NCBI GenBank assembly: GCA_003116975.1
Contig: BGKB01000049.1
Span: 358,182 to 422,181, forward strand
Length of the DNA stretch: 64,000 bases
Source: Aurantiochytrium sp. KH105
Taxonomy: Eukaryota; Sar; Bigyra; Thraustochytrida; Thraustochytriidae
Reading direction: 5' to 3'
Under the pieces are notes generated by a model. It did no database searches. It saw nothing but the letters and a program-made list of their open reading frames with translations, and had not been told where the DNA came from. This document shows, one piece after another, positions 1 to 64,000 of this stretch; position 1 is the stretch's first letter; each line of letters opens with the position of its first letter. A program made the position numbers and the translations under genes.

Positions 1-537
1 AAAATGTTTGCGCGGAAATTCCGTTCGAACGAACTCCTCGAGGTCAGCGTCGAGACCAAGCGCAGCGGCCTGAGCTCGCAGCCCGTCGACAAGGATCTGA
101 CGAGCGCATTTGTAGCGCATTGACACGGTAAACTCGCGCTGGAGCTGTGTTCGGGGATCTTCGACAATCACTGCAAAGACGTACTCGCGGTAAGCGAAGC
201 AGCGCATCATCGAGGTCTCGATGCCGCCGACGCAGACGCAGAGTTGCGAGAGCGCAAGGTTCTGGTTTGCGCTGTGCTCGCCGACGAGCAGAGGCGCGCG
301 CATCTTGCGCAGGGACTCTTGTACGTGCCCGCCGGCCGGGGGCGATACGGCTTGCTCCCGGACGCAAAGACCCTCTACGTTATCCTTGATGGCCTCTGCG
401 TTATCCTTGATGGCGGCGTTTCCAATGCTGCGTCCGCTGTGCCAGCCGAGACTGACCATGTCCCACCGCGCCGTGGCGATCGTGCCCGCCGAGGTGTCGT
501 TCATGCAAGTGGCCTCCATGAGCACGCTCTTGCACAT
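1..537 (-). CDS. Unknown protein, truncated by the window edge
   Basis: A minus-strand frame is open without a stop from an ATG at 537 to base 1, giving 179 codons that run off the window, so the C-terminus is missing. The N-terminus reads MCKSVLMEATCMNDTSAG. The last visible stretch contains EDPRTQLQREF followed by a charged helix-like segment ending EFPRKHF. Codons use G/C at the third position as the neighbouring genes do. I do not recognise the family. The bases before the ATG end in CAACAG, so 537 could instead lie just inside an internal exon. ORFs on the plus strand over the same bases look like shadows: they are arginine/proline-rich and resemble no family. Confidence 0.55.
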   Translation of the reverse strand, partial: MCKSVLMEATCMNDTSAGTIATARWDMVSLGWHSGRSIGNAAIKDNAEAIKDNVEGLCVREQAVSPPAGGHVQESLRKMRAPLLVGEHSANQNLALSQLCVCVGGIETSMMRCFAYREYVFAVIVEDPRTQLQREFTVSMRYKCARQILVDGLRAQAAALGLDADLEEFVRTEFPRKHF

Positions 538-2487
538 GTTCTGTTGCCGCTCTTCTTTCTGTCTGTGTCGCTTTCGTTGCGCCTACCACTGGCCACGCTC
601 TGCGCGCTCTGCTGCTGCGTGCTCTCCGATATCGGGCTTTCCTGCGCGCGGGTTCCAAGCCAGCTTGATTCTGATCTGCTTCGCCCCACCTTGCTTCCCG
701 CGAGCCCGAAGGAGAACTTGCGGGTCGCCGTCGCTGTCCCCCGTACCCGTGAGCTGTTAGTTATAGAAGAGAAGCGCCAGCGTATTCTACACACTCTTCC
801 CCCGCCGCCGGTGTCACTCCTAGGCGCGCGGTAGTGACTCTTACCCAGGCTGCGCGGCTGTTTCCGTCTCTTTTCTTTTTGGCGGGGCAAGAGCCGCTCC
901 GTGCGCTGCGAGTGCGCCCCGAGACCGCGCTCGTCCCGCGACGACTCTCACAACCGCCCTGAGGCAGCAGCCCGCTGCCGCCCGCTGGAGTCGAGTCGAC
1001 TCATTACGTCACATTCGAGGCACCACGTCACTGTCGAGCCGCTCCGCCCGGCAGCAGTACGGCCAGCCAGCAGGTCTACGCCCCTCCCACCAACGTGCGC
1101 AACACGCGGACGGTGACAGAACCCGCGCTTGCGGTTCCGGGTCCGGGTCCGCGCGACAGAACGGGGACCCTGGTGTGTACTGCTCGAGGTTGGAGACAGC
1201 GAGGATCCATCAGCAGGCAGCTAACGTGGGACTCGCAGTCGATCGACGACAACCAGCAGCAGCAGTGCGGCTACACGAGCCGTACTCCGGGATGCGATGG
1301 TGCCAGCGGGCTCAGCGAAGATCGCGCCTTGGAGCGAAAGCGCCAGCGCGGGCGTTCGCGGCGTCTTCGAAGTGCTGTCCGTCTGGCTGTATACAGCGGC
1401 ACGGCCATGGTCTTTCGAGATTTCGGGCGAAGAGCCGAGCCGCCACCGCCGCCCCTTCTCTCGGGCGGGGCTGAACGCATGGCTGCCCGGGCGCAAAGAC
1501 AGCGGCCTACCCCCCCTGGACGTCCGGTCGAGGAAGACACAGTTAGGGCGGTAACGAGGTGTGTTGACGCCGGGTCTGGAGGGTCGACTTAGATACAAGA
1601 CCCGAAAAGACGAGACGCGCATGTAACCCACCAAAACAAGGAAGTTCCAGAGTACACCCGTAAACGCTGGAGGTATGGGCTCGCTCGCCTCCCAAATTGC
1701 CCAAAAGGTCGGTCTGTCAGGAGAATCCTCGGATGCCCCCTAGAAGGATCTATGTGAACATCAACCTTGAAGGTGTCTAAGCCGAGGAAATGGTCTACTG
1801 TCTGGTAAGATGACTTGTAAAACAAGACATGGATAATTCTTTTTCATATTTAACTAAATGGTATCAGACTTCAAAAATACCCCCTTTATTTTTGGAGAAC
1901 GGCGATCAATTTTCGTGACACCGCTCTCGTGACTCACTTGACGTGCACAGTACCCCCCAAAAATGGGCAGTTCTCGAGCTGTCTCGTGCAGTCGGAGAGC
2001 AGCGGTATACGTATTTAAATGATCAAAATGCACTAGTTCTGGTGAAATTATTTTGAAAACAAGACCTCGCGCCATAACGCTGCATATTAGCATACCTTTC
2101 TTCAACGTGCAGTCTAGCCCCTCTTCCCGCGGCGAGGAGAACCTGCCTGCGTGCGTCCTCCTCCTCCTGTCCTCCCTCCCTCTCCTTCCTGCCTTCCTTG
2201 GCTGGCTGGCTGGCTGGCTGCCTGTGGCCTGTCTGTCTCCCCCCCCCCCAGGAGGGGAGATCGTTGTGAATGTAGAATGGTGCGCTAGCCAAGAGTAGGC
2301 CAGGTAGTAGGCAGACGAATAAAGAAATGCTTGGCGCCACCAGCGACGTTGGGACGCTTTTACAGTGACGACTGGTTTCAAGAAATGATGGTGAACGGGA
2401 GATTGACATGAAGTGACAGAAGAAACTTTTTGGGGGGACAACGGATCTCTGTCAAGGCGGCAGGTTTTCGCAGATCACATCGCCACG
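538..2487. other. Intergenic, no supported gene
   Basis: Bases 538-1590 are GC-rich and carry several arginine-rich overlapping ORFs on both strands that look like chance openings. Bases 1600-2480 are more AT-rich, with short pyrimidine and CTGG tracts near 2200. This stretch probably holds the promoter and leader of the SCOC-like gene. I see no convincing coding signal. Confidence 0.5.
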
Positions 2488-2800
2488 ATGGACGCGGCGG
2501 CGCTCAAGCGCCGGGTGCGCGCGCTCAATAACATGGATGTTCGCCAGCTGCAGAGCGAGGCGGAGGCGGTGCAAGAGAACGCTGTCCGTAAGTTGCTCAC
2601 GGGGTTTTCAATTTGGGATGTCGTACAAAAGCAGTACATTTTGGCTCACCATTTGACACTTAATAGGTGCAAGCGCACAGCATCGCCGCGTGGTTCTCCA
2701 ATCGAGTGAGCTCGAAGAAGAGGATGCTGTTCTCAGGCAGTACATTGATAATCTAATGGAGAAGACCAAGACTCCAGTTCGCCGCACCTCATTGGCATAA
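2488..2800 (+). CDS. SCOC: SCOC/UNC-69-like short coiled-coil protein (two exons)
   Basis: Exon 1 is 2488-2587, the intron 2588-2666 (GTAAGT...TTAATAG) and exon 2 2667-2800. Joined they give 77 residues and a TAA stop. The N-terminal half (MDAAALKRRVRALNNMDVRQ) is charged and helical. The C-terminal half has heptad-like leucines and the stretch LRQYIDNLMEK, which matches the signature end of the short coiled-coil protein family (DUF2205; animal SCOC, worm UNC-69). SCOC binds the Golgi GTPase ARL1 and is linked to autophagy and vesicle transport. The length fits the small isoforms. Without splicing the frame runs into unrelated residues, which supports the intron. Upstream in-frame codons from 2413 have no ATG. 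Family assignment rests on the C-terminal motif alone. Confidence 0.75.
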
Positions 2801-3459
2801 CGCTCAATTTTCTCTCTGGTTTTCTTCCAACCTGAGGCGATCGTGATCTGAACGCGGTAGTTCCTGAACGTTGCAGCGTAGAGTCTGGCTTGCACTGATA
2901 GATTGCAAAGACGACGTGGATGGCACTTTGCTGAGAAAACATCGCTTCGACAAATGTTGGAAGGAAATAACGCAGAGCGATGAAACGAATGGCAGCGGTG
3001 CTCATGAGCCAATTTGAGTACAATGGAAATTATACGTATAACCCGACTTTCGTTTCCGACCACTGTTCAAGCAATCCTCTTGCCCGCTCATCGTGTTTTC
3101 TTTTTCTCCAATTCAGATATTGAGGCCAAGAGCAAGCATTCGGGTTCGCTCCACCTTGTCCGGCCCCGATTCTCTCCTATCTTTGGGCCTGGCGCTGTCA
3201 AGCAGTCCAGCTTCTCACATATATTTCTTCCTGGCGCTGTAGAGCAAGCAAGAATGCTCTTCTCCTCGTGACACAGCAAGGTCGTCAATGCTGCCAAAAC
3301 GTAATGCTAACAAAGATTTGTTCAAAGAAACTAGATTAAAAGAAATATCTCCCATATTTGGTTGATGCAAGGCAACGTACCTTAAAGAAAACGACGATAT
3401 GTGAACGAACAAGAAGAAGAAGAAGAAAAAGAAGAAGGAGAAGGAGAAGAACGAAGAAA
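2801..3459. other. Intergenic between convergent genes
   Basis: This contains the 3' ends of the SCOC-like gene and of the minus-strand gene ending at 3460. An imperfect direct repeat (cctggcgctgt plus flanks) occurs near 3188 and 3231. A purine-rich GAA/AGA tract lies at about 3405-3455. No gene seen. Confidence 0.5.
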
Positions 3460-4290
3460 TCAGAATCGTTTTTCCCCGAAAAGGTCGATGGCTACGATGC
3501 GAGCAGCTGCAAAGCGCGTGTTGCGCGCATTCTTGAAATTGTTTGCGTTGAAGTTGGGTTCGAGCATAATGTCGACAAGATCAGGTCTTGCGAAGTCCCT
3601 GCCTTGCATCGTGGTGTACTGATTGCCAATGTGAATGCGATGAGCTTCCGCGTGGGTAATCTGCTGGGCGCGCTTTTCGAGATCTGAGCGCATCTTCATG
3701 CGCGTTGCGGCCTCGTTGTCCATGTCTCCGCGGCGGCGGCGTCGACGGCTACGATTTTCACGATTTGCCGTTTGGTCACCACCACCGCCGTGCTTAGCAT
3801 CAAATCTTGCTTGGGCTCGGGAACCGTCTGGGTCGAGACGCGAGAGCTCGTCGTTCAAGACGGCAAGGCCACGTTGGAGAGCGTCGTGGCGCTGACTGGC
3901 CTCTTGCGCGCGACGCTTTGCCGCGATTCCGGCCAATGAGTTAGTAGCGTTGCCACCCGGAGCCCTCGTCTGTGTTGGCGTCGTAGAGGCAGCGGTGGCG
4001 TCGGTCCCGCGGGCCCCGGGGTCCATCTTGCGCGCGTTGACGCGGTCATACTCCATTTGGACAAAGGCGTCCGACATGGCGAGCTTTTGCGCAGTGAGCG
4101 CATTTTCGACTTCGGCAATACCTCGCTTGAACTCGCGTCTAAATTCTTCGGCGTTGGTGTTCCCGTAGCGCTTGACTAGCGTATGATCGATGAGGTCGAG
4201 GGTGTGGCCTCCATAGGCGTGGCGCTCGTCCTTCTTGTACGCCTCCTTGAAGAACTCGAGCTCCTGCGCAGAGTGGTGTCGGCCCGGCAT
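3460..4290 (-). CDS. Conserved-looking protein of unknown function
   Basis: The predicted protein has 276 residues starting MPGRHHSAQELEFFKEAY. The frame is open upstream to 4464, but the upstream residues are low complexity and the downstream ATG begins an ordered, charged helical region. Visible features are a helical N-terminal third, a Ser/Thr/Pro-rich linker around residues 95-120, a second helix around 125-160 (AAKRRAQEASQRHDALQRG), a basic stretch with six consecutive arginines near residue 193 that could be a nuclear localisation signal, and an ordered C-terminus containing DLVDIMLEPNFNANNF. No transmembrane segment or catalytic motif is visible and I do not recognise the family. The minus-strand orientation is supported by long coherent helices; the plus-strand ORFs here are arginine-rich shadows. 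Confidence 0.6.
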   Translation of the reverse strand: MPGRHHSAQELEFFKEAYKKDERHAYGGHTLDLIDHTLVKRYGNTNAEEFRREFKRGIAEVENALTAQKLAMSDAFVQMEYDRVNARKMDPGARGTDATAASTTPTQTRAPGGNATNSLAGIAAKRRAQEASQRHDALQRGLAVLNDELSRLDPDGSRAQARFDAKHGGGGDQTANRENRSRRRRRRGDMDNEAATRMKMRSDLEKRAQQITHAEAHRIHIGNQYTTMQGRDFARPDLVDIMLEPNFNANNFKNARNTRFAAARIVAIDLFGEKRF

Positions 4291-5189
4291 CGTGTGCGCG
4301 CCTATATCCGGTGTCCGCTGCTCTGCGTCCCGCGCGCTCCAGCTCGCCTTTTGGTCTTCGTTCGTCCCTTCATCCTCCGCTGCTGCTGCCGCGAGAGGGA
4401 GTCCATTCTCTCTCCGCTCGCGCTCTCGGGGTCCGCGCGCGTACCCCTTTGATTTAGTGCACACCTATCGACATTCGTTCTGCTGCGTTCGATCATGTGT
4501 TGCATAGGACGACATAGACGTGCAGATGCTACAAGACAAAGAATCAAAATAACATTAATATTGCTGAATGGAGCTCGGTTTGGTACGAGGATGGGAACTT
4601 TCCGAAGAAGCGACAGAGCGGCATCTCACACTGCGGGGTGTCGGTGCGAATCGTCCCAGCCAGCACGCGTCAAAACTTTCGGCACCTCTTGTGAGGGGAT
4701 GCGAGCCTCTTGTAGCATTCGCCACTGAGACTTCGATTCCTCCTCGCTCCTCAGATGCTTTTCCGCCGAGACCTTGAGGTGGGTCCCAGTAGCCTTCATA
4801 CGACGGATGCTTTCTGTCGCCGCGATCTTCCGCGTAGAGTGCGGATCTCGTCCTCTTCCCTCCGAGCGAACGCAGTGCACCACTGCCCAAGTCTCTACCT
4901 GCACCACTGCTCTTTCCGCCCGTCTACTCGCGCTCCTCTCCGCTCCTCGTCCACCATGGCCACTGGTGCGCAGAACCCCACAGCGGCACTCCCGCGCGTT
5001 GGGCGTCCCCTCGCGAAAGAGGCGATTGGAAGCTCTCGCCCCGCAGCCTGCCGGTCGCGCGCTGTCTCATTTTATTATCGCGCGCATCAGCGCCGCATGC
5101 TAGGGGGCGAATGTGGGTGGTGCCCCTGTCCCGGACCCGGGGGACGGCGCCCTCTTTTGATCCCCTGGCCCTGCCTTTTGCAAGCTCTT

Positions 5190-5262
5190 TCTCTCCTTCT
5201 TTCTTTCTTTCTTTCCTTTCCTCTCCTTCCTTCTTTCCTTCTTTCCTTTCCTTTCCTTTCTC
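5190..5262. repeat. (CTTT)n-type pyrimidine tract
   Basis: Interrupted runs of CTTTC/CCTTT, all pyrimidine on the plus strand for over 60 bases. Seen directly. It is part of the microsatellite-dense leader region. Confidence 0.85.
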
Positions 5263-5477
5263 GTCTTTGCAGCGCCGGTGGCCCAAGGACGTTCGCGGCG
5301 CCGAGGAGGACGCGGAGGCCGGGCGTGCGAGCGTGCGTGCGGGCGTTTGGCCGGCCGGTCCTGCGCCCTCGATCGCGTCGTGCGTGGTGCAGCCACACCA
5401 GCCAGCCAGCCCGCCAGCTGTCTGCCTGCAGCACGCGTGCCTGCGTGCGTGCCCGCGTGCGTGTCTGTGACCGTGCG

Positions 5478-5545
5478 GTGTCGAGTCCGAGTCCGAGTCC
5501 GAGTCCGGGTCCGAGTCCGAGTCTGAGTCCGAGTCCGAGCGAGTC
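5478..5545. repeat. (GAGTCC)n hexanucleotide repeat
   Basis: About ten copies of GAGTCC with single-base variants (gggtcc, gagtct), encoding Ser-Asp-type dipeptides on the minus strand. Followed at 5560-5634 by repeats of ctctgcgagttctg and ctctg. Confidence 0.85.
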
Positions 5546-6097
5546 GGAGTTCTGAGTTCTGCGTTCTGCTCTGCGAGTTCTGCTCTGCGAGTTCTGCTCT
5601 GCGAGTTCTGCTCTGCTCTGCTCTGCTCTGCTTTTCTTGCTTGCTTGGTTGGTGTTTTTCCAAGTTCGGGTTCTTCGCCCGTGCTCGACTGCTGGCCGCT
5701 GCCGGCCGCGCGTCGACTTGGCCCGTGGCAGCGCTGGCTGGCTGGTTGGCTGGCTGGCCGGCCGGCTGGCGGCAGGCCTGCAGCAGCGCGCCGCGCGGAC
5801 GCGGAGCTGGCTGGCCGCAAGCGCACGAGCGGAGCCGAGCGGCGGCCGGGTTCTTCTCTATCTTTGTTCTCCGCACCGAGATCCCTCGGTCCTGGCCCGC
5901 CTGGGATCCTCTCCTCGGACTCGCGCGTCCCGGCGGGAGGCAGGCAAGCAGCACAGCCTGTGCGGCGGGAGGGTGTGGCGGAGCGAGGCAGGCAGGCAGG
6001 CGATGGACCGACGGCAGCCCATTTCTCCTCCTCGGAGTCCGATCGCTCCTGCGATCGAAGGATCGATCCTTGGAGCAGAGGCAGGCAGCCAACTCGA

Positions 6098-6166
6098 AGT
6101 CGAAGTCGAACTTGAACTCGAAGCCGAAGTCGAACTTGAACTCGAAGCCGAAGTCGAACTTGGACG
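6098..6166. repeat. 24-bp tandem repeat
   Basis: Nearly three copies of a 24-bp unit built from gaagtcgaacttgaactcg plus aagcc, with perfect identity between copies, indicating recent slippage or duplication. Confidence 0.8.
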
Positions 6167-6797
6167 CGTCCCCTCGCTGTCGCTGCGTTCAAGCCGCCGC
6201 CAAAGCTGGAGCAGCAGCTGCTGCTTGGCTGATCAATTCAAAGCAAACCGAGTTCTTTCTGCCAGGGAATTCGAATTCCTGGCGGCGGCGGCGGCATTTC
6301 GAATCCTAACGCGGCAGACCGGCATCGAGGAGGCACGCGGAGCCGTCGGCAGCGACAGCAGCGGCAGCATCGCGCGCGGGAGCGAGAGCGCGAGCGAGAG
6401 CGCGCTGCAGCAGCTGGCTGCTGGCTGCTTCGCAAGACCGGTTCTCACAGTCAGGCCGGGACCCGAGCGGGCCTGCGAGAGGAGGAGGAGCCAGACCTGC
6501 AGCAGGCAGCCCGCGTCGCGTGCCGGAGCGAGCGAGCACGCGTGCCTGCACTGCGTGCGTGTGTCCTGCCTGCCTGCCTGCCTGCCTGCCTGCTCGTCCG
6601 CGTGCGTGCGAGCGAGCGTGCGTGCGTGCCGGCGTGCCTGCGTGCGTGTCTATACGTGCCTGCGGCTGCGGACAGCGCGCGAGACAAGCCGGGCCTCGAG
6701 CGGCCAGGCGGAATTCAAATCCGGCCCTCGATCCGTCGATCCTTCTTCGATCCAGGGATTGATCGCTCGCTGCTCGCTCGCTCGTCAATCCATCCCC

Positions 6798-6826
6798 GAT
6801 CGATCGATCGATCGATCGATCGATCG
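6798..6826. repeat. (GATC)n tetranucleotide repeat
   Basis: Seven uninterrupted GATC units, a self-complementary repeat able to form a hairpin or cruciform. A second GATC tract lies at 7190-7211. Confidence 0.9.
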
Positions 6827-7189
6827 CCCGCCCTCACGCCCTTCCTCCCTCCCTGCCGTGCCGCGCCGTGTCCACAGACACGCGCGAGCCCCGCGCAGCT
6901 CGAGCCCGGCGCAGCGAGCGGAGGTCGGCGGCTCGCCAACAGACGGACGCGGCGAGGCGAGGCGAGGCGAGGCGAGACGAGACGAGACGCGACGCGACGC
7001 GACGAGCGAGACCGGCCGACCGTCCGCCCGACGCCGCAGGCGGGCAAGGCAGGCAGGCAAGTCGAGGCGAGGCCAGGCGAGCCAGGCGCAGCCAGCGTGA
7101 GCGGTTCGCAGGAAACGGAGCCGAGCTGAGCCGTGGCGCGCCGAGCAGAGCAGCGTAGAGCAGAGCAGAGGAGAGCGAGCAACTTGAGG

Positions 7190-7211
7190 GATCGATCGAT
7201 CGATCGATCGA
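7190..7211. repeat. (GATC)n tetranucleotide repeat
   Basis: Five GATC units, the second such tract within 400 bp, upstream of the RRM gene. Confidence 0.85.
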
Positions 7212-7556
7212 CCGATCGCTCACTCTGAGCACTCGCCGCCCACTCGCGCTTGTTCCTTTCTTTCCTTCTTTCCCTCCTGCTTTCCTGCTTTTTTTCTTGC
7301 CTTCTTTCTTCCGCACGCTCCGCACGCTCCCACGCACACAGACGACACGGGCGGCGCCGTGCCGTGCCGCGCGCCGCGCCTCGCGCCACGGGAGCGGGCT
7401 CGGCGGGAGGCGGGGCTCGAGCGCAGGCGCGGGCGCCAGGACGTGACTGACTGACTGACGCCGGAGCCGCGACGCGCTAACGACGCAAACGACGCGACGC
7501 GACGCAACGCAGGGCGACCCCGTGCACCTCGCGCACTCTGTGTGGCCGGCCGGCCG

Positions 7557-7558
<2 letters not shown>

Positions 7559-7587
<29 letters not shown>
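7559..7587. repeat. (GA)n dinucleotide repeat
   Basis: About fourteen GA units, followed by (CAGA)n near 7624-7645 and (CCCT)n at 7848-7872. Confidence 0.9.
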
Positions 7588-8175
7588 CGGAGGCACACCT
7601 GAGCAAGTAAGCGAGCGAGCCAGGCAGACAGACAGACAGACAGAGGGAGAGGGAGAAGCAGACAGACAGACAGAACAGACAAACAGACCCTGTCGGCCGG
7701 TCCTCGGCGACAGCGGCGAGCGCGGTGCCCGCCGCGGAGACCTCGTCACCCAGCGGCGCGTGCTGCGACCCAGCGAGTGAACGAACGAGCGCGCCGCGGC
7801 TCAGGCTGGTTGGCCTCTCCCTTCCTGCTTCGTCTTCATCCCTCCCCTTCCCTCCCTCCCTCCCTCCCTCCCTGGCGGCGCCCAAAGCCTGCTCGTCGCG
7901 CCTGGAACCGATCTCACCCGCGCCAGGTACGTACGTGCGCGAGAGCGTGCGCGCGTGGCGTGGCCCAAGGCACAGCAGCGCAGCGCAGCGCGCAGCGACG
8001 CCGCCTACTTTCCCGCGACGCGCGTCGCAGCCAAGGTAGAGAGAGAGAGCCTGGCATAGATCAGACCGCTCGCTGTCCCTGCTCCTGCTGCTTGAGAGGA
8101 GTAGAGTAAGCAGCGAGCGAGTCGTGACCTCGCTCACAATCATCGTCGTCGTCACAAGAATACACAACCACCACC

Positions 8176-11100
8176 ATGTCGGTCTCGGTTAGCGGCTCGA
8201 AAAAAGCGCATGCAAGAAGCAAAAGTCGCGGAGAGTCCACCGACAGTAGCCCCAGCAGCACCTCGCCGAGCGCAGGTCAGCCCAACAAGCTCTTCATCGG
8301 AGGGCTCTCGTACGACACCACAGACGAAAGCCTCGAGCGCTACTTTCAGAACTATGGCAATGTCGAGGCCGCCGTCGTGCTCCGCGATCCAAATACGCTG
8401 CGCTCTCGTGGCTTTGGATTTGTCACCTTTTCATCGCTCAAAGCTGCCAGCGAAGTTGTATCATACACGCACCACATGATTGACGGCCGCAAAGTAGAGG
8501 CCAAGTTTGCCGTCCCCCGTTCCGCCAGCAATGCCACCAACAACAGCACCAGCAACAGCAACACTAACACAACCACCACCAATAACAACAACAACAACAA
8601 CGAGAACAACAACGCAACGTCCCCAACCGCCACGAGTCAGCAGACGCGCAAGGCATCCTTCTCGTCCACAACGTCTTCAAACGGTCCCGCTGACCGCGCG
8701 AGCTCTAGTCCGGGGACCAAGGCCCCCACGCGCGCTACGCCTCGCAGCTCGCCCCAATTCGGACCTTCTTCAATCCCAGCACCCTACAGTGCCGCTCTCA
8801 CGGGCGCAAATAAGCGGACGCAGCAACACCAGCAGCAAAAGGCAAAGACCACCTGTGCATCCCCAGCGACCTCGGAAGCCCACCTCGAGGGCGAACCTCG
8901 CGACGAAGATTGTGACGCTGTCCCTGACCTTTCGCAGCTCAGCCTCTCGCCCCGCGAGGCCCACAATCCCAAGCCCCGCAAGTCTAGCATCGGGAGCATG
9001 GCCAGTCTCGACAGTATTGGCGCACCCACCACCGCCGGCAGCCGAAAGAGCAGATCTACTAGCATAAACAGCGCCAAGGGCAATGCCTCTTCCTCGCGCG
9101 TCGAGTCCAAGGAGGCCGGCCGCGCCCTCGCCTCGCCCCGCACCTCTTCCAAAACATCCAAGGCAAAGAACGCGAATGCATCCTCGTCCTCTCCTCACGC
9201 CACGACCGCCGCCGCTGCTGCTGCTGCTGCCAACGCAGCCGCATCTGGCAATACTGCCGCCTCAGGAGGCAGTATCATTTCCAACAAAATCTTTGTGGGT
9301 GGTTTGCTTTACGCGACCGGCCACGAATCCCTTCGCGACTTTTTCGAATCGTATGGCTCTGTTGAGTCCGCCGAAGTCATTTATAATCGCGACACGAAAA
9401 AGTCCAGAGGGTTTGGCTTCGTCGTTTTTCGGGACCACGAATCTGTAGATAAAGTCCTCAACGAACAAGATACCGTCGGCATGCATGTCATCGATGGCAA
9501 GCAAGTCGAAGTCAAGCGTTGCGTCGCACGCCAAGAGTCCACCACCACCTCCTCCTCCTCCGCACATCCGCAACAGTCGCAGCAGCAGCAGCAGCAGCAA
9601 CAGTCGCGCCGCTCTTCTGCAGCTAATCTGGGACACGAAATCGAAGAAAAGGACGGCACTACTACACATTCACGCACTACGCGCGCAGCCTCCTCGCCCT
9701 CGAGTCCTTCTCTCTCTTCTGCTGCTGCAGCCGTCACTTCTTCTACTTCTTCTCCTTCTCCTTCTTCGTCTTCCAAACCCGGCGCGCCCTCTAATAACCC
9801 TTGGGACCGGAACAACAAGGCAAGTCCTAGACACCTCGCCCACCAACGTCAACGGCAGCTAAAGCAGGCCTCCTCGCAAGGCGGCGCATCTGCTCTAGAT
9901 TCCGATGAGGACGACCGCCCGCGCCACACCCTGACGCACCAGCTTTCCTCGCCCCTTGCCGCGCTCAACGCCGAAAGCGTCGCCCGCATCCCCGAGGTGG
10001 AGACTCGCATTCGGTCCGCCTCTGCAGTCTTCCCGCCCGGGCCGCGCGACCAACAAGTGCAACAGCAGCAACAGCAGCAAATGGAGAACCTCCTCCAACA
10101 CCAACGCGCTGCGCGTGCAGCTAGCATGCAGCTCCACCATCGTCATGGCTTTGAGCTCAACCACTCGAACAGCATTGATAGCGTTCACTCGCTCGCGAGC
10201 TTCAACTTGGATGGCGACGACGCTTTTTTTGGCACTGACCGGGCCTTTTCCACGCTCTCGTCCACCTCCTTGGCCGACAGCAGCGCTGGCAGCACGCGTA
10301 GTCTCAACGGCCCGTCATCGCCTCGCTCTTTTCAAGGATCTTCGGCACAAAGTCCCTTCCAGCACTCCTTTACGCCCACAGGCCACGATGCTCATGCACA
10401 TTCGCGCCGCAGCTATTCCGTCGGCGGACCCAGCCACCACCAGCAACAAGACTCGCAGCTTCCCCACATCAGTCTCGACACGCTGCACCTCTCGGCCTCG
10501 TCGTCCTCGCCCTCGTTCCGGGCCTCCTCGCCCGGCCCTGTCCCGGACAGCTCGGGCATTTGGAGCAACACTGCTGTCCCCGTCTTGGCTTCGCCCGCGC
10601 AGCACCAAGAGGGCGTCCCTCGCCCCGAGCATAACTTTCGTCGTAGTGCCTCGCTCGAAGTCAGCGTCCCCTCTTCCCCTTATGCATGCCACCCGAGCCC
10701 GGCCCTTGCTCGCCACACGAGCACGGGGGGGCTTTCCACGGCGTCCTCGTCACGCTCGTTTATGCCGGAGTTAGAGCCCCTCTCTACATCCTTTTCCGCC
10801 TCGGGTGACGCTTTTATGGGTCTCGATATTGATGTCTCGGCCGGCAACAGCAACAACGCAAGCCTCGCATCCACCCCTCACCAGCACATGGGCGGGCAAG
10901 GCAGCTCAACTAGCCCGTTGTTGTCCCCGGGCGCATCGGCGCATCTCGACATGGGACCTCTCGTGTCCCCGCCGTCCACCTCTCGCGGTGACGCGCATTC
11001 GTCGCGTATGTTTTCGCCTCACCAGCCTCATCACCAGCAGCAGCAACAACAACATCAACATCAACATCAACATCATCAACAGTATTACAGTCAGCACCAA

Positions 11101-11211
11101 CACGAGATGCTCCCATCTCCCCAACCACAGAATGCCCACGACAATAGAAACGTGTATTATCCCCCGCACCAGCAACACCAAGAGTTTGCTAGTTTCCAAA
11201 CCTTTTTCTAG
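8176..11211 (+). CDS. Two-RRM RNA-binding protein (Musashi/hnRNP-A-like) with long disordered tails
   Basis: A single open frame of 1011 residues from an ATG in good context (caccaccATG). RRM1 spans about residues 38-115, with RNP2 LFIGGL and RNP1 RGFGFVTF. RRM2 spans about 371-452, with RNP2 IFVGGL and RNP1 RGFGFVVF. The paired RRMs resemble the Musashi/DAZAP1/hnRNP-A group, whose members bind single-stranded mRNA and control translation, localisation or splicing. The linker (116-370) and the C-terminal 560 residues are Ser/Asn/Gln/Ala/His-rich with poly-Gln, poly-Ala, poly-Ser and His-Gln runs, typical of prion-like domains that drive RNA granule assembly. The RRM linker of about 250 residues is far longer than in animal Musashi. 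Repeated RRSAS/RRSYS-type serine motifs suggest kinase sites. No introns are needed. Confidence 0.9.
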   Translation: MSVSVSGSKKAHARSKSRGESTDSSPSSTSPSAGQPNKLFIGGLSYDTTDESLERYFQNYGNVEAAVVLRDPNTLRSRGFGFVTFSSLKAASEVVSYTHHMIDGRKVEAKFAVPRSASNATNNSTSNSNTNTTTTNNNNNNNENNNATSPTATSQQTRKASFSSTTSSNGPADRASSSPGTKAPTRATPRSSPQFGPSSIPAPYSAALTGANKRTQQHQQQKAKTTCASPATSEAHLEGEPRDEDCDAVPDLSQLSLSPREAHNPKPRKSSIGSMASLDSIGAPTTAGSRKSRSTSINSAKGNASSSRVESKEAGRALASPRTSSKTSKAKNANASSSSPHATTAAAAAAAANAAASGNTAASGGSIISNKIFVGGLLYATGHESLRDFFESYGSVESAEVIYNRDTKKSRGFGFVVFRDHESVDKVLNEQDTVGMHVIDGKQVEVKRCVARQESTTTSSSSAHPQQSQQQQQQQQSRRSSAANLGHEIEEKDGTTTHSRTTRAASSPSSPSLSSAAAAVTSSTSSPSPSSSSKPGAPSNNPWDRNNKASPRHLAHQRQRQLKQASSQGGASALDSDEDDRPRHTLTHQLSSPLAALNAESVARIPEVETRIRSASAVFPPGPRDQQVQQQQQQQMENLLQHQRAARAASMQLHHRHGFELNHSNSIDSVHSLASFNLDGDDAFFGTDRAFSTLSSTSLADSSAGSTRSLNGPSSPRSFQGSSAQSPFQHSFTPTGHDAHAHSRRSYSVGGPSHHQQQDSQLPHISLDTLHLSASSSSPSFRASSPGPVPDSSGIWSNTAVPVLASPAQHQEGVPRPEHNFRRSASLEVSVPSSPYACHPSPALARHTSTGGLSTASSSRSFMPELEPLSTSFSASGDAFMGLDIDVSAGNSNNASLASTPHQHMGGQGSSTSPLLSPGASAHLDMGPLVSPPSTSRGDAHSSRMFSPHQPHHQQQQQQHQHQHQHHQQYYSQHQHEMLPSPQPQNAHDNRNVYYPPHQQHQEFASFQTFF

Positions 11212-11707
11212 CTTAGAGCTAGCTAGCTAGCGCCTCACGCGCCACGCAGCCAGCGAAACCTTTTCCTAAATATCATTTCACGATGCCCCAAGATACAAAA
11301 GAAAGATTTTTATCATCGTCCTAGTTCTGAACTGTCTTTTCAAAAGTTGCCATCGATTTCACGTGTCATGGAAATTTTTGCTCGCTCGATACGAGCCACG
11401 TTATATTTTACAACAACAACAACAACAACAACAACAACACACGGACATCCGGATCTTTCCAAAATCAAGTTCCGCTCGCTCTCAACAGTTAGGTTTCCTT
11501 CGTTTTTCTTAGATCTCGATAACAAAACGTCAGGTGCAGCATTGGCCAGAGAGCGGAATTTCATGGTCAGGAGGGGGGCGCGCTCGCGGCCGTTTACTAC
11601 TTGCTGCACATCAGAGAACAAAAAGAAAAGAAGCAGGCAAATAAGACAAGCTTTCCACGAACTCAGCGTGGTCACGTGCTTGCATTTTCTACTTGCTCGC
11701 TCTCTCT
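11212..11707. other. Intergenic between convergent genes
   Basis: This is the 3' flank of the RRM gene and of the minus-strand PP2C gene. It contains an (ACA)n tract at 11411-11440 and is AT-richer than the coding flanks. A gctagctagctag run follows the RRM stop. No gene seen. Confidence 0.5.
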
Positions 11708-13141
11708 TCAAAGAGGTTCGCTAGTGCTTTCGCCAGCGGGATAATTTGCGACTGGAGCGACCTCGCTCTCGTTGTCGTCGTGGAGGGCGATAATAACACA
11801 AGTCGAATCGTCGACAACGTCCTCCACAGCGTTCCACTTGGCGACCGACATCTTGATGACCTCGACGCAGGCATCGCGCGCCGCCTGGCCCGCAGGTTTG
11901 TTTTCCACGTGCTTGCCAATGATCTTGACCACGTCCGAGCTCGAGAGAAACTCCCACACCCCGTCGGTGGCAAAGATGAGGAACTTGTCGTCCTTGGTCA
12001 GCTCGGTCACGGTCACCTCTGGCTCGGCATAAACGCCAACGGCCTCGGCCGCAAGATCACCAAAGGACCGGGCCATTGCTAGACCGGGCATGTCGACGTC
12101 ACGCTGCCACACGCGGGGCACGCCCCACTCAAAAACGCGTCCACCGTAGCGGATAATGCGCGCGTGTTCGTCGGGACGGTCTGGCTTTTGGTCTTCAGAC
12201 AGGTCGACGGCCTCGAGCTGGCCGGTGGGGCCCACGCGACCCAGCACGGCCCGACTGTCGCCCACATTGGCCACGTAAAGTTTGTTCTTTTTCATGACGC
12301 CCATGATACCTGTACTCCCGCTCACGTAGACGTCAATGTGACTGGTCGCCAAGCGATGATTCATTTCAACGCAGCCGTTGTGCAAGATACGGCGAATCTC
12401 CTCCTCGCTCCTGCACATGGGCGTGCCTAAGCCAAGGTCGAGCCACACGCGAAGCAGATGCTCGCGCATATATTTGGACGCCTGCGCTCCGTTAGGCCCA
12501 TGGCCATCGAAGACCATCACACTAAAGGACTCCTTGTCGCGGTCCAGACAGCTCTGCACGCAGTACGTGTCCTGGTTTTCTTTTTGCCGCTTGGCAGGGT
12601 CGTTGCCCGGACGCGTCACGCACGAATACGCGAGCTTGAGGGTCTCACACACGCCGTTCTCGCCAAAGGCGCCGTTGCCAATGTCCTCGCCCGGGTCTTT
12701 GAGGTCTACCTCGCCGCTTCCGTTGGCGCTCGAGCTCGGCCTGTGCATCCGCAGGCCCGGCCGCAGTTTGCGCGGGTCCTGGTGGTTCGACTTCATGATG
12801 CTCAGCCGTTTCCGGTCCGTGTTGACCTCGGCCACGAGGCCCTCGAGGTCGATCTCGGGCACGTCGACGCCCTTGGTCAGGTCGCTGCTCCCGGCGCCGC
12901 CCGGCACGCCGCCGCCGCTGTCTCCGTCCTCGCCTGCGCCGCCTCTTCCGGCGCGCACCTCCTCGGCGTCGCTGGTGTTCCCGCTGTCCTGGTCGCTGTC
13001 CTCGTCCTCGTGCGCCTTGCCGAGGCCTTGCGCGTCATGCCGCGCCTTGCTCTCGGCGCCCTTGGGGGCCCCCGGGATCTCTTTGGTCCTCGACGAGGCC
13101 ACCGCGCGCGGGCCCGGCGCCGCCGACTGCGTGCAGCCCAT
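11708..13141 (-). CDS. PP2C-family protein phosphatase, probably myristoylated
   Basis: A 477-residue protein with a metal-dependent Ser/Thr phosphatase (PPM/PP2C) domain over about residues 165-460. Signature motifs are visible in order: VFDGHGPNGAQ near 210 (metal-binding Asp and the DGHG box), NVGDSRAVLGR near 290, and FATDGVWEFLSS near 390 (metal-binding Asp). These imply Mn/Mg-dependent dephosphorylation of phosphoserine/threonine. The N-terminus MGCTQSAA has Gly2 and Cys3, a classic N-myristoylation plus palmitoylation signal, so membrane attachment is likely. This also supports the chosen start. Residues 15-150 are acidic and glycine-rich and look disordered. It is related to the plant/protist PP2C group whose domain carries a long N-terminal extension. 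The exact substrate cannot be inferred. Confidence 0.92.
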   Translation of the reverse strand: MGCTQSAAPGPRAVASSRTKEIPGAPKGAESKARHDAQGLGKAHEDEDSDQDSGNTSDAEEVRAGRGGAGEDGDSGGGVPGGAGSSDLTKGVDVPEIDLEGLVAEVNTDRKRLSIMKSNHQDPRKLRPGLRMHRPSSSANGSGEVDLKDPGEDIGNGAFGENGVCETLKLAYSCVTRPGNDPAKRQKENQDTYCVQSCLDRDKESFSVMVFDGHGPNGAQASKYMREHLLRVWLDLGLGTPMCRSEEEIRRILHNGCVEMNHRLATSHIDVYVSGSTGIMGVMKKNKLYVANVGDSRAVLGRVGPTGQLEAVDLSEDQKPDRPDEHARIIRYGGRVFEWGVPRVWQRDVDMPGLAMARSFGDLAAEAVGVYAEPEVTVTELTKDDKFLIFATDGVWEFLSSSDVVKIIGKHVENKPAGQAARDACVEVIKMSVAKWNAVEDVVDDSTCVIIALHDDNESEVAPVANYPAGESTSEPL

Positions 13142-13316
13142 CCTCGCGGGCGCGCGCGGGAGCCGCGAGCGGGTCTGCGGCCGCGGCCGCCTGGCCTGGC
13201 CTGGCCTCGCCCCGCCTCCTCGCCGGGTCCTCGAGCCGCCGCGCCTCCTCGCCGCACAGCCTCGAGGGGACTCGAGACCCGGCGAGCTGCCGCGGCGTGC
13301 GGTCCCGGCCGGCCGG

Positions 13317-13351
<35 letters not shown>
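13317..13351. repeat. (CTGC)n tetranucleotide repeat
   Basis: Eight to nine CTGC units about 175 bp upstream of the PP2C start codon. A (GCGA)n run follows at 13565-13592 and a (CTGGT)n run at 13617-13645. Confidence 0.9.
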
Positions 13352-14881
13352 CGCCTGCCCGCCTGCCTGCGCTGCGTCGCGCGAGGGGCGAGAAGGGCTG
13401 CGCGAGCGGGCGAGGCTCGCAAAGCAACGCAGAGCAACGCAGAGCGGAGCGGAGCGACGATGCAGAGCGGGGATGATGCAAAAGCGCGGCGAAGATGCAA
13501 AAGCGCGGGGATGATTGATGCAGAGCGATGAAGGGCGAATGGACCACGCCGGGCGGCGGGCGACGGGCGAGCGAGCGAGCGAGCGAGCGAGCGGCGGAGG
13601 CGAGGTCGCGCTCTAGGCTGGTCTGGTCTGGTCTGGTCTGGTCGGGTCGGGTCTGGGCAGCTGCTTTGCCCGCCGGGACCTCGAGAGCCCGGCTGCCGCA
13701 AGCGAGCTGTGCAGGCAAGGGAAGTGGCCAAAAAGGCACGGCTCGAGCGATTGCAGGAATGGACGAGCGCGATGCGCGAAGGAATGCGCCAAAGAGCGCC
13801 GGGGCGAATGACGCAATGAATGAAGGATTGATCGAGGGAAAGGAAGGGGAAGGAAGAATGAAAGAAGGAAAGAAAGAAGGGGGAAGAACCAAGGAGCGAA
13901 AAAGAGCGACCGATCGAACGAGTCTCGCGAACTGACTGACCTGCCAGACCGACCGACTGTCCGGCTGCCTGCCTCCAGGCCGCCTGCCGCCGCCGCTCCT
14001 GCCTGCCTCCTGTCTCCTGCCTCCTGCCGCCGCGCCGGTCGGGCGCCACGGAGCGGCGTCGCGAGCGCGGCGCGAGGAGGAGGAGGAGGCGGAGGCGGAG
14101 ACGGAGGCCGAGGTGGAGCGCGGCGCCGCGGCGGAGAGGAAGGAAGGCGAGAAGGAAGGAAGGCGAAGAGAAAAAGAGAGAGAACGCCTCGTCCGTCGTC
14201 GTCAGGGGAAAAAAAGCGCGAGAGAACGCGGCGGCTGCGGAAGGGCGGTTCTGCGCCGTCGAGAGCGCAGCTGCACGCGAGCGCCACCTCGGCGCGGCCT
14301 CCTGGCGTGCGAGCGAGCGCGCCTCGCCGCCTAGCTGCCTGCCTCGACGGATGGAAGGATGCAAGGATGGAAGGATCGATGGATGGTGGATGGGTGGAGC
14401 GCCTGCCTCGCGGACTGGGACTCCGCGGCGGAGGCGCCTCCTGAAGCTCGCAGGTCCCGAATCCAGGGCTAGCGTTTCCGGTAAGGGGCGGCTAGCTCAA
14501 CGGATCGTTGGCGGACGAGCTTGGCGCGGGCAGGGTGCGGGCTGTCCCAGTCCAGGCGGACAGCGGCCGCGGTCGACACGGGCCAGGCCGCGGCAAGTCG
14601 GCGGCCGCGGCAAGGCGACCTCGCCGCGGTATCTAGGGCTTGCAAATGGAGGAAGATGATAGACAAACGAGTCCGGCACCCGCCCGTGCGACGAGCGGGT
14701 GAACTGCCCGCCTGCGTGGGCGCAGTGTTAGCCGTCTGCTGCGCGCGTGCGAGATTGATCGCCACGTTGGTAAAAGATTGGGCCTGGGGTGAGATACCGA
14801 TGAGAAGAGAATGAGCGAGCTGTATCGACACCGCGAGCTCGCTCGTTGATCTGGCGCCGACGTCATCGAAAGAATAAGATC

Positions 14882-14949
14882 TTGCGACCATATGATAAAC
14901 TTGCGACCATACGATAACAAGGATCCAAGCGTTTGCAACCATACGATAA
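14882..14949. repeat. Three short direct repeats of 17 bp
   Basis: Copies at 14882-14898, 14901-14917 and 14933-14949 of ttgcgaccatacgataa, each differing by one base at most from this consensus. Function unknown; could be a protein-binding site array. Confidence 0.7.
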
Positions 14950-15194
14950 CAGGAACTCAAGCGCTGGACGCAAAAGGGGCCAGATCTTTCCATCGACAAG
15001 TTGCATCTTAAGAATGGAAACGAATTAAATCAGATCAAATCAAATCGAATGGAAATGATATGAAACGAATTAGCTGTGAACTGACTGCAGATGATCGAAT
15101 CAAATTGAATCAAATCATATCTCTTTAGGATTTCCTTTTTTCTTCTTCTGTCTACATGTCGAGCAAGGAAGCGAGCGGGCGCGGACCGCAAAAG

Positions 15195-18194
15195 TTAACT
15201 CTGCGTGCCTGTAGCGACCTTTGCCGGCCCAAAGTTCAAATTCGTGTCCACACTCTGGATCTTGCCTCGGTAGGCGTCAATGTTGTCGGCGTTGAGCTTG
15301 ATCAGCATACGCCGAGTAAGCTTCTGTTTTGTAAAAGGGCACGTGTTTCGCGGCTCGCGCCCGAGCACGCGGAGCCATGTGTCATATCCCATGACGTGTC
15401 CGTACGGCGAAAGAGCGGGATCATAGACGGGCTCGTACGTCATGGGACACTTGAGACCTGGAATGAGCTGCGGCTTGTCCACCGTTACGCGTTTGCTTGG
15501 CCCGGCGGCCGTCGCCGCAGTTTTACGTCGCTTGTGGGCAGCGCCGCCATACCCATAGGTTCCTGTATCGGCCTCTCCATCAGATGAGTCCACCTCATCG
15601 GCAAAAATCTCGTCCGTATTCTTGCCCTTGCGCTTCGCCCGAGCACGTGCAGCGCGTTTGCGCGACCGCGAGTTCCGGTCGCGCTGAGCCTCGGCGGCCA
15701 AGCGCGTTTCCTTGGCAACCTTTTCTGCGAGGGCCTCCTTGGCCTTTTTCACACTCAGACGCGCGGCGCGGGACGTCAGCGTTGACGCCTTGCCGGTAGC
15801 ACTGGAAGCAGACTTTGTCGTTGCTACTGCTGTCGCCTTTGCCGCCGACTTTGCCGCCGCCACATCTTCCCCCCCTTTCTTTGCTGCACCTGTACCCGCA
15901 GATGCAGTCGTCTGGCCTTGGGTCGCTTGGGTCTTGTGCTCCGACATTGCAGACTTGTCTGCTGCAAGACTTGCTGTAGCGGTGCCCGCATCGCCATCTA
16001 CTGCTGCTCCAACTTTTGCTGCCACCAATGCTGCCATAGGTTCTGAACTAGATCCAGATGCTGAAGGGCTCATGCCTGCTGCAATTTGCGCGGCATCTGA
16101 GCCAGATGTGCTTTGCGCTGCTTTCGCGTCGGCAGCAGGCTCTTCGGAGGTTGCTGCGGGAGTTGAGGTGGCCTTAGGCTTGGCGGCTTGCTTCGTGTTG
16201 GCAGCAGTGCCGCGCTTGAGGCCTTTTGGTCGCACAAACTTGAGCTTGCCCGAGGGGTCAATCTGGTAATTGGGATCAACGACCTTGCCCTGCGCGACGA
16301 GCTTGCGGTAGAAGTTTGAGCATTGGTAGCCCACTCGGCCCGGGATCTTCATGCTGAGAATGCCCCAGCGATAGTCGACGCCGTCCTTGATAAGTTCCAT
16401 GAACAGCTTTTGATTCTTTTGAGACCATTCGCCGGTGGCTTGTTTCTCGCCAAGTCGGTTGAAACGGTAGTAATACGCGTTCGGATTTGACTTGCGGTTA
16501 ACAAAAGCCTTGATGCGCGCCTCGGACCACTTGAGAGCTCGCAAATCTTCTTCCGTGTACTCAATCTCGGTATCATCGTCACCCTCGTTACTTGGGCCCT
16601 CGCCAACGGCATCAGCAGGCTGTTGCTGTTGCTGTTTTTGTGGCTGCTGCGCTTGCGATGCTTGGTCGTGCGGCTCAACAGGCATCTGCGCTGCACTTCT
16701 AGGTACCGATGACGACGACGATGACGACGATGATGATGATGATGGCCCTTGGACCTCGTCTGAAGTCTGCATTGCCTCTGCGCTTGGAGAAAATGTCGTT
16801 GCTGACCCCGTTGTCGTCGTCGTCGTCGTCGTCGTCGTCGTAGCTGTTGCCGTCATCGGCACTGTCGTCGTTTTTTCTGTTGTCGACGCCGTTGCTGCTG
16901 AAGTGGGGATGCTCGTCAGGGATGAGTCTGACGTGGCAGTCGCTGTCTTTGGAGCTGGCATGACTTCGGCTGGCTCTGGGGTACCCGCGGCCGTTGCAGA
17001 TCCTGTGCCAGCGTCGTCTTCGTCACTCATCGTGGAAGAAGACGTCGATACCTGCTGCTGCTGCTGCTGCTGAGACTGGAACTGGTCCGCCTTGCTGGCC
17101 AGAACGGCAGCTTGGAGCTGGCTTTGCTCCTCGAGCTTGCGTTTCTTGATCATTTCAAGTTTCTTGAGCGCGTCGCCGAGACGGAGACTCGTGGCACGTT
17201 TCTCGCCATCCAAACGATAGCCCTTGCGATATTCGCTTTTGCGGCTTGATTTGTGAAGCGTAGATTGCGTAAAGACGCGCTTTGTGGGTCGCTCGCCGGC
17301 GACAAAGCACGAGTCATCGAGGATCTCAATCTTGACCTTTTCGCGCGGCACGGGCGTGCCACTTGCGCGGGCCAGAGCATGCTGCGCGCGTTTCGCCTTG
17401 CGCTCAGCCTTGCGCTCGGCCTTGAGTCTCTCACGGTTCTCTTTCTTTTCCAGACGGAGCTGCTTTTTGCGCTCGCGCTCGGACACCTTGCGCTCGCGCT
17501 CCTGCATCTTGTCCTCGCGCTCCCGCTGCCTGCGCTCGCGGTCAAGCTGGGCTTGACGACGTTCCTCTGCGCGCTGCTGCGCAACCCATTCTGCCTGAGC
17601 AATCTCCTGCACCGTGTCCAAGAACTCGGTCTCGGTCGAGATGCGAGCGCACGCCTCGACTTCGTCGCCGTTGCAGCATTCGATGGCGATGCGCGCTTCG
17701 AGCGGAGTCAGACCCGTCGCCTCGACGACATCTGCGACGCGATCATTGGCCTGCTTTGTGATAAAGTCGTCGTACTCCTTTTTCAGCGTCTTGTGCCGCG
17801 CGCGGACAAGGTCGCGTTGCGCGTCGTCGAGGCCTTGGAGCAAGGTCTCGTAAAAGATCTCAACGTCGGAATCGTCGGAATCGTCCAGGTCTTCCGAGTC
17901 GTCTTCCGAGGAATCCTCGTCTTCATCGTCGTCGTCGTTGTCGGCATCATTGACCTCGTCCTCTTCTCCTTGATCACTTGTCTTGGTCTGGCCTTTGGCC
18001 TCCGCGCCAAGGGAGGCCTCCGTTTGTGCGACAGCGACGCCTGTGTCCAGGGCTGCGTCTCCGCTCATTGGCGCTTCAACCGCGCCTACTACTGCCGCTG
18101 CTGCTGCTGCGGCCACCCCCTCCTCCGTCGCCGTTGCCGTTACTGGTGCCGCTGCGGTCGTTGGCTCTGTCGCCGTCGACGTGCGTCCTGCCAT
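15195..18194 (-). CDS. Large nuclear protein with UBA-like, SANT/Myb-like and U-box-like regions
   Basis: A 999-residue open frame. After a Thr/Ala-rich start and an acidic block (about residues 75-110) there is a UBA/CUE-like helix (TGLTPLEARIAIECCNGDEV, around 155-180), then a highly charged Arg/Glu coiled coil (200-290). Poly-Gln, poly-Thr and poly-Ser runs follow. Residues about 555-640 form a SANT/Myb-like segment (ALKWSEARIKAF, then EWSQKNQKLFMELIKDGVDY and GRVGYQCSNFYRKL), where spaced Trp/Phe/Tyr residues are typical of the fold. Residues about 910-970 (KCPMTYEPVYDPALSPYGHV, then CPFTKQKLTRRMLI) resemble a U-box: CP...P..SP.GH...YD.W and CPFTKQ. Together these suggest a nuclear ubiquitin or chromatin-associated factor. 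I do not recognise a named orthologue. Confidence 0.8.
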   Translation of the reverse strand: MAGRTSTATEPTTAAAPVTATATEEGVAAAAAAAVVGAVEAPMSGDAALDTGVAVAQTEASLGAEAKGQTKTSDQGEEDEVNDADNDDDDEDEDSSEDDSEDLDDSDDSDVEIFYETLLQGLDDAQRDLVRARHKTLKKEYDDFITKQANDRVADVVEATGLTPLEARIAIECCNGDEVEACARISTETEFLDTVQEIAQAEWVAQQRAEERRQAQLDRERRQREREDKMQERERKVSERERKKQLRLEKKENRERLKAERKAERKAKRAQHALARASGTPVPREKVKIEILDDSCFVAGERPTKRVFTQSTLHKSSRKSEYRKGYRLDGEKRATSLRLGDALKKLEMIKKRKLEEQSQLQAAVLASKADQFQSQQQQQQQVSTSSSTMSDEDDAGTGSATAAGTPEPAEVMPAPKTATATSDSSLTSIPTSAATASTTEKTTTVPMTATATTTTTTTTTTTGSATTFSPSAEAMQTSDEVQGPSSSSSSSSSSSSVPRSAAQMPVEPHDQASQAQQPQKQQQQQPADAVGEGPSNEGDDDTEIEYTEEDLRALKWSEARIKAFVNRKSNPNAYYYRFNRLGEKQATGEWSQKNQKLFMELIKDGVDYRWGILSMKIPGRVGYQCSNFYRKLVAQGKVVDPNYQIDPSGKLKFVRPKGLKRGTAANTKQAAKPKATSTPAATSEEPAADAKAAQSTSGSDAAQIAAGMSPSASGSSSEPMAALVAAKVGAAVDGDAGTATASLAADKSAMSEHKTQATQGQTTASAGTGAAKKGGEDVAAAKSAAKATAVATTKSASSATGKASTLTSRAARLSVKKAKEALAEKVAKETRLAAEAQRDRNSRSRKRAARARAKRKGKNTDEIFADEVDSSDGEADTGTYGYGGAAHKRRKTAATAAGPSKRVTVDKPQLIPGLKCPMTYEPVYDPALSPYGHVMGYDTWLRVLGREPRNTCPFTKQKLTRRMLIKLNADNIDAYRGKIQSVDTNLNFGPAKVATGTQS

Positions 18195-18969
18195 GACCTC
18201 CGTCTCGCCTGAGCGTATCGTGCGCGAGCAAGGATGATGATCGGATCACAATCCCAACTGCCGCTTGCGCCGTTGCGATTGCGCGCGATCTCTTGCCGCC
18301 GCTCGCGCTCGTCCCGCGCGTGCCGCCGTCTCCACCGGCCGCCCTCGGCCGAGCCGCCTCGATCTGGTCGATTGATGGATTGATTGATTGATTGATTGCC
18401 TGCTGCGCGCTCGGTCTCATCATCATTCATTGCTTGCAGCAGCAGCAGGCAGACCAACCTAACCGTCAGTTGGCGAATTACTGACGAATTCACGACAAGG
18501 TGAAGGAGGTGAGGAAGCTCCGGCTTGAGCACGGCAAGCGAGACCGCGACGCGCGCGACGCGCGCAGTACGCTGGAGCGTCGATCAAGCGGCCGACCGAC
18601 GAATGAACAGAACATTGGTGGCACGCGAGCATACCAAAGTCGATCATCTGATGTTGATGAGGAAAAATGCCAATGTTCACAGTTTTGCACCACCGACCCC
18701 GCGCTCACACTCACATGTTCTTGATGAATTTTCTCTAAAACATAAAGAAGAGCACAGGCAAGAGCAGAAATATGTTAAAATGATTAAGCACAAAGGAGAG
18801 GCAATGAACCTAGGCTTGGTAATAGCTGAGACTGAAGAGAAGATGAAGCGCACGCACGAGGTGACGTAGAATAGAGATTGTGAGTGACGAGAACTAGAAC
18901 ATGATGCAGCCAGTCAGCCACAGCCAACCACAACCAGCCAGGCAGCCAGGAAGCAACACTCGCTCGCCT
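18195..18969. other. Intergenic, no supported gene
   Basis: The first half is the 5' flank of the SANT/U-box-like gene, with an (ATTG)n tract around 18375-18400. The second half is the 3' flank of ATG7. Small plus-strand ORFs (for example 18525-18869) have no recognisable features. Confidence 0.45.
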
Positions 18970-20994
18970 TTAGAGAAGGGCGTCGGGATCGTCGTCAAAG
19001 TCATCGAGAAGATCGTCGTCCAAAAGACTGTCGAGATTGGCAGAGTTGCGGAGCTCCGTGAGACCCATGAGGTCCTCAAGATAGTCTGGCTTGTTGAAAG
19101 CATGAAGAAGCATCTCGAAACCCTGAGCGGAATAGGCATCGACAACGCAGGCAGAACACGCTGTGCATTGAGGGAAGGCTTCGCCGGTGATGTTAGCGTT
19201 TGCAAAGGTGCGGAGCGAGCCGCGGACCTGGTGCGGGAGGGCGCCGAGACCGTCGAGACCCGCATGGTCATCTGCGCCATCCTCGAGTGGCGGAGCACGA
19301 TTCCCTTGCGGATGATGCAAGAGACCGACCAAGAGCTCGACAAGAACGGCGCCGGCAATCGGAGCAAGTCCTGGACGCGTCACCGTACACTGCTGATCCA
19401 AAGTACGGTCCTTCATGGAGTTTTGCGGTGCAACAACATCGTTGCAAAAGTAGCAGCCGAGACGGCGACTTGTGTCGGCGACGCCAGGGCCGTGGCCATG
19501 CCGCATCACCATGAAGGAGTCGAAGCCAAGTGCTGAATTCAGGACGAGCTTGTCGTGCTTGGCGCCCAAGAGCGACGGCAACCATCGGGACTCCCGCGTA
19601 TCCGTAAGCAGAATCACCACGTCGTGCCCCTGGACCAGGTCCTCAAGTTGCGCGACCGATGCACGCGCTTTTTCGAGCTCTGCAGGCGTGCTAACAAAGT
19701 GACCAGGCATGGGGATGTCGAGCTGCACGCCTTGGGCGTCGACGCCGGGGAGAATGGCGCGCAAGGCCTCGGCGGCAGCCTCGGCCTTGGGTCGTCCCCC
19801 GTTCGCGCAGTCCTCATGCGTAAATAGTGACTGGCGTGCTGGATTAGAGTATGACACGCGGCCATTGTCGAGCATGGTGATCTTTCGAAAGCCCCAGCCC
19901 AAGAGGCAGCGTGCGACCGAGCAGCCCAGGGTTCCGGAACCCACGAGGAAGCAGCGCGTCTGCGCAAGGCGGTCGGTGTCGAGTGAGGGGAGCGCGCGCC
20001 AGCGCATGAGCTTGAGGTTGAGATCGCTCGCTGCCTGCGAGAGCTTGGCCGGGTCAAGCTGCGCACTGAGGTCACTGAGCCGTGGACCCATTTTGCCCTG
20101 GACATTGGGCTCCCAGCCCGTTGCCGTGATGGCATCACTTCCTGACGCCGTGGTGGTCTCGGCAGCGGCGCGCAGGCGCACGACCAAAGAGGATGCGGCG
20201 TCTCGGCGAAGGCAGAGAATGGGCATTGCGTCGGCTCGCTGGGCCAAGCCTGGCAAGCGACGCGCGGCCCAAAAGGCAAAATTGCGTAGCGGCCAGCCCG
20301 TCTGCGAGGCGTGCGTGCTGGGATCCACCATACAGAGGCAGGCGAGTTCCGAGCTGTCCCGTTCGCGGGCCTCGGCAAGATTGAGAATGCGGCCCGTGGA
20401 CGCCTCGATCGCAAAAAAGCCTGCCCCGCGATGCGCAAGGGCTTCGCGGAGTGTGACCTCGCTGACAATTCCACTCGTGCTCGCGCTCGCGAGGTCTGAC
20501 AGGTGTAATCCGGCCGAGGTTGGGGAAATTGACGGAAAGCAGAACCAGTAGATGAACTTGTGCCGTTTGAGGTCTGCATATGAGATGACGCGAAAGGGTA
20601 CGAGACGCGCTGGATCTTGCTCAACTTGACCTGCGTCGATGGCGTTTAAAAGCTCGAGGCCGGAGTCGTCCAAAAGCTTGCGCTTATCGAGGTTCTTGAA
20701 GTCTTCGACGGTGTTTGCGTTGAGGAGAAGTCCGTCTGCGCGGAAAGCGTTCGGGTCTTCGCCGTGAAGTTTGTCTTGCGCGTCGTCCGAGGTGGAGGAG
20801 AGCAAGTCTTGGCCTGTGACGCGGAGGATGGGTGCCATGCCCGCTGCGCGACCTGGGGCGTACCATCCGTTGAGTTGCACGGGCGCCTCACTGAGCTTGA
20901 ACTTTTCAAGTTTGGCTTTGGCAAAGACGCCCCAGAATCCGGGATCTACCATGCTCCTGAAGCCTTCGAGAGGCACCTCTGCCGGCGACGCCAT
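18970..20994 (-). CDS. ATG7: ATG7, E1-like autophagy activating enzyme
   Basis: A 674-residue protein from the ATG at 20994 (MASPAEVPLEGFRSMVDPGF). A further 14 in-frame codons upstream look like leader. ATG7 activates ATG8 and ATG12 by adenylation and thioester formation, then passes them to ATG3 and ATG10. The N-terminal domain recognises ATG3/ATG10; the segment KLSEAPVQLNGWY is typical. The E1 adenylation domain begins with the nucleotide-binding loop GSGTLGCSVARCLLGWGFR near residue 350, followed by LDNGRVSYSNPARQSLF. The catalytic cysteine lies in DQQCTVTRPGLAPIAG near residue 534. The acidic C-terminus (DSLLDDDLLDDFDDD) fits the flexible ATG8-binding tail. The length is close to the human enzyme (about 700). 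One exon, with all key motifs intact. Confidence 0.95.
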   Translation of the reverse strand: MASPAEVPLEGFRSMVDPGFWGVFAKAKLEKFKLSEAPVQLNGWYAPGRAAGMAPILRVTGQDLLSSTSDDAQDKLHGEDPNAFRADGLLLNANTVEDFKNLDKRKLLDDSGLELLNAIDAGQVEQDPARLVPFRVISYADLKRHKFIYWFCFPSISPTSAGLHLSDLASASTSGIVSEVTLREALAHRGAGFFAIEASTGRILNLAEARERDSSELACLCMVDPSTHASQTGWPLRNFAFWAARRLPGLAQRADAMPILCLRRDAASSLVVRLRAAAETTTASGSDAITATGWEPNVQGKMGPRLSDLSAQLDPAKLSQAASDLNLKLMRWRALPSLDTDRLAQTRCFLVGSGTLGCSVARCLLGWGFRKITMLDNGRVSYSNPARQSLFTHEDCANGGRPKAEAAAEALRAILPGVDAQGVQLDIPMPGHFVSTPAELEKARASVAQLEDLVQGHDVVILLTDTRESRWLPSLLGAKHDKLVLNSALGFDSFMVMRHGHGPGVADTSRRLGCYFCNDVVAPQNSMKDRTLDQQCTVTRPGLAPIAGAVLVELLVGLLHHPQGNRAPPLEDGADDHAGLDGLGALPHQVRGSLRTFANANITGEAFPQCTACSACVVDAYSAQGFEMLLHAFNKPDYLEDLMGLTELRNSANLDSLLDDDLLDDFDDDPDALL

Positions 20995-21364
20995 GATGCT
21001 GCTGGATCCTCCTCGACCTCGTTTCGTTTTCCACACGTCGGCTCCTGCGCCGCAATCCTTGCTTGCTTGCTTGCTTCGTTTGCCTGCTACTATCCCGGCC
21101 TCTTTTTGCCCTTGCCTGCCTACGCGTCTCGCGTCCCGCCACGCGTGCCGAGCGCCCGGTGCCAGTCGCTGTTGTTCACTTTCGTTGTCGTTTTCGTTGT
21201 CGTCGTTGTCGTCGTTGTCGTCGTCGTCGTTGCGGCTCTGCTGCTGCTCTTTTTGCTTCTTTTGCGATCGTTCTTTTGCTCTTTACAAATTTGGGTTTGT
21301 TGTTCTCTCGCATGTCAGGGCTTGATAAAGGAAAAGATACTTTTCACTTTAGGATGGACGCGCG
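20995..21364. other. Short intergenic with (TCG/TTG)n tract
   Basis: The ATG7 5' flank contains (TTGC)n at 21061-21076 and a TCGTTG/TCG trinucleotide tract at about 21178-21235. No gene seen. Confidence 0.5.
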
Positions 21365-21700
21365 CTACAGCGAGCGCATGAGGAAGCCCACGGAGAGGCA
21401 GAGGCCCATGAAGGCGCCGGCGCTGAGCGCCTGGGGCCCGGCGTGGCGCGTCTGCAGCACGTAGGCGGAAGTGCCGATGACCTGGCCAAAGAGGTAGCCG
21501 TAGCCAGCGTTGGCAATGACGGCTTCGCGATGCCGCTTCTTCTGCTCCGCCTCGTACTTTTGATACCTGTGCGGTGCGAGCAGAAAAGCACGTCAGCTGC
21601 AAGGTCCCCGAACGATCCTCTCCATGCGCGAGGCGCGAACGTACCAGTCCGGGTCGTAGTCCACTGATGTGCTATCGTCGTCGTTCTGCGAAGACCACAT
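21365..21700 (-). CDS. Small two-exon membrane protein, 85 residues
   Basis: Exon 1 is 21645-21700 (MWSSQNDDDSTSVDYDPDW), the intron 21567-21644 (GTACGT...CACAG) and exon 2 21365-21566, ending in TAG. The joined protein has an acidic N-terminus, a charged helix (YQKYEAEQKKRHREAV) and two hydrophobic segments, about residues 37-55 (IANAGYGYLFGQVIGTSAYV) and 66-82 (ALSAGAFMGLCLSVGFL), separated by a short polar turn. This is a typical hairpin two-transmembrane organisation of a small organelle membrane protein. Splicing joins TG|G so that Trp19 is completed exactly at the junction, and without it neither half has a sensible frame. I do not recognise the family. Confidence 0.7.
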
Positions 21701-22195
21701 GGTTCAAGCGCTTGCCTGCTTGCGTGCGCTTTCCGTGCGTGCGCGCGGGCGTGCTCGCGTGCGTGCGTGCGTATGTGCCTGCGTGCGTGCTTGCGTGCGT
21801 GCTCGCGTCTGCCTTACGCACTGCGTCCCGCGTAGACCTGCTGCGCTGCTGCGCGCTCTGTCCTCTAGACCAGGCGAAGAATCGGGATTTGGCTGGCAGT
21901 GGTTGACTGTGTCTTTATCGATCGAAAATCAAAGTATAGTACTGGGTCTACCTTCGCACCTCATCTTGTCGTTTCGATCGAGCAGCTACAGGTGCATGGC
22001 ATGCCCATCTTGAAGTAGAGCATTCGAGACCCAGGAACTTGCGGAAACCTGCGTCCCCAGGTAGATTCCAATCGAGTTCTCAGGCCTCACCCACATGGAC
22101 TGTGAAGCGGGGGTTGTTCTCAGTGTAGTGGTCGAACGCCATTGTAGCCCTCCTGGTTGGCATGAGCTGCTGCCTTTTACAGATTTTTGCAAGAA
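21701..22195. other. Intergenic, no supported gene
   Basis: Contains a GTGC/GCGT-rich tract at about 21720-21810 (5' flank of the small membrane-protein gene) and then ordinary sequence up to the ARF-like tandem duplication. No gene seen. Confidence 0.45.
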
Positions 22196-22399
22196 GCGGA
22201 AGAGTTGCCATTTAACCTATGGCCTGGGAAAAGGAAAATCAGAAACGAGCAAGAAGAAAGGCGCCTACCCACCGCATACAGAGGTCATAATTTGTGGTTT
22301 GATCGGGTTTGATCGGTTCTAAAAAAACAATGACAAGACGGAAGGGAGCATGATTGTCATGAACCGTTTTCATCATTCTTTAGGTTTATGCCATGGTTG

Positions 22400-22963
22400 T
22401 CAGGATTTTGTTGCATTCTGAGCAACCGCTTTACCAACCCAGTCCAAGCCTTCGAAAAGACCGTCGCCCGACGTTGCACAGGAGGACTGAATGAACCAGT
22501 TGTGGCCTCGAATGCTGTGAAGGTCGAGCTTGACGGCTAGCTCTGGAGCAGTCATAGCGTGGGGAAGGTCTTGTTTGTTGGCCAAAACGAGCACGGGGGC
22601 ACCACGAAGTTCGTCCTCGACCATAAGTTTGTGAAGTTCTTCGCGAGCTTGCTCGACTCGTTCTCGGTCGTTGCTGTCAATGACAAAGACAATGGCGTTG
22701 GTATTGGCAAAGTAGTACCTCCAAAGCGCACGGGGACCGCCGATATCCCACACGGTAAAGTTGATGTTTTGGTACTGGACAGTCTCCACATTGAAGCCAA
22801 TCGTAGGGATCGTGGTGACGACTTCGCCGAGCTTGAGTCTATACAGCACTGTAGTTTTGCCTGCAGCGTCGAGACCTACCATTAAAAGTCTTGCTTCGGT
22901 CGTGAAATACGACGCCCATTGCGCCATCATCTTGTCCATGAATACCGAGGGAAGAGCACCCAT
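22400..22963 (-). CDS. ARF-family GTPase, tandem copy A, altered switch II
   Basis: An intronless 187-residue protein starting [11 protein letters not shown], with Gly2 for N-myristoylation. The P-loop GLDAAGKT, switch I ([10 protein letters not shown]) and NKQD base-recognition motif are intact. The WDxGGQ motif is damaged: the tandem sister reads [10 protein letters not shown], whereas this copy reads GGPRALW, because twelve bases (22733-22738 region) were replaced by three. This removes the glutamine that positions water for GTP hydrolysis in ARFs (Gln71 of ARF1) and shortens switch II by three residues. It might be a constitutively GTP-bound, dead or decaying copy. ARF proteins recruit coats and tethers to Golgi or endosomal membranes. 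The long upstream open frame to 23143 includes a poly-Phe run and is not used. Confidence 0.85.
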
Positions 22964-23136
22964 TGTGAGTCCGGCCGAATACAAGTCTGAACTTTGATAC
23001 CTTGAAGACTGCGATGGTATACGCGGAAAAGATGATTGATTACGCGAAAAAGTTTGTAGATTGCTCTGCTCTGCTCTGTGACGTGACGTGACGTGGTGAG
23101 GGGAAAAAAAAAAAAAAAAAAAGAAGAGAGAAGCGG

Positions 23137-23150
23137 TGACCACGTGGTCA
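23137..23150. promoter_or_regulatory. 14-bp palindrome with G-box core
   Basis: TGACCACGTGGTCA is a perfect palindrome with a CACGTG core, 174 bp upstream of the copy A start codon. CACGTG is the classic bHLH/bZIP site. The role here is inferred. Confidence 0.55.
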
Positions 23151-23628
23151 TTGCAGATTGGCTGGCATTGCGATTTTCAAGCTTAAAGTAGGCACTCTTT
23201 TGTCTTCAAGAGGTCGAGCAGACCCACGTGGTCAGCCAAACGCCCGTTCTTTGTTCTTATTGTTCTTATTTTATTTTTTATTTGCCACCATTGCAAAGTT
23301 TGCAGTCATTCATGTTTGAAACAAATGCCAAGCACTTGAAGTCAATCCAGTCCAACTCAATCTGGTTTCTGAAAAAAGTAGAAAAAATGTATGCAGTATA
23401 CTCTGCAAAAGGCAAAATCTCGCTTTGGAAGAGGTGCCATTTGAAGTATGGCCTGGTAAAAGGAAAATCAGAAATGAGCAAGAAGGAAGGCGCCTACCCA
23501 CCGCATACAGAGGTCATAATTTGTGGTTTGATCGGGTTTGATCGGTTCTAAAAAAGCAATGACAAGACGGAAGGGAGCATGATTGTCATGAACCGTTTTC
23601 ATCATTCTTTAGGTTTATGCCATGGTTG

Positions 23629-24201
23629 TCAGGATTTTGTTGCATTTTGAGCAACCGCTTTACCAACCCAGTCCAAGCCTTCGAAAAGACCGTCGCCCGA
23701 CGTTGCACAGGAGGACTGAATGAACCAGTTGTGGCCTCGAATGCTGTGAAGGTCGAGCTTGTCGGCGAGCTCTGCAGCAGTCATAGCGTGGGGAAGGTCT
23801 TGTTTGTTGGCCAAAACGAGCACGGCGGCACCACGAAGTTCGTCCTCGACCATAAGTTTGTGAAGTTCTTCGCGAGCTTGCTCGACCCGATCTCGGTCGT
23901 TGCTGTCAATGACAAAGACGATGGCGTTGGTATTGGCAAAGTAGTACCTCCAAAGCGCACGGATTTTGTTCTGACCGCCGATATCCCACACGGTAAAGTT
24001 GATGTTTTGGTACTGGACAGTCTCCACGTTGAAGCCAATCGTAGGGATCGTGGTGACGACTTCGCCGAGCTTGAGTCTATACAACACTGTAGTTTTGCCT
24101 GCAGCGTCGAGACCTACCATTAAAAGTCTTACTTCGGTCGTAAAATACGACGCCCATTGCGCCATCATCTTGTCCATGAATACCGAGGGAAGAGCACCCA
24201 T
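23629..24201 (-). CDS. ARF-family GTPase, tandem copy B, intact
   Basis: An intronless 190-residue protein, [20 protein letters not shown] at the N-terminus (Gly2 myristoylation site, amphipathic helix). All G motifs are present: [31 protein letters not shown] with the catalytic Gln, NKQDLPHAM and the SCATSG loop. It is more divergent from ARF1 than the two spliced ARF1 genes in this window (for example WRYYFANTN for WRHYYQNTQ). The absence of the two introns shared by those genes suggests origin by retrocopy or intron loss. The chosen ATG at 24201 follows ARF length; 17 extra in-frame upstream codons look like leader. Confidence 0.93.
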
Positions 24202-24524
24202 TGTGAGCTCGGCCGTATACAAGTCTGAACTTTGATACCCTGAAGACTGCAATGGTATACGCGGAAAAGACGATTGATTGCGCGAAAAAGAGGTTGTAGA
24301 TTTGCTTCTCTCCGTCGTGGCAACTTGGTTCTCGCTCTGTTGCTCTGCTCTACTCTGCTCTGCTCTGCTCTTGGCTGTGAACAGAGAGAAGCACGTCTAC
24401 CACATTGACAGTGAACTAAGGGAAAAGTCAGACGTGGCCCTCTGGCCTTCTTTCGCGGGAATGACGTGGTCATGAAAATGACGTGGTGAGAAAAAAAAAA
24501 AAAAAAGGAAAAGAGAGAAGCGGT

Positions 24525-24536
24525 GACCACGTGGTC
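24525..24536. promoter_or_regulatory. 12-bp palindrome with G-box core
   Basis: GACCACGTGGTC, a perfect palindrome in the 5' flank of copy B, in the same relative place as the one at 23137-23150. An overlapping half-site motif GACGTGGT occurs twice at about 24463-24487. Confidence 0.55.
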
Positions 24537-24607
24537 GTAGCAGATTGGCTGGCATTGCGATTTACAAGATTGAAGTAGGCACTCTTTTGCCTTCCAGAGG
24601 TTGGGCA

Positions 24608-24619
24608 GACCACGTGGTC
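24608..24619. promoter_or_regulatory. Second 12-bp G-box palindrome
   Basis: Another GACCACGTGGTC, 72 bp from the end of the previous palindrome. The matching position in unit A (about 23222) reads CCCACGTGGTC, one base short of a full palindrome. Confidence 0.5.
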
Positions 24620-24889
24620 AGCCAAACGCCCGGTCTTTTTTCTTTTTGTTCTTATCTTTTCATTATAAATTCTGTTTGCCACCGTCATCCATGTTTGAAA
24701 CGAATGCCAAGCACTTGAAGTCAATCCAGTCCAATCCAATCTGGTATTTGAAAAAAGTAGAAAAAAAGTATACAGTATACTCTGCAAAAGGCAAAATCTC
24801 GCTTTTAGGTTTGTCTCATTCTTTTTTTTCGTAGGGTTGACGGAACGAGGCCGCGCGCGTATGGAATCTGATCTGCTGGAAAGAAACGC

Positions 24890-27631
<2,742 letters not shown>

Positions 27632-29572
27632 ATGGCGGACCTCGACGCCTCGGTCGTGGTCATTTCGTCGTCGGCGTCCGCGTCGTCTGCGCCGTCGACG
27701 CCGGAGCGCGAGGCTCGAGAGTCTGGCAGCAAGTCTGCCTCGGAGCGCGGCAACGCGGACGCCAACCCGGAAGGGAAACTTGATGACGAGGACGAGCCCA
27801 AGCACCTCGTGCTCGTGGCCAAGGGCAAGCGGCGCGAAGAGTACCGATTCGTAATCGCTGGCACGGGCGTGGTGCTTGGCAGAGGCAAGCTACTGCCGGA
27901 GCGAGGACCTGCTGACAAGAAACTCACCATTCCTGACCCAGAGGTCTCGCGCAAGCACCTCCGCTTGTGGGTCGCCGACGCTACCGACGTCTCGGGTGAA
28001 AAGGAGGCGAAAAAGAACGAGAGCGCTGACACCGCACCGCGCTGGCAGGCCGAGGACCTTGGCAGCTTGAATGGATCAACCCTGAATGGCCGCGAGTTCT
28101 CGCAAAAGGATTCCTCGCAAACTGTGCGCGTCGGGGACATTCTCGGGGTTGGCTCGTGGACCTTTGTAATCGATAAGTGTGGGTGCAAAACGTGTAGCGA
28201 GGGCGGCACGAGCCCGGCTCTCGAAACGCAGCCTCAAGCTCCGCGCCTTGATCGTTGTCTTGCCTGTGCACAGGACATTTCAGGCGAGAGTCTCGCTGCT
28301 CAAAATGAACATCTCAAGAGTTGTCTTGCTGCCAACCCGAGCTCGGAAAATCGCGCCCAGGACGCCAACGTACAGGCCACTGCGCGGAAACGTAGAATCC
28401 CCTCGGGCGGGCGGGCACCTCGCGAAAAGAGAGTCTACCCTCCCGGATCGACGGTAACGCGACCCTCGACGGCGCGCAAGCAGGTGAAACCATTGCTGCT
28501 GACCGGATCTCTTCCTTCGAGCATGACCGACGTGCGCCGACGGCTGGATCTTGTTGATGCGCGTATTCTCGAGCTACAAATGTATCGCTCAAGGCTTGCT
28601 GATTATCTTGTCGAGGCCCAGGCGCTGCAAGATGCGCTCCAGGACTCGGGCTCGGACACGGCTGCTGAATCGAATGAGAGCGCAGAGGCCCAGCCTGCAG
28701 ATGTCTCGATTGTTGCGGCCTTGTCACGGCCGTTGCCCAACCTTGTGCTTTCACCATCCTCGTCTTCGTCCTTTTCCCCATCGTGTTCACCCGTGCCGGA
28801 TGTTCATCGCCCCGCGCCTGGAGCGAGTCGTCATCTCGATACGTTGCCAGTGACCACCGGGGCAGAAACAATGCGCAAAGCACCTGGAAAATCGCGCGTG
28901 AGCATGGTGGTTCTAGACGACGACGACGACGACGACGAAGACAATGACGAGGAAGAGGAAGAGGAAGAGGAGGAAGGTATGGACCAAGAAAAGAAGACGG
29001 ACTCCAGAACTAGCGCCTCGCTTTGGACCGTGACCTCCCAGTGTGCAAGTACTGCTGGAGGCCCTTCGCCGACGCGATTCCGCACATCCCTTCTTTCGGC
29101 CGTGGCAAAGTCTCCGCGTGCGTGCGGGCCTGCATTGTTACCCTCGTCGACATCATCATCGTCGTTGTCAGACTTGGAGCTGGCCACGATTCCGAGTGGC
29201 GATTTGCGGCGCGCGCTCAAGGAGGCAGGCGTGCCAATGGCCGCGTCTCGAAAAGACATGGAGAGCGAGGTGCGCCAGGTTTTGGAACGCGCGAAAAATG
29301 TGTCGAACGTTTCGGCAGCGACGGACGCAACTGTCTCGCAAGCGAACTTGGAGGGCCTCACAGGCGCTGCGCGAGAGCAGGCGCTCAATTTGGCCATTTG
29401 CCAGGCCATCTCTCAGTCATTGCGCAATGAGCGGCTCTACGAAAACATGTTGATGAACAAGTGCGTGCACCTGTCGGCTGTGCAGGCTGCGCTCAAAGAT
29501 TCGGGCATTACGGTAGCGCGTGCTCGACTTGCACATTTTTTGGACCATCATGGTGTAATCTTCAAGCAGTAG
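27632..29572 (+). CDS. SLX4: SLX4-like nuclease scaffold with an N-terminal FHA domain
   Basis: A 646-residue protein from the first ATG of the frame at 27632; in-frame codons from 27593 lack an ATG. FHA domain, about residues 69-182: VLGRGKL, the PEVSRKHLRL phosphopeptide-binding core, SLNGSTLNG and VGDILGVGSWTFVI. A CX2C...HX3C zinc finger follows at about 205-230 (CLACAQDISGESL...NEHLKSCL), matching the UBZ4 ubiquitin-binding type found in SLX4 and RAD18. Then a coiled helix, poly-Ser, an acidic run (about 428-450) and a SAP-like helix pair near 515-552 (DLRRALKEAGVPM). The C-terminus (LYENMLMNKCVHLSAVQAALKDSGI... ending FLDHHGVIFKQ) matches the SLX1-binding conserved domain of SLX4. SLX4 activates the SLX1 resolvase and scaffolds repair nucleases. 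The FHA fusion is unusual. Confidence 0.75.
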   Translation: MADLDASVVVISSSASASSAPSTPEREARESGSKSASERGNADANPEGKLDDEDEPKHLVLVAKGKRREEYRFVIAGTGVVLGRGKLLPERGPADKKLTIPDPEVSRKHLRLWVADATDVSGEKEAKKNESADTAPRWQAEDLGSLNGSTLNGREFSQKDSSQTVRVGDILGVGSWTFVIDKCGCKTCSEGGTSPALETQPQAPRLDRCLACAQDISGESLAAQNEHLKSCLAANPSSENRAQDANVQATARKRRIPSGGRAPREKRVYPPGSTVTRPSTARKQVKPLLLTGSLPSSMTDVRRRLDLVDARILELQMYRSRLADYLVEAQALQDALQDSGSDTAAESNESAEAQPADVSIVAALSRPLPNLVLSPSSSSSFSPSCSPVPDVHRPAPGASRHLDTLPVTTGAETMRKAPGKSRVSMVVLDDDDDDDEDNDEEEEEEEEEGMDQEKKTDSRTSASLWTVTSQCASTAGGPSPTRFRTSLLSAVAKSPRACGPALLPSSTSSSSLSDLELATIPSGDLRRALKEAGVPMAASRKDMESEVRQVLERAKNVSNVSAATDATVSQANLEGLTGAAREQALNLAICQAISQSLRNERLYENMLMNKCVHLSAVQAALKDSGITVARARLAHFLDHHGVIFKQ

Positions 29573-29724
29573 GCCTCATCGGAAACTACGAATCAAGCAC
29601 ACTCTATTTATTCGAAATGGTGAACCAAAAAAAGGGTAGATTATGAAGGAGCAGCCAGGGAAAAAAAAAAAAAGGAAGAGTAAAGAAAAGCAAAAGAATT
29701 GAAATGCACATTTTGTTGACTGTA

Positions 29725-32391
29725 TCACTCATCGTCGACGATGGACGGCAGATCAGATCCAGAATCGCTCGCGCCGCCGTCGTCATCGTTCTCCTCTTCC
29801 TGCTCGGCGGCCTCCTGTTCTCGCCGCGCGGCAGCAGCTGCACGTTGCGCACGAGTCTGTCGAGGTTGAGCGGCAAGACGAGCTGAAGTCGCTTCGGTCT
29901 TTTCGTCTTCTTCTTCTTCTTCTTCTTCTTCTTTGTCGTCGTCGTCCATGGCGTTCTCCTCGGGACTTTCGGCGACGGCGACAGACTTTTCTACGGTGAC
30001 CGTCGTTTCTACCACTTCCTCAACAACTTCACTTGCGTTGTCCGTTTGCTTTTCTTCTTCTTCTTCTTCTTCTTCTTCTTCTTCCTCGTTGGCCTCCATC
30101 ACGTCGTCGTCGTTGTCTTCTTCGACACGAACGGGAGGAAGGTAGGCGACCTCTTCGAGATCATCCTGGTCATCAACATAGGCGGCAAGTCGACGCGGAG
30201 CGCCCACTACGGGAGCTGAAGGGTGCACGAGCGCCAAGGCACTTGCACGGGCCAAGAGTGCTGTTTCGGCCACGCGAGGATCAGCGTCACGAAGACAATG
30301 AGCGAAAATCACGAGAGCAGTTGGTACAGCAGACGAGGTACCAACACGAAGTACAGGAGCCAGAACTGTTGCCCGGAGAGCACGCAAGAGGGCGAGACGC
30401 AAGTCGGCATCTCGCGCACATGCTGAAGACTCGTCGAGCAGGAGAGAAGAACCAGTCAGCACGGGTTGAAGCGCGTCAAGAAGAGCCGCATCAAAGAGAT
30501 CGCGGACGACCTGTGGGAGATCGGCGCCATGAACAGCAAGAATGACCTCGCTGGCCGCGAGAGCGGCCTTGGCGGCGCAAAGCTCGGGCATCGGAGCATT
30601 GGGGCCTTGGGCTGCACGCGAAAGCTGACGCGCCGCAACACGACGCTTCTTGATGGCACGACCCTTGGTTTGCGAGGCGACAGCCTGGGCCATTTTCTCA
30701 TCGTGGTCGCGCGCTGCGCCCTCGCTCGCAAATGAGACGAGCTCTGCCGTGCGACGCAGGACAGCCTCGGCGACATGACGGCCAACACCCGCGCCGAGCG
30801 CGATGGCGAGCGCACGACATGTGTCGAGAATGGCCACTTGAAGATCGACGGGACAACGCGCCGGCGGCAGCGCCAAAAGACGCTCCATGAGTGTGGTGAT
30901 GGTCGAGCGGAAGCGCAAGAGCTTGATCCCAGCCACTGCGGCGAGATCGCGCAGACAAGCGAGAGACGCAGCCGCGGTTCGCGCAAAGCAAGGGTGATCT
31001 GCGCAAGCAGAGCATGCGAGGCCAAGCTCGATGGCCTCAAGGATGGGCTCGAGCGAGATTTCCAAAAAGAGACCGCCCTGCGCAACACGCAAAGCATTGC
31101 CGAGGACGGCGCAAAGGCCCTCAAAAGCAGCAGCCGGGGAAATAGCCTGCGCGAGAACAAAAGACCCGGTCTTGAGGTCCTGGCTCTCTCGCGCGACCGC
31201 CTGCAGTCCAGGAAAGAAATCTGAGACCTTGCCGCCGCCGCCCGAAGTGGCTCCTTCGGGCGCATCTGGGTCAGAGGAGCCCTCGCGAGCCTTGGCAGCG
31301 CGAATGGAGATGCCGCCGGGCTGGGCAAGAACACCGCGCGCCTTGACCTTGTAGAGCGCGCGTAAGATGTCGACCATGCCGCGCAAGCAAGCCTGGGTCA
31401 CGGCATCCCATGCAATGCTGGTGTTGCTGCCATAGGCAACGGGAAGACGAGCCATGACCTGTGCGGCAAGTTTCTGCACGTGCGCGCCCACCGCGCCCGA
31501 AACGAGAATCTTGCATGCATGGTCGAATTGGCTTGCGGCCGATCTACACAGCGAGGGCGCCATGCGCAAAATGTCGCTGGCGGCCACAAGTTGGGCTTCA
31601 AGGGCAGCACCCAGTTCCGGACCGGGACTGCCCCAGCTGGCACGAACAGCAGCGGCCTCGGCCGTGGCGCGCAGGCCTCGTGCCAGAGCCAAGACCATTT
31701 GCGAGACCAGGGCCTGCGAGTCTGTGTTGAGTGCTGCCGTGGTGGATGTCTGGCGGCCGCGCGCACGTACGAGTTCGACGAGCGCAGGAGCAAAGTCGGC
31801 AGCCTCTTCAGCAGAGGCGCGCGTGACGAGACGGTGCAGGGCGTCCATGTAGACGGCAAAATTGTCGTCGACGTTTTGCACCGAGCACTGGGCCAAGGAC
31901 TCGGCGGCAAGGATGCCGACGAGCTTGCGGAGCGCCGCGCTTCCCGGTGCCGATGCGGCATCGCCGGTTCGTGCTGTGGCGCGCACGGCCGTTTCGCCAA
32001 CAAGGACGTGCCAGCGGCGCTGCAGCTTGGCAGCAGCCTTGGCAGCGCGCTCGTCTGCCTTGCGTTTGGGCTCGTCGCCAGTCCAGGCCGCGTCGCGCTC
32101 GGCGGGGTCCGCGAGTGGTCTTTGCGCGCGCAAAGCAGCTACAGTGGCTTGGCCCAGCGCGGCCAGCTCCTGGAGCAGGGCGCGGACTTTGGCGTTCTCG
32201 CTGCTGCCACTGGCCTTGTCGCGCTCGTCGCGAGCGCGCTTCCTGCGTTTCCCGCCGGCCTTGTCCAGGTCCTCGGCGCCCTCGAGGTCCACCCGCTCCT
32301 GCGCGGCATCCGCCTCCACGGCCACTGCTCCTGCGTGCTCGAGCCAGGTCGCCAGAGCGCCGGCGTCCGTCGCGCCCGCGCGTCGCGCCAT
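29725..32391 (-). CDS. Helical-repeat protein with acidic tail, PELP1/RIX1-like
   Basis: An 888-residue single-exon protein. Residues about 85-690 are Ala/Leu-rich alpha-helical repeats (for example LRKLVGILAAESLAQ, LEGLCAVLGNALRVAQ, LLRFRSTITTLMERLLAL), consistent with an ARM/HEAT-like solenoid. Basic patches with nuclear-localisation character occur near 50 (GGKRRKRARDERD) and 590 (IKKRRVAARQ). Residues about 765-850 hold long glutamate runs, and the C-terminus is Gln/Glu-rich and acidic. Solenoid plus glutamate-rich tail resembles PELP1/RIX1, a scaffold of the Rix1 complex needed for late 60S ribosome assembly. This assignment rests on architecture, not on a diagnostic motif. It converges with the SLX4-like gene, their stops 152 bp apart. 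Confidence 0.6.
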   Translation of the reverse strand: MARRAGATDAGALATWLEHAGAVAVEADAAQERVDLEGAEDLDKAGGKRRKRARDERDKASGSSENAKVRALLQELAALGQATVAALRAQRPLADPAERDAAWTGDEPKRKADERAAKAAAKLQRRWHVLVGETAVRATARTGDAASAPGSAALRKLVGILAAESLAQCSVQNVDDNFAVYMDALHRLVTRASAEEAADFAPALVELVRARGRQTSTTAALNTDSQALVSQMVLALARGLRATAEAAAVRASWGSPGPELGAALEAQLVAASDILRMAPSLCRSAASQFDHACKILVSGAVGAHVQKLAAQVMARLPVAYGSNTSIAWDAVTQACLRGMVDILRALYKVKARGVLAQPGGISIRAAKAREGSSDPDAPEGATSGGGGKVSDFFPGLQAVARESQDLKTGSFVLAQAISPAAAFEGLCAVLGNALRVAQGGLFLEISLEPILEAIELGLACSACADHPCFARTAAASLACLRDLAAVAGIKLLRFRSTITTLMERLLALPPARCPVDLQVAILDTCRALAIALGAGVGRHVAEAVLRRTAELVSFASEGAARDHDEKMAQAVASQTKGRAIKKRRVAARQLSRAAQGPNAPMPELCAAKAALAASEVILAVHGADLPQVVRDLFDAALLDALQPVLTGSSLLLDESSACARDADLRLALLRALRATVLAPVLRVGTSSAVPTALVIFAHCLRDADPRVAETALLARASALALVHPSAPVVGAPRRLAAYVDDQDDLEEVAYLPPVRVEEDNDDDVMEANEEEEEEEEEEEEKQTDNASEVVEEVVETTVTVEKSVAVAESPEENAMDDDDKEEEEEEEEDEKTEATSARLAAQPRQTRAQRAAAAARREQEAAEQEEENDDDGGASDSGSDLPSIVDDE

Positions 32392-34946
<2,555 letters not shown>

Positions 34947-35333
34947 GCTCGCCTACTTGCCTGCTAGCTAGCTTGCTAGCTAGTTTGCAAGCATGCTCAC
35001 TCGCTTGCCCATCAGCTTTTGTTGGAACCGAAAAAGGAGAAACGTATGGTTCCAGAGCGCGGCAAGGGTATTCGCGTCGCAGTGAATGTGCGCCACGTAC
35101 GCGGTCACGACGTTTTCGTTTCTGAAACCTTTTCTTTTTTTTTCAGTCGTTCTACGCAAGACCGGGAAGAAAGAAAGGACAAGACCGCGTCAAGAGGCAG
35201 CGGCAGTCGTGGCGATGCGCCAAGCAAATAAGCGCAAATCCGCAAGGATAAAAGAAATCAAAGAAGAAAAAGGAAGGTTATGTTTTTTTGCAGCTTGATT
35301 TATCCTTTTTACAACGTGTTGTTCACTACGCGG
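34947..35333. other. Intergenic between convergent genes
   Basis: 3' flank of ARF1 copy 2, with a short GCTAGCTAGCTTGCTAGCTAG repeat directly after the stop, and of the ankyrin-U-box gene. A purine-rich AAGAAA stretch lies near 35240-35275. No gene seen. Confidence 0.5.
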
Positions 35334-37172
35334 TTAATCAAACTCATACAAGTCGTCCTTGACGGGAGGAATGTTGACTCGGTGTAGCGACGCCTGTTTC
35401 GTGGTCCCGCGCTCTGGACTGGCGGCCCGAGCTTGGGCATCATCGGTATCGTCAGCAAGCTCGACTGCGTTGTTGTCGCCGTCACTTAGGGCCTTTTTCA
35501 GCTGCCAGTCGCTGATCTCGATGCGCAAATCCGTGTCAATGACCATTTCAGACTCGGAGAGCGGCTGGCCGGTGATGGGGCAAAGGTTGCCCTGGCTCTT
35601 GATCCAAGCCTGGAGCGCGGACTTTTCGAAATGGTTGCCATACATTGTAGTGACGGGGTCAACGAGCAGCTTTCCCGTGAGCTGACACGCGTATTCCTCG
35701 GGCACACCTTGTTCGGGCGGCGCTACACCTTGCGTGCGCGCCCCCTTGGTTCGTTTTTTGCGTTCTGCGCGAAGGCGTTTGCGCTCAGCGATGCGACGGC
35801 GCGCGGCCTCTTTACCAGTTTCGTTGTCCTCGGCTGCGGCCACGTTGGGAACGGTTTGCATGAACGAATTGGCCTTGAAGTCCGGCAGATCTCCCAAGAG
35901 ACGATACTCGGGGCGGTGCGACGCACCGTCGAGCTCGCTGGCATTATTATTGTTGTCGTTCTTGTTGTTGCTGCCGTCGCTGTCACAAGTCTTGGATTCG
36001 GGGGCGGCTCGCTTGGACTCGATGGTGTCTCGCGTTGTGGTGGCGTCCTCTGGCTCGGGTGGGCCGGGGCGTGCGTACTTTTCACGATCCGCGTCATCGA
36101 GTTTGCTGAGAAGCAGCTCGCGAATGGCCGGGGCGCTCTCGAAATGCAGCGCGGTGTAACCCTGCTTGGTCTTGATCAAAAGGTTACAATCGTGATCGAC
36201 GAGGGTACGCACGCAGGCTTCGTGGCGGAAAAAGACGGCTTCGTGCAAGGCTGTCCAGCCGCCTTCATTTTGTGCATCCACGTGGGCGCCGCCAGCTTCG
36301 AGGAGCACAGTAACGACCTCGGGGTGATTTTGACGGCAAGCGTGCGCGAGCGGATACTGGGCGTGATACGGCGCAATGAGTGAGGCGGGTATGATCTCGT
36401 CGGGCGTTGCTGTTGCCTTGAGGAGCAGACGCGCAATGTCAGTGTAGCCGCGATGCACGGCCTCGTAAAGCGGCTTCCATCCGATTGAATTGGTCGTCTC
36501 GACGTCGGCCCCCGCGGCGAGAAGAGCAGACACGACGGGCGTGAGTCCGTAGGCGCAGGCCATGTGCAAGGCTGTCCATCCGGTCGCGTATGATCCTGGT
36601 CCGCGCGTGGTCTTTTGATCGACATCAATTCCACGCTCGACCATGACTGCGATGATTTTCTCTGCAGCAGGAATGCATGCTTGTTGATGGCAGCACGCGT
36701 GCAGAATTGTCCATCCGCTTTCGTTCGGTTCCCCGATGGTGGCCAAGGCTACGGGAACCTCCCGATCTTGGTATTCGAGTATGACGCAGTCCGAGAGAGG
36801 GACTTGGTCACTTCCGTCCTCATCCTCGTCCTCGTTTCCGTCTTGAATTTGCCCTGGGTTCCTGCCAGCACGATCCTTCTTGTCGTCGTCATCGTCGTCG
36901 TCATTGTCGCCTCCCCTCACGGGGTTCCCGTGCGCATCGACGAAGCGTACGGGCGTGACTGTTCCGTCGGGGTTGAGAAAGACCATGGGCACGGTGTTCG
37001 CAAGCCGCTTTTCCTCCTCGCGGCGCATTTGCCGGCGCAGCTTTTCCTTGTTGGCGTGGAAGTCGTTGATGGTGTAGATTTCCGGAAAAGCGCGGCTCAG
37101 CGCCTGGCCCAGCATGAAGGTACACGCGACCATTTGCTGGAGCTCGGCCTGCGCAGACGCCGCGCCGCCCAT
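35334..37172 (-). CDS. Ankyrin-repeat U-box E3 ubiquitin ligase, probably myristoylated
   Basis: A 612-residue single-exon protein. The N-terminus MGGAASAQ has Gly2 and small residues, a strong N-myristoylation signal. An acidic Asp-rich run lies at about 90-125. Ankyrin repeats span about residues 157-350, with GWTILHACCHQQ, GWTALHMACAYGLTPVVSALLAAGAD, WKPLYEAVHRGYTDIARLLL, PLAHACRQNHPEVVTVLLEAG and GWTALHEAVFFRHEACVRTL. An Asn-rich linker and a basic coiled coil (AARRRIAERKRLRAERKKR) follow. The U-box lies at about 490-560, with EYACQLTGKLLVDPVTTMYG, ALQAWIKSQGNLCPITGQPL and an intact E2-binding proline. Ankyrin repeats should select the substrate and the U-box recruit an E2. Membrane tethering by myristate is inferred. 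Confidence 0.9.
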   Translation of the reverse strand: MGGAASAQAELQQMVACTFMLGQALSRAFPEIYTINDFHANKEKLRRQMRREEEKRLANTVPMVFLNPDGTVTPVRFVDAHGNPVRGGDNDDDDDDDKKDRAGRNPGQIQDGNEDEDEDGSDQVPLSDCVILEYQDREVPVALATIGEPNESGWTILHACCHQQACIPAAEKIIAVMVERGIDVDQKTTRGPGSYATGWTALHMACAYGLTPVVSALLAAGADVETTNSIGWKPLYEAVHRGYTDIARLLLKATATPDEIIPASLIAPYHAQYPLAHACRQNHPEVVTVLLEAGGAHVDAQNEGGWTALHEAVFFRHEACVRTLVDHDCNLLIKTKQGYTALHFESAPAIRELLLSKLDDADREKYARPGPPEPEDATTTRDTIESKRAAPESKTCDSDGSNNKNDNNNNASELDGASHRPEYRLLGDLPDFKANSFMQTVPNVAAAEDNETGKEAARRRIAERKRLRAERKKRTKGARTQGVAPPEQGVPEEYACQLTGKLLVDPVTTMYGNHFEKSALQAWIKSQGNLCPITGQPLSESEMVIDTDLRIEISDWQLKKALSDGDNNAVELADDTDDAQARAASPERGTTKQASLHRVNIPPVKDDLYEFD

Positions 37173-38005
37173 CTTTCCTCCCCGGCGAGAGGCCGGCGCC
37201 TCGTACGGTGCGCGCTGGCTGGCGCGGCGCGGGCGGGGCCAACGGCGCTCGACCGACTCCTGCCCGGGCTGCTGCGTCGCTCGCGGCTCGGCTGCGACCT
37301 GGTCGGGGTCCGTGGTTGCTCCGGAACCCCGTGCCCGAGAGCGCGGCCTTCATCCTCGCCCTTGCGTGCGTGCGTGCTAGTGGCCGCGAAGTAGTAGTAG
37401 CAGCAGAAGGGCGCCGAGGCCCAGCGGACATAATAAGGTGGCAGGCGCGAGGACCTTATCACCTTAAACAAGCGCGGGCGGGGTAAACTCGTATGAGGCG
37501 CGGCCCGCGCGAATCTTTTTTCGACGGTTCCCCGGACCGGGTTTCGCGCGCGAACTCGAAGCGCACGGGTTCGCGGGGCGCGCGCCGCGAGCTCTGCCGC
37601 GCGCGAGTGGGCGGCCGCGGGCCGCCGCGCGCGGCACGCGGGCCGGAACCCGCGGCGCGACGGGGCGCGCGGGCGCAGACGACGGCGGCGCGCGCGCAGC
37701 GGGAGCAGAGGTTCCCGCGGCGCGGACGGAGTACGTAGGATCGATCGGTCGCTGGGCCGATCTGTTTTCTTTTATGTGAAAAAGAAATAACGAGAAAACA
37801 TGGGGCTAGGTGGCGTCTAGGGCTTACAATAGGGATGAAGCGGGTGGGGCACAAAGAAGAAAATAAAAAGAATAATAAAGAAAAAGAGAAAAAAGGAGGA
37901 TTTTTAGAGCGCCAGCGGCGAAAAGTGGAGAATTTTTAGAGTGTTGACTTTGCGCACTCGGTTTGCGCAGTGGCGCTGACACAGCAGTGGTATAGATGCC
38001 ATGGA

Positions 38006-38081
<76 letters not shown>

Positions 38082-38817
38082 AATACAGTTGGCTGCGCGT
38101 GAATCGCTCGCTACCGAAAGCGCTAGCAGTAGCCTAGCAGGAGGGACGGGCAAAGAAACACTCTCAGACAGACAGACAGACAGACAGACAGACAGGCAGT
38201 CCCGGAAAGGCGAGGCGAGCAGGCAACGATCCGCGGCGCGGTGTCTCTCTCGCGCCCGACGCACGGCGCGGCGAGCGGAGGAGGCGGGCGGGAGCGAGGG
38301 CGGCGCGCAGGAGGAGGAAGACGCGGCGCGCGCGCGTAGAGGCCGCTCGCGAAGCGCGCGTGACGGGCCGGGGAAAAGGGAGAACGCGGAGGACCGCCGT
38401 CACGCGGAGGCGCGCGTGCAGCAAACGAGCTCGATCCCATTCTACTAAGCATTCCTTTCCTTTCCTTTCCGCGGCAAGGCTTTCCTTTCCTTTCCTTCGG
38501 GCGTTTTCCGCGCGGCTTGATCGCCAGCCAGTCCGCGCGGTCCTAAGTCGACCGTCGCGCCGCATCGCGCCGCGCCCGCTCGGTCACGCGTGGGTCCTGG
38601 CCCCGAGAGCGCGAGGTTGAAAGAAAGAAAGAAAGAAAGAAAGAAAGCAACGCGAAAGAGCGACCACTAGCAAGGAGAAAAAGCGAGCGGCACGTGCCCG
38701 CGCGGCGAGAGCTTTTGCTTGCTTGCTTGTTTGCGTGTCGCGGCCAAAGGCAAAAGGCAAACGGCGGACGCGCGCGCACGCACGGACGGACGGGCGGACG
38801 CCGAGGCGGGAGCGAAG
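37173..38817. other. Intergenic between divergent genes, microsatellite-rich
   Basis: 37490-37740 is extremely GC-rich. 37850-37910 is A/G-rich. A long (GAAA)n tract at 38004-38083, a (GACA)n tract at 38166-38192 and another (GAAA)n at 38619-38647 precede the MST-type kinase. A short hairpin (ATAAGGT at 37433-37439 with ACCTTAT at 37453-37459) is visible. No supported gene. Confidence 0.5.
38004..38083. repeat. (GAAA)n tetranucleotide repeat
   Basis: About twenty uninterrupted GAAA units, the longest perfect microsatellite in the window; likely polymorphic in length. Confidence 0.95.
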
Positions 38818-39765
38818 ATGGTGAACCCAACCAACGTGTACGAGCTCGTGGAGCAGATCGGAGAAGGCACGTACGGGACGGTGTGGAAGGCGCAGCACAA
38901 GAGAAGCGGCGAGCTGGTGGCCATCAAGGTCATCCCCGTAGACGAGGACATGACAGAGCTCGAGGCAGAGATTGATATTCTTGGACGGTGCCACTCGGAG
39001 TTCTGCGTCGGATACCTGGGCACCTACGAGTATGAAGACACGGTCTGGATTGTCATGGAGTACTGCGCAGCAGGATCAGTGGCGGACCTGATGAACTACT
39101 GCGATACGACCCTCGACGAGGAATACATTCGGGACATTGTGGCCTACGTGCTGCTCGGCCTGCACTATCTTCACGGCGAGAACCTGATCCACCGCGATAT
39201 CAAGGCAGGAAATATTCTACTCACCGATGACGGCAAGGCCAAACTCGGCGACTTTGGCGTGGCTGCGCAGCTGAGCACCATGCAGTCCAAGCGAACCACA
39301 ATGACGGGCGCTCCGTACTGGATGGCCCCCGAGGTGATGCTCGAGGATCGCTACAACAGCAAGTGTGACATATGGTCCTTGGGCATTACCATTATTGAAA
39401 TGGCCCAGGGCAGACCCCCTCATTCTCAGATTCACCCTCTTCGCGTCGTCTTTGTCATTCCCTCCAAGTCGCCGCCTACTCTGGACGATCCCTCGCTTTG
39501 GTCCGAGGATATGCAAGACTTTCTTTCCATGTGTCTCGTCAAGGACCCCCTTGAACGGAGCACAGCCACAAAACTCATGGACCATCCCTTTGTTGCGGAT
39601 CGCATCGTTGACCTGGCGGATTCGAGCGTGTCCTCGGACACTTTGCTCGAACTCGTCGAAGCAAATCTCGAAACGATTGAGCAGCGTCGCGCACAACGCA
39701 CCGCTGGTGATGGATCAACGCTGCCCTCTTCCTCGAGGCAGGACACCCTCCGTTCTTCCAAATAA
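38818..39765 (+). CDS. STE20/MST (Hippo-type) protein kinase
   Basis: A 315-residue protein from the ATG at 38818 (MVNPTNVYELVEQIGEGTYG). The kinase domain fills residues about 8-265: glycine loop GEGTYGTVWKA, VAIK lysine, HRDIKAGN catalytic loop near 127, DFG near 144, and an activation segment with TMTGAPYWMAPEV. The GAPYWMAPE motif and the flanking PPHSQIHPLRVVFVIP segment place it in the STE20 germinal-centre kinase group closest to MST1/2 (Hippo). A glycine in the usual GTP segment is followed by Ala (GAPYW). The tail of about 50 residues (LLELVEANLETIEQRRAQRT) contains one helix but no convincing SARAH dimerisation domain, which canonical MST1/2 carry. A frame extension from 38719 is leader. 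Confidence 0.92.
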   Translation: MVNPTNVYELVEQIGEGTYGTVWKAQHKRSGELVAIKVIPVDEDMTELEAEIDILGRCHSEFCVGYLGTYEYEDTVWIVMEYCAAGSVADLMNYCDTTLDEEYIRDIVAYVLLGLHYLHGENLIHRDIKAGNILLTDDGKAKLGDFGVAAQLSTMQSKRTTMTGAPYWMAPEVMLEDRYNSKCDIWSLGITIIEMAQGRPPHSQIHPLRVVFVIPSKSPPTLDDPSLWSEDMQDFLSMCLVKDPLERSTATKLMDHPFVADRIVDLADSSVSSDTLLELVEANLETIEQRRAQRTAGDGSTLPSSSRQDTLRSSK

Positions 39766-40760
39766 TGAGGTTTGCTACGTCCCACCACTCAACACTTGAG
39801 TCCACTGCGTGTAGCCCTGCGCCCCATCATTTAATTGACCGGGATTGTTCCCATTGCTCTTTACCTTTGCTCCTTCAAAACGTTACGATACAAAGAAATG
39901 CCGGCTCGCGAGCAACAAAGGAAGGGGAAGCAATTCCCGTTCTTTGAAGAACTTTTGCGTACCGGCTAGAACAAGCCCTGCTCCGATCAAGTTGCCAACC
40001 TCCTTTTTTAAAGCTAGCGCATGAACAAGCCCTGCGCGAATTTTCTCTTGCCAATTTCATGGTAGTCAAGGCCAGCGCTTGCACCCAACCTCACTGAACG
40101 TGTACGAATCAACACGCATGTATGTTCCTTTTATCATTTTCCCCTTATTTCGTTTTTTTTTTTTCCATATTTTCCTAATTTGATGAGAATCGTGCCGTCG
40201 AGTTGAGCAAGGTGGATGAGGCGGCGGCATAAATTTCACGATAATCGACGATGCCCGTCACCATGAGCTAGCCATCACCTTGACATCAGGTGGTAAACTG
40301 CTGCAGCATCCACGCACAACGTAAATCATCTTTGTTGTTCTTTCTTTCCAACAGACTTTGCGTCATCAACACGAGCAAAAGTGCATGGTTATGGCAAGGT
40401 TAATATATAACTTGCGGTGGGCTGATAGTTTCTACTTGCGGAGCTGAGCTGTCGGCTTTTGTAGCGCAGGAAGCAGTCGAGCGACAGCAACAAGTAGTAG
40501 TAGCCAAATGTTAAAATTCCGAGCGACAACGATGTGGCCCCTTGCCAACGAACAACGACTCGTAACTTAAGCCTAGCTAAGGTCTAACAAGTCCCCCAGC
40601 CTATTGTTTGTGCCTGCCAGTAGAATCAGAGCAAGATATTCGATCAATCCTTGATCGATCGCTCAGCTGTTGTTGCGTCGGGAGAGGGAGCGGGCGCGGG
40701 AGAGCGGAGCTCGGAGGCGAGTGCGCAAAGGCAGAGCCCGCAAGGCAGACGCGAGGGAGG
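39766..40760. other. Intergenic, no supported gene
   Basis: About 1 kb of comparatively AT-rich sequence containing the 3' flank of the MST-type kinase and the promoter and leader of the dipeptidase. A poly-T run is at 40152-40164. No coding signal seen. Confidence 0.5.
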
Positions 40761-42314
40761 ATGGCGAACTTAGACGAGACGGCGCTGGCGAGCTTTGTGG
40801 ACTCGACGTGGAAGGAGGACTGCATCCCGAAGCTGTGCGAGTACGTGGCCATCCCAAACCAAAGCCCGCTTTTCGTTGAAAAGGACGATGCAGAGGCCAA
40901 GGAGAACCAGGACAAAGCCATGGCCCTGATCCAGGCATGGGTAGAAGCCCAAGATGTCAACGGTATGAGCGTGGACCTCGTGCAGCTCGAGGAGCGCACG
41001 CCTCTTCTCTTCATCGAGGTGAGCCCCAGTGAGGGTGTTGACCTCGCCAAGGCCGGCACGGTGCTGCTCTACGGGCACATGGACAAGCAGCCGCCATTTG
41101 AGGGCTGGGAGGAAGGCCTCGAGCCGTACAAGCCCGTGGTTCGGGACGGAAAACTCTATGGGCGTGGTGGCGCCGATGACGGGTACAGCGTCTTCACAGC
41201 CGTAACGGCGATCCGCGCGCTGCAAAAGCAAGGCGTCCCGCACGCGCGCTGCGTCATCATTGTAGAGGCGTGCGAGGAAAGCGGCAGCCCAGACCTAAGC
41301 GCATATGTGACCCACCTCAAGGACCGCATCGGGAGCCCCAATCTCGTGGTCTGCCTCGATTCCGGAGCTGGAAACTATGAGCAGCTATGGGTTACGACCT
41401 CGCTGCGTGGCGTCTGCGTGGGTAACCTTTCAGTAGAAATCTCGCGCGAAGGCGTCCACTCGGGTGATGCCTCAGGAATTCTGCCAGATTCCTTTCGCAT
41501 CGCACGCCGCTTGCTTGATCGCATCGAGGATGCTGATACAGGGCGCGTAACCCTGCCAGGCCTCGTGGTGGACATTCCCGATAAGGTGCGCAAGCAGGTG
41601 GCCGACTCGGCTGCCGTGCTTGGCCGTCCTGGCATGATCGACCTCTTTCCCTTTGTCGAGGGCGCCGTTCCCGTCGAGCCCGAAGGCGAGGAACAGCTCA
41701 CGGAGCTTGCTCTCAATCGGTGGTGGCGCGCGCAGCTCACGGTCACGGGCGCAGACGGACTGCCTCCTGCGGGCAATGCCGGCAACGTGCTTCGACCTTC
41801 GACAACTCTTCGGCTCAGCATCCGCTTGCCCCCCACGCTGCCGGGCGCAGACGTTGTCGAAGCCATTCAAACCGCGGTCACTACGGATGTGCCCTATGGC
41901 GCCAAGGTCAGCTTTTCTGGCAAGGTTGGCTCGGGATGGGCAGCGCCGCCAATGGCTTCTTGGCTTGAAGAGGCCGCCAGCGCAGCCTCCAAACAGCACT
42001 ATGGCAAGGATGCCATGATCATGGGTGAGGGCGGCAGCATTCCCTTCATGGGCATGCTCGGCACCATGTTTCCCCAGGCGCAGTTTCTCATTGTTGGCGT
42101 CCTCGGACCGGCGAGCAACGCACATGGGCCCAACGAGTTCCTACACATTGACTTTTCTTCGAAACTTACGAGCTGCATCGCCAGCGTACTCGCAAAGCAA
42201 TGTGCCGCAAATGTCGAGGAGCTTCTAACCTCTGGCAATGGTGCAGATCTTCCGCCCGCCAAACGAGCCAAGGTCGATGAATTCGGTCGCAATGCTGACG
42301 GCACCAAACTCTAA
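40761..42314 (+). CDS. M20-family metallopeptidase/dipeptidase
   Basis: A 517-residue protein starting MANLDETALASFVDSTWKED; codons from 40608 upstream are leader. It is a zinc-dependent M20 exopeptidase that hydrolyses dipeptides. Metal and catalytic motifs are visible: LLYGHMDKQPPFEGW (metal His and adjacent catalytic Asp) near 105, KLYGRGGADDGYS (bridging Asp) near 134, EACEESGSPD (general base Glu and metal Glu) near 170, and CLDSG (metal Asp) near 200. The dimerisation domain follows (REGVHSGDASG with the substrate His) and the C-terminal metal His is likely in the SNAHGPNEF segment near 456. The GHMDKQPP and ADDGYS wording matches the bacterial-type M20 group more than animal CNDP, by recollection of the families. 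Cytosolic; no signal peptide is seen. Confidence 0.9.
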   Translation: MANLDETALASFVDSTWKEDCIPKLCEYVAIPNQSPLFVEKDDAEAKENQDKAMALIQAWVEAQDVNGMSVDLVQLEERTPLLFIEVSPSEGVDLAKAGTVLLYGHMDKQPPFEGWEEGLEPYKPVVRDGKLYGRGGADDGYSVFTAVTAIRALQKQGVPHARCVIIVEACEESGSPDLSAYVTHLKDRIGSPNLVVCLDSGAGNYEQLWVTTSLRGVCVGNLSVEISREGVHSGDASGILPDSFRIARRLLDRIEDADTGRVTLPGLVVDIPDKVRKQVADSAAVLGRPGMIDLFPFVEGAVPVEPEGEEQLTELALNRWWRAQLTVTGADGLPPAGNAGNVLRPSTTLRLSIRLPPTLPGADVVEAIQTAVTTDVPYGAKVSFSGKVGSGWAAPPMASWLEEAASAASKQHYGKDAMIMGEGGSIPFMGMLGTMFPQAQFLIVGVLGPASNAHGPNEFLHIDFSSKLTSCIASVLAKQCAANVEELLTSGNGADLPPAKRAKVDEFGRNADGTKL

Positions 42315-43690
42315 GAGGCCTGATTGCATTTTCCGGTAAACAGATTTATAAGTCATCGTCAACTTGTTCGCCATCAACGTTAGGGGAAACTATGAAGAGC
42401 TCGAGCTCCAGAAGCTTCCCCGCCCGCCGTCACGTTTACTCGCTGAAGAGAGTTCACGCACCGCGGATACACGCGCAATCCCGTTCTTGCTGTTCGCAGA
42501 GCGCGTCCGCGACTACAGGCGACAATCGGACCGGCCGCCTCGGGTGCAGATCCGCTGTGCATGTGGCCGTCCGGCCGGGTCGATGCGTGTTTGCAGCTGC
42601 CAGACAATGAGATGGACCCCCATCGTCGTACAACTTGCAAAGTAGCTCGCCATTTGCGTTGCGCAGAATGCGTTGCGCAAGCAAAGCACCTGGCTGATGG
42701 TTGTTTTGCAGCCTGACAGTAAGAAAAGGAAGACACATGCGCGATTGAGAGCACGTGCGCTTTCAGCTGTTCGCGTGTGGCATGCGGCGCGCGTGGCATT
42801 TGAAAAAGGTAAATCGCTTGCGTGTGCCCCGCAAATGCGCGCGTGCGCCGTACGGTCCATCATGGCGCGGCTGCAGTGAGTGAGCATCCTCTTCTCTACG
42901 TCACTTTCGACGTGTGCTCAACACCGTACGAAGAGGGGAAGCCAGAATAAGCATGCACGCACGAGAGCAGCTTGAAAACAGGTACCATGGTCTCAAGCAA
43001 CGATGGCCCACACCGTCAGCAATTGACCCGAAATTCATTAAGCTTCAAGGATCAATTGTGCGAAGTCTTTTCTCCAAAACGAGGATGCTTGACCTTTGCC
43101 GTCATCTCTAGCTCGTTCGCTCATTCGCAGTACAAAGTCCGCCTCGTCTTACGGTGGATTTGTTACAAGACTACCACACCCAGTTTAATCTTCCAAGCAC
43201 TAGCTTCAATGCTTCTGCAATGCTAGGTATCGCAACTCCTCATCATCGTGCGAAGACTCGCAGACGGAGCGCTCGGTCTGCAAGCTACAATTTGCTTATC
43301 CAGGTCTTTACAACCCAGGCTCGGCGGGACCGCAAAAATCCGGCCAAAAAAATAATAAAAAAAAAAACATTCAACACCGGGACTTCGCGTGCAGTCCCCT
43401 ATCACACTACTAACCCGGCCCTACGTGACTTTTCTGCTCAGTGCGAATGAGATGAGGAGTTGCCCACGTGGTATGATCGAATGTGAGAGCACTGGGAGTT
43501 TGGATCTTATATATTGCTAGTTCAAGTTTGGCCACTTTCAAAAGAAGTATGATCGTTGCGAAGCTGTGTGCCACGCGGCGGCGCCGGGCAAGCGCATGAA
43601 TCCTTACGTAAAAGTTGTCAGGAAGCGTCTGGCCCCTCGAAAAGACGTAAGTTGACCATGAGAATCAAAGCGAAAATTGGTAACTATGTT
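42315..43690. other. Intergenic, no supported gene
   Basis: Mixed sequence with an A-rich tract at 43345-43370. Small ORFs on both strands resemble nothing known. This is the border between the housekeeping block and the accessory LRR-kinase block. Confidence 0.45.
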
Positions 43691-43960
43691 TTAGGAAAAA
43701 GTAAAGTTGTCGCCGACAATATCCGGCGTGAGGAGAGGGCGCAGTCTCTGCTGGACGTTGGCACGCATGTCTGCATCTTCAATTTTATCCGCTATGTAGC
43801 GACGAAGACGTTGTGCACGAAGCCGAGCCCACACTTGCTGTACAAGAGCAAAATTGCTAAAGAATGGGTCTTCTTCGCCAGCAGGATGTGACGCACATGT
43901 TGCAACGTGCTGATGACAAGCGCCTGAGTCATTGCCTGTGTCCTGCAGACAGAGCATCCA
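43691..43960 (-). pseudogene. 3' fragment of an LRR-kinase-RBR paralog
   Basis: The frame reads CLQDTGNDSGACHQHVATC and continues to LRPLLTPDIVGDNF before a stop, matching the last ~85 residues of the gene at 46126-53030 (CLQDTGNDSDACHEHVAAC ... LRPLLTPDIVGDNF). Homology stops abruptly upstream at the CLQDT codons, so only the end of RING2 and the C-terminal tail remain. It lies in the same orientation, 2.2 kb beyond the full gene's 3' end. It is a truncated duplicate, unlikely to be functional. Confidence 0.8.
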
Positions 43961-44793
43961 ATCACGCGCGCGCACATTGAGCGCAAGCCCGCTTGAATGA
44001 TACGCCTGGCGCGCTTTACGAGCAAGCCATGTCTTCTAATACTGCAAGTACGAAATGGACGCAAGCTCGCGCGTCGAACTTCTCGGCCGTATGCCTTCGA
44101 GTATCTGGCAAGGATGAGGCTTTTGCTCTGCGAAATTCTGCAAAGAGCCCGCAGAGAAAAAGATCCACAGGGCCACGGTCTTGAATGAGCAGTTACAACG
44201 AAGAGAAGAAAAAGAGGCGAACGAAGCGAGATGCTTTCAAAAACGGGTGGGCGTGGAGGCACCTTTCGTGGAGCCCCTTGTTGTCTGAGAAATCGACGTT
44301 GCACCCTCGGGCTCTTGGACCTGATGAAGAAGCCGAGTTTCCTGGTGGCAGAGCTAGCCAAATCAAGCTTGGTCAGTCTTTTTGCGCTGCAGGCTCATTC
44401 GGGCTTGCACGCAAGCGAAACGCGCTCGTACCGGCAGACAGACTGAAGTGAACGAGATGAAACGCATCCGGTGGAACCGAATCGTAGACATCGAGGACAG
44501 CAACGACCTCTTGACGTGCTCTTTCTCAGCTCACCTTGCATTGCCAAACAAGTGCGTGCGTGGGCCGACGTTGTTGTGCATTTGACCTCTTTTCCCTTTC
44601 CGTGAACGTACACAGTGTCGCCGGGGTCATCGCGGCGTGCCGCGCTCTTCTTGACACGACCCTCGCCACCGCATCCCTCCTCTTCTTTTCTCTGCCCTGT
44701 TCTTGCGCGCGGCGCTGTCGCTCAACGACGCAACAGCAACCTTTTGCGTCTGTGTTGCTGCTGGCTGGCTGGCAACCTCGGTCGGGCGGTTGG

Positions 44794-45376
44794 AAACCTC
44801 TCTCCAACGCGCAGATGAGCGCAGGCGCACACCCCAAGCACACACCCTTCCGCGCACCCCTGATCCTGCCTTCACGCGCACCCCTCCCAGGAAGCTAGCT
44901 GCCTGTACCGGGCGCTGTGGCTGTGGAGGGGGGCACTCAAGACAACAGAGTGGCTCTGCAGCGCGCTGCACGAGCACAAGGACGAGAAAGAGGCGCCGGC
45001 ATTCGGTTTTGAAGGCCATGTCAGAATTTGAATAATAGATCGAGAAACGCTCGGGCACGATACGCGTTTCGAGAACTGAGCCACGCATGGCAACTTGGAA
45101 AAAAGAAACAAGTAGGAATGGGGATAACACACCTTCTGCATGCCACTGGTGAGCGGTGTCAGACTCTTTTCCTTGTGATCTTCACTACATAACAAGCACC
45201 TGTGAAAGAGATGACAAGACTTGTGTACAAAGGACTGCCTGTACGCTCATGCACAAAGCCCGTCCGAACGTGCGAGCAAGCCATGCAAGAGCTCTTTGCT
45301 CCAATCCGTCGAGAACATCATCAAAAGGATGAGCCCACGAAATGGCGAGACTCAGACAAGGCAACAAAATGCGACC
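44794..45376. repeat. 583-bp direct repeat, left copy
   Basis: Matches 45499-46081 base for base apart from a few substitutions (for example gcgcag/gcgaag and aatagatcg/aatcgctcg). It ends exactly at the N gap. Confidence 0.9.
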
Positions 45377-45498
45377 NNNNNNNNNNNNNNNNNNNNNNNN
45401 NNNNNNNNNNNNNNNNNNNNNNNNNNNNNNNNNNNNNNNNNNNNNNNNNNNNNNNNNNNNNNNNNNNNNNNNNNNNNNNNNNNNNNNNNNNNNNNNNN
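45377..45498. other. Assembly gap (122 N)
   Basis: A run of N. The sequence after the gap restarts 583 bp back in the sequence before it, so the gap probably joins two overlapping contigs. Confidence 0.98.
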
Positions 45499-46081
45499 AA
45501 GCCTCTCTCCAACGCGAAGATGAGCGCAGGCGCACACCCCAAGCACACACCCTTCCGCGCACCCCTGATCCTGCCTTCACGCGCACCCCTCCCAGGAAGC
45601 TCGCTGCCTGTACCGGGCGCTGTGGCTGTGGAGGGGGGCACTCAAGACAACAGAGTGGCTCTGCAGCGCGCTGCACGAGCACAAGGACGAGAAAGAGGCG
45701 CCGGCATTCGGTTTTGAGGGCCACGTCGGAATCTGAATAATCGCTCGAGAAACGCTCGGGCACGATACGCGTTTCGAGAACTGAGCCACGCATGGCAACT
45801 TGGAAAAAAGAAACAAGTAGGAATGGGGATAACACACCTTCTGCATGCCACTGGTGAGCGGTGTCAGACTCTTTTCCTTGTGATCTTCACTACATAACAA
45901 GCACCTGTGAAAGAGATGACAAGACTTGTGTACAAAGGACTGCCTGTACGCTCATGCACAAAGCCCGTCCGAACGTGCGAGCAAGCCATGCAAGAGCTCT
46001 TTGCTCCAATCCGTCGAGAACATCATCAAAAGGATGAGCCCACGAAATGGCGAGACTCAGACAAGGCAACAAAATGCGACC
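45499..46081. repeat. 583-bp direct repeat, right copy
   Basis: Right-hand partner of 44794-45376. It begins at the first base after the gap. Confidence 0.9.
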
Positions 46082-46125
46082 AATCAAATCGATTCCATTC
46101 TATCAAAGCACATTCTCGGCATCTA

Positions 46126-49100
46126 TTATTCGAACCTAAAGTTGTCGCCGACAATGTCTGGCGTGAGGAGAGGGCGCAGGCTCTGCTGGACGTGGGCACG
46201 TACGTCTGCGTCTTCGATCTTTTCCGCCATGTAGTGACGAAGACGTTGCGCACGAAGCCGAGCCCACGCTTGCTGTACAACAGCAAAATCGCTAAAGAAT
46301 GGGTCTTCTTCGCCAGCAGGCTTTGCCGCGCATGCGGCAACGTGCTCATGACAAGCATCTGAGTCATTGCCTGTGTCTTGCAGACACCATGCACAAAAAT
46401 AGCATGCGCAAGCGCCACATTTGAGAGCACAGCAGCCATCAAAGTCAGCAAAGACTGTCGAGCAGCGCGGACACGACATGGCAAGGACCTCATCTTGAAT
46501 GGCGCGAATGTGATTCTGCGTCGTCCGGTCCAATCCATGTTCGCGGAGCGCTGCGTCAACGCGGTCACGAAGCTGACGCTCTTGTTCGGCTGCAGCGTCT
46601 CGCTCAAAGTGCGCGCGCACAATGTCGAGTAGAGCTGCAAAGTCCTCGTCTGGAACCGCGGATGCAATGGCTCGACCAGAAACAAGGAGTTCACAGTCGG
46701 GCGCGACACAGCACATGCTTCCATCCCGTCGTACGTTGACGTGAGCCTGAGCTTGAGTCGCGGCGCGAACCGACCCGCTCAGGCACTCTTTGCACGTAAA
46801 GTGGCCGTCGGCGCAAGAGACGCCTCCACTGACTGGATAAACGTCGAGACAAATGACACATGAGGCCTTCTTCATAGGCTCGGCCTGGAAGGCTTCGTGA
46901 CGCAAGGCCTCAAGTGCAGTGGGTCGCTGTGTTGGATCAGCAGATTGGAGAGACGAAATGAGTGCTTGAATTGCGTCAGACACCTCTGAGCCGTCAAAGA
47001 GCTCCGCGAGCACCACACCCACAGAAAACATGTCCACGGCAGGCTCGACCTTGTCGACATTTCCGTTGCGGAGTTCTGGCGCCATGTACTTGATGGTGGC
47101 CTGCATCGGCTGCGTCATGGTCACATTGTGCGTCTGCACGCCGTCAAAGTCGCCCAGCACCGGCGACAGACCCTTTGCGAGAAAGACATTTTCTGGCTTG
47201 ACATCGCAGTGCACGAAGCCTCGCGAATGCAGATCGTGCAGCCCGCTCAGAAGACCGATAGCGATGCGCAGACGCGTCGCCAAGTCTGCGTGCGAATGAT
47301 CGCGAATCCACGTGGCGAGGTCGCCACCCGAATAAAACGGCATCAGAATGCAGCCATGATGCGCATCCTGCATGAAGGCGCCCTGAATCTGGACAACGTA
47401 GGCCGATTGAATCTGGGCAAGTGCCGCAACTTGATGGTAAAAGCGACTGCTCCACGCCTCGCTGGCGAGATGAAACACCTTGAGCACGAGATCGCGGCCA
47501 TCGGGGCCACGCACTTTTTGCACAGACTTGCCAGGCTTGGACGCAAGCTCCTTGAGAGTGACAAAGTGCTCGCGACGAGCCGTCGTCCGCCATAAGCCCA
47601 GCTTGGACAGCTCCAGCGGTGCCCCGTCGTCGCCCACACCCAGGCGCTTCAGCCACTCTTGGTTCCGGAGCAGCTCAGGGTAGTGCTCTTCTGCGTGACG
47701 CAACAAGCGAGCTCGCTTGTTGCGCAGCTCGCTGTCGAGTTTGTCAACACTTCCGGTTTGAGCAAGCTCTTGCTCCAGGTCAGCGATTCTCGCTTGAGCT
47801 TCCGCGTCACCTCCTCTGGCATCCTCGCGGGCGTCGTCGAGTTCGAAAGCAAGACGCTTGCGCTTTCTCGTCTTGTTTCTGAGGCTCTTGAGAAGAAGCT
47901 CTGCCCCCTCGGTGTTTGGCTCGGTAAGTCCAGACGTGAGGCGAGAGAGCAAATGCCCAAGGTCCTTTACGCGCGAGACCACGCTCGAAATCGTACGAGT
48001 GTAAAACGAGAACATGCAGGCCAACGCACGTCGCACTTTGTCGAGCGGGGCATCTGCCATGGGATTGCCTTTCGACAAGGCGTTGAGCTCCGCAACAAAT
48101 GCTTGGTGCACATTTTGAAGTTCCAATACCAACTCCTGGGATCTCTCGGGATAAGTCAGCGTCATGAAGAATGTAGGCTGAATGCCAAGGCGCCTCGTGC
48201 TCTCTTCTAGTGCGTTGAGAGCTGCAGTGGTGCGCTCGCGTGCAGCAGCAATCGTATCATGGCAAGCCTCCCACGCCTTGATGGCCTCCATCATGGTTCG
48301 AGTTGCCTCCTGTACTTGTCCAAAGGTCACTAGCTCCGCTGCATCGTCGATGTTTTCTGCTTCGCCCAGGATATCTCGCCAGAGCTTGCGACTAGTGTCG
48401 ACCACGTCGTTTGCATCATCTTCAAGCTCACGAAGCTTGATTTGCGAACTCTTTGCGAGAGTCTCTCGAATATACGCGATAAGGTCGCGCCGCATCTGGT
48501 TCCGTTCAGGGATCTTTTCGGGGTCTGTCTTGACGGCTTCCTGCAGTGTGGTGAGCGCTTGCTCTTTCTCAGATACAGCTGCTTGCTGCGAGTCAAAGTC
48601 TGCAACATTGGCAATCGGGTTTTCGCGTGAGAGCTGCTCGGCAAAGAAATCGCGCAGCATTGGATAGTGGAGACCAGCCTTTTCCTCGCTACGCTTTGTC
48701 CGGACCTTGGAAAGCTCCGCGGCAAGAGTCTCGAGCTTGCTCCATTGCCCAGGACCTACAAACACTTGCAGCAACGCACGGCGGTCTTGCAAGCTTGCTA
48801 TCCCCAGTTTCTCAAGCTGGGCGGAAGTGAGACTGCGAATCTTTTTCAATGTCCGCATGCCCTGCTCGTAAAGCTTGACAACCATCTCTCGCAGTGCGTT
48901 GGTTTGTAGCTGCGCTAACGGTAACGAGTGTACGAAAAGAAGGAAGGCGGACAGCGTCACATGAAATTTGGAAGAAGCATTCGCAATTGCCTTCCTTGTT
49001 CCAAGAGACTCGCTCGAAAGACCTACGCTGTGCTTGAAAAGAAGCTTGGCTACAAAAAGAGCATTGTTCTCATCCCTGGCTTCGCAAACGTGAAACAGCG

Positions 49101-52100
49101 CTGTCTGACCAAAAGTGTCCCGCGCGTCGATTCGGGTCCCGCCAACGACCAACTTTTCTGCCTCCAAGATGTCCCCGTTCTTGCACGCCTGCATAAGAGG
49201 CGTCTGGCTCTGTTCGTACAGAGTTTGATTGCGTTCGAGAGCGGCTTTGAGAGCAGGATTGTTGCGGGCGATGCTGTCATTATAAAATGTCAGAAGAAGG
49301 AATTGATGCGGGCTGTGAGCTCTCTTTGGAACTTACTCGAGCGTTTGCAATGTTTTGTTTTCTGTAAGTGCGTTTGCTAGCGCCGTCAAGGCCTCGTGGC
49401 CAATGTGGTTGTAATCAAGACTGCGCCCGTCATAACATGAGACGCCAAGATGAACGAAATCGCGCCAAGGGTGATATTCCGTCGCATCCCATGTGAGCAG
49501 CCGTGTGCGAGATCTGGTCAGCTCTTGTTGCTTGCTTCTTGGGCTTCTGGCCCCAGTTTCACTTTGTCGCAATGACTTACTCCAGCGTCTGCAGCGACTC
49601 ATTGTTCGCGAGTGCGTTTGCTAGCGCCGCGGCGCCCTTGTCGCCAATATTGTTGTCCCGAAGACTGCGCCCGTCATAGCATGAGACGCCAAGATGAACG
49701 AAATCGCGCCCAAGGGTTGCATCCCGCCGCATCCCATGCGAGTGTGCGTACGTGAGTTGTGGTCAGCTCTTGTTGCTTGCTTCTTGGGCTTCTGGCCCCA
49801 CTTTCACTTTCTCGCAATGACTTACCCTAGTGACTGCAGCGACTCATTCTTTACGAGTGCGTTCGCCAGCGCCGTAGCGCCCTCGTTGCCGATCTCGTTG
49901 CCTCCAAGACTGCGCTCGTCATAGCATGAGACGCCAAAATGAACGAAATCGCGCCAAGGGTTGCATCCCGCCGCATTCCGTGCGTGCGTACGTACGTACG
50001 TGAGTTGTGGTCAGCTCTTGTTGCTTTCTTCTTGGGCTTCTAACCCCACTTTCACTTTGTCGCAATGACTTACTCTAGCGTCTGCAGCGACTCATTGTTC
50101 GCGAGTGCGTTCGCCAGCGCCGTGGCGCCCTCGTCGCCGAAATTGTTCTCGGCAAGACTGCGCTCGTCATAACATGAGACGCCAAGATGAACGAAATCGC
50201 GCCCAAGGGTTGCATCCCGCCGCATCCCATGCGTGTGTGCGTACGTGAGTTGTGGTCAGCTCTTGTTGCTTTCTTCTTGGGCTTCTCGCCTCACTTTCAC
50301 TTTGTCGCAATGACTTACAATAGCGTCTGCAGCGACTCATTGCTTGCGAGTGCGTTTGCCAGCGCCTTGACACCCTTTGCGCCGATTTTGTTCTCGCCAA
50401 GACTGCGCTCGTCATAACATGAGACGCCAAGATGAACGAAATCGCGCCAAGAGTTGCAATCCGTCGCATCCCATGCGTGCGTACGTACGTGAGTTGTGGT
50501 TAGCTGTTGTTGCTTCTTGGGCTTCTAACCCCACTTTCACTTTGTCACAATGACTTACTCTAGCGTCTGCAGCGACTCGTTCTTTACGAGTGCGTTCGCC
50601 AGCGCCGTAGCGCCTTCGTCGCCGATTTTGTTGTTATGAAGGCTGCGCTCGTCATAACATGAGACGCCAAGATGAACGAAATCGCGCCAAGGATTGCAAT
50701 CCGTCGCATTCCATGCGTGCGTGAGTGCGTGAGTTGTGGTCAGCTCTTATTGCTTGCTTCTTGGGCTTCTGGCCCCACTTTCACTTTCTCGCAATGACTT
50801 ACCCTAGTGACTGCAGCGACTCATTCTTTACGAGTGCGTTCGCCAGCGCCGTAGCGCCCTCGTCGCCGATGTTATTGTCCAAAAGACTGCGCTCGTCATA
50901 ACATGAGACACCAAGATGAACGAAATCGCGCCAAGGATTGCGTTCAGTGCGTGCGTGTGCGTATGCGAGTTGTGATCAGCTGTTGTTGCTTCTTGGGCTT
51001 CTGACCCCATTTTTACTTTGTCGCAATGACTTACTGTAGTGTCTGCAGCGACCTATTGTTTGCGAGTGCGTTCGCCAGCGCTGTGGCGCCCTTGTCGCCG
51101 AAAGTGTTGTCGCCAAGACTGCGCTCGATATAACATGAGACGCCAAGATGAACGAAATCGCGCCAAGGGTTGCATTTCGTCGCATCCGATGCGCGGGAGC
51201 GTACGTGAGTTGTGGTCAGCTCTTCTTGCTTTCTTCTTGGGTTTCTTTATGGCCCCAATTTCACTCTGTCGCAATGACTTACTATAGCGTGTACAGTGAC
51301 TCGTTCTTTACGAGTGCGTTCGCCAGCGCCGTAGCGCCCTCGTGGCCGATATTGTTGTGAAAAAGACTGCGCTGGTCATCACATGAGACACCAAGATGAA
51401 CGAAATCGCGCAAAGGGTTACATTCCGTCGCATTGCATGCGTGCGTGCATACGTGAGTAGTGGTCAGCTTTCGTTGCTTCTTGGGCTTTTGGCCCCACTT
51501 TCACTTTCTCGCAATGACTTACTCTAGCGTCTGCAGCGACTCGTTGTTCGCGAGTGCGTTCGCCAGCGCCGTAGCGCCCTCTTTGCCGATCTTGTTCCAC
51601 TCAAGACTGCGCTCGTCATAACATGAGACGCCAAGATGAACGAATTCGCGCCAAGGGTTGCATCCCGTCGCATCCCATGCGCGCGTACGTGCGTACGTGA
51701 GTTGTGGTCAGCTCTTGTTGCTTTCTTCTTGAGTTTCTTTATGGCCCCACTTTCACTTAGTCGCAATGACTTACTATAGCGTGTACAGTGACTCGTTCGT
51801 TACGAGTGCGTTCGCCAGCGCCGTAGCGCCCTCGTGGCCGATCTTGTTGTCGGCAAGACTGCGCTCGACATAACATGAGACGCCAAGATGAACGAAATCG
51901 CGCCAAGGGTTGCATCCCGTCGCATCCCGTGTGAGCAGGCGTGTGTGAGATCTGGTCAGCTCTTGTTGCTTGCTTCTTGGGCTTCTGGCCCCACTTTCAC
52001 TTTCTCGCAATGACTTACCTGAGCGTGTGCAGCGACTCATTGTTCGCAAGTGTGTTCGCAAGCGCCATAGCGCACTCGTCGCCGATATGGTCCCCCTGAA

Positions 52101-53030
52101 GACTGCGCTCGACATAACATGAGACGCCAAGACGAACGAAGTCGCGCCAAGGATTGCATTCCGTCGCATCCCATGCGTGCGAGAATACGTGAGTTGTGGT
52201 CAGCTTTTGTCGCTTCTTGAGCTTCTGAACCCACTTTCACTTTTTCGCAATGACTTACTCTAGCGTATGCAGCGACTCACTGCTCGCGAGTGCGTTCGCC
52301 AGCGCCGTAGCGCCCTCGTAGCCGATGTAGTTGTATCTAAAACTGCGCTCGTCATAACATGAGCGCCAAGATGAACGAAATCGCGCCAAGGGTTGCATTT
52401 CGTGCGTGCGTGTGCGTATATGAGTTGTGGTCAGCTGTTGTTGCTTCTTGGGCTTCTAACCCCACTTTTACTTTGTCGCAATGACTTACTCTAGCGTCTG
52501 CAGCGACCCATTGTTTGCGAGTGCGTTCGCCAGCGCCGTGGCGCCCTCGTCGCCGAAATTGTTCTCGGCAAGACTGCGCTCGTCATAACATGAGACACCA
52601 AGATGAACGAAATCGCGCAAAGGGTTACATTCCGTCGCATCCCATGCGTGCGTGCGTGTGTACGTGAGTTGTGGTCAGCTCTTGTTGCTTTCTTCTTGGG
52701 TTCTGGCCCTACTTTGACTTGGTCGCAATGACTTACAATAGCGTCTGCAGCGTCTCACTGCTCGCGAGTGCGTTCGCCAGCGCCTTGGCACCCTCGTCGC
52801 CGATCTTGTTCCACTGAAGACTGCGCTCGTCATAACATGAGACGCCAAAATGAACGAAATCGCGCCAAGGCTTGCATTACGTCGCATTCCATGCGTGCGT
52901 ACGTGCGTACGTGAGTTATGGTCAGCTCTTAATTTGGGAGGTCTCACAATTTGTTATATACGTACTCGATTCTTGTCGCGCCGTTTTCTATCGCCTCAAT
53001 CGCTCTGTTGAGCTTATCTTGAGTGCTCAT
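46126..53030 (-). CDS. LRR-ankyrin-kinase-RBR receptor-like protein, 17 exons
   Basis: Exon 1 is 52966-53030 (MSTQDKLNRAIEAIENGATR), followed by fifteen 84-nt LRR exons (listed with the repeat at 49337-52820) and a final exon 46126-49273. All junctions are GT-AG and phase 2; the joined length is 4473 nt, 1490 residues. Order of parts: leader 1-21; 15 LRRs of 28 residues to about 441; ankyrin-like TPLMQACKNGD...DTFGQTALFHV; SAM-like helix SLTSAQLEKLGI; helical middle. The kinase (about 1000-1235) has LVLKVF lysine, HCDVKPEN catalytic loop with HCD for HRD, DFD for DFG, and APE. RING1 is CVICLDVYP...CADGHFTCKEC near 1250; an IBR-like cysteine region follows; RING2 is CPRCSTVF...DGCCALKCGAC near 1374, with a candidate catalytic Cys. 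No transmembrane segment or signal peptide is visible, so it may be a cytosolic sensor that phosphorylates and ubiquitinates. Joined exon model is from sequence; function is inferred. Confidence 0.85.
49337..52820 (-). repeat. Array of fifteen 84-nt LRR exons with near-identical introns
   Basis: Exons in transcript order: 52737-52820, 52490-52573, 52259-52342, 52019-52102, 51775-51858, 51523-51606, 51283-51366, 51035-51118, 50803-50886, 50559-50642, 50319-50402, 50074-50157, 49826-49909, 49581-49664, 49337-49420. Each is exactly 84 nt, open, and encodes LxxNxIGDEGATALANAL followed by xxNESLQTLD, an NLR/ribonuclease-inhibitor-type LRR. Introns of 145-168 nt all start GTAAGTCATTGCGA (exon 1 uses GTACGT) and end ATGACGAGCGCAG or close variants, with a shared interior. 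The period is about 240 bp. The last intron, 49274-49336, is only 63 nt and unrelated. Confidence 0.95.
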
Positions 53031-55147
53031 CGTCGCAATCTAGTTGCACTCAAGAACTTTACACGCGGCCTCCTCACGAAGATCACAACTTCAAATTAAT
53101 GCTCTGCAGGGACCAGTATACGCTTGTAGCTGATACAACGTTGACACGTCTTTCTCCAAGATGACGACGGGAATCTGGCGGCAAGGCGAGGACGCTGTCA
53201 AGCGACGAGCGAAAGGAGCCGAGACCGCAGCGGCGCCGCAGCCAGAGAAACTTGGCACCACGTGCACGAGGGCAAGACGGATGCGCTGTTGGTTTAGCGC
53301 GGCTTCTCTACGAGCGTCTCGTGCTTGGTGTCGACGCCGCAAGCGCACAGGCAGATAGGCGAAGACAACGACCGTCTAATCTCAGTTCGTTAGCCGATCG
53401 CCCGGTACGCCGCGCGGGTCGAGAGCAGACAAGAAGAGCGCGCAGCGAAGGAAGCGCGGGAGGGGGCGCCACACGCACGTACGAGCGCGCACGAGCACGC
53501 GCGCGCTTGCCTCGAGCCGAGCCCACCCACGAGATCGTTCGCGCTCTGCATATGGCCGCTCGCATGGATCGACCGGGGAAACTTTCTCGTCGGCCGGGTA
53601 TACGAGGCTCCACATTCTCATTACACCTGAGTTTCTCCGTAAGCGCCGGATATTCTCCGAAGCGTGCTCAGAGATGAGATGCTGCCAAGTGTCTGGGGAA
53701 GAAAGAAGCAGACGGGGACATGAGGAGCGCGAGGCAGACGCGTCTGATGAGTAGGGGAGGCTGGCAGGCGCGGTGCTGCTGACGCCGGCGCATGGAGTGA
53801 GCCGCTGTTGGTGCGCCACGAACAGGCTACGCGTCGGTCCGCTACGCTGCGAGCTTTCTTGCTTCGGTGACCGATCAATCGAGCGAGTTGGCCAAGGTCG
53901 CAGCGGCTGCGGCCGGGTTCTACTTGCAAGCGCACACTTTCTTTCTGGGAATCGAGGCAAGGAAAGGGGCGAAGGGAAAGGAGGAGAGATGTCCGAAGCT
54001 GCGGCACGCGCCGCGAGGGCCGCCTCGAGGATGCTGCTGCTGCTAGGGTCCGCATCGCGCGCTGCGCCAGAGCGGCCTGGGGGCTGACAGCTGGCAGGCT
54101 GGCTGGCTGGGGGCCCAGGGCCCGTTGGGAAGACGCGCTGTCCCTGGTGGCTGTCGAGACGATGTGGGCTCGCGCGGGAAGAGGAAGAAAAAAAAAAAGG
54201 TGGTCGTGCAAGGGCAACTTGCGTGGCCGCCAAAGAGATCGACAGACGAGTGAAGATCTTCATCATCTTCTTATTCTTACTCTCGGCGACGTGTCGCTTG
54301 GACGGTGGTTAGTGCCATACGGTGATAACAGAATACGTTTGGCGAGAGACTGGGGCGAGACCAGCTGTGAGTTGGTTGAGCGCAAGCATTTTGTTTCCTC
54401 CTTCAATGGGGTAAAAGGCATGACAGTGATGAGCACGTCTTTTCGAGCAGTGACAAACATTCGCCCTTGATTCTTCTCTTGGACCAAGACTGCCTCGTGA
54501 GCCACGCGTCTGGCTTTGGCGTCGGTGTCCAACTTGCCGCGCTGCAGCTGCGAGCTCGTTGATGTGCCAAGGTCTACATCAGCCAAGTGTTTTATCCGTG
54601 CGCTGCAAAGTGAATCATTGGTCCGTGCAAATGAACAAACAGTCAGGCGCAATCGGCAAAGGCTTGGCGAGTCTCTCTTGTCTCATCGCCGCCGCCGACG
54701 CAGATGATGACGCCCGAAGTCGCGCGGAGACGCTAGGGGCGCGCCCAGGCAGCGCGCGGGCCCTGACAGAGGGCGTTGAGAGCCCGATGTGCTCAGGCGG
54801 ACGCGCGCTCGTGGCAGGTCTCGCCGCAGCGCCTTGCCGCAGGGAGCGGCTTGAAGATGGATGGATTGAGCCAACGACCATGAGCCCAACGACGAGCCGT
54901 GGCGCGAAGGCGGCGACTGCAGGCGCGGGTGTCGGCGACGTGAGCGAGAGAGCCAGCAGAGAAGCGGGGGGATGTGAGAGGTGAGCTGCAGTGGAGACGT
55001 GCAAGTTAGAAAGACCGCTTTGCGCTACCCGAAGATTCGACCTGGTGTGCACTAGCAAGCAAGGCGGAAAAAAGGCTGCCGCAACGTCTTGGGCCTCGGC
55101 GAGCACTTCAGGTCAGGGCAAGGGCGTTTCAAACATTCTCGCAACAT
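53031..55147. other. Intergenic, no supported gene
   Basis: Upstream flank of the LRR-kinase-RBR gene and 3' flank of its decayed paralog. The long minus-strand ORF at 53382-54266 is Ser/Pro/Arg-rich with no family resemblance and I do not call it. A repeat-poor, moderately GC-rich stretch. Confidence 0.4.
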
Positions 55148-57025
55148 TTACCAGTCGAACCTAAAGTTTTCGCCGACATTGTCCGGCGCAAGGAGTGGAC
55201 GTAGCTTGGCCTGGACGATGGCACGTATGCCTGCATCCTGAATACGATTTGCCATGTACTCACGGAGACGCTGTGCTCGAAGTCGAGCCCATGCTTGCTG
55301 CACGACAGCAAAATCGCTAAAGAATGGGTCCTTTTCTCCACCAGGTTTTGGTGCGCATCTCGCCACGTGCTGATGACAAGTCTGCGAGTCATTGCCTGTA
55401 TCCTGGAGACACCATGGGCGAAACGACACGGGCAAACGCCGCATGACAGAGCACAGCAGCCGTTAAAGTCGGCAAAGGCTGTCGAGCAGCGCGGGCACGA
55501 CATGACGAGGACTGAATTTTGAATTGTGTGAAGGTGATTCTGCGTCGTCGGATCCAGCCCATGTTCACGCAGAGCTGCATCGAGACGAAACTAGAGCTGG
55601 CGCTCCTGCTCGGCTGCGGCGTCTCGCTCAAAATGCTTGCGCACAATGTTGAACCAATTCGCAAAGTCTTCTGGGACAGCAGTTGCTATGCATGTCCTCT
55701 GATGAGGAGTTCGCAGTCTGACGCGACACAGCACATGCTGCCATCGCGCAAGAAATTCACGTGAGCATCATGCTGAGCCGCGGCACGGACTGTGTGGCCC
55801 AAGCACTCTTTGCACGTAAAGTGCCCGACAGCGCAAGAGACACCCTCATCGGCGGGATAAATGTCGAGGCAAATGGCACACGAGGCCTCCTTCACAGGCT
55901 CGACCTGAAAGGCCTCGTGATACAAGGCGTCGAGTGCAGTAGGCCGCTGACTTGGATCTTCAGACCGCAGAGACGATATTAGTGACTTGGTTGCTTCTGA
56001 TATCTCTGTGTTCTCGAAGAGCTTCGCGAGAACTACGCTCACAGAGAACATGTCCACGACAGACTCAATCTTGTCAACAACTTCGTCGCGCAGCAGCTCG
56101 GGCGCCATGTGTTGCTTGGTCGTTTGCAAAGGCTGCGCCATGGTTTCGTCGTGCATCTAGACGCCGTCAAAGTCCCCTAGCACTGGTGAAAGACTTGGTG
56201 CAGGGAAGATATTCTTTGGCTTGATGTCGCAATGCACGAAACCTCGCGAGTGCAAATCGTGCAAACCATACAAAAGACCGGTGGCGATGCCCCTGCGCGT
56301 CGCCAAGTCTGCAAACGAGTTGTCTCGAATCCAGGCATCAAGGTCGCCACCCTTGTAAAAGGGCATCAAAATGCAGCCCTGATGCGCATCCTGCATGAAG
56401 GCGCCCTGAATGCGCACAATACAGGCTGATTCTATCTGAGCAAGCACTGACGCCTGACGGTAAAAGCGACTGCTCCGCTTTTCGTTGGCGAGATGAAAGG
56501 ATTTGAGCACAAACTCATGGCCATTTAGATCGCGTAGAAGTAGGACAAATTTGCCAGAATTGGATGAAAGCTGCGCGGCAGTCTCAAAATCTCTACGCGT
56601 TGCGTTCGTCAGCCAGAGACCCAACGTGGACAGCTCGTGGGGTATGCTATTTCGTATGCGCAAGCTCTTGATCCAATCTTGGTTTTGTATCAATTCAGAA
56701 AAATGTTCTTCCGCATGCTTCAACACCTGTGCGCGCTCTTTGTGCAGCTCGCTGTCGAGCTTGTGACCTCTCCCAATCTGAGCAAGCTCATGCTCGAGGC
56801 CAGGAATTCGAGCTCGAGCTTCTGTATCTCCGTTATTGGCATCCTTGCGGGCGTAGCGAAGATCGTGTTCAAGCCGTTCACGCTTCCGCTTCGTTTTGTG
56901 CATGCTTTGCATACTCTCTTCTACGCCCGTCGTNGCATGATCGCTTCTACGCCCGTCGTGCACGGCTCACACAGTCCGGGAACGTGCTGAGACAGCACCT
57001 CGGTGAGCTCTTTGACGCTCTGTTG
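55148..57025 (-). pseudogene. Decayed, 5'-truncated LRR-kinase-RBR paralog
   Basis: Homologous to residues from about 850 to the end of the 46126-53030 protein: helical middle (SVKELTEVLSQHVPG, TKRKRERLEHDLRY), kinase (FVLKSFHLANEK, HCDIKPKNIF, DFDG), RING1 (CAICLDIYP...CAVGHFTCKEC), RING2 (CPRCSTAFADFNGCC) and tail (CLQDTGNDSQTC, ending GENFRFDW). Breaks: an in-frame TAG at 56157-56159 directly after DFDGV, where the intact gene has a Gln codon; a one-base frame change near 55690 after LLIRGHA; a second in-frame TAG near 55590 in the inter-RING linker; and a further frame change near 55420 before CLQDT. A lone N at 56934 is flanked by a 16-bp direct repeat and may be a join. The LRR and ankyrin parts are missing: homology ends near 57025 at the tandem-repeat array. 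Confidence 0.85.
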
Positions 57026-57202
57026 GAAAAAATGAAATGACGAAAAAACTAAGAAAATGAGGTGTGGCTTTGTGGCAGGATATCGTGAGAGCGAGGAATG
57101 GCAGAGGCAACGCAAAGGCAGAAATGATCAGCGAAATACTGAGGCAAGAGCTGAGCGTGGTTGCTTTTGCTGTCTATGACCACGTGCGACAGTGAAGGAT
57201 GG
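57026..57202. repeat. First visible copy (3' end) of the ~1.4-kb tandem repeat
   Basis: Bases from about 57030 (aaaatgaggtgtggctttgtggc) to agtgaaggatgg match the last ~180 bp of the units at 58685-64000. It is fused directly to the truncated paralog and interrupted on its right by the element at 57203-58684. Confidence 0.8.
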
Positions 57203-58684
57203 TATTGAGGTTGATGAGGGAAGAGTCAGAGAAAACCAAGATCAAAGATCCGTTACGAGCGCGAGTCAACCATCATCGTCAGGCCTAACAAGGCCAAGCG
57301 TTCTGAAGGTTCCAAGGGCTCGCGGGCCTAACACACATTGGCCTGAGCAGTTGGCTCGAGCAGCTGGCTCGAGCAGCTGGCTCGCGCGCGGCCCACTCGC
57401 GCGGCATGATCGCCGTGCAGCCTGGCGTGCGGGCCGGCCGGCGCGCGGCCTAACTACGCGCGCGCGCGCGCGCGCCGTACCTTCTGCCCGTCTGCGCGCC
57501 CGCAGTCCAGACGAGTGCAGCCTGCCCAGCGTGGGCATCGTGCCAACGCCATGCTTCATCTATAGAGCAGAACAGCGTAGACGGCCCGCTTGGCCGTGCG
57601 GCCACGCTGTGCGTTAGCTCGCGCAATCGGAAACGTACCGGACAGTCCGTCCCCTCGCGAGCCTTGACCGACCTGCCGCCTCGCGCACCTTCACCGAGCG
57701 GAGTGCCGCGCGGCGTGCCGCGCGGCGTGCCATAGCCAGCAATTCCTAATTCCAACCATCATCGATCTTTCCTCTCCTCGATGGATCAATAGATTGAGAG
57801 TCATTTCTTTGCCCTTGCAACCGGGCCCTTCTCATGGGCACTAGCATTTTCTTGCTACGCCTTCTTTCCGCTTCGCCTCTCTTTCTTTCTTTCTTCATTT
57901 TCATTCTTCTCCTTTCATTCTTTCCTTCGTTCATTCCTCCTTCTTTTCCTCTTTTCGCTATGTCTGCCGCCAGCCCTACTCCCTCCTCGACGGCTACGTC
58001 CATGTCTGCTGCAACCATTTCCACTTCCGTTCCGACCGCCGTGTCCAACATCCTCCGCACCATCCCCTTTCGCGACATCCCTCGGCTCGGGTCGACTCCG
58101 TCTCCAGCAGAATGGGCTTCCTGGCGGAAGTCCATGAGCTGCCTTACGTCTGCTTACTTCAACTTCGATCTCGGTCGCACGGGAATGCCATTCAATTGGT
58201 CTCCCTCCGATGCTATTCCTGTCGACGACACTATTGACAAGGCGCTGTATCACGTGCTCATGTACGCTGTGCACGAATCGTCGCACCTCACGCTCGAGCA
58301 CGACAACAGCACTCGCAGCGGCATCCGCGCATTCTTCAACCTCCTCGCCACCGTGGAACGGTTGGAGCCGTCTCACTTTCATTCCCTCCTGCAAAAATTG
58401 CGCCTTCTCAGCACTCGGCAAGACGGCGATCCCGATGCATGGGAAACCTACGTTCGCGAAACGAAATCCATCCTGGCCACACTCCGTCGTTCCCCCGCTC
58501 ATGCCGCCAACTGTCACGTCTATGCCTTCCCTGACGTTTTCTCCGCGGCACCGGTACACATCCCGTCCGTGTCGGCCATTGTGGCTCGCATGAACATTAG
58601 CACCGGCTCCGATGACGCATCCGCTGCTTGTTACGACCTCGAGCGTTTCTTCGTTGACGTACATGCAGCTCTGTTGGATCAATA
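57203..58684 (+). mobile_element. 1.48-kb inserted element, candidate deleted LTR retrotransposon
   Basis: The element is inserted in a repeat unit: GATGG lies on both sides (57198-57202 and 58685-58689), a 5-bp target duplication, and the flanks join to rebuild an ordinary unit. Its ends are inverted: TATTGA at the left, TCAATA at the right. The 13 bases TGGATCAATAGAT occur both at 57782-57794 and at 58675-58687. If 57203-57791 is a left LTR ending in GGATCAATA, the element could be LTR plus leader plus a partial gag, with the rest removed by recombination between the two GGATCAATA copies, leaving only the 3' LTR tip. The termini are not the usual TG...CA, so a DNA transposon with short inverted ends is possible. 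Confidence 0.65.
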
Positions 58685-58685
58685 G
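57960..58685 (+). CDS. Gag-like ORF inside the inserted element, 241 residues
   Basis: Starts at MSAASPTPSSTATS; an earlier in-frame ATG at 57834 would add a hydrophobic leader that derives from a pyrimidine run. After a Ser/Thr-rich head, residues about 45-241 are helical, with WASWRKSM, IDKALYHVLMYAVHE, RAFFNLLATVERLE and DAWETYVRETKSILATLRR, a spacing like the UBN2/copia-type Gag capsid domain. No zinc knuckle, protease or reverse transcriptase follows, because the frame stops at TAG on the element's last bases (L-D-Q-stop). Capsid-like function is inferred from pattern only. It may be a truncated gag. Confidence 0.45.
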   Translation: MSAASPTPSSTATSMSAATISTSVPTAVSNILRTIPFRDIPRLGSTPSPAEWASWRKSMSCLTSAYFNFDLGRTGMPFNWSPSDAIPVDDTIDKALYHVLMYAVHESSHLTLEHDNSTRSGIRAFFNLLATVERLEPSHFHSLLQKLRLLSTRQDGDPDAWETYVRETKSILATLRRSPAHAANCHVYAFPDVFSAAPVHIPSVSAIVARMNISTGSDDASAACYDLERFFVDVHAALLDQ

Positions 58686-60071
58686 ATGGTTCAACTTGAC
58701 CAAAAAAGACGAAATCATAATGGGAGCGAGTGTTTATGGCAGGCGTTTGCTACGTCGCGGCCACGAAAAAAGTACGCGCGTGGCAGGACGAGGCGGCGCA
58801 GGGTAAGAGCTAGTGCCGAGGCAAGCGCCGACCTCGTCAGAACAGTCGTTGTCTCTGCAGTGGATGCGAAAAGCGGCTCGTTATCGAGGGCTAAAAAAGA
58901 AGGCAAGCTGGCTGGGCTTGTTCGCCGCAGATCTCGATGGTAAGGCTGCAGATCGTCCGCGCAGGCTGCGTGCAGGCTTTGGCAAGATTTTGTGACGTCA
59001 CGTAAGCATTTTGGCATGGATTAGGGGCCTTGACGGTGGTCCATGAGGCTTTTGTTCATAGAAGAGGAGGTGTGCACGTGCGAGCGAAGCAGCTACACAA
59101 GCTGCAGACCCGATGAGACGAGTTTGCCAAGCGGATTGGCATAAATGGTGATAGACATTGTATGCGATCGTTTGCAAGATGGTTGACGCCTGTTGCAGTC
59201 GTGATTGTCTTGCAAGCGAGCCCAGAGTGCATTACACGTGCAAAGTATTGGCTTGAAGATTGGTCTTACGGATAGAAAAAGGTGCCGCATCGTCAGTGAG
59301 TGGTCAACTTTGCGTGAGCAAGCCTGTTCGAGAGCTGGTTTACGGATCAGAGAAATACCAGCCGCGTTCGAGGTGCAAGAAGGCGAGGAAGGTTAAAGTG
59401 AACCATATGGGACAGCGTTGGCAACGCACGCGAGAGCATGCGACTGCAGTGCGATCATGGTCGCAGAGCTTGAGGAAGGCTGGCAGGCATGTGTCAGATC
59501 CACGAGAGCAGTTCTGACAGCGTGCTGCTTGTGCAAGTCAAGGCTAGCGTTGCGAACGAGATGTTGCTTGGCTAAGTAGATGAGCTTTGGTCCGGCCTCA
59601 GCCTGCCGGCCCTGGCGGATGATCTGCAAACGAGCTTGCCAAGACTGGTCCAAGTGAGTAGCTTGGCTCTACGATCTTTGTTTGGATCGAGCGACTGTTG
59701 TTGGAAAGAAAAGCATGATAGTGCATTTGACCCTTTCATTTCTTGTTCTTGAGCCGAGATGTTTGTTGGTTGACACGTTGCCTGCAGAAGAAATGAGCAG
59801 CGTCGTAGGACAGAGCGACGCGTGCGATGCATAGGTCTTGCACGAAGAGGTGGCGTGGCTCGATTTCGTCGGCGTGGGCGGAGAGCTCGTGCAGGCAGCG
59901 TTGTGTGAAAAAAAATACACACTCACAAAAACACGAAAATGAGGTGCGGCTTTGTGGCGCGAGATCGAGCGAGCGAGGAATGGCAGAGGCAAGACAGAGG
60001 GGGGGATGGCCAGCGTAGGACTGGTGCAAGAGCTGAGCGTGATTGCTTTTGCCAGTAAATGCCACGTGCGG
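58685..60071. repeat. ~1.4-kb tandem repeat, unit 1 (remainder after the insertion)
   Basis: Starts with gatggttcaacttgaccaaaaa, includes a GAGCGAGTGT...GGCAGGCG segment, ctggctgggcttgttcgccgcagatctcg, and ends with the ccacgtgcg box. Period to the next unit is about 1.39 kb. Contains no intact gene. Confidence 0.85.
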
Positions 60072-60880
60072 GAGTGATGGCTGGCTAAACTTGGTCAAAA
60101 ATCACGAACAGATAAGGAGAGAATATGGGAGCGAGTGTATATGGCAAGCTTTGGCTACGTCACGGCCACGAAAAAGTACGNAAGGCGAGGAAGGTAAAAA
60201 TGAACAATATGGGACAACGTTGGCAACGCACACGAGAGCATGCAGCTGCAGTGCGATCATAGTCGCAGAGCTTGAGGAAGGCTGGCAGGCATGCTTCAGA
60301 TCCGCGAGAGCAGTCTCGGAAGCGCGCGGCTTGTGTAAGTCAAAGGTAGCGTTGCGAGTGAGGTGTTGCTTGGCTACGTTGATGTGATTTGGCCCGGCCT
60401 CAGCCTGCCGACACTGACGGATGAACTGCAAATGAGCTTGACAAGGCTGGTCCAAGTGAGTAGCTTGGCTCTACGATCTTTGTTTGGATGAAGTGACTGT
60501 TATTGGAGAGAAAAGCATGCTAGTGCGTTTGTCTCTCTTTCCTTTTTTATTCTTGAGCCGAGCTCATTGTTGATTTCGTTGTCAGCAGAAGAGGTGAGTA
60601 GCGACGTAGGACGGGGCGACGCGTGCGATGCATAGGTCTTGCACAGAGAGGTGACGTGGCTTGATTTGGTCGGCGTGAGCAAAGAGCTCGTTCAGGCAGC
60701 GCTGTTGTGAAAAAAAAAAAAAAGACGACACAGAAAATAGAAGGAAATGAGGCGTGGCTTTGTGGCACCAGACCGAGCAAGCGAGGCATGGCGGAGGCGA
60801 AACAAAGGCAGCGGAAGGTAGCGCAGGTCTAGTGCAGGAGCTAAGCGTGATTGCTTTTGCTGTCAATGATCACGTGCGAC
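60072..60880. repeat. ~1.4-kb tandem repeat, unit 2 (collapsed at an N)
   Basis: Begins ggagtgatggctggctaaacttgg and jumps at the N (60181) from cacgaaaaagtacg to naaggcgaggaagg, skipping about 590 bp present in the other units. It is either a real deletion or an assembly join. Confidence 0.8.
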
Positions 60881-62280
60881 AGTGAAGGGTGGCAAGAGTT
60901 GACCAAAAAGAACGAACAAATAAAGAGAGTATATGCGAGCGAGTGTTCATGCCAGGCGTTTGCTAATGCAAGACCATGGAAAAATACGCGCATCGTAGGA
61001 CAAGACGGCGCAGCGTCCGAGCTACAGCTGATGCAGGCGCCAAGCTCGTCGGCACAGTCGTCATCTCAGCAGTGTATACGGAACGCGGCTGCTTGTTGAG
61101 AGCTAAAAAAGAAGACGAGCTGGCCGGGCTTGCTGTCACAGATGTCGATGCATTGGCTGCAGATCGTCCGACCAGGCTGCGTGCAGGCTCTAGCAAGATG
61201 TTGTGGCGTCATGCCATCATTCTTGTATGGATCAAAGGCCTTGGCGGTGGTCCATGAGGCGTTTGTTGCACAGAAGTGGAGATGGACGCGGGTTCGCGAC
61301 GCCGCCACGCAAGCTGCAGACCCGGCAAGACGAGCTCGCCAAGCTGACTGGCACGTATGGGCGCTGTTGATCATATTTGTTTGTTTGCGAGATTGTTGAC
61401 CCATGTTGTAGGTGTGCTTGTTTGGCAAGAGAGCCCAACGTGCATTGTACGTGCAAGGAATTGGCTTGTAGACTGACTGCACGGATAGAAAAAGATGCCG
61501 CATCGCCAGCGAATGTTCGAACTTGCGTAGACAGGCTTGTGTGAGAGCTGCGCTGCGAATCAGAGAGATACCAGCTGCCTTCAAGGTGCAAGAAAGAGAG
61601 CAAAGTAATGGTGAATACTATAAGGCAGCGTTGGCAACTCACGCCAGAGCAAGCAAATGCAGTGCGATCATGGTCGCGGAGCTTGAGGAAGACTGGCAAG
61701 CATATGACAGAAGCGCGAGAGCAGTTCTGGCAGCGTGCGGCTCGTGCAAGTCAAGACAGCGTTGCAAACGAGGTGTTGCTTGGCTAATTGATGTGCTTTG
61801 GCCCAGCCTCAGCCTGCCAACACTGACGGATGATCTGCAAATGGGCTTGCAAAGGCTGGTCTAGGTCTGTGGCTTGACGCCATGGCTTCAATTGGATCGA
61901 ACGACCGTTGTTGGAGAGAAAAGCATACTAGTGCGTCGCTTCTTTTCCTTTTTGTTATTTGAACCGAGCTCTTTGTTGGTTTCGTTGCCTGCAGAAGAGG
62001 TGGGCGGCGTCGTTGGACAGTGCGACACACGCAATGCGTAGGTCTTGCACAGGAAGATGACGTGGCGCGATTTCGTCGGCATGGACAAAGAGCTCGTGCA
62101 GGCAGCGCTGTTGTGAAAATAAAAGACACAAAAAAAAAAGAAGAAAATGAGGTGTGGCTTTGCGGCACGAGATCGAGCAAGCGAGAGATGGTAGGGGCGA
62201 AACAAAGACAGCAGTAGACAGCGCAGGTCAAGTGCAAGAGCTGAGCGTGGTTGCTTTTGCTGTCGGCGACCACGTGCAGC
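60881..62280. repeat. ~1.4-kb tandem repeat, unit 3
   Basis: Begins agtgaagggtggcaagagttg and ends at a ccacgtgcagc box. Full length 1400 bp. Same order of conserved blocks as units 1 and 4, with many substitutions and small indels, so the array is not recently homogenised. Confidence 0.88.
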
Positions 62281-63690
62281 AGTGAAGGGTGGCTAAACTT
62301 GACCAAAAAAGGACTAGCTCATAAAGAGAGCGTGGGCCAGCGAGTGTACATGGCAAGCTTTGGCTGCGGCGCGAGTGAACAAAAGGTACACGCGTGGCAG
62401 GGCGAGACGGTGCAAGGTAGGCGCTAGGGCTGGAGCAAGTGCTGAGCTCGTCGGCAGAGTCACTGTCTCTGCGGTGGATGCAAAAAGCTGCCTTGATGAG
62501 TGCCAAAAAAGAAGGCAAGCTGGCTGGGCTTGTTCGCCGCAGATCTCGCTGGGAAGGCTGTAGATCGTCCTCACACGCTACGTGCAGGCTTTGGCAAGAT
62601 ATTGTGGCGTCATGCAAGCATTTTCGCATTGATCAAGGGCCTTGACGGTGGTTTTTATGGCGTTTGTTCACGAGAAGATGAGGTGCGTACGAGTGAGCGA
62701 AGCAGCTACGCACGCTGCAGACCCGGCGAGACGAGCTCGCTGAGCTGACTGGCACGTTTGCACGCTGGCCAATATATCTGTTCGTTTGCAAGCTGGTTGA
62801 CGCATGTTGCAGGTATCGTTGGGGAGGCAGAGAGCCTAGAGTGCGTGGTATGTGCACAGTATTGGCTTGCAGACTGACTGCACGGATAGAAAATGGCGTC
62901 GCAGGCCAGCGAAGGGTTTGGTTTGCGCGAGCAAGCCTATTCAAGAGCTGGGCTGGGGCTCAGCGGAATTTCAGCTGCGCTCGAGGTGCAAGAAAGAGAG
63001 CAAGGTGAAAGTGAACAATATGAGGCAGCGCTGGCAACGCGCGCGAGAGCAAGCAAATGCTGCGCGATCCTGGTCGCAGAGCTTGTGAAGGACTGGCAGG
63101 GATGTGGTAGATCCGTGAGAGCCGTTTTGGCAGCGTGCTGCTTGTGTGAGTCAAGGCTAGTATTGCAAACGAGATGTTGGTTGGCTAAATTGATGTGCTT
63201 TGGTCCGCTCGCGGCTTGAGAGGGATGGCGGATGACCTGCAAATGAGCTTGCAAAGGCTGATCCAAGTGTACAGATTGGATCTATGGCTTTTAATTGGAT
63301 CGAGCGACTTTTGTTGAAGAGAAAAGCATGCTAATGAGTTTGACCTGTTTTTTTGTTTTTTATTTTGAACCGAGCTCTTTGTTGGTTTCGTTGCTTGCAG
63401 AAGAGGTGGGCAGCGTCATTGGACAGAACAGCGCGCGCGATGCGTAGGTCTTGCGTAGCGAAGTGGTGTGGCTTGATATCGTCGGCGTGGGCGGAGAGCT
63501 CGCGCAGACAACGTTGTTGCGAAAGATAAAATAGACGACGCAAAAAAGAAAGAAAATGTGGTGTGGCTTTGTGGCAGGAGATCGAACGGGCGGGGAATGG
63601 CAGAGGCGAAACAAAGGCAGCAGTAGACAGCGCAGGTCTAGTGCAGGAGCTGAGTGTGGTTGCTTTTGCTGTCGGTGAACACGTGCGGCA
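62281..63690. repeat. ~1.4-kb tandem repeat, unit 4
   Basis: Begins agtgaagggtggctaaacttg; 1410 bp. Contains the conserved aggtcttgc, gaggtgacgtgg-like and ctttgtggca blocks and an A-rich spacer, as in the other units. Confidence 0.88.
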
Positions 63691-64000
63691 GTGGAGGATA
63701 GTTGAAGTTGGCAAAAAAGAGGCGAACAAATAAGGGGAGAATATGTGAGCGAATGTAGGGCAGGCGATTGCTACGTCAAGACCATGAAAAAGTACGCGCA
63801 TCGTAGGGCGAGACGGTGCAGAGTAGGAGCTAGTGCCGAGACAAGCGCTGGGCTCGTCGGCACAGTTATCGTCTCTGCAAGGGATGCGAAAAGCGGCTGC
63901 TTGTTGAGGCAAGAAAAAGAAGAAAAGCTGGCTGGGCTCGTTCGCCGCAGATCTCGCTGAGAAGACTGCAAATCGTCTGCGCACGCTACGTGCAGGCTTT
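63691..64000. repeat. ~1.4-kb tandem repeat, unit 5 (cut by window end)
   Basis: Begins gtggaggatagttgaagttgg and runs to the window end, so the array continues beyond it. Confidence 0.85.

Follow-up and report, generated by a model that had tools for sequence, protein, structure and literature searches.

An exon-per-repeat LRR gene family with a kinase and RING-type tail in Aurantiochytrium, a candidate nonself-receptor repertoire

A 17-exon gene joining LRRs, a kinase and a zinc region

The window, a 64,000-nt stretch of a contig of Aurantiochytrium sp. KH105, carries a gene on its minus strand that runs from position 53030 to 46126. Recomputation established the exon structure given in a preliminary description of this DNA: 17 exons, 16 introns that are all GT-AG with phases consistent throughout, and a joined sequence of 4473 nt including the stop codon, free of internal stops and encoding 1490 aa with fifteen LRRs. 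These repeats are 28 aa long and ribonuclease-inhibitor/NLR-like. The gene, its parts and its neighbors are as follows (all on the minus strand).

52966..53030, leader exon 1, MSTQDKLNRAIEAIENGATRI-, donor GTACGTAT
49337..52820, array of fifteen 84-nt phase-2 LRR exons, introns of 147-168 nt
49337..49420, final LRR exon, with the terminal-repeat signature (A/T/S)ENK of the family
46126..49273, last exon (tail): ankyrin, SAM-like segment, helical linker, kinase, two RING-type motifs, stop codon
49030..49212, ankyrin repeats (Ank_2)
48769..48867, SAM-like segment (SAM_1 under its cut-off: E=0.0027 on an 81-aa piece, 0.049 on a 547-aa piece)
46903..47520, protein kinase domain (Pkinase and PK_Tyr_Ser-Thr)
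47203..47208, C and D of HCD, with catalytic Asp 1132 (Asn in 5/18 copies)
47143..47151, DFD replacing DFG, both Asp present in 18/18 copies
46693..46860, RING1-like zinc motif (RNF216 profile match E=0.0015), Cys/His (nearly) invariant
46330..46473, second RING-type motif, Rcat (RING2)-like spacing CPRC-x9-C-x4-C-x2-C-x4-C-x2-C
53063..54200, 5′ flank of the gene, common to 11/20 loci retrieved at 78-92% identity, with varying match length
55154..56933, second family member, truncated and in pieces (linker, kinase, zinc region), 63-76% identical
43697..43951, third family piece, truncated (C-terminal 85 residues), 82% identical

On the contig of the other haplotype, homology ends at window position 42395 with none in the following 1.4 kb, and no tail lies there among the family matches listed for the genome.

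The 17-exon model and Pfam matches bear out the proposed union of LRRs, ankyrin repeats, a kinase and a RING-type zinc region in one polypeptide. Searching the whole protein recovered LRR_6 (E=9e-74), Pkinase (E=1.5e-28) and Ank_2 (E=5e-7), whereas the SAM, RING and IBR domains that had also been named stayed below their cut-offs. PDB matches of the LRR part include ribonuclease inhibitors and NLRs. Pfam gave no match to NACHT, NB-ARC, ROC, COR or TIR in the protein at E up to 0.01, and the absence of NACHT, NB-ARC, ROC and TIR leaves it without a domain tie to a known immune pathway, which counts against reading it as a receptor. A simple hydropathy scan found no 19-residue window above 1.5 and an N-terminus that is not hydrophobic, and thus neither the signal peptide nor the transmembrane segment of LRR receptor-like kinases. 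Several sub-threshold Pfam matches were disregarded: HopA1 within the LRRs, CheR_N and DEK_C in the stretch that separates the zinc motifs, and ANK_LRRK2.

The kinase domain scores 100 bits against a cut-off of 31.7. It reads HCD and DFD instead of HRD and DFG, as originally noted; HCD retains the catalytic aspartate in this gene and in 12 others, with HCN in five of the 18 copies, and DFD has an aspartate in place of the DFG glycine. The VAIK lysine and the first DFD aspartate are kept in all 18.

The zinc region holds two sets of RING-type cysteines that are nearly invariant across the family: ligands of the second motif are retained in at least 17 of 18 copies, and its candidate catalytic residue, Cys 1389, is invariant in 18/18. 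Its earlier designation as an RBR ligase is only partly supported, because no IBR/BRcat was found: Pfam profiles run on 20 members placed no BRcat (IBR) between the two motifs, no RING or IBR family exceeded its Pfam cut-off in the region, and IBR_1 appeared among the matches for just two of the 20 members (best E 0.027, not near the cut-off). What support there is comes from the first motif, whose nearest profile match is RING1 of the RBR ligase RNF216. In the second, a CPRC...GCC stretch aligned insignificantly with the RNF216 Rcat, and the plain RING of RNF4 matched better than any Rcat (E=0.0023); the cysteine spacing resembles the Parkin Rcat pattern, and Rcat identity is possible. AlphaFold confidence was poor (mean pLDDT 58 for the zinc region and 52 for the tail), and a helical stretch between the two motifs was predicted at low confidence. 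At E<=0.001, a fold search with the zinc-region model returned nothing; four of its 13 weak matches were RBR ligases (ARIH1 twice, ARIH2, and RNF216, the insignificant top match).

A large family with a conserved tail

The idea of a stand-alone system proved wrong, since the gene belongs to a large family: its last exon matches at least 43 places in the genome (49 match rows less six second pieces of one place, a lower bound), a recurrence far beyond chance. LRR cassettes, each made up of an 84-nt phase-2 exon and a ~160-nt intron, precede the last exon in 18 of 21 sequences examined, with a profile count of 145 in total and 1-17 per array; in L034, L038 and L039 the tail stands without cassettes in the sequence examined. 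Among 17 full-length tails from other loci, 16 are open over ~1040 codons; the L031 tail has an in-frame stop and that of L035 a frame change near its end. Purifying selection acts on the tail, as judged from 11 of the 171 possible pairs, in which dN/dS is 0.22-0.44.

These data bear on two alternatives that question the gene itself. If the last exon formed a gene apart from the LRR array, or if the array were a non-coding satellite, the bare tails of L038 and L039 would fit, but phases match throughout, all 145 cassettes lie on the strand of the tail, and the cassette adjoining the tail carries the terminal signature in 18/18 cassette-bearing loci (read by eye). The leader exon also recurs upstream in 10 other loci (its 3′ half alone in five of these), and conservation within cassettes is codon-specific; on these grounds we rejected this explanation as highly improbable. 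An array of pseudogenes in decay close to a chromosome end would account for the two truncated copies in the window and for the lesions in L031 and L035. Open tails, low dN/dS and the retained ligands of the second zinc motif speak against it, and it was rejected with equally little chance of being right.

Of the 20 best-scoring loci, 18 lie within 21 kb of contig ends, an enrichment confounded by assembly breaks. Exact four-unit tracts of TTAGGG, the single unit searched, are absent from the genome, and ten contig ends read by eye showed no telomere repeat; several of these ends fall within LRR arrays or shared flanks. A single scan of viral contigs and another of prokaryotic contigs returned no relative, and the best 8-15 of up to 18,102 matches in the literature on thraustochytrids, labyrinthulids and Hondaea/Aurantiochytrium reported no such receptor family in their titles or abstract openings.

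Hypervariable codons in the LRR cassettes

Variation among cassettes is concentrated in a few strand-face codons, which we presume to lie on the concave face of the LRR horseshoe. At positions 1+2 of codons 1, 3, 4, 6 and 9, mean heterozygosity is 0.531, versus 0.122 in introns, with the codons selected from the same cassettes on which heterozygosity was then measured. None of 156 intron columns reaches that mean (highest 0.491). Taken singly, codons 1, 3 and 4 (0.53-0.71) exceed the intron range, and codons 6 and 9 (0.23-0.47) fall within it. Glycine 8 and leucine 15 are retained in 135/135 cassettes. The heterozygosity contrast lies in the direction that diversifying selection on concave sites would give. 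Against a receptor reading, average exon diversity with ungapped flanks (0.218) is about that of introns (0.212 and 0.219).

The contrast is sharpest in L031, chosen as the most extreme array and one whose tail has a stop. Comparing its cassettes 1-3 with 2-4, in overlapping comparisons, 20 of 45 hypervariable positions differ, against 6 of 207 other exon and 4 of 512 intron positions (Fisher p=1e-20; 57-fold more different than introns). Arrays L030 and L040 gave weak contrasts only. Across the family, 20 overlapping cassette pairs with introns <2% different differ at 33.5% of hypervariable positions. Short blocks of variable codons are shared between genes: of 115 distinct blocks, 16 turn up in two or more cassettes, nine of these across different loci. 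L031 has six distinct blocks, two of which are found letter for letter in other genes (W.1 with L031.3, L026.2 with L031.1). The remaining 99 of the 115 have no second copy in the sample.

Two further explanations concern how this variation arose. The family may be an ordinary expanded scaffold or signaling family whose LRRs vary by neutral drift and concerted evolution, with no recognition role. Concerted evolution is real, as introns of L031 cassettes 1-6 are homogenized to 0-3 differences of 158 nt; mean exon diversity equal to that of introns would also fit, as would the position of many copies close to contig ends, regions of possibly high turnover. Neutral repeats, however, should not differ most at positions 1+2 of strand codons when the other codons and the introns are near-identical, nor keep glycine 8 and leucine 15 in every cassette, and we hold this account to be unlikely. 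Slightly less likely again is active directed diversification, in which targeted mutation or programmed short-tract conversion, possibly somatic, writes the hypervariable codons. It would explain why L031.4,.5 and.6, compared across the exon and both introns, differ only at exon nt 83, in a split hypervariable codon, and it agrees with the divergence of pairs with near-identical introns and with the many blocks lacking a second copy. All four bases nonetheless occur in the variable codons, and neither an adenine-only nor a cytosine-only signature is seen, which rules out adenine mutagenesis like that of diversity-generating retroelements, and the exact L031 block copies in other genes indicate that ordinary gene conversion plus selection may suffice.

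Proposed recognition mechanism and known systems

Collectively, we consider it probable, at about 0.6, that the gene is one member of a cytosolic, fast-diversifying repertoire of nonself receptors. The variation pattern of the LRR codons looks like that of an immune-receptor repertoire, and to that extent fits the earlier term "immune-like". We infer a cytosolic location, ligand binding, E3 activity and an immune or nonself role for the gene product. The LRR horseshoe would be assembled from interchangeable one-exon repeats whose concave-face residues vary from repeat to repeat and probably bind variable nonself ligands, such as proteins of viruses or microbes, or else allotypic partners. Once a ligand is bound, the ankyrin/SAM-like/helical linker would be freed or clustered and the kinase activated, with HCN copies perhaps acting as pseudokinase scaffolds in place of an active kinase; ubiquitination of the ligand or of a signaling partner would follow, carried out by the adjacent RING-type module (RING1 plus a possible Rcat). 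New specificities would come from cassettes and short variable-codon blocks copied within and between genes, while selection may maintain the LRR backbone and tail.

More speculatively, and with the odds against it, this unicellular stramenopile may possess anticipatory immunity based on cytosolic receptors that are encoded at chromosome ends and actively reshuffled, with blocks of contact codons swapped faster than introns change and sensing coupled in one polypeptide to a ubiquitin ligase as well as to a kinase or pseudokinase. If the receptor reading itself is right, a unicellular protist would possess a hypervariable cytosolic receptor repertoire, exon-per-repeat LRR diversification would recur beyond brown algae, coupled here to a new output in the form of a kinase plus RING-type module, and the finding would bear on the resistance of such protists to viruses and other intruders. 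Repeat-based diversification of recognition is directly testable in this system because introns provide a built-in clock beside each variable exon.

Several known proteins share parts of this architecture. RNF216 is the best profile match to its RING1-like motif (E=0.0015), but no BRcat was found here between the two motifs. LRRK1 and LRRK2 combine ankyrin repeats, LRRs and a kinase with a variant DFG motif in one cytosolic protein; the present gene shares that combination and a variant DFG, but its LRRs come first and are hypervariable, its C-terminus is RING-type, and no ROC-COR was found. Plant KEG has the order RING-kinase-ankyrin, with RING first, and is not known to have an LRR array; kinase, RING and ankyrin meet in one polypeptide in both.

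Closer parallels lie in diversification. The Podospora HNWD proteins have WD repeats with a NACHT domain and are not known to have exon-per-repeat structure. Repeats of Podospora anserina het-d/het-e HNWD genes, which have a known allorecognition role, are exchanged within and between members, and a few interaction-surface codons per repeat are under diversifying selection (PMC1805685). Repeat exchange of this kind and a few variable, presumed interaction-surface codons per repeat are seen here as well. Brown-algal LRR-ROC-COR (ROCO) genes are presented as candidate immune receptors with shuffled LRR exons: one LRR per exon, phase 2, in tandem arrays of 72-bp exons encoding 23-aa LRRs, with selected concave-face sites (PMC11378527). 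Set against that description, the exons here are 84 nt, the repeats 28 aa and the tail a kinase plus RING-type region with no ROC-COR found; both have tandem arrays in which every exon encodes a single LRR in phase, so that array logic is shared and family membership is not. The family described here thus differs in architecture from the brown-algal shuffled-LRR ROCOs and Podospora HNWD genes and resembles both in its logic.

Gene architecture, zinc region and kinase

The receptor gene is laid out as follows:

53030 to 46126, minus strand: receptor gene, with a leader exon, fifteen LRR exons and a last exon (the tail)

The uninterrupted 17-exon frame that the preliminary description had obtained by GT-AG joining was borne out, with 4473 nt including the stop, zero internal stops and GT-AG borders at 16/16 introns. 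The LRR exons are all exactly 84 nt long and in phase 2, with one 28-residue repeat per exon. Pfam searches of the receptor protein recovered LRR_6 (E 9e-74), Ank_2 (E 5e-7) and Pkinase (E 1.5e-28) over cut-off, upholding those parts of the proposed architecture, and the SAM-like segment stayed below threshold (SAM_1, E 0.0027 on a piece). PDB matches of the LRRs include ribonuclease inhibitors and NLRP proteins.

The description had also assigned RING1 and IBR/RING2 cysteines. No Pfam RING or IBR family passed the cut-off in the receptor's zinc region, and none scored better than E 0.01 across 20 paralogous zinc regions. A profile of these 20 regions found its best PDB match at RING1 of the RBR ligase RNF216 (E 0.0015), and the RING1 Cys/His residues are invariant across the aligned tails. 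In the same search, the second stretch (CPRC...GCC) aligned insignificantly with the RNF216 Rcat (RING2); one of the two RNF216 chains carries Ala where the Cys aligns, presumably as an active-site mutation. The spacing of the second motif (C-x2-C-x9-C-x4-C-x2-C-x4-C-x2-C) we take to resemble Rcat (Parkin pattern), and its Cys/His residues are invariant in 18/18 tails, save one His and one late Cys (17/18 each). This second motif is also matched by RNF4, whose RING is a plain one (E 0.0023); that match speaks against Rcat and lowers only the Rcat part of the overall reading, itself already conditional. The stretch between the motifs, predicted with low confidence to be helical, yielded no BRcat in Pfam IBR and profile searches of the zinc region. 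We read the region as two RING-type motifs, one RING1-like and one a possible Rcat, which do not make up a complete RBR; the earlier RBR assignment is upheld in part.

Across 18 aligned tails, a set that omits L031 for its stop and L034, L035 and L040 for their incomplete tails, there is no variation at Lys 1040 or at either Asp of DFD (18/18). The HCD Asp is kept in 13/18 and replaced by Asn in five (L028, L029, L030, L032 and L033), so some members are predicted pseudokinases.

A family with hypervariable LRR cassettes

The window spans C49:358182-422181 of an assembly of 76.0 Mb in 367 contigs. Many kinase matches in that assembly come as nearly identical pairs whose members sit on separate contigs, suggesting that haplotypes were assembled apart. 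The receptor's last exon matches at least 43 genomic places (49 match rows; 43 of 728 candidates were scored), among which full-length tails are 58-95% identical to that of the window gene; no pair exceeds 97.5% identity among 19 tails compared. Full-length tails from other loci are open in 16/17 cases, and selection on the tail is purifying, with dN/dS of 0.22-0.44 in the 11 pairs computed out of a possible 171.

LRR cassettes (an LRR exon plus its intron) were counted in 21 sequences, comprising the window and 20 loci with 5' flanks, some arrays being cut by contig ends. A strict pattern gave 135 cassettes in 18/21 sequences, and a profile search gave 145, with 1-17 per sequence, all on the same strand as the tail. 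Of thirteen profile places that fall short of strict intactness, three repeat strict cassettes at an offset and the other ten are additional, all ten reading in frame, two of them with in-frame insertions. The profile search found no cassette in the sequence covered of L034 (truncated tail), L038 or L039. The L038 and L039 tails (contig C57) are 66% identical to the window gene's, and these loci are possible signalling partners without a sensor. Genome-wide, a one-cassette-pair query returned 248 overlapping matches. The tail-proximal cassette bears (A/T/S)ENK in 18/18 cassette-containing loci. A leader exon with a GT donor was found in 10 other loci, in five of them only as its 3' half; it was not found in the other seven cassette-containing loci, of which four run into the end of their contig.

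Variation within cassettes is concentrated at few codons, presumably on or beside the LxxLxLxxN strand of the concave face. Across 112 cassettes having a full intron, mean heterozygosity was 0.531 at the first two positions of codons 1 (split), 3, 4, 6 and 9, compared with 0.091 for the remaining LRR codons (0.212 at their third positions) and a mean of 0.122 for intron columns (maximum 0.491; 0/156 reaching 0.531). The size of this contrast is inflated, since these very cassettes had served to select the codons. Codons 1, 3 and 4 drive it (0.53-0.71), with codons 6 and 9 (0.23-0.47) within the intron range. Six stretches picked for similar introns were also compared directly; the most extreme, L031 1-3 versus 2-4 (ratio 57, p=1e-20), has cassettes entering twice and a tail with a stop.

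Differing positions in six compared stretches (hypervariable; other exon; intron)
L031 cassettes 1-3 vs 2-4: 20/45; 6/207; 4/512
L031 cassettes 3-5 vs 4-6: 8/45; 4/207; 1/516
Window gene 8-12 vs L036 3-7: 36/75; 40/345; 66/819
L026 stretch: 10/45; 8/207; 32/505
L040 stretch: 5/45; 3/207; 32/520
L030 stretch: 4/30; 9/138; 34/356

The tails of the window gene and L036 are only 74% identical, yet one 160-nt intron is identical in both. Among 115 distinct 24-nt variable blocks, 99 are single and 16 are shared by two or more cassettes, with nine of the 16 recurring across different loci. The simplest account of these sequences would be that genes trade cassettes and short blocks with one another and that selection is diversifying; a directed mutator could conceivably also produce the variable codons. 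The same combination of exchange and diversifying selection is described for Podospora het-d/het-e (PMC1805685), and sites on the concave face are reported to be under selection in brown-algal ROCOs (PMC11378527).

Chromosomal setting

Features flanking the receptor gene are:

43366-43484, minus strand: 5S rRNA gene (Rfam RF00001, 89 bits)
57798-58685, plus strand: 295-aa open frame, by eye looking retrotransposon gag-type
58685-64000, beyond the gene as far as the end of contig C49: subtelomere-like tandem repeats of 1.3-1.4 kb, ~72-96% alike

A dipeptidase-like gene (40761-42315), which we take to be CNDP-type, has a 99% copy on contig C90. Homology between C49 and C90 (95%) stops at 42395; 42396-43815 has no homology in the next 1.4 kb of C90, and neither a tail nor a receptor flank is among the C90 matches listed, so the receptor block is probably hemizygous. 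For 18 of the 20 best-scoring loci (of at least 43), a contig end is no more than 21 kb away, with ~20% expected (p=4e-11, the 21-kb limit being set post hoc). The ends of C87 and C151 carry the 1.3-1.4 kb repeats too, as do many other contigs. A subtelomeric position of the receptor loci is likely; such repeats also break assemblies.

Several further observations concern the flanks. The 3' flank of the receptor gene is directly repeated (44794-45360 and 45499-46065, 98%), the copies being separated by an N run (45377-45498), perhaps an assembly join. The 5S stretch is matched many times on other contigs, suggesting dispersed copies. On C15, a 55-bp copy (98%) of the dipeptidase gene start (G000:C15:903889-903943) lies ~5 kb from another tail, hinting at duplicated receptor flanks. 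A truncated family member and its 5' neighbourhood are common to C248 (L036 1-2875) and C49 (54061-56918) at 92%. Elsewhere, C72 carries a PfaA-like ketosynthase/ACP ORF (930 bits, below that family's 1010-bit cut-off; the family also matches 11/14 control genomes) and, ~5 kb away on the opposite strand, a 2081-aa ORF with a ketosynthase match, an arrangement reminiscent of thraustochytrid PUFA-synthase genes, which makes a thraustochytrid a likely source.

Proposed mechanism and comparable known systems

From the anatomy and evolution of the genes, we propose that the whole protein may be a cytosolic nonself sensor, in which the variable LRR surface would bind, the linker and ankyrin region would oligomerise, the kinase, or pseudokinase, would signal, and the RING-type module would ubiquitinate. 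By the features tested, the receptor is neither a ROCO nor an NLR nor a complete RBR. Closest in working to this family would be the brown-algal shuffled-LRR ROCOs and the Podospora HNWD proteins.
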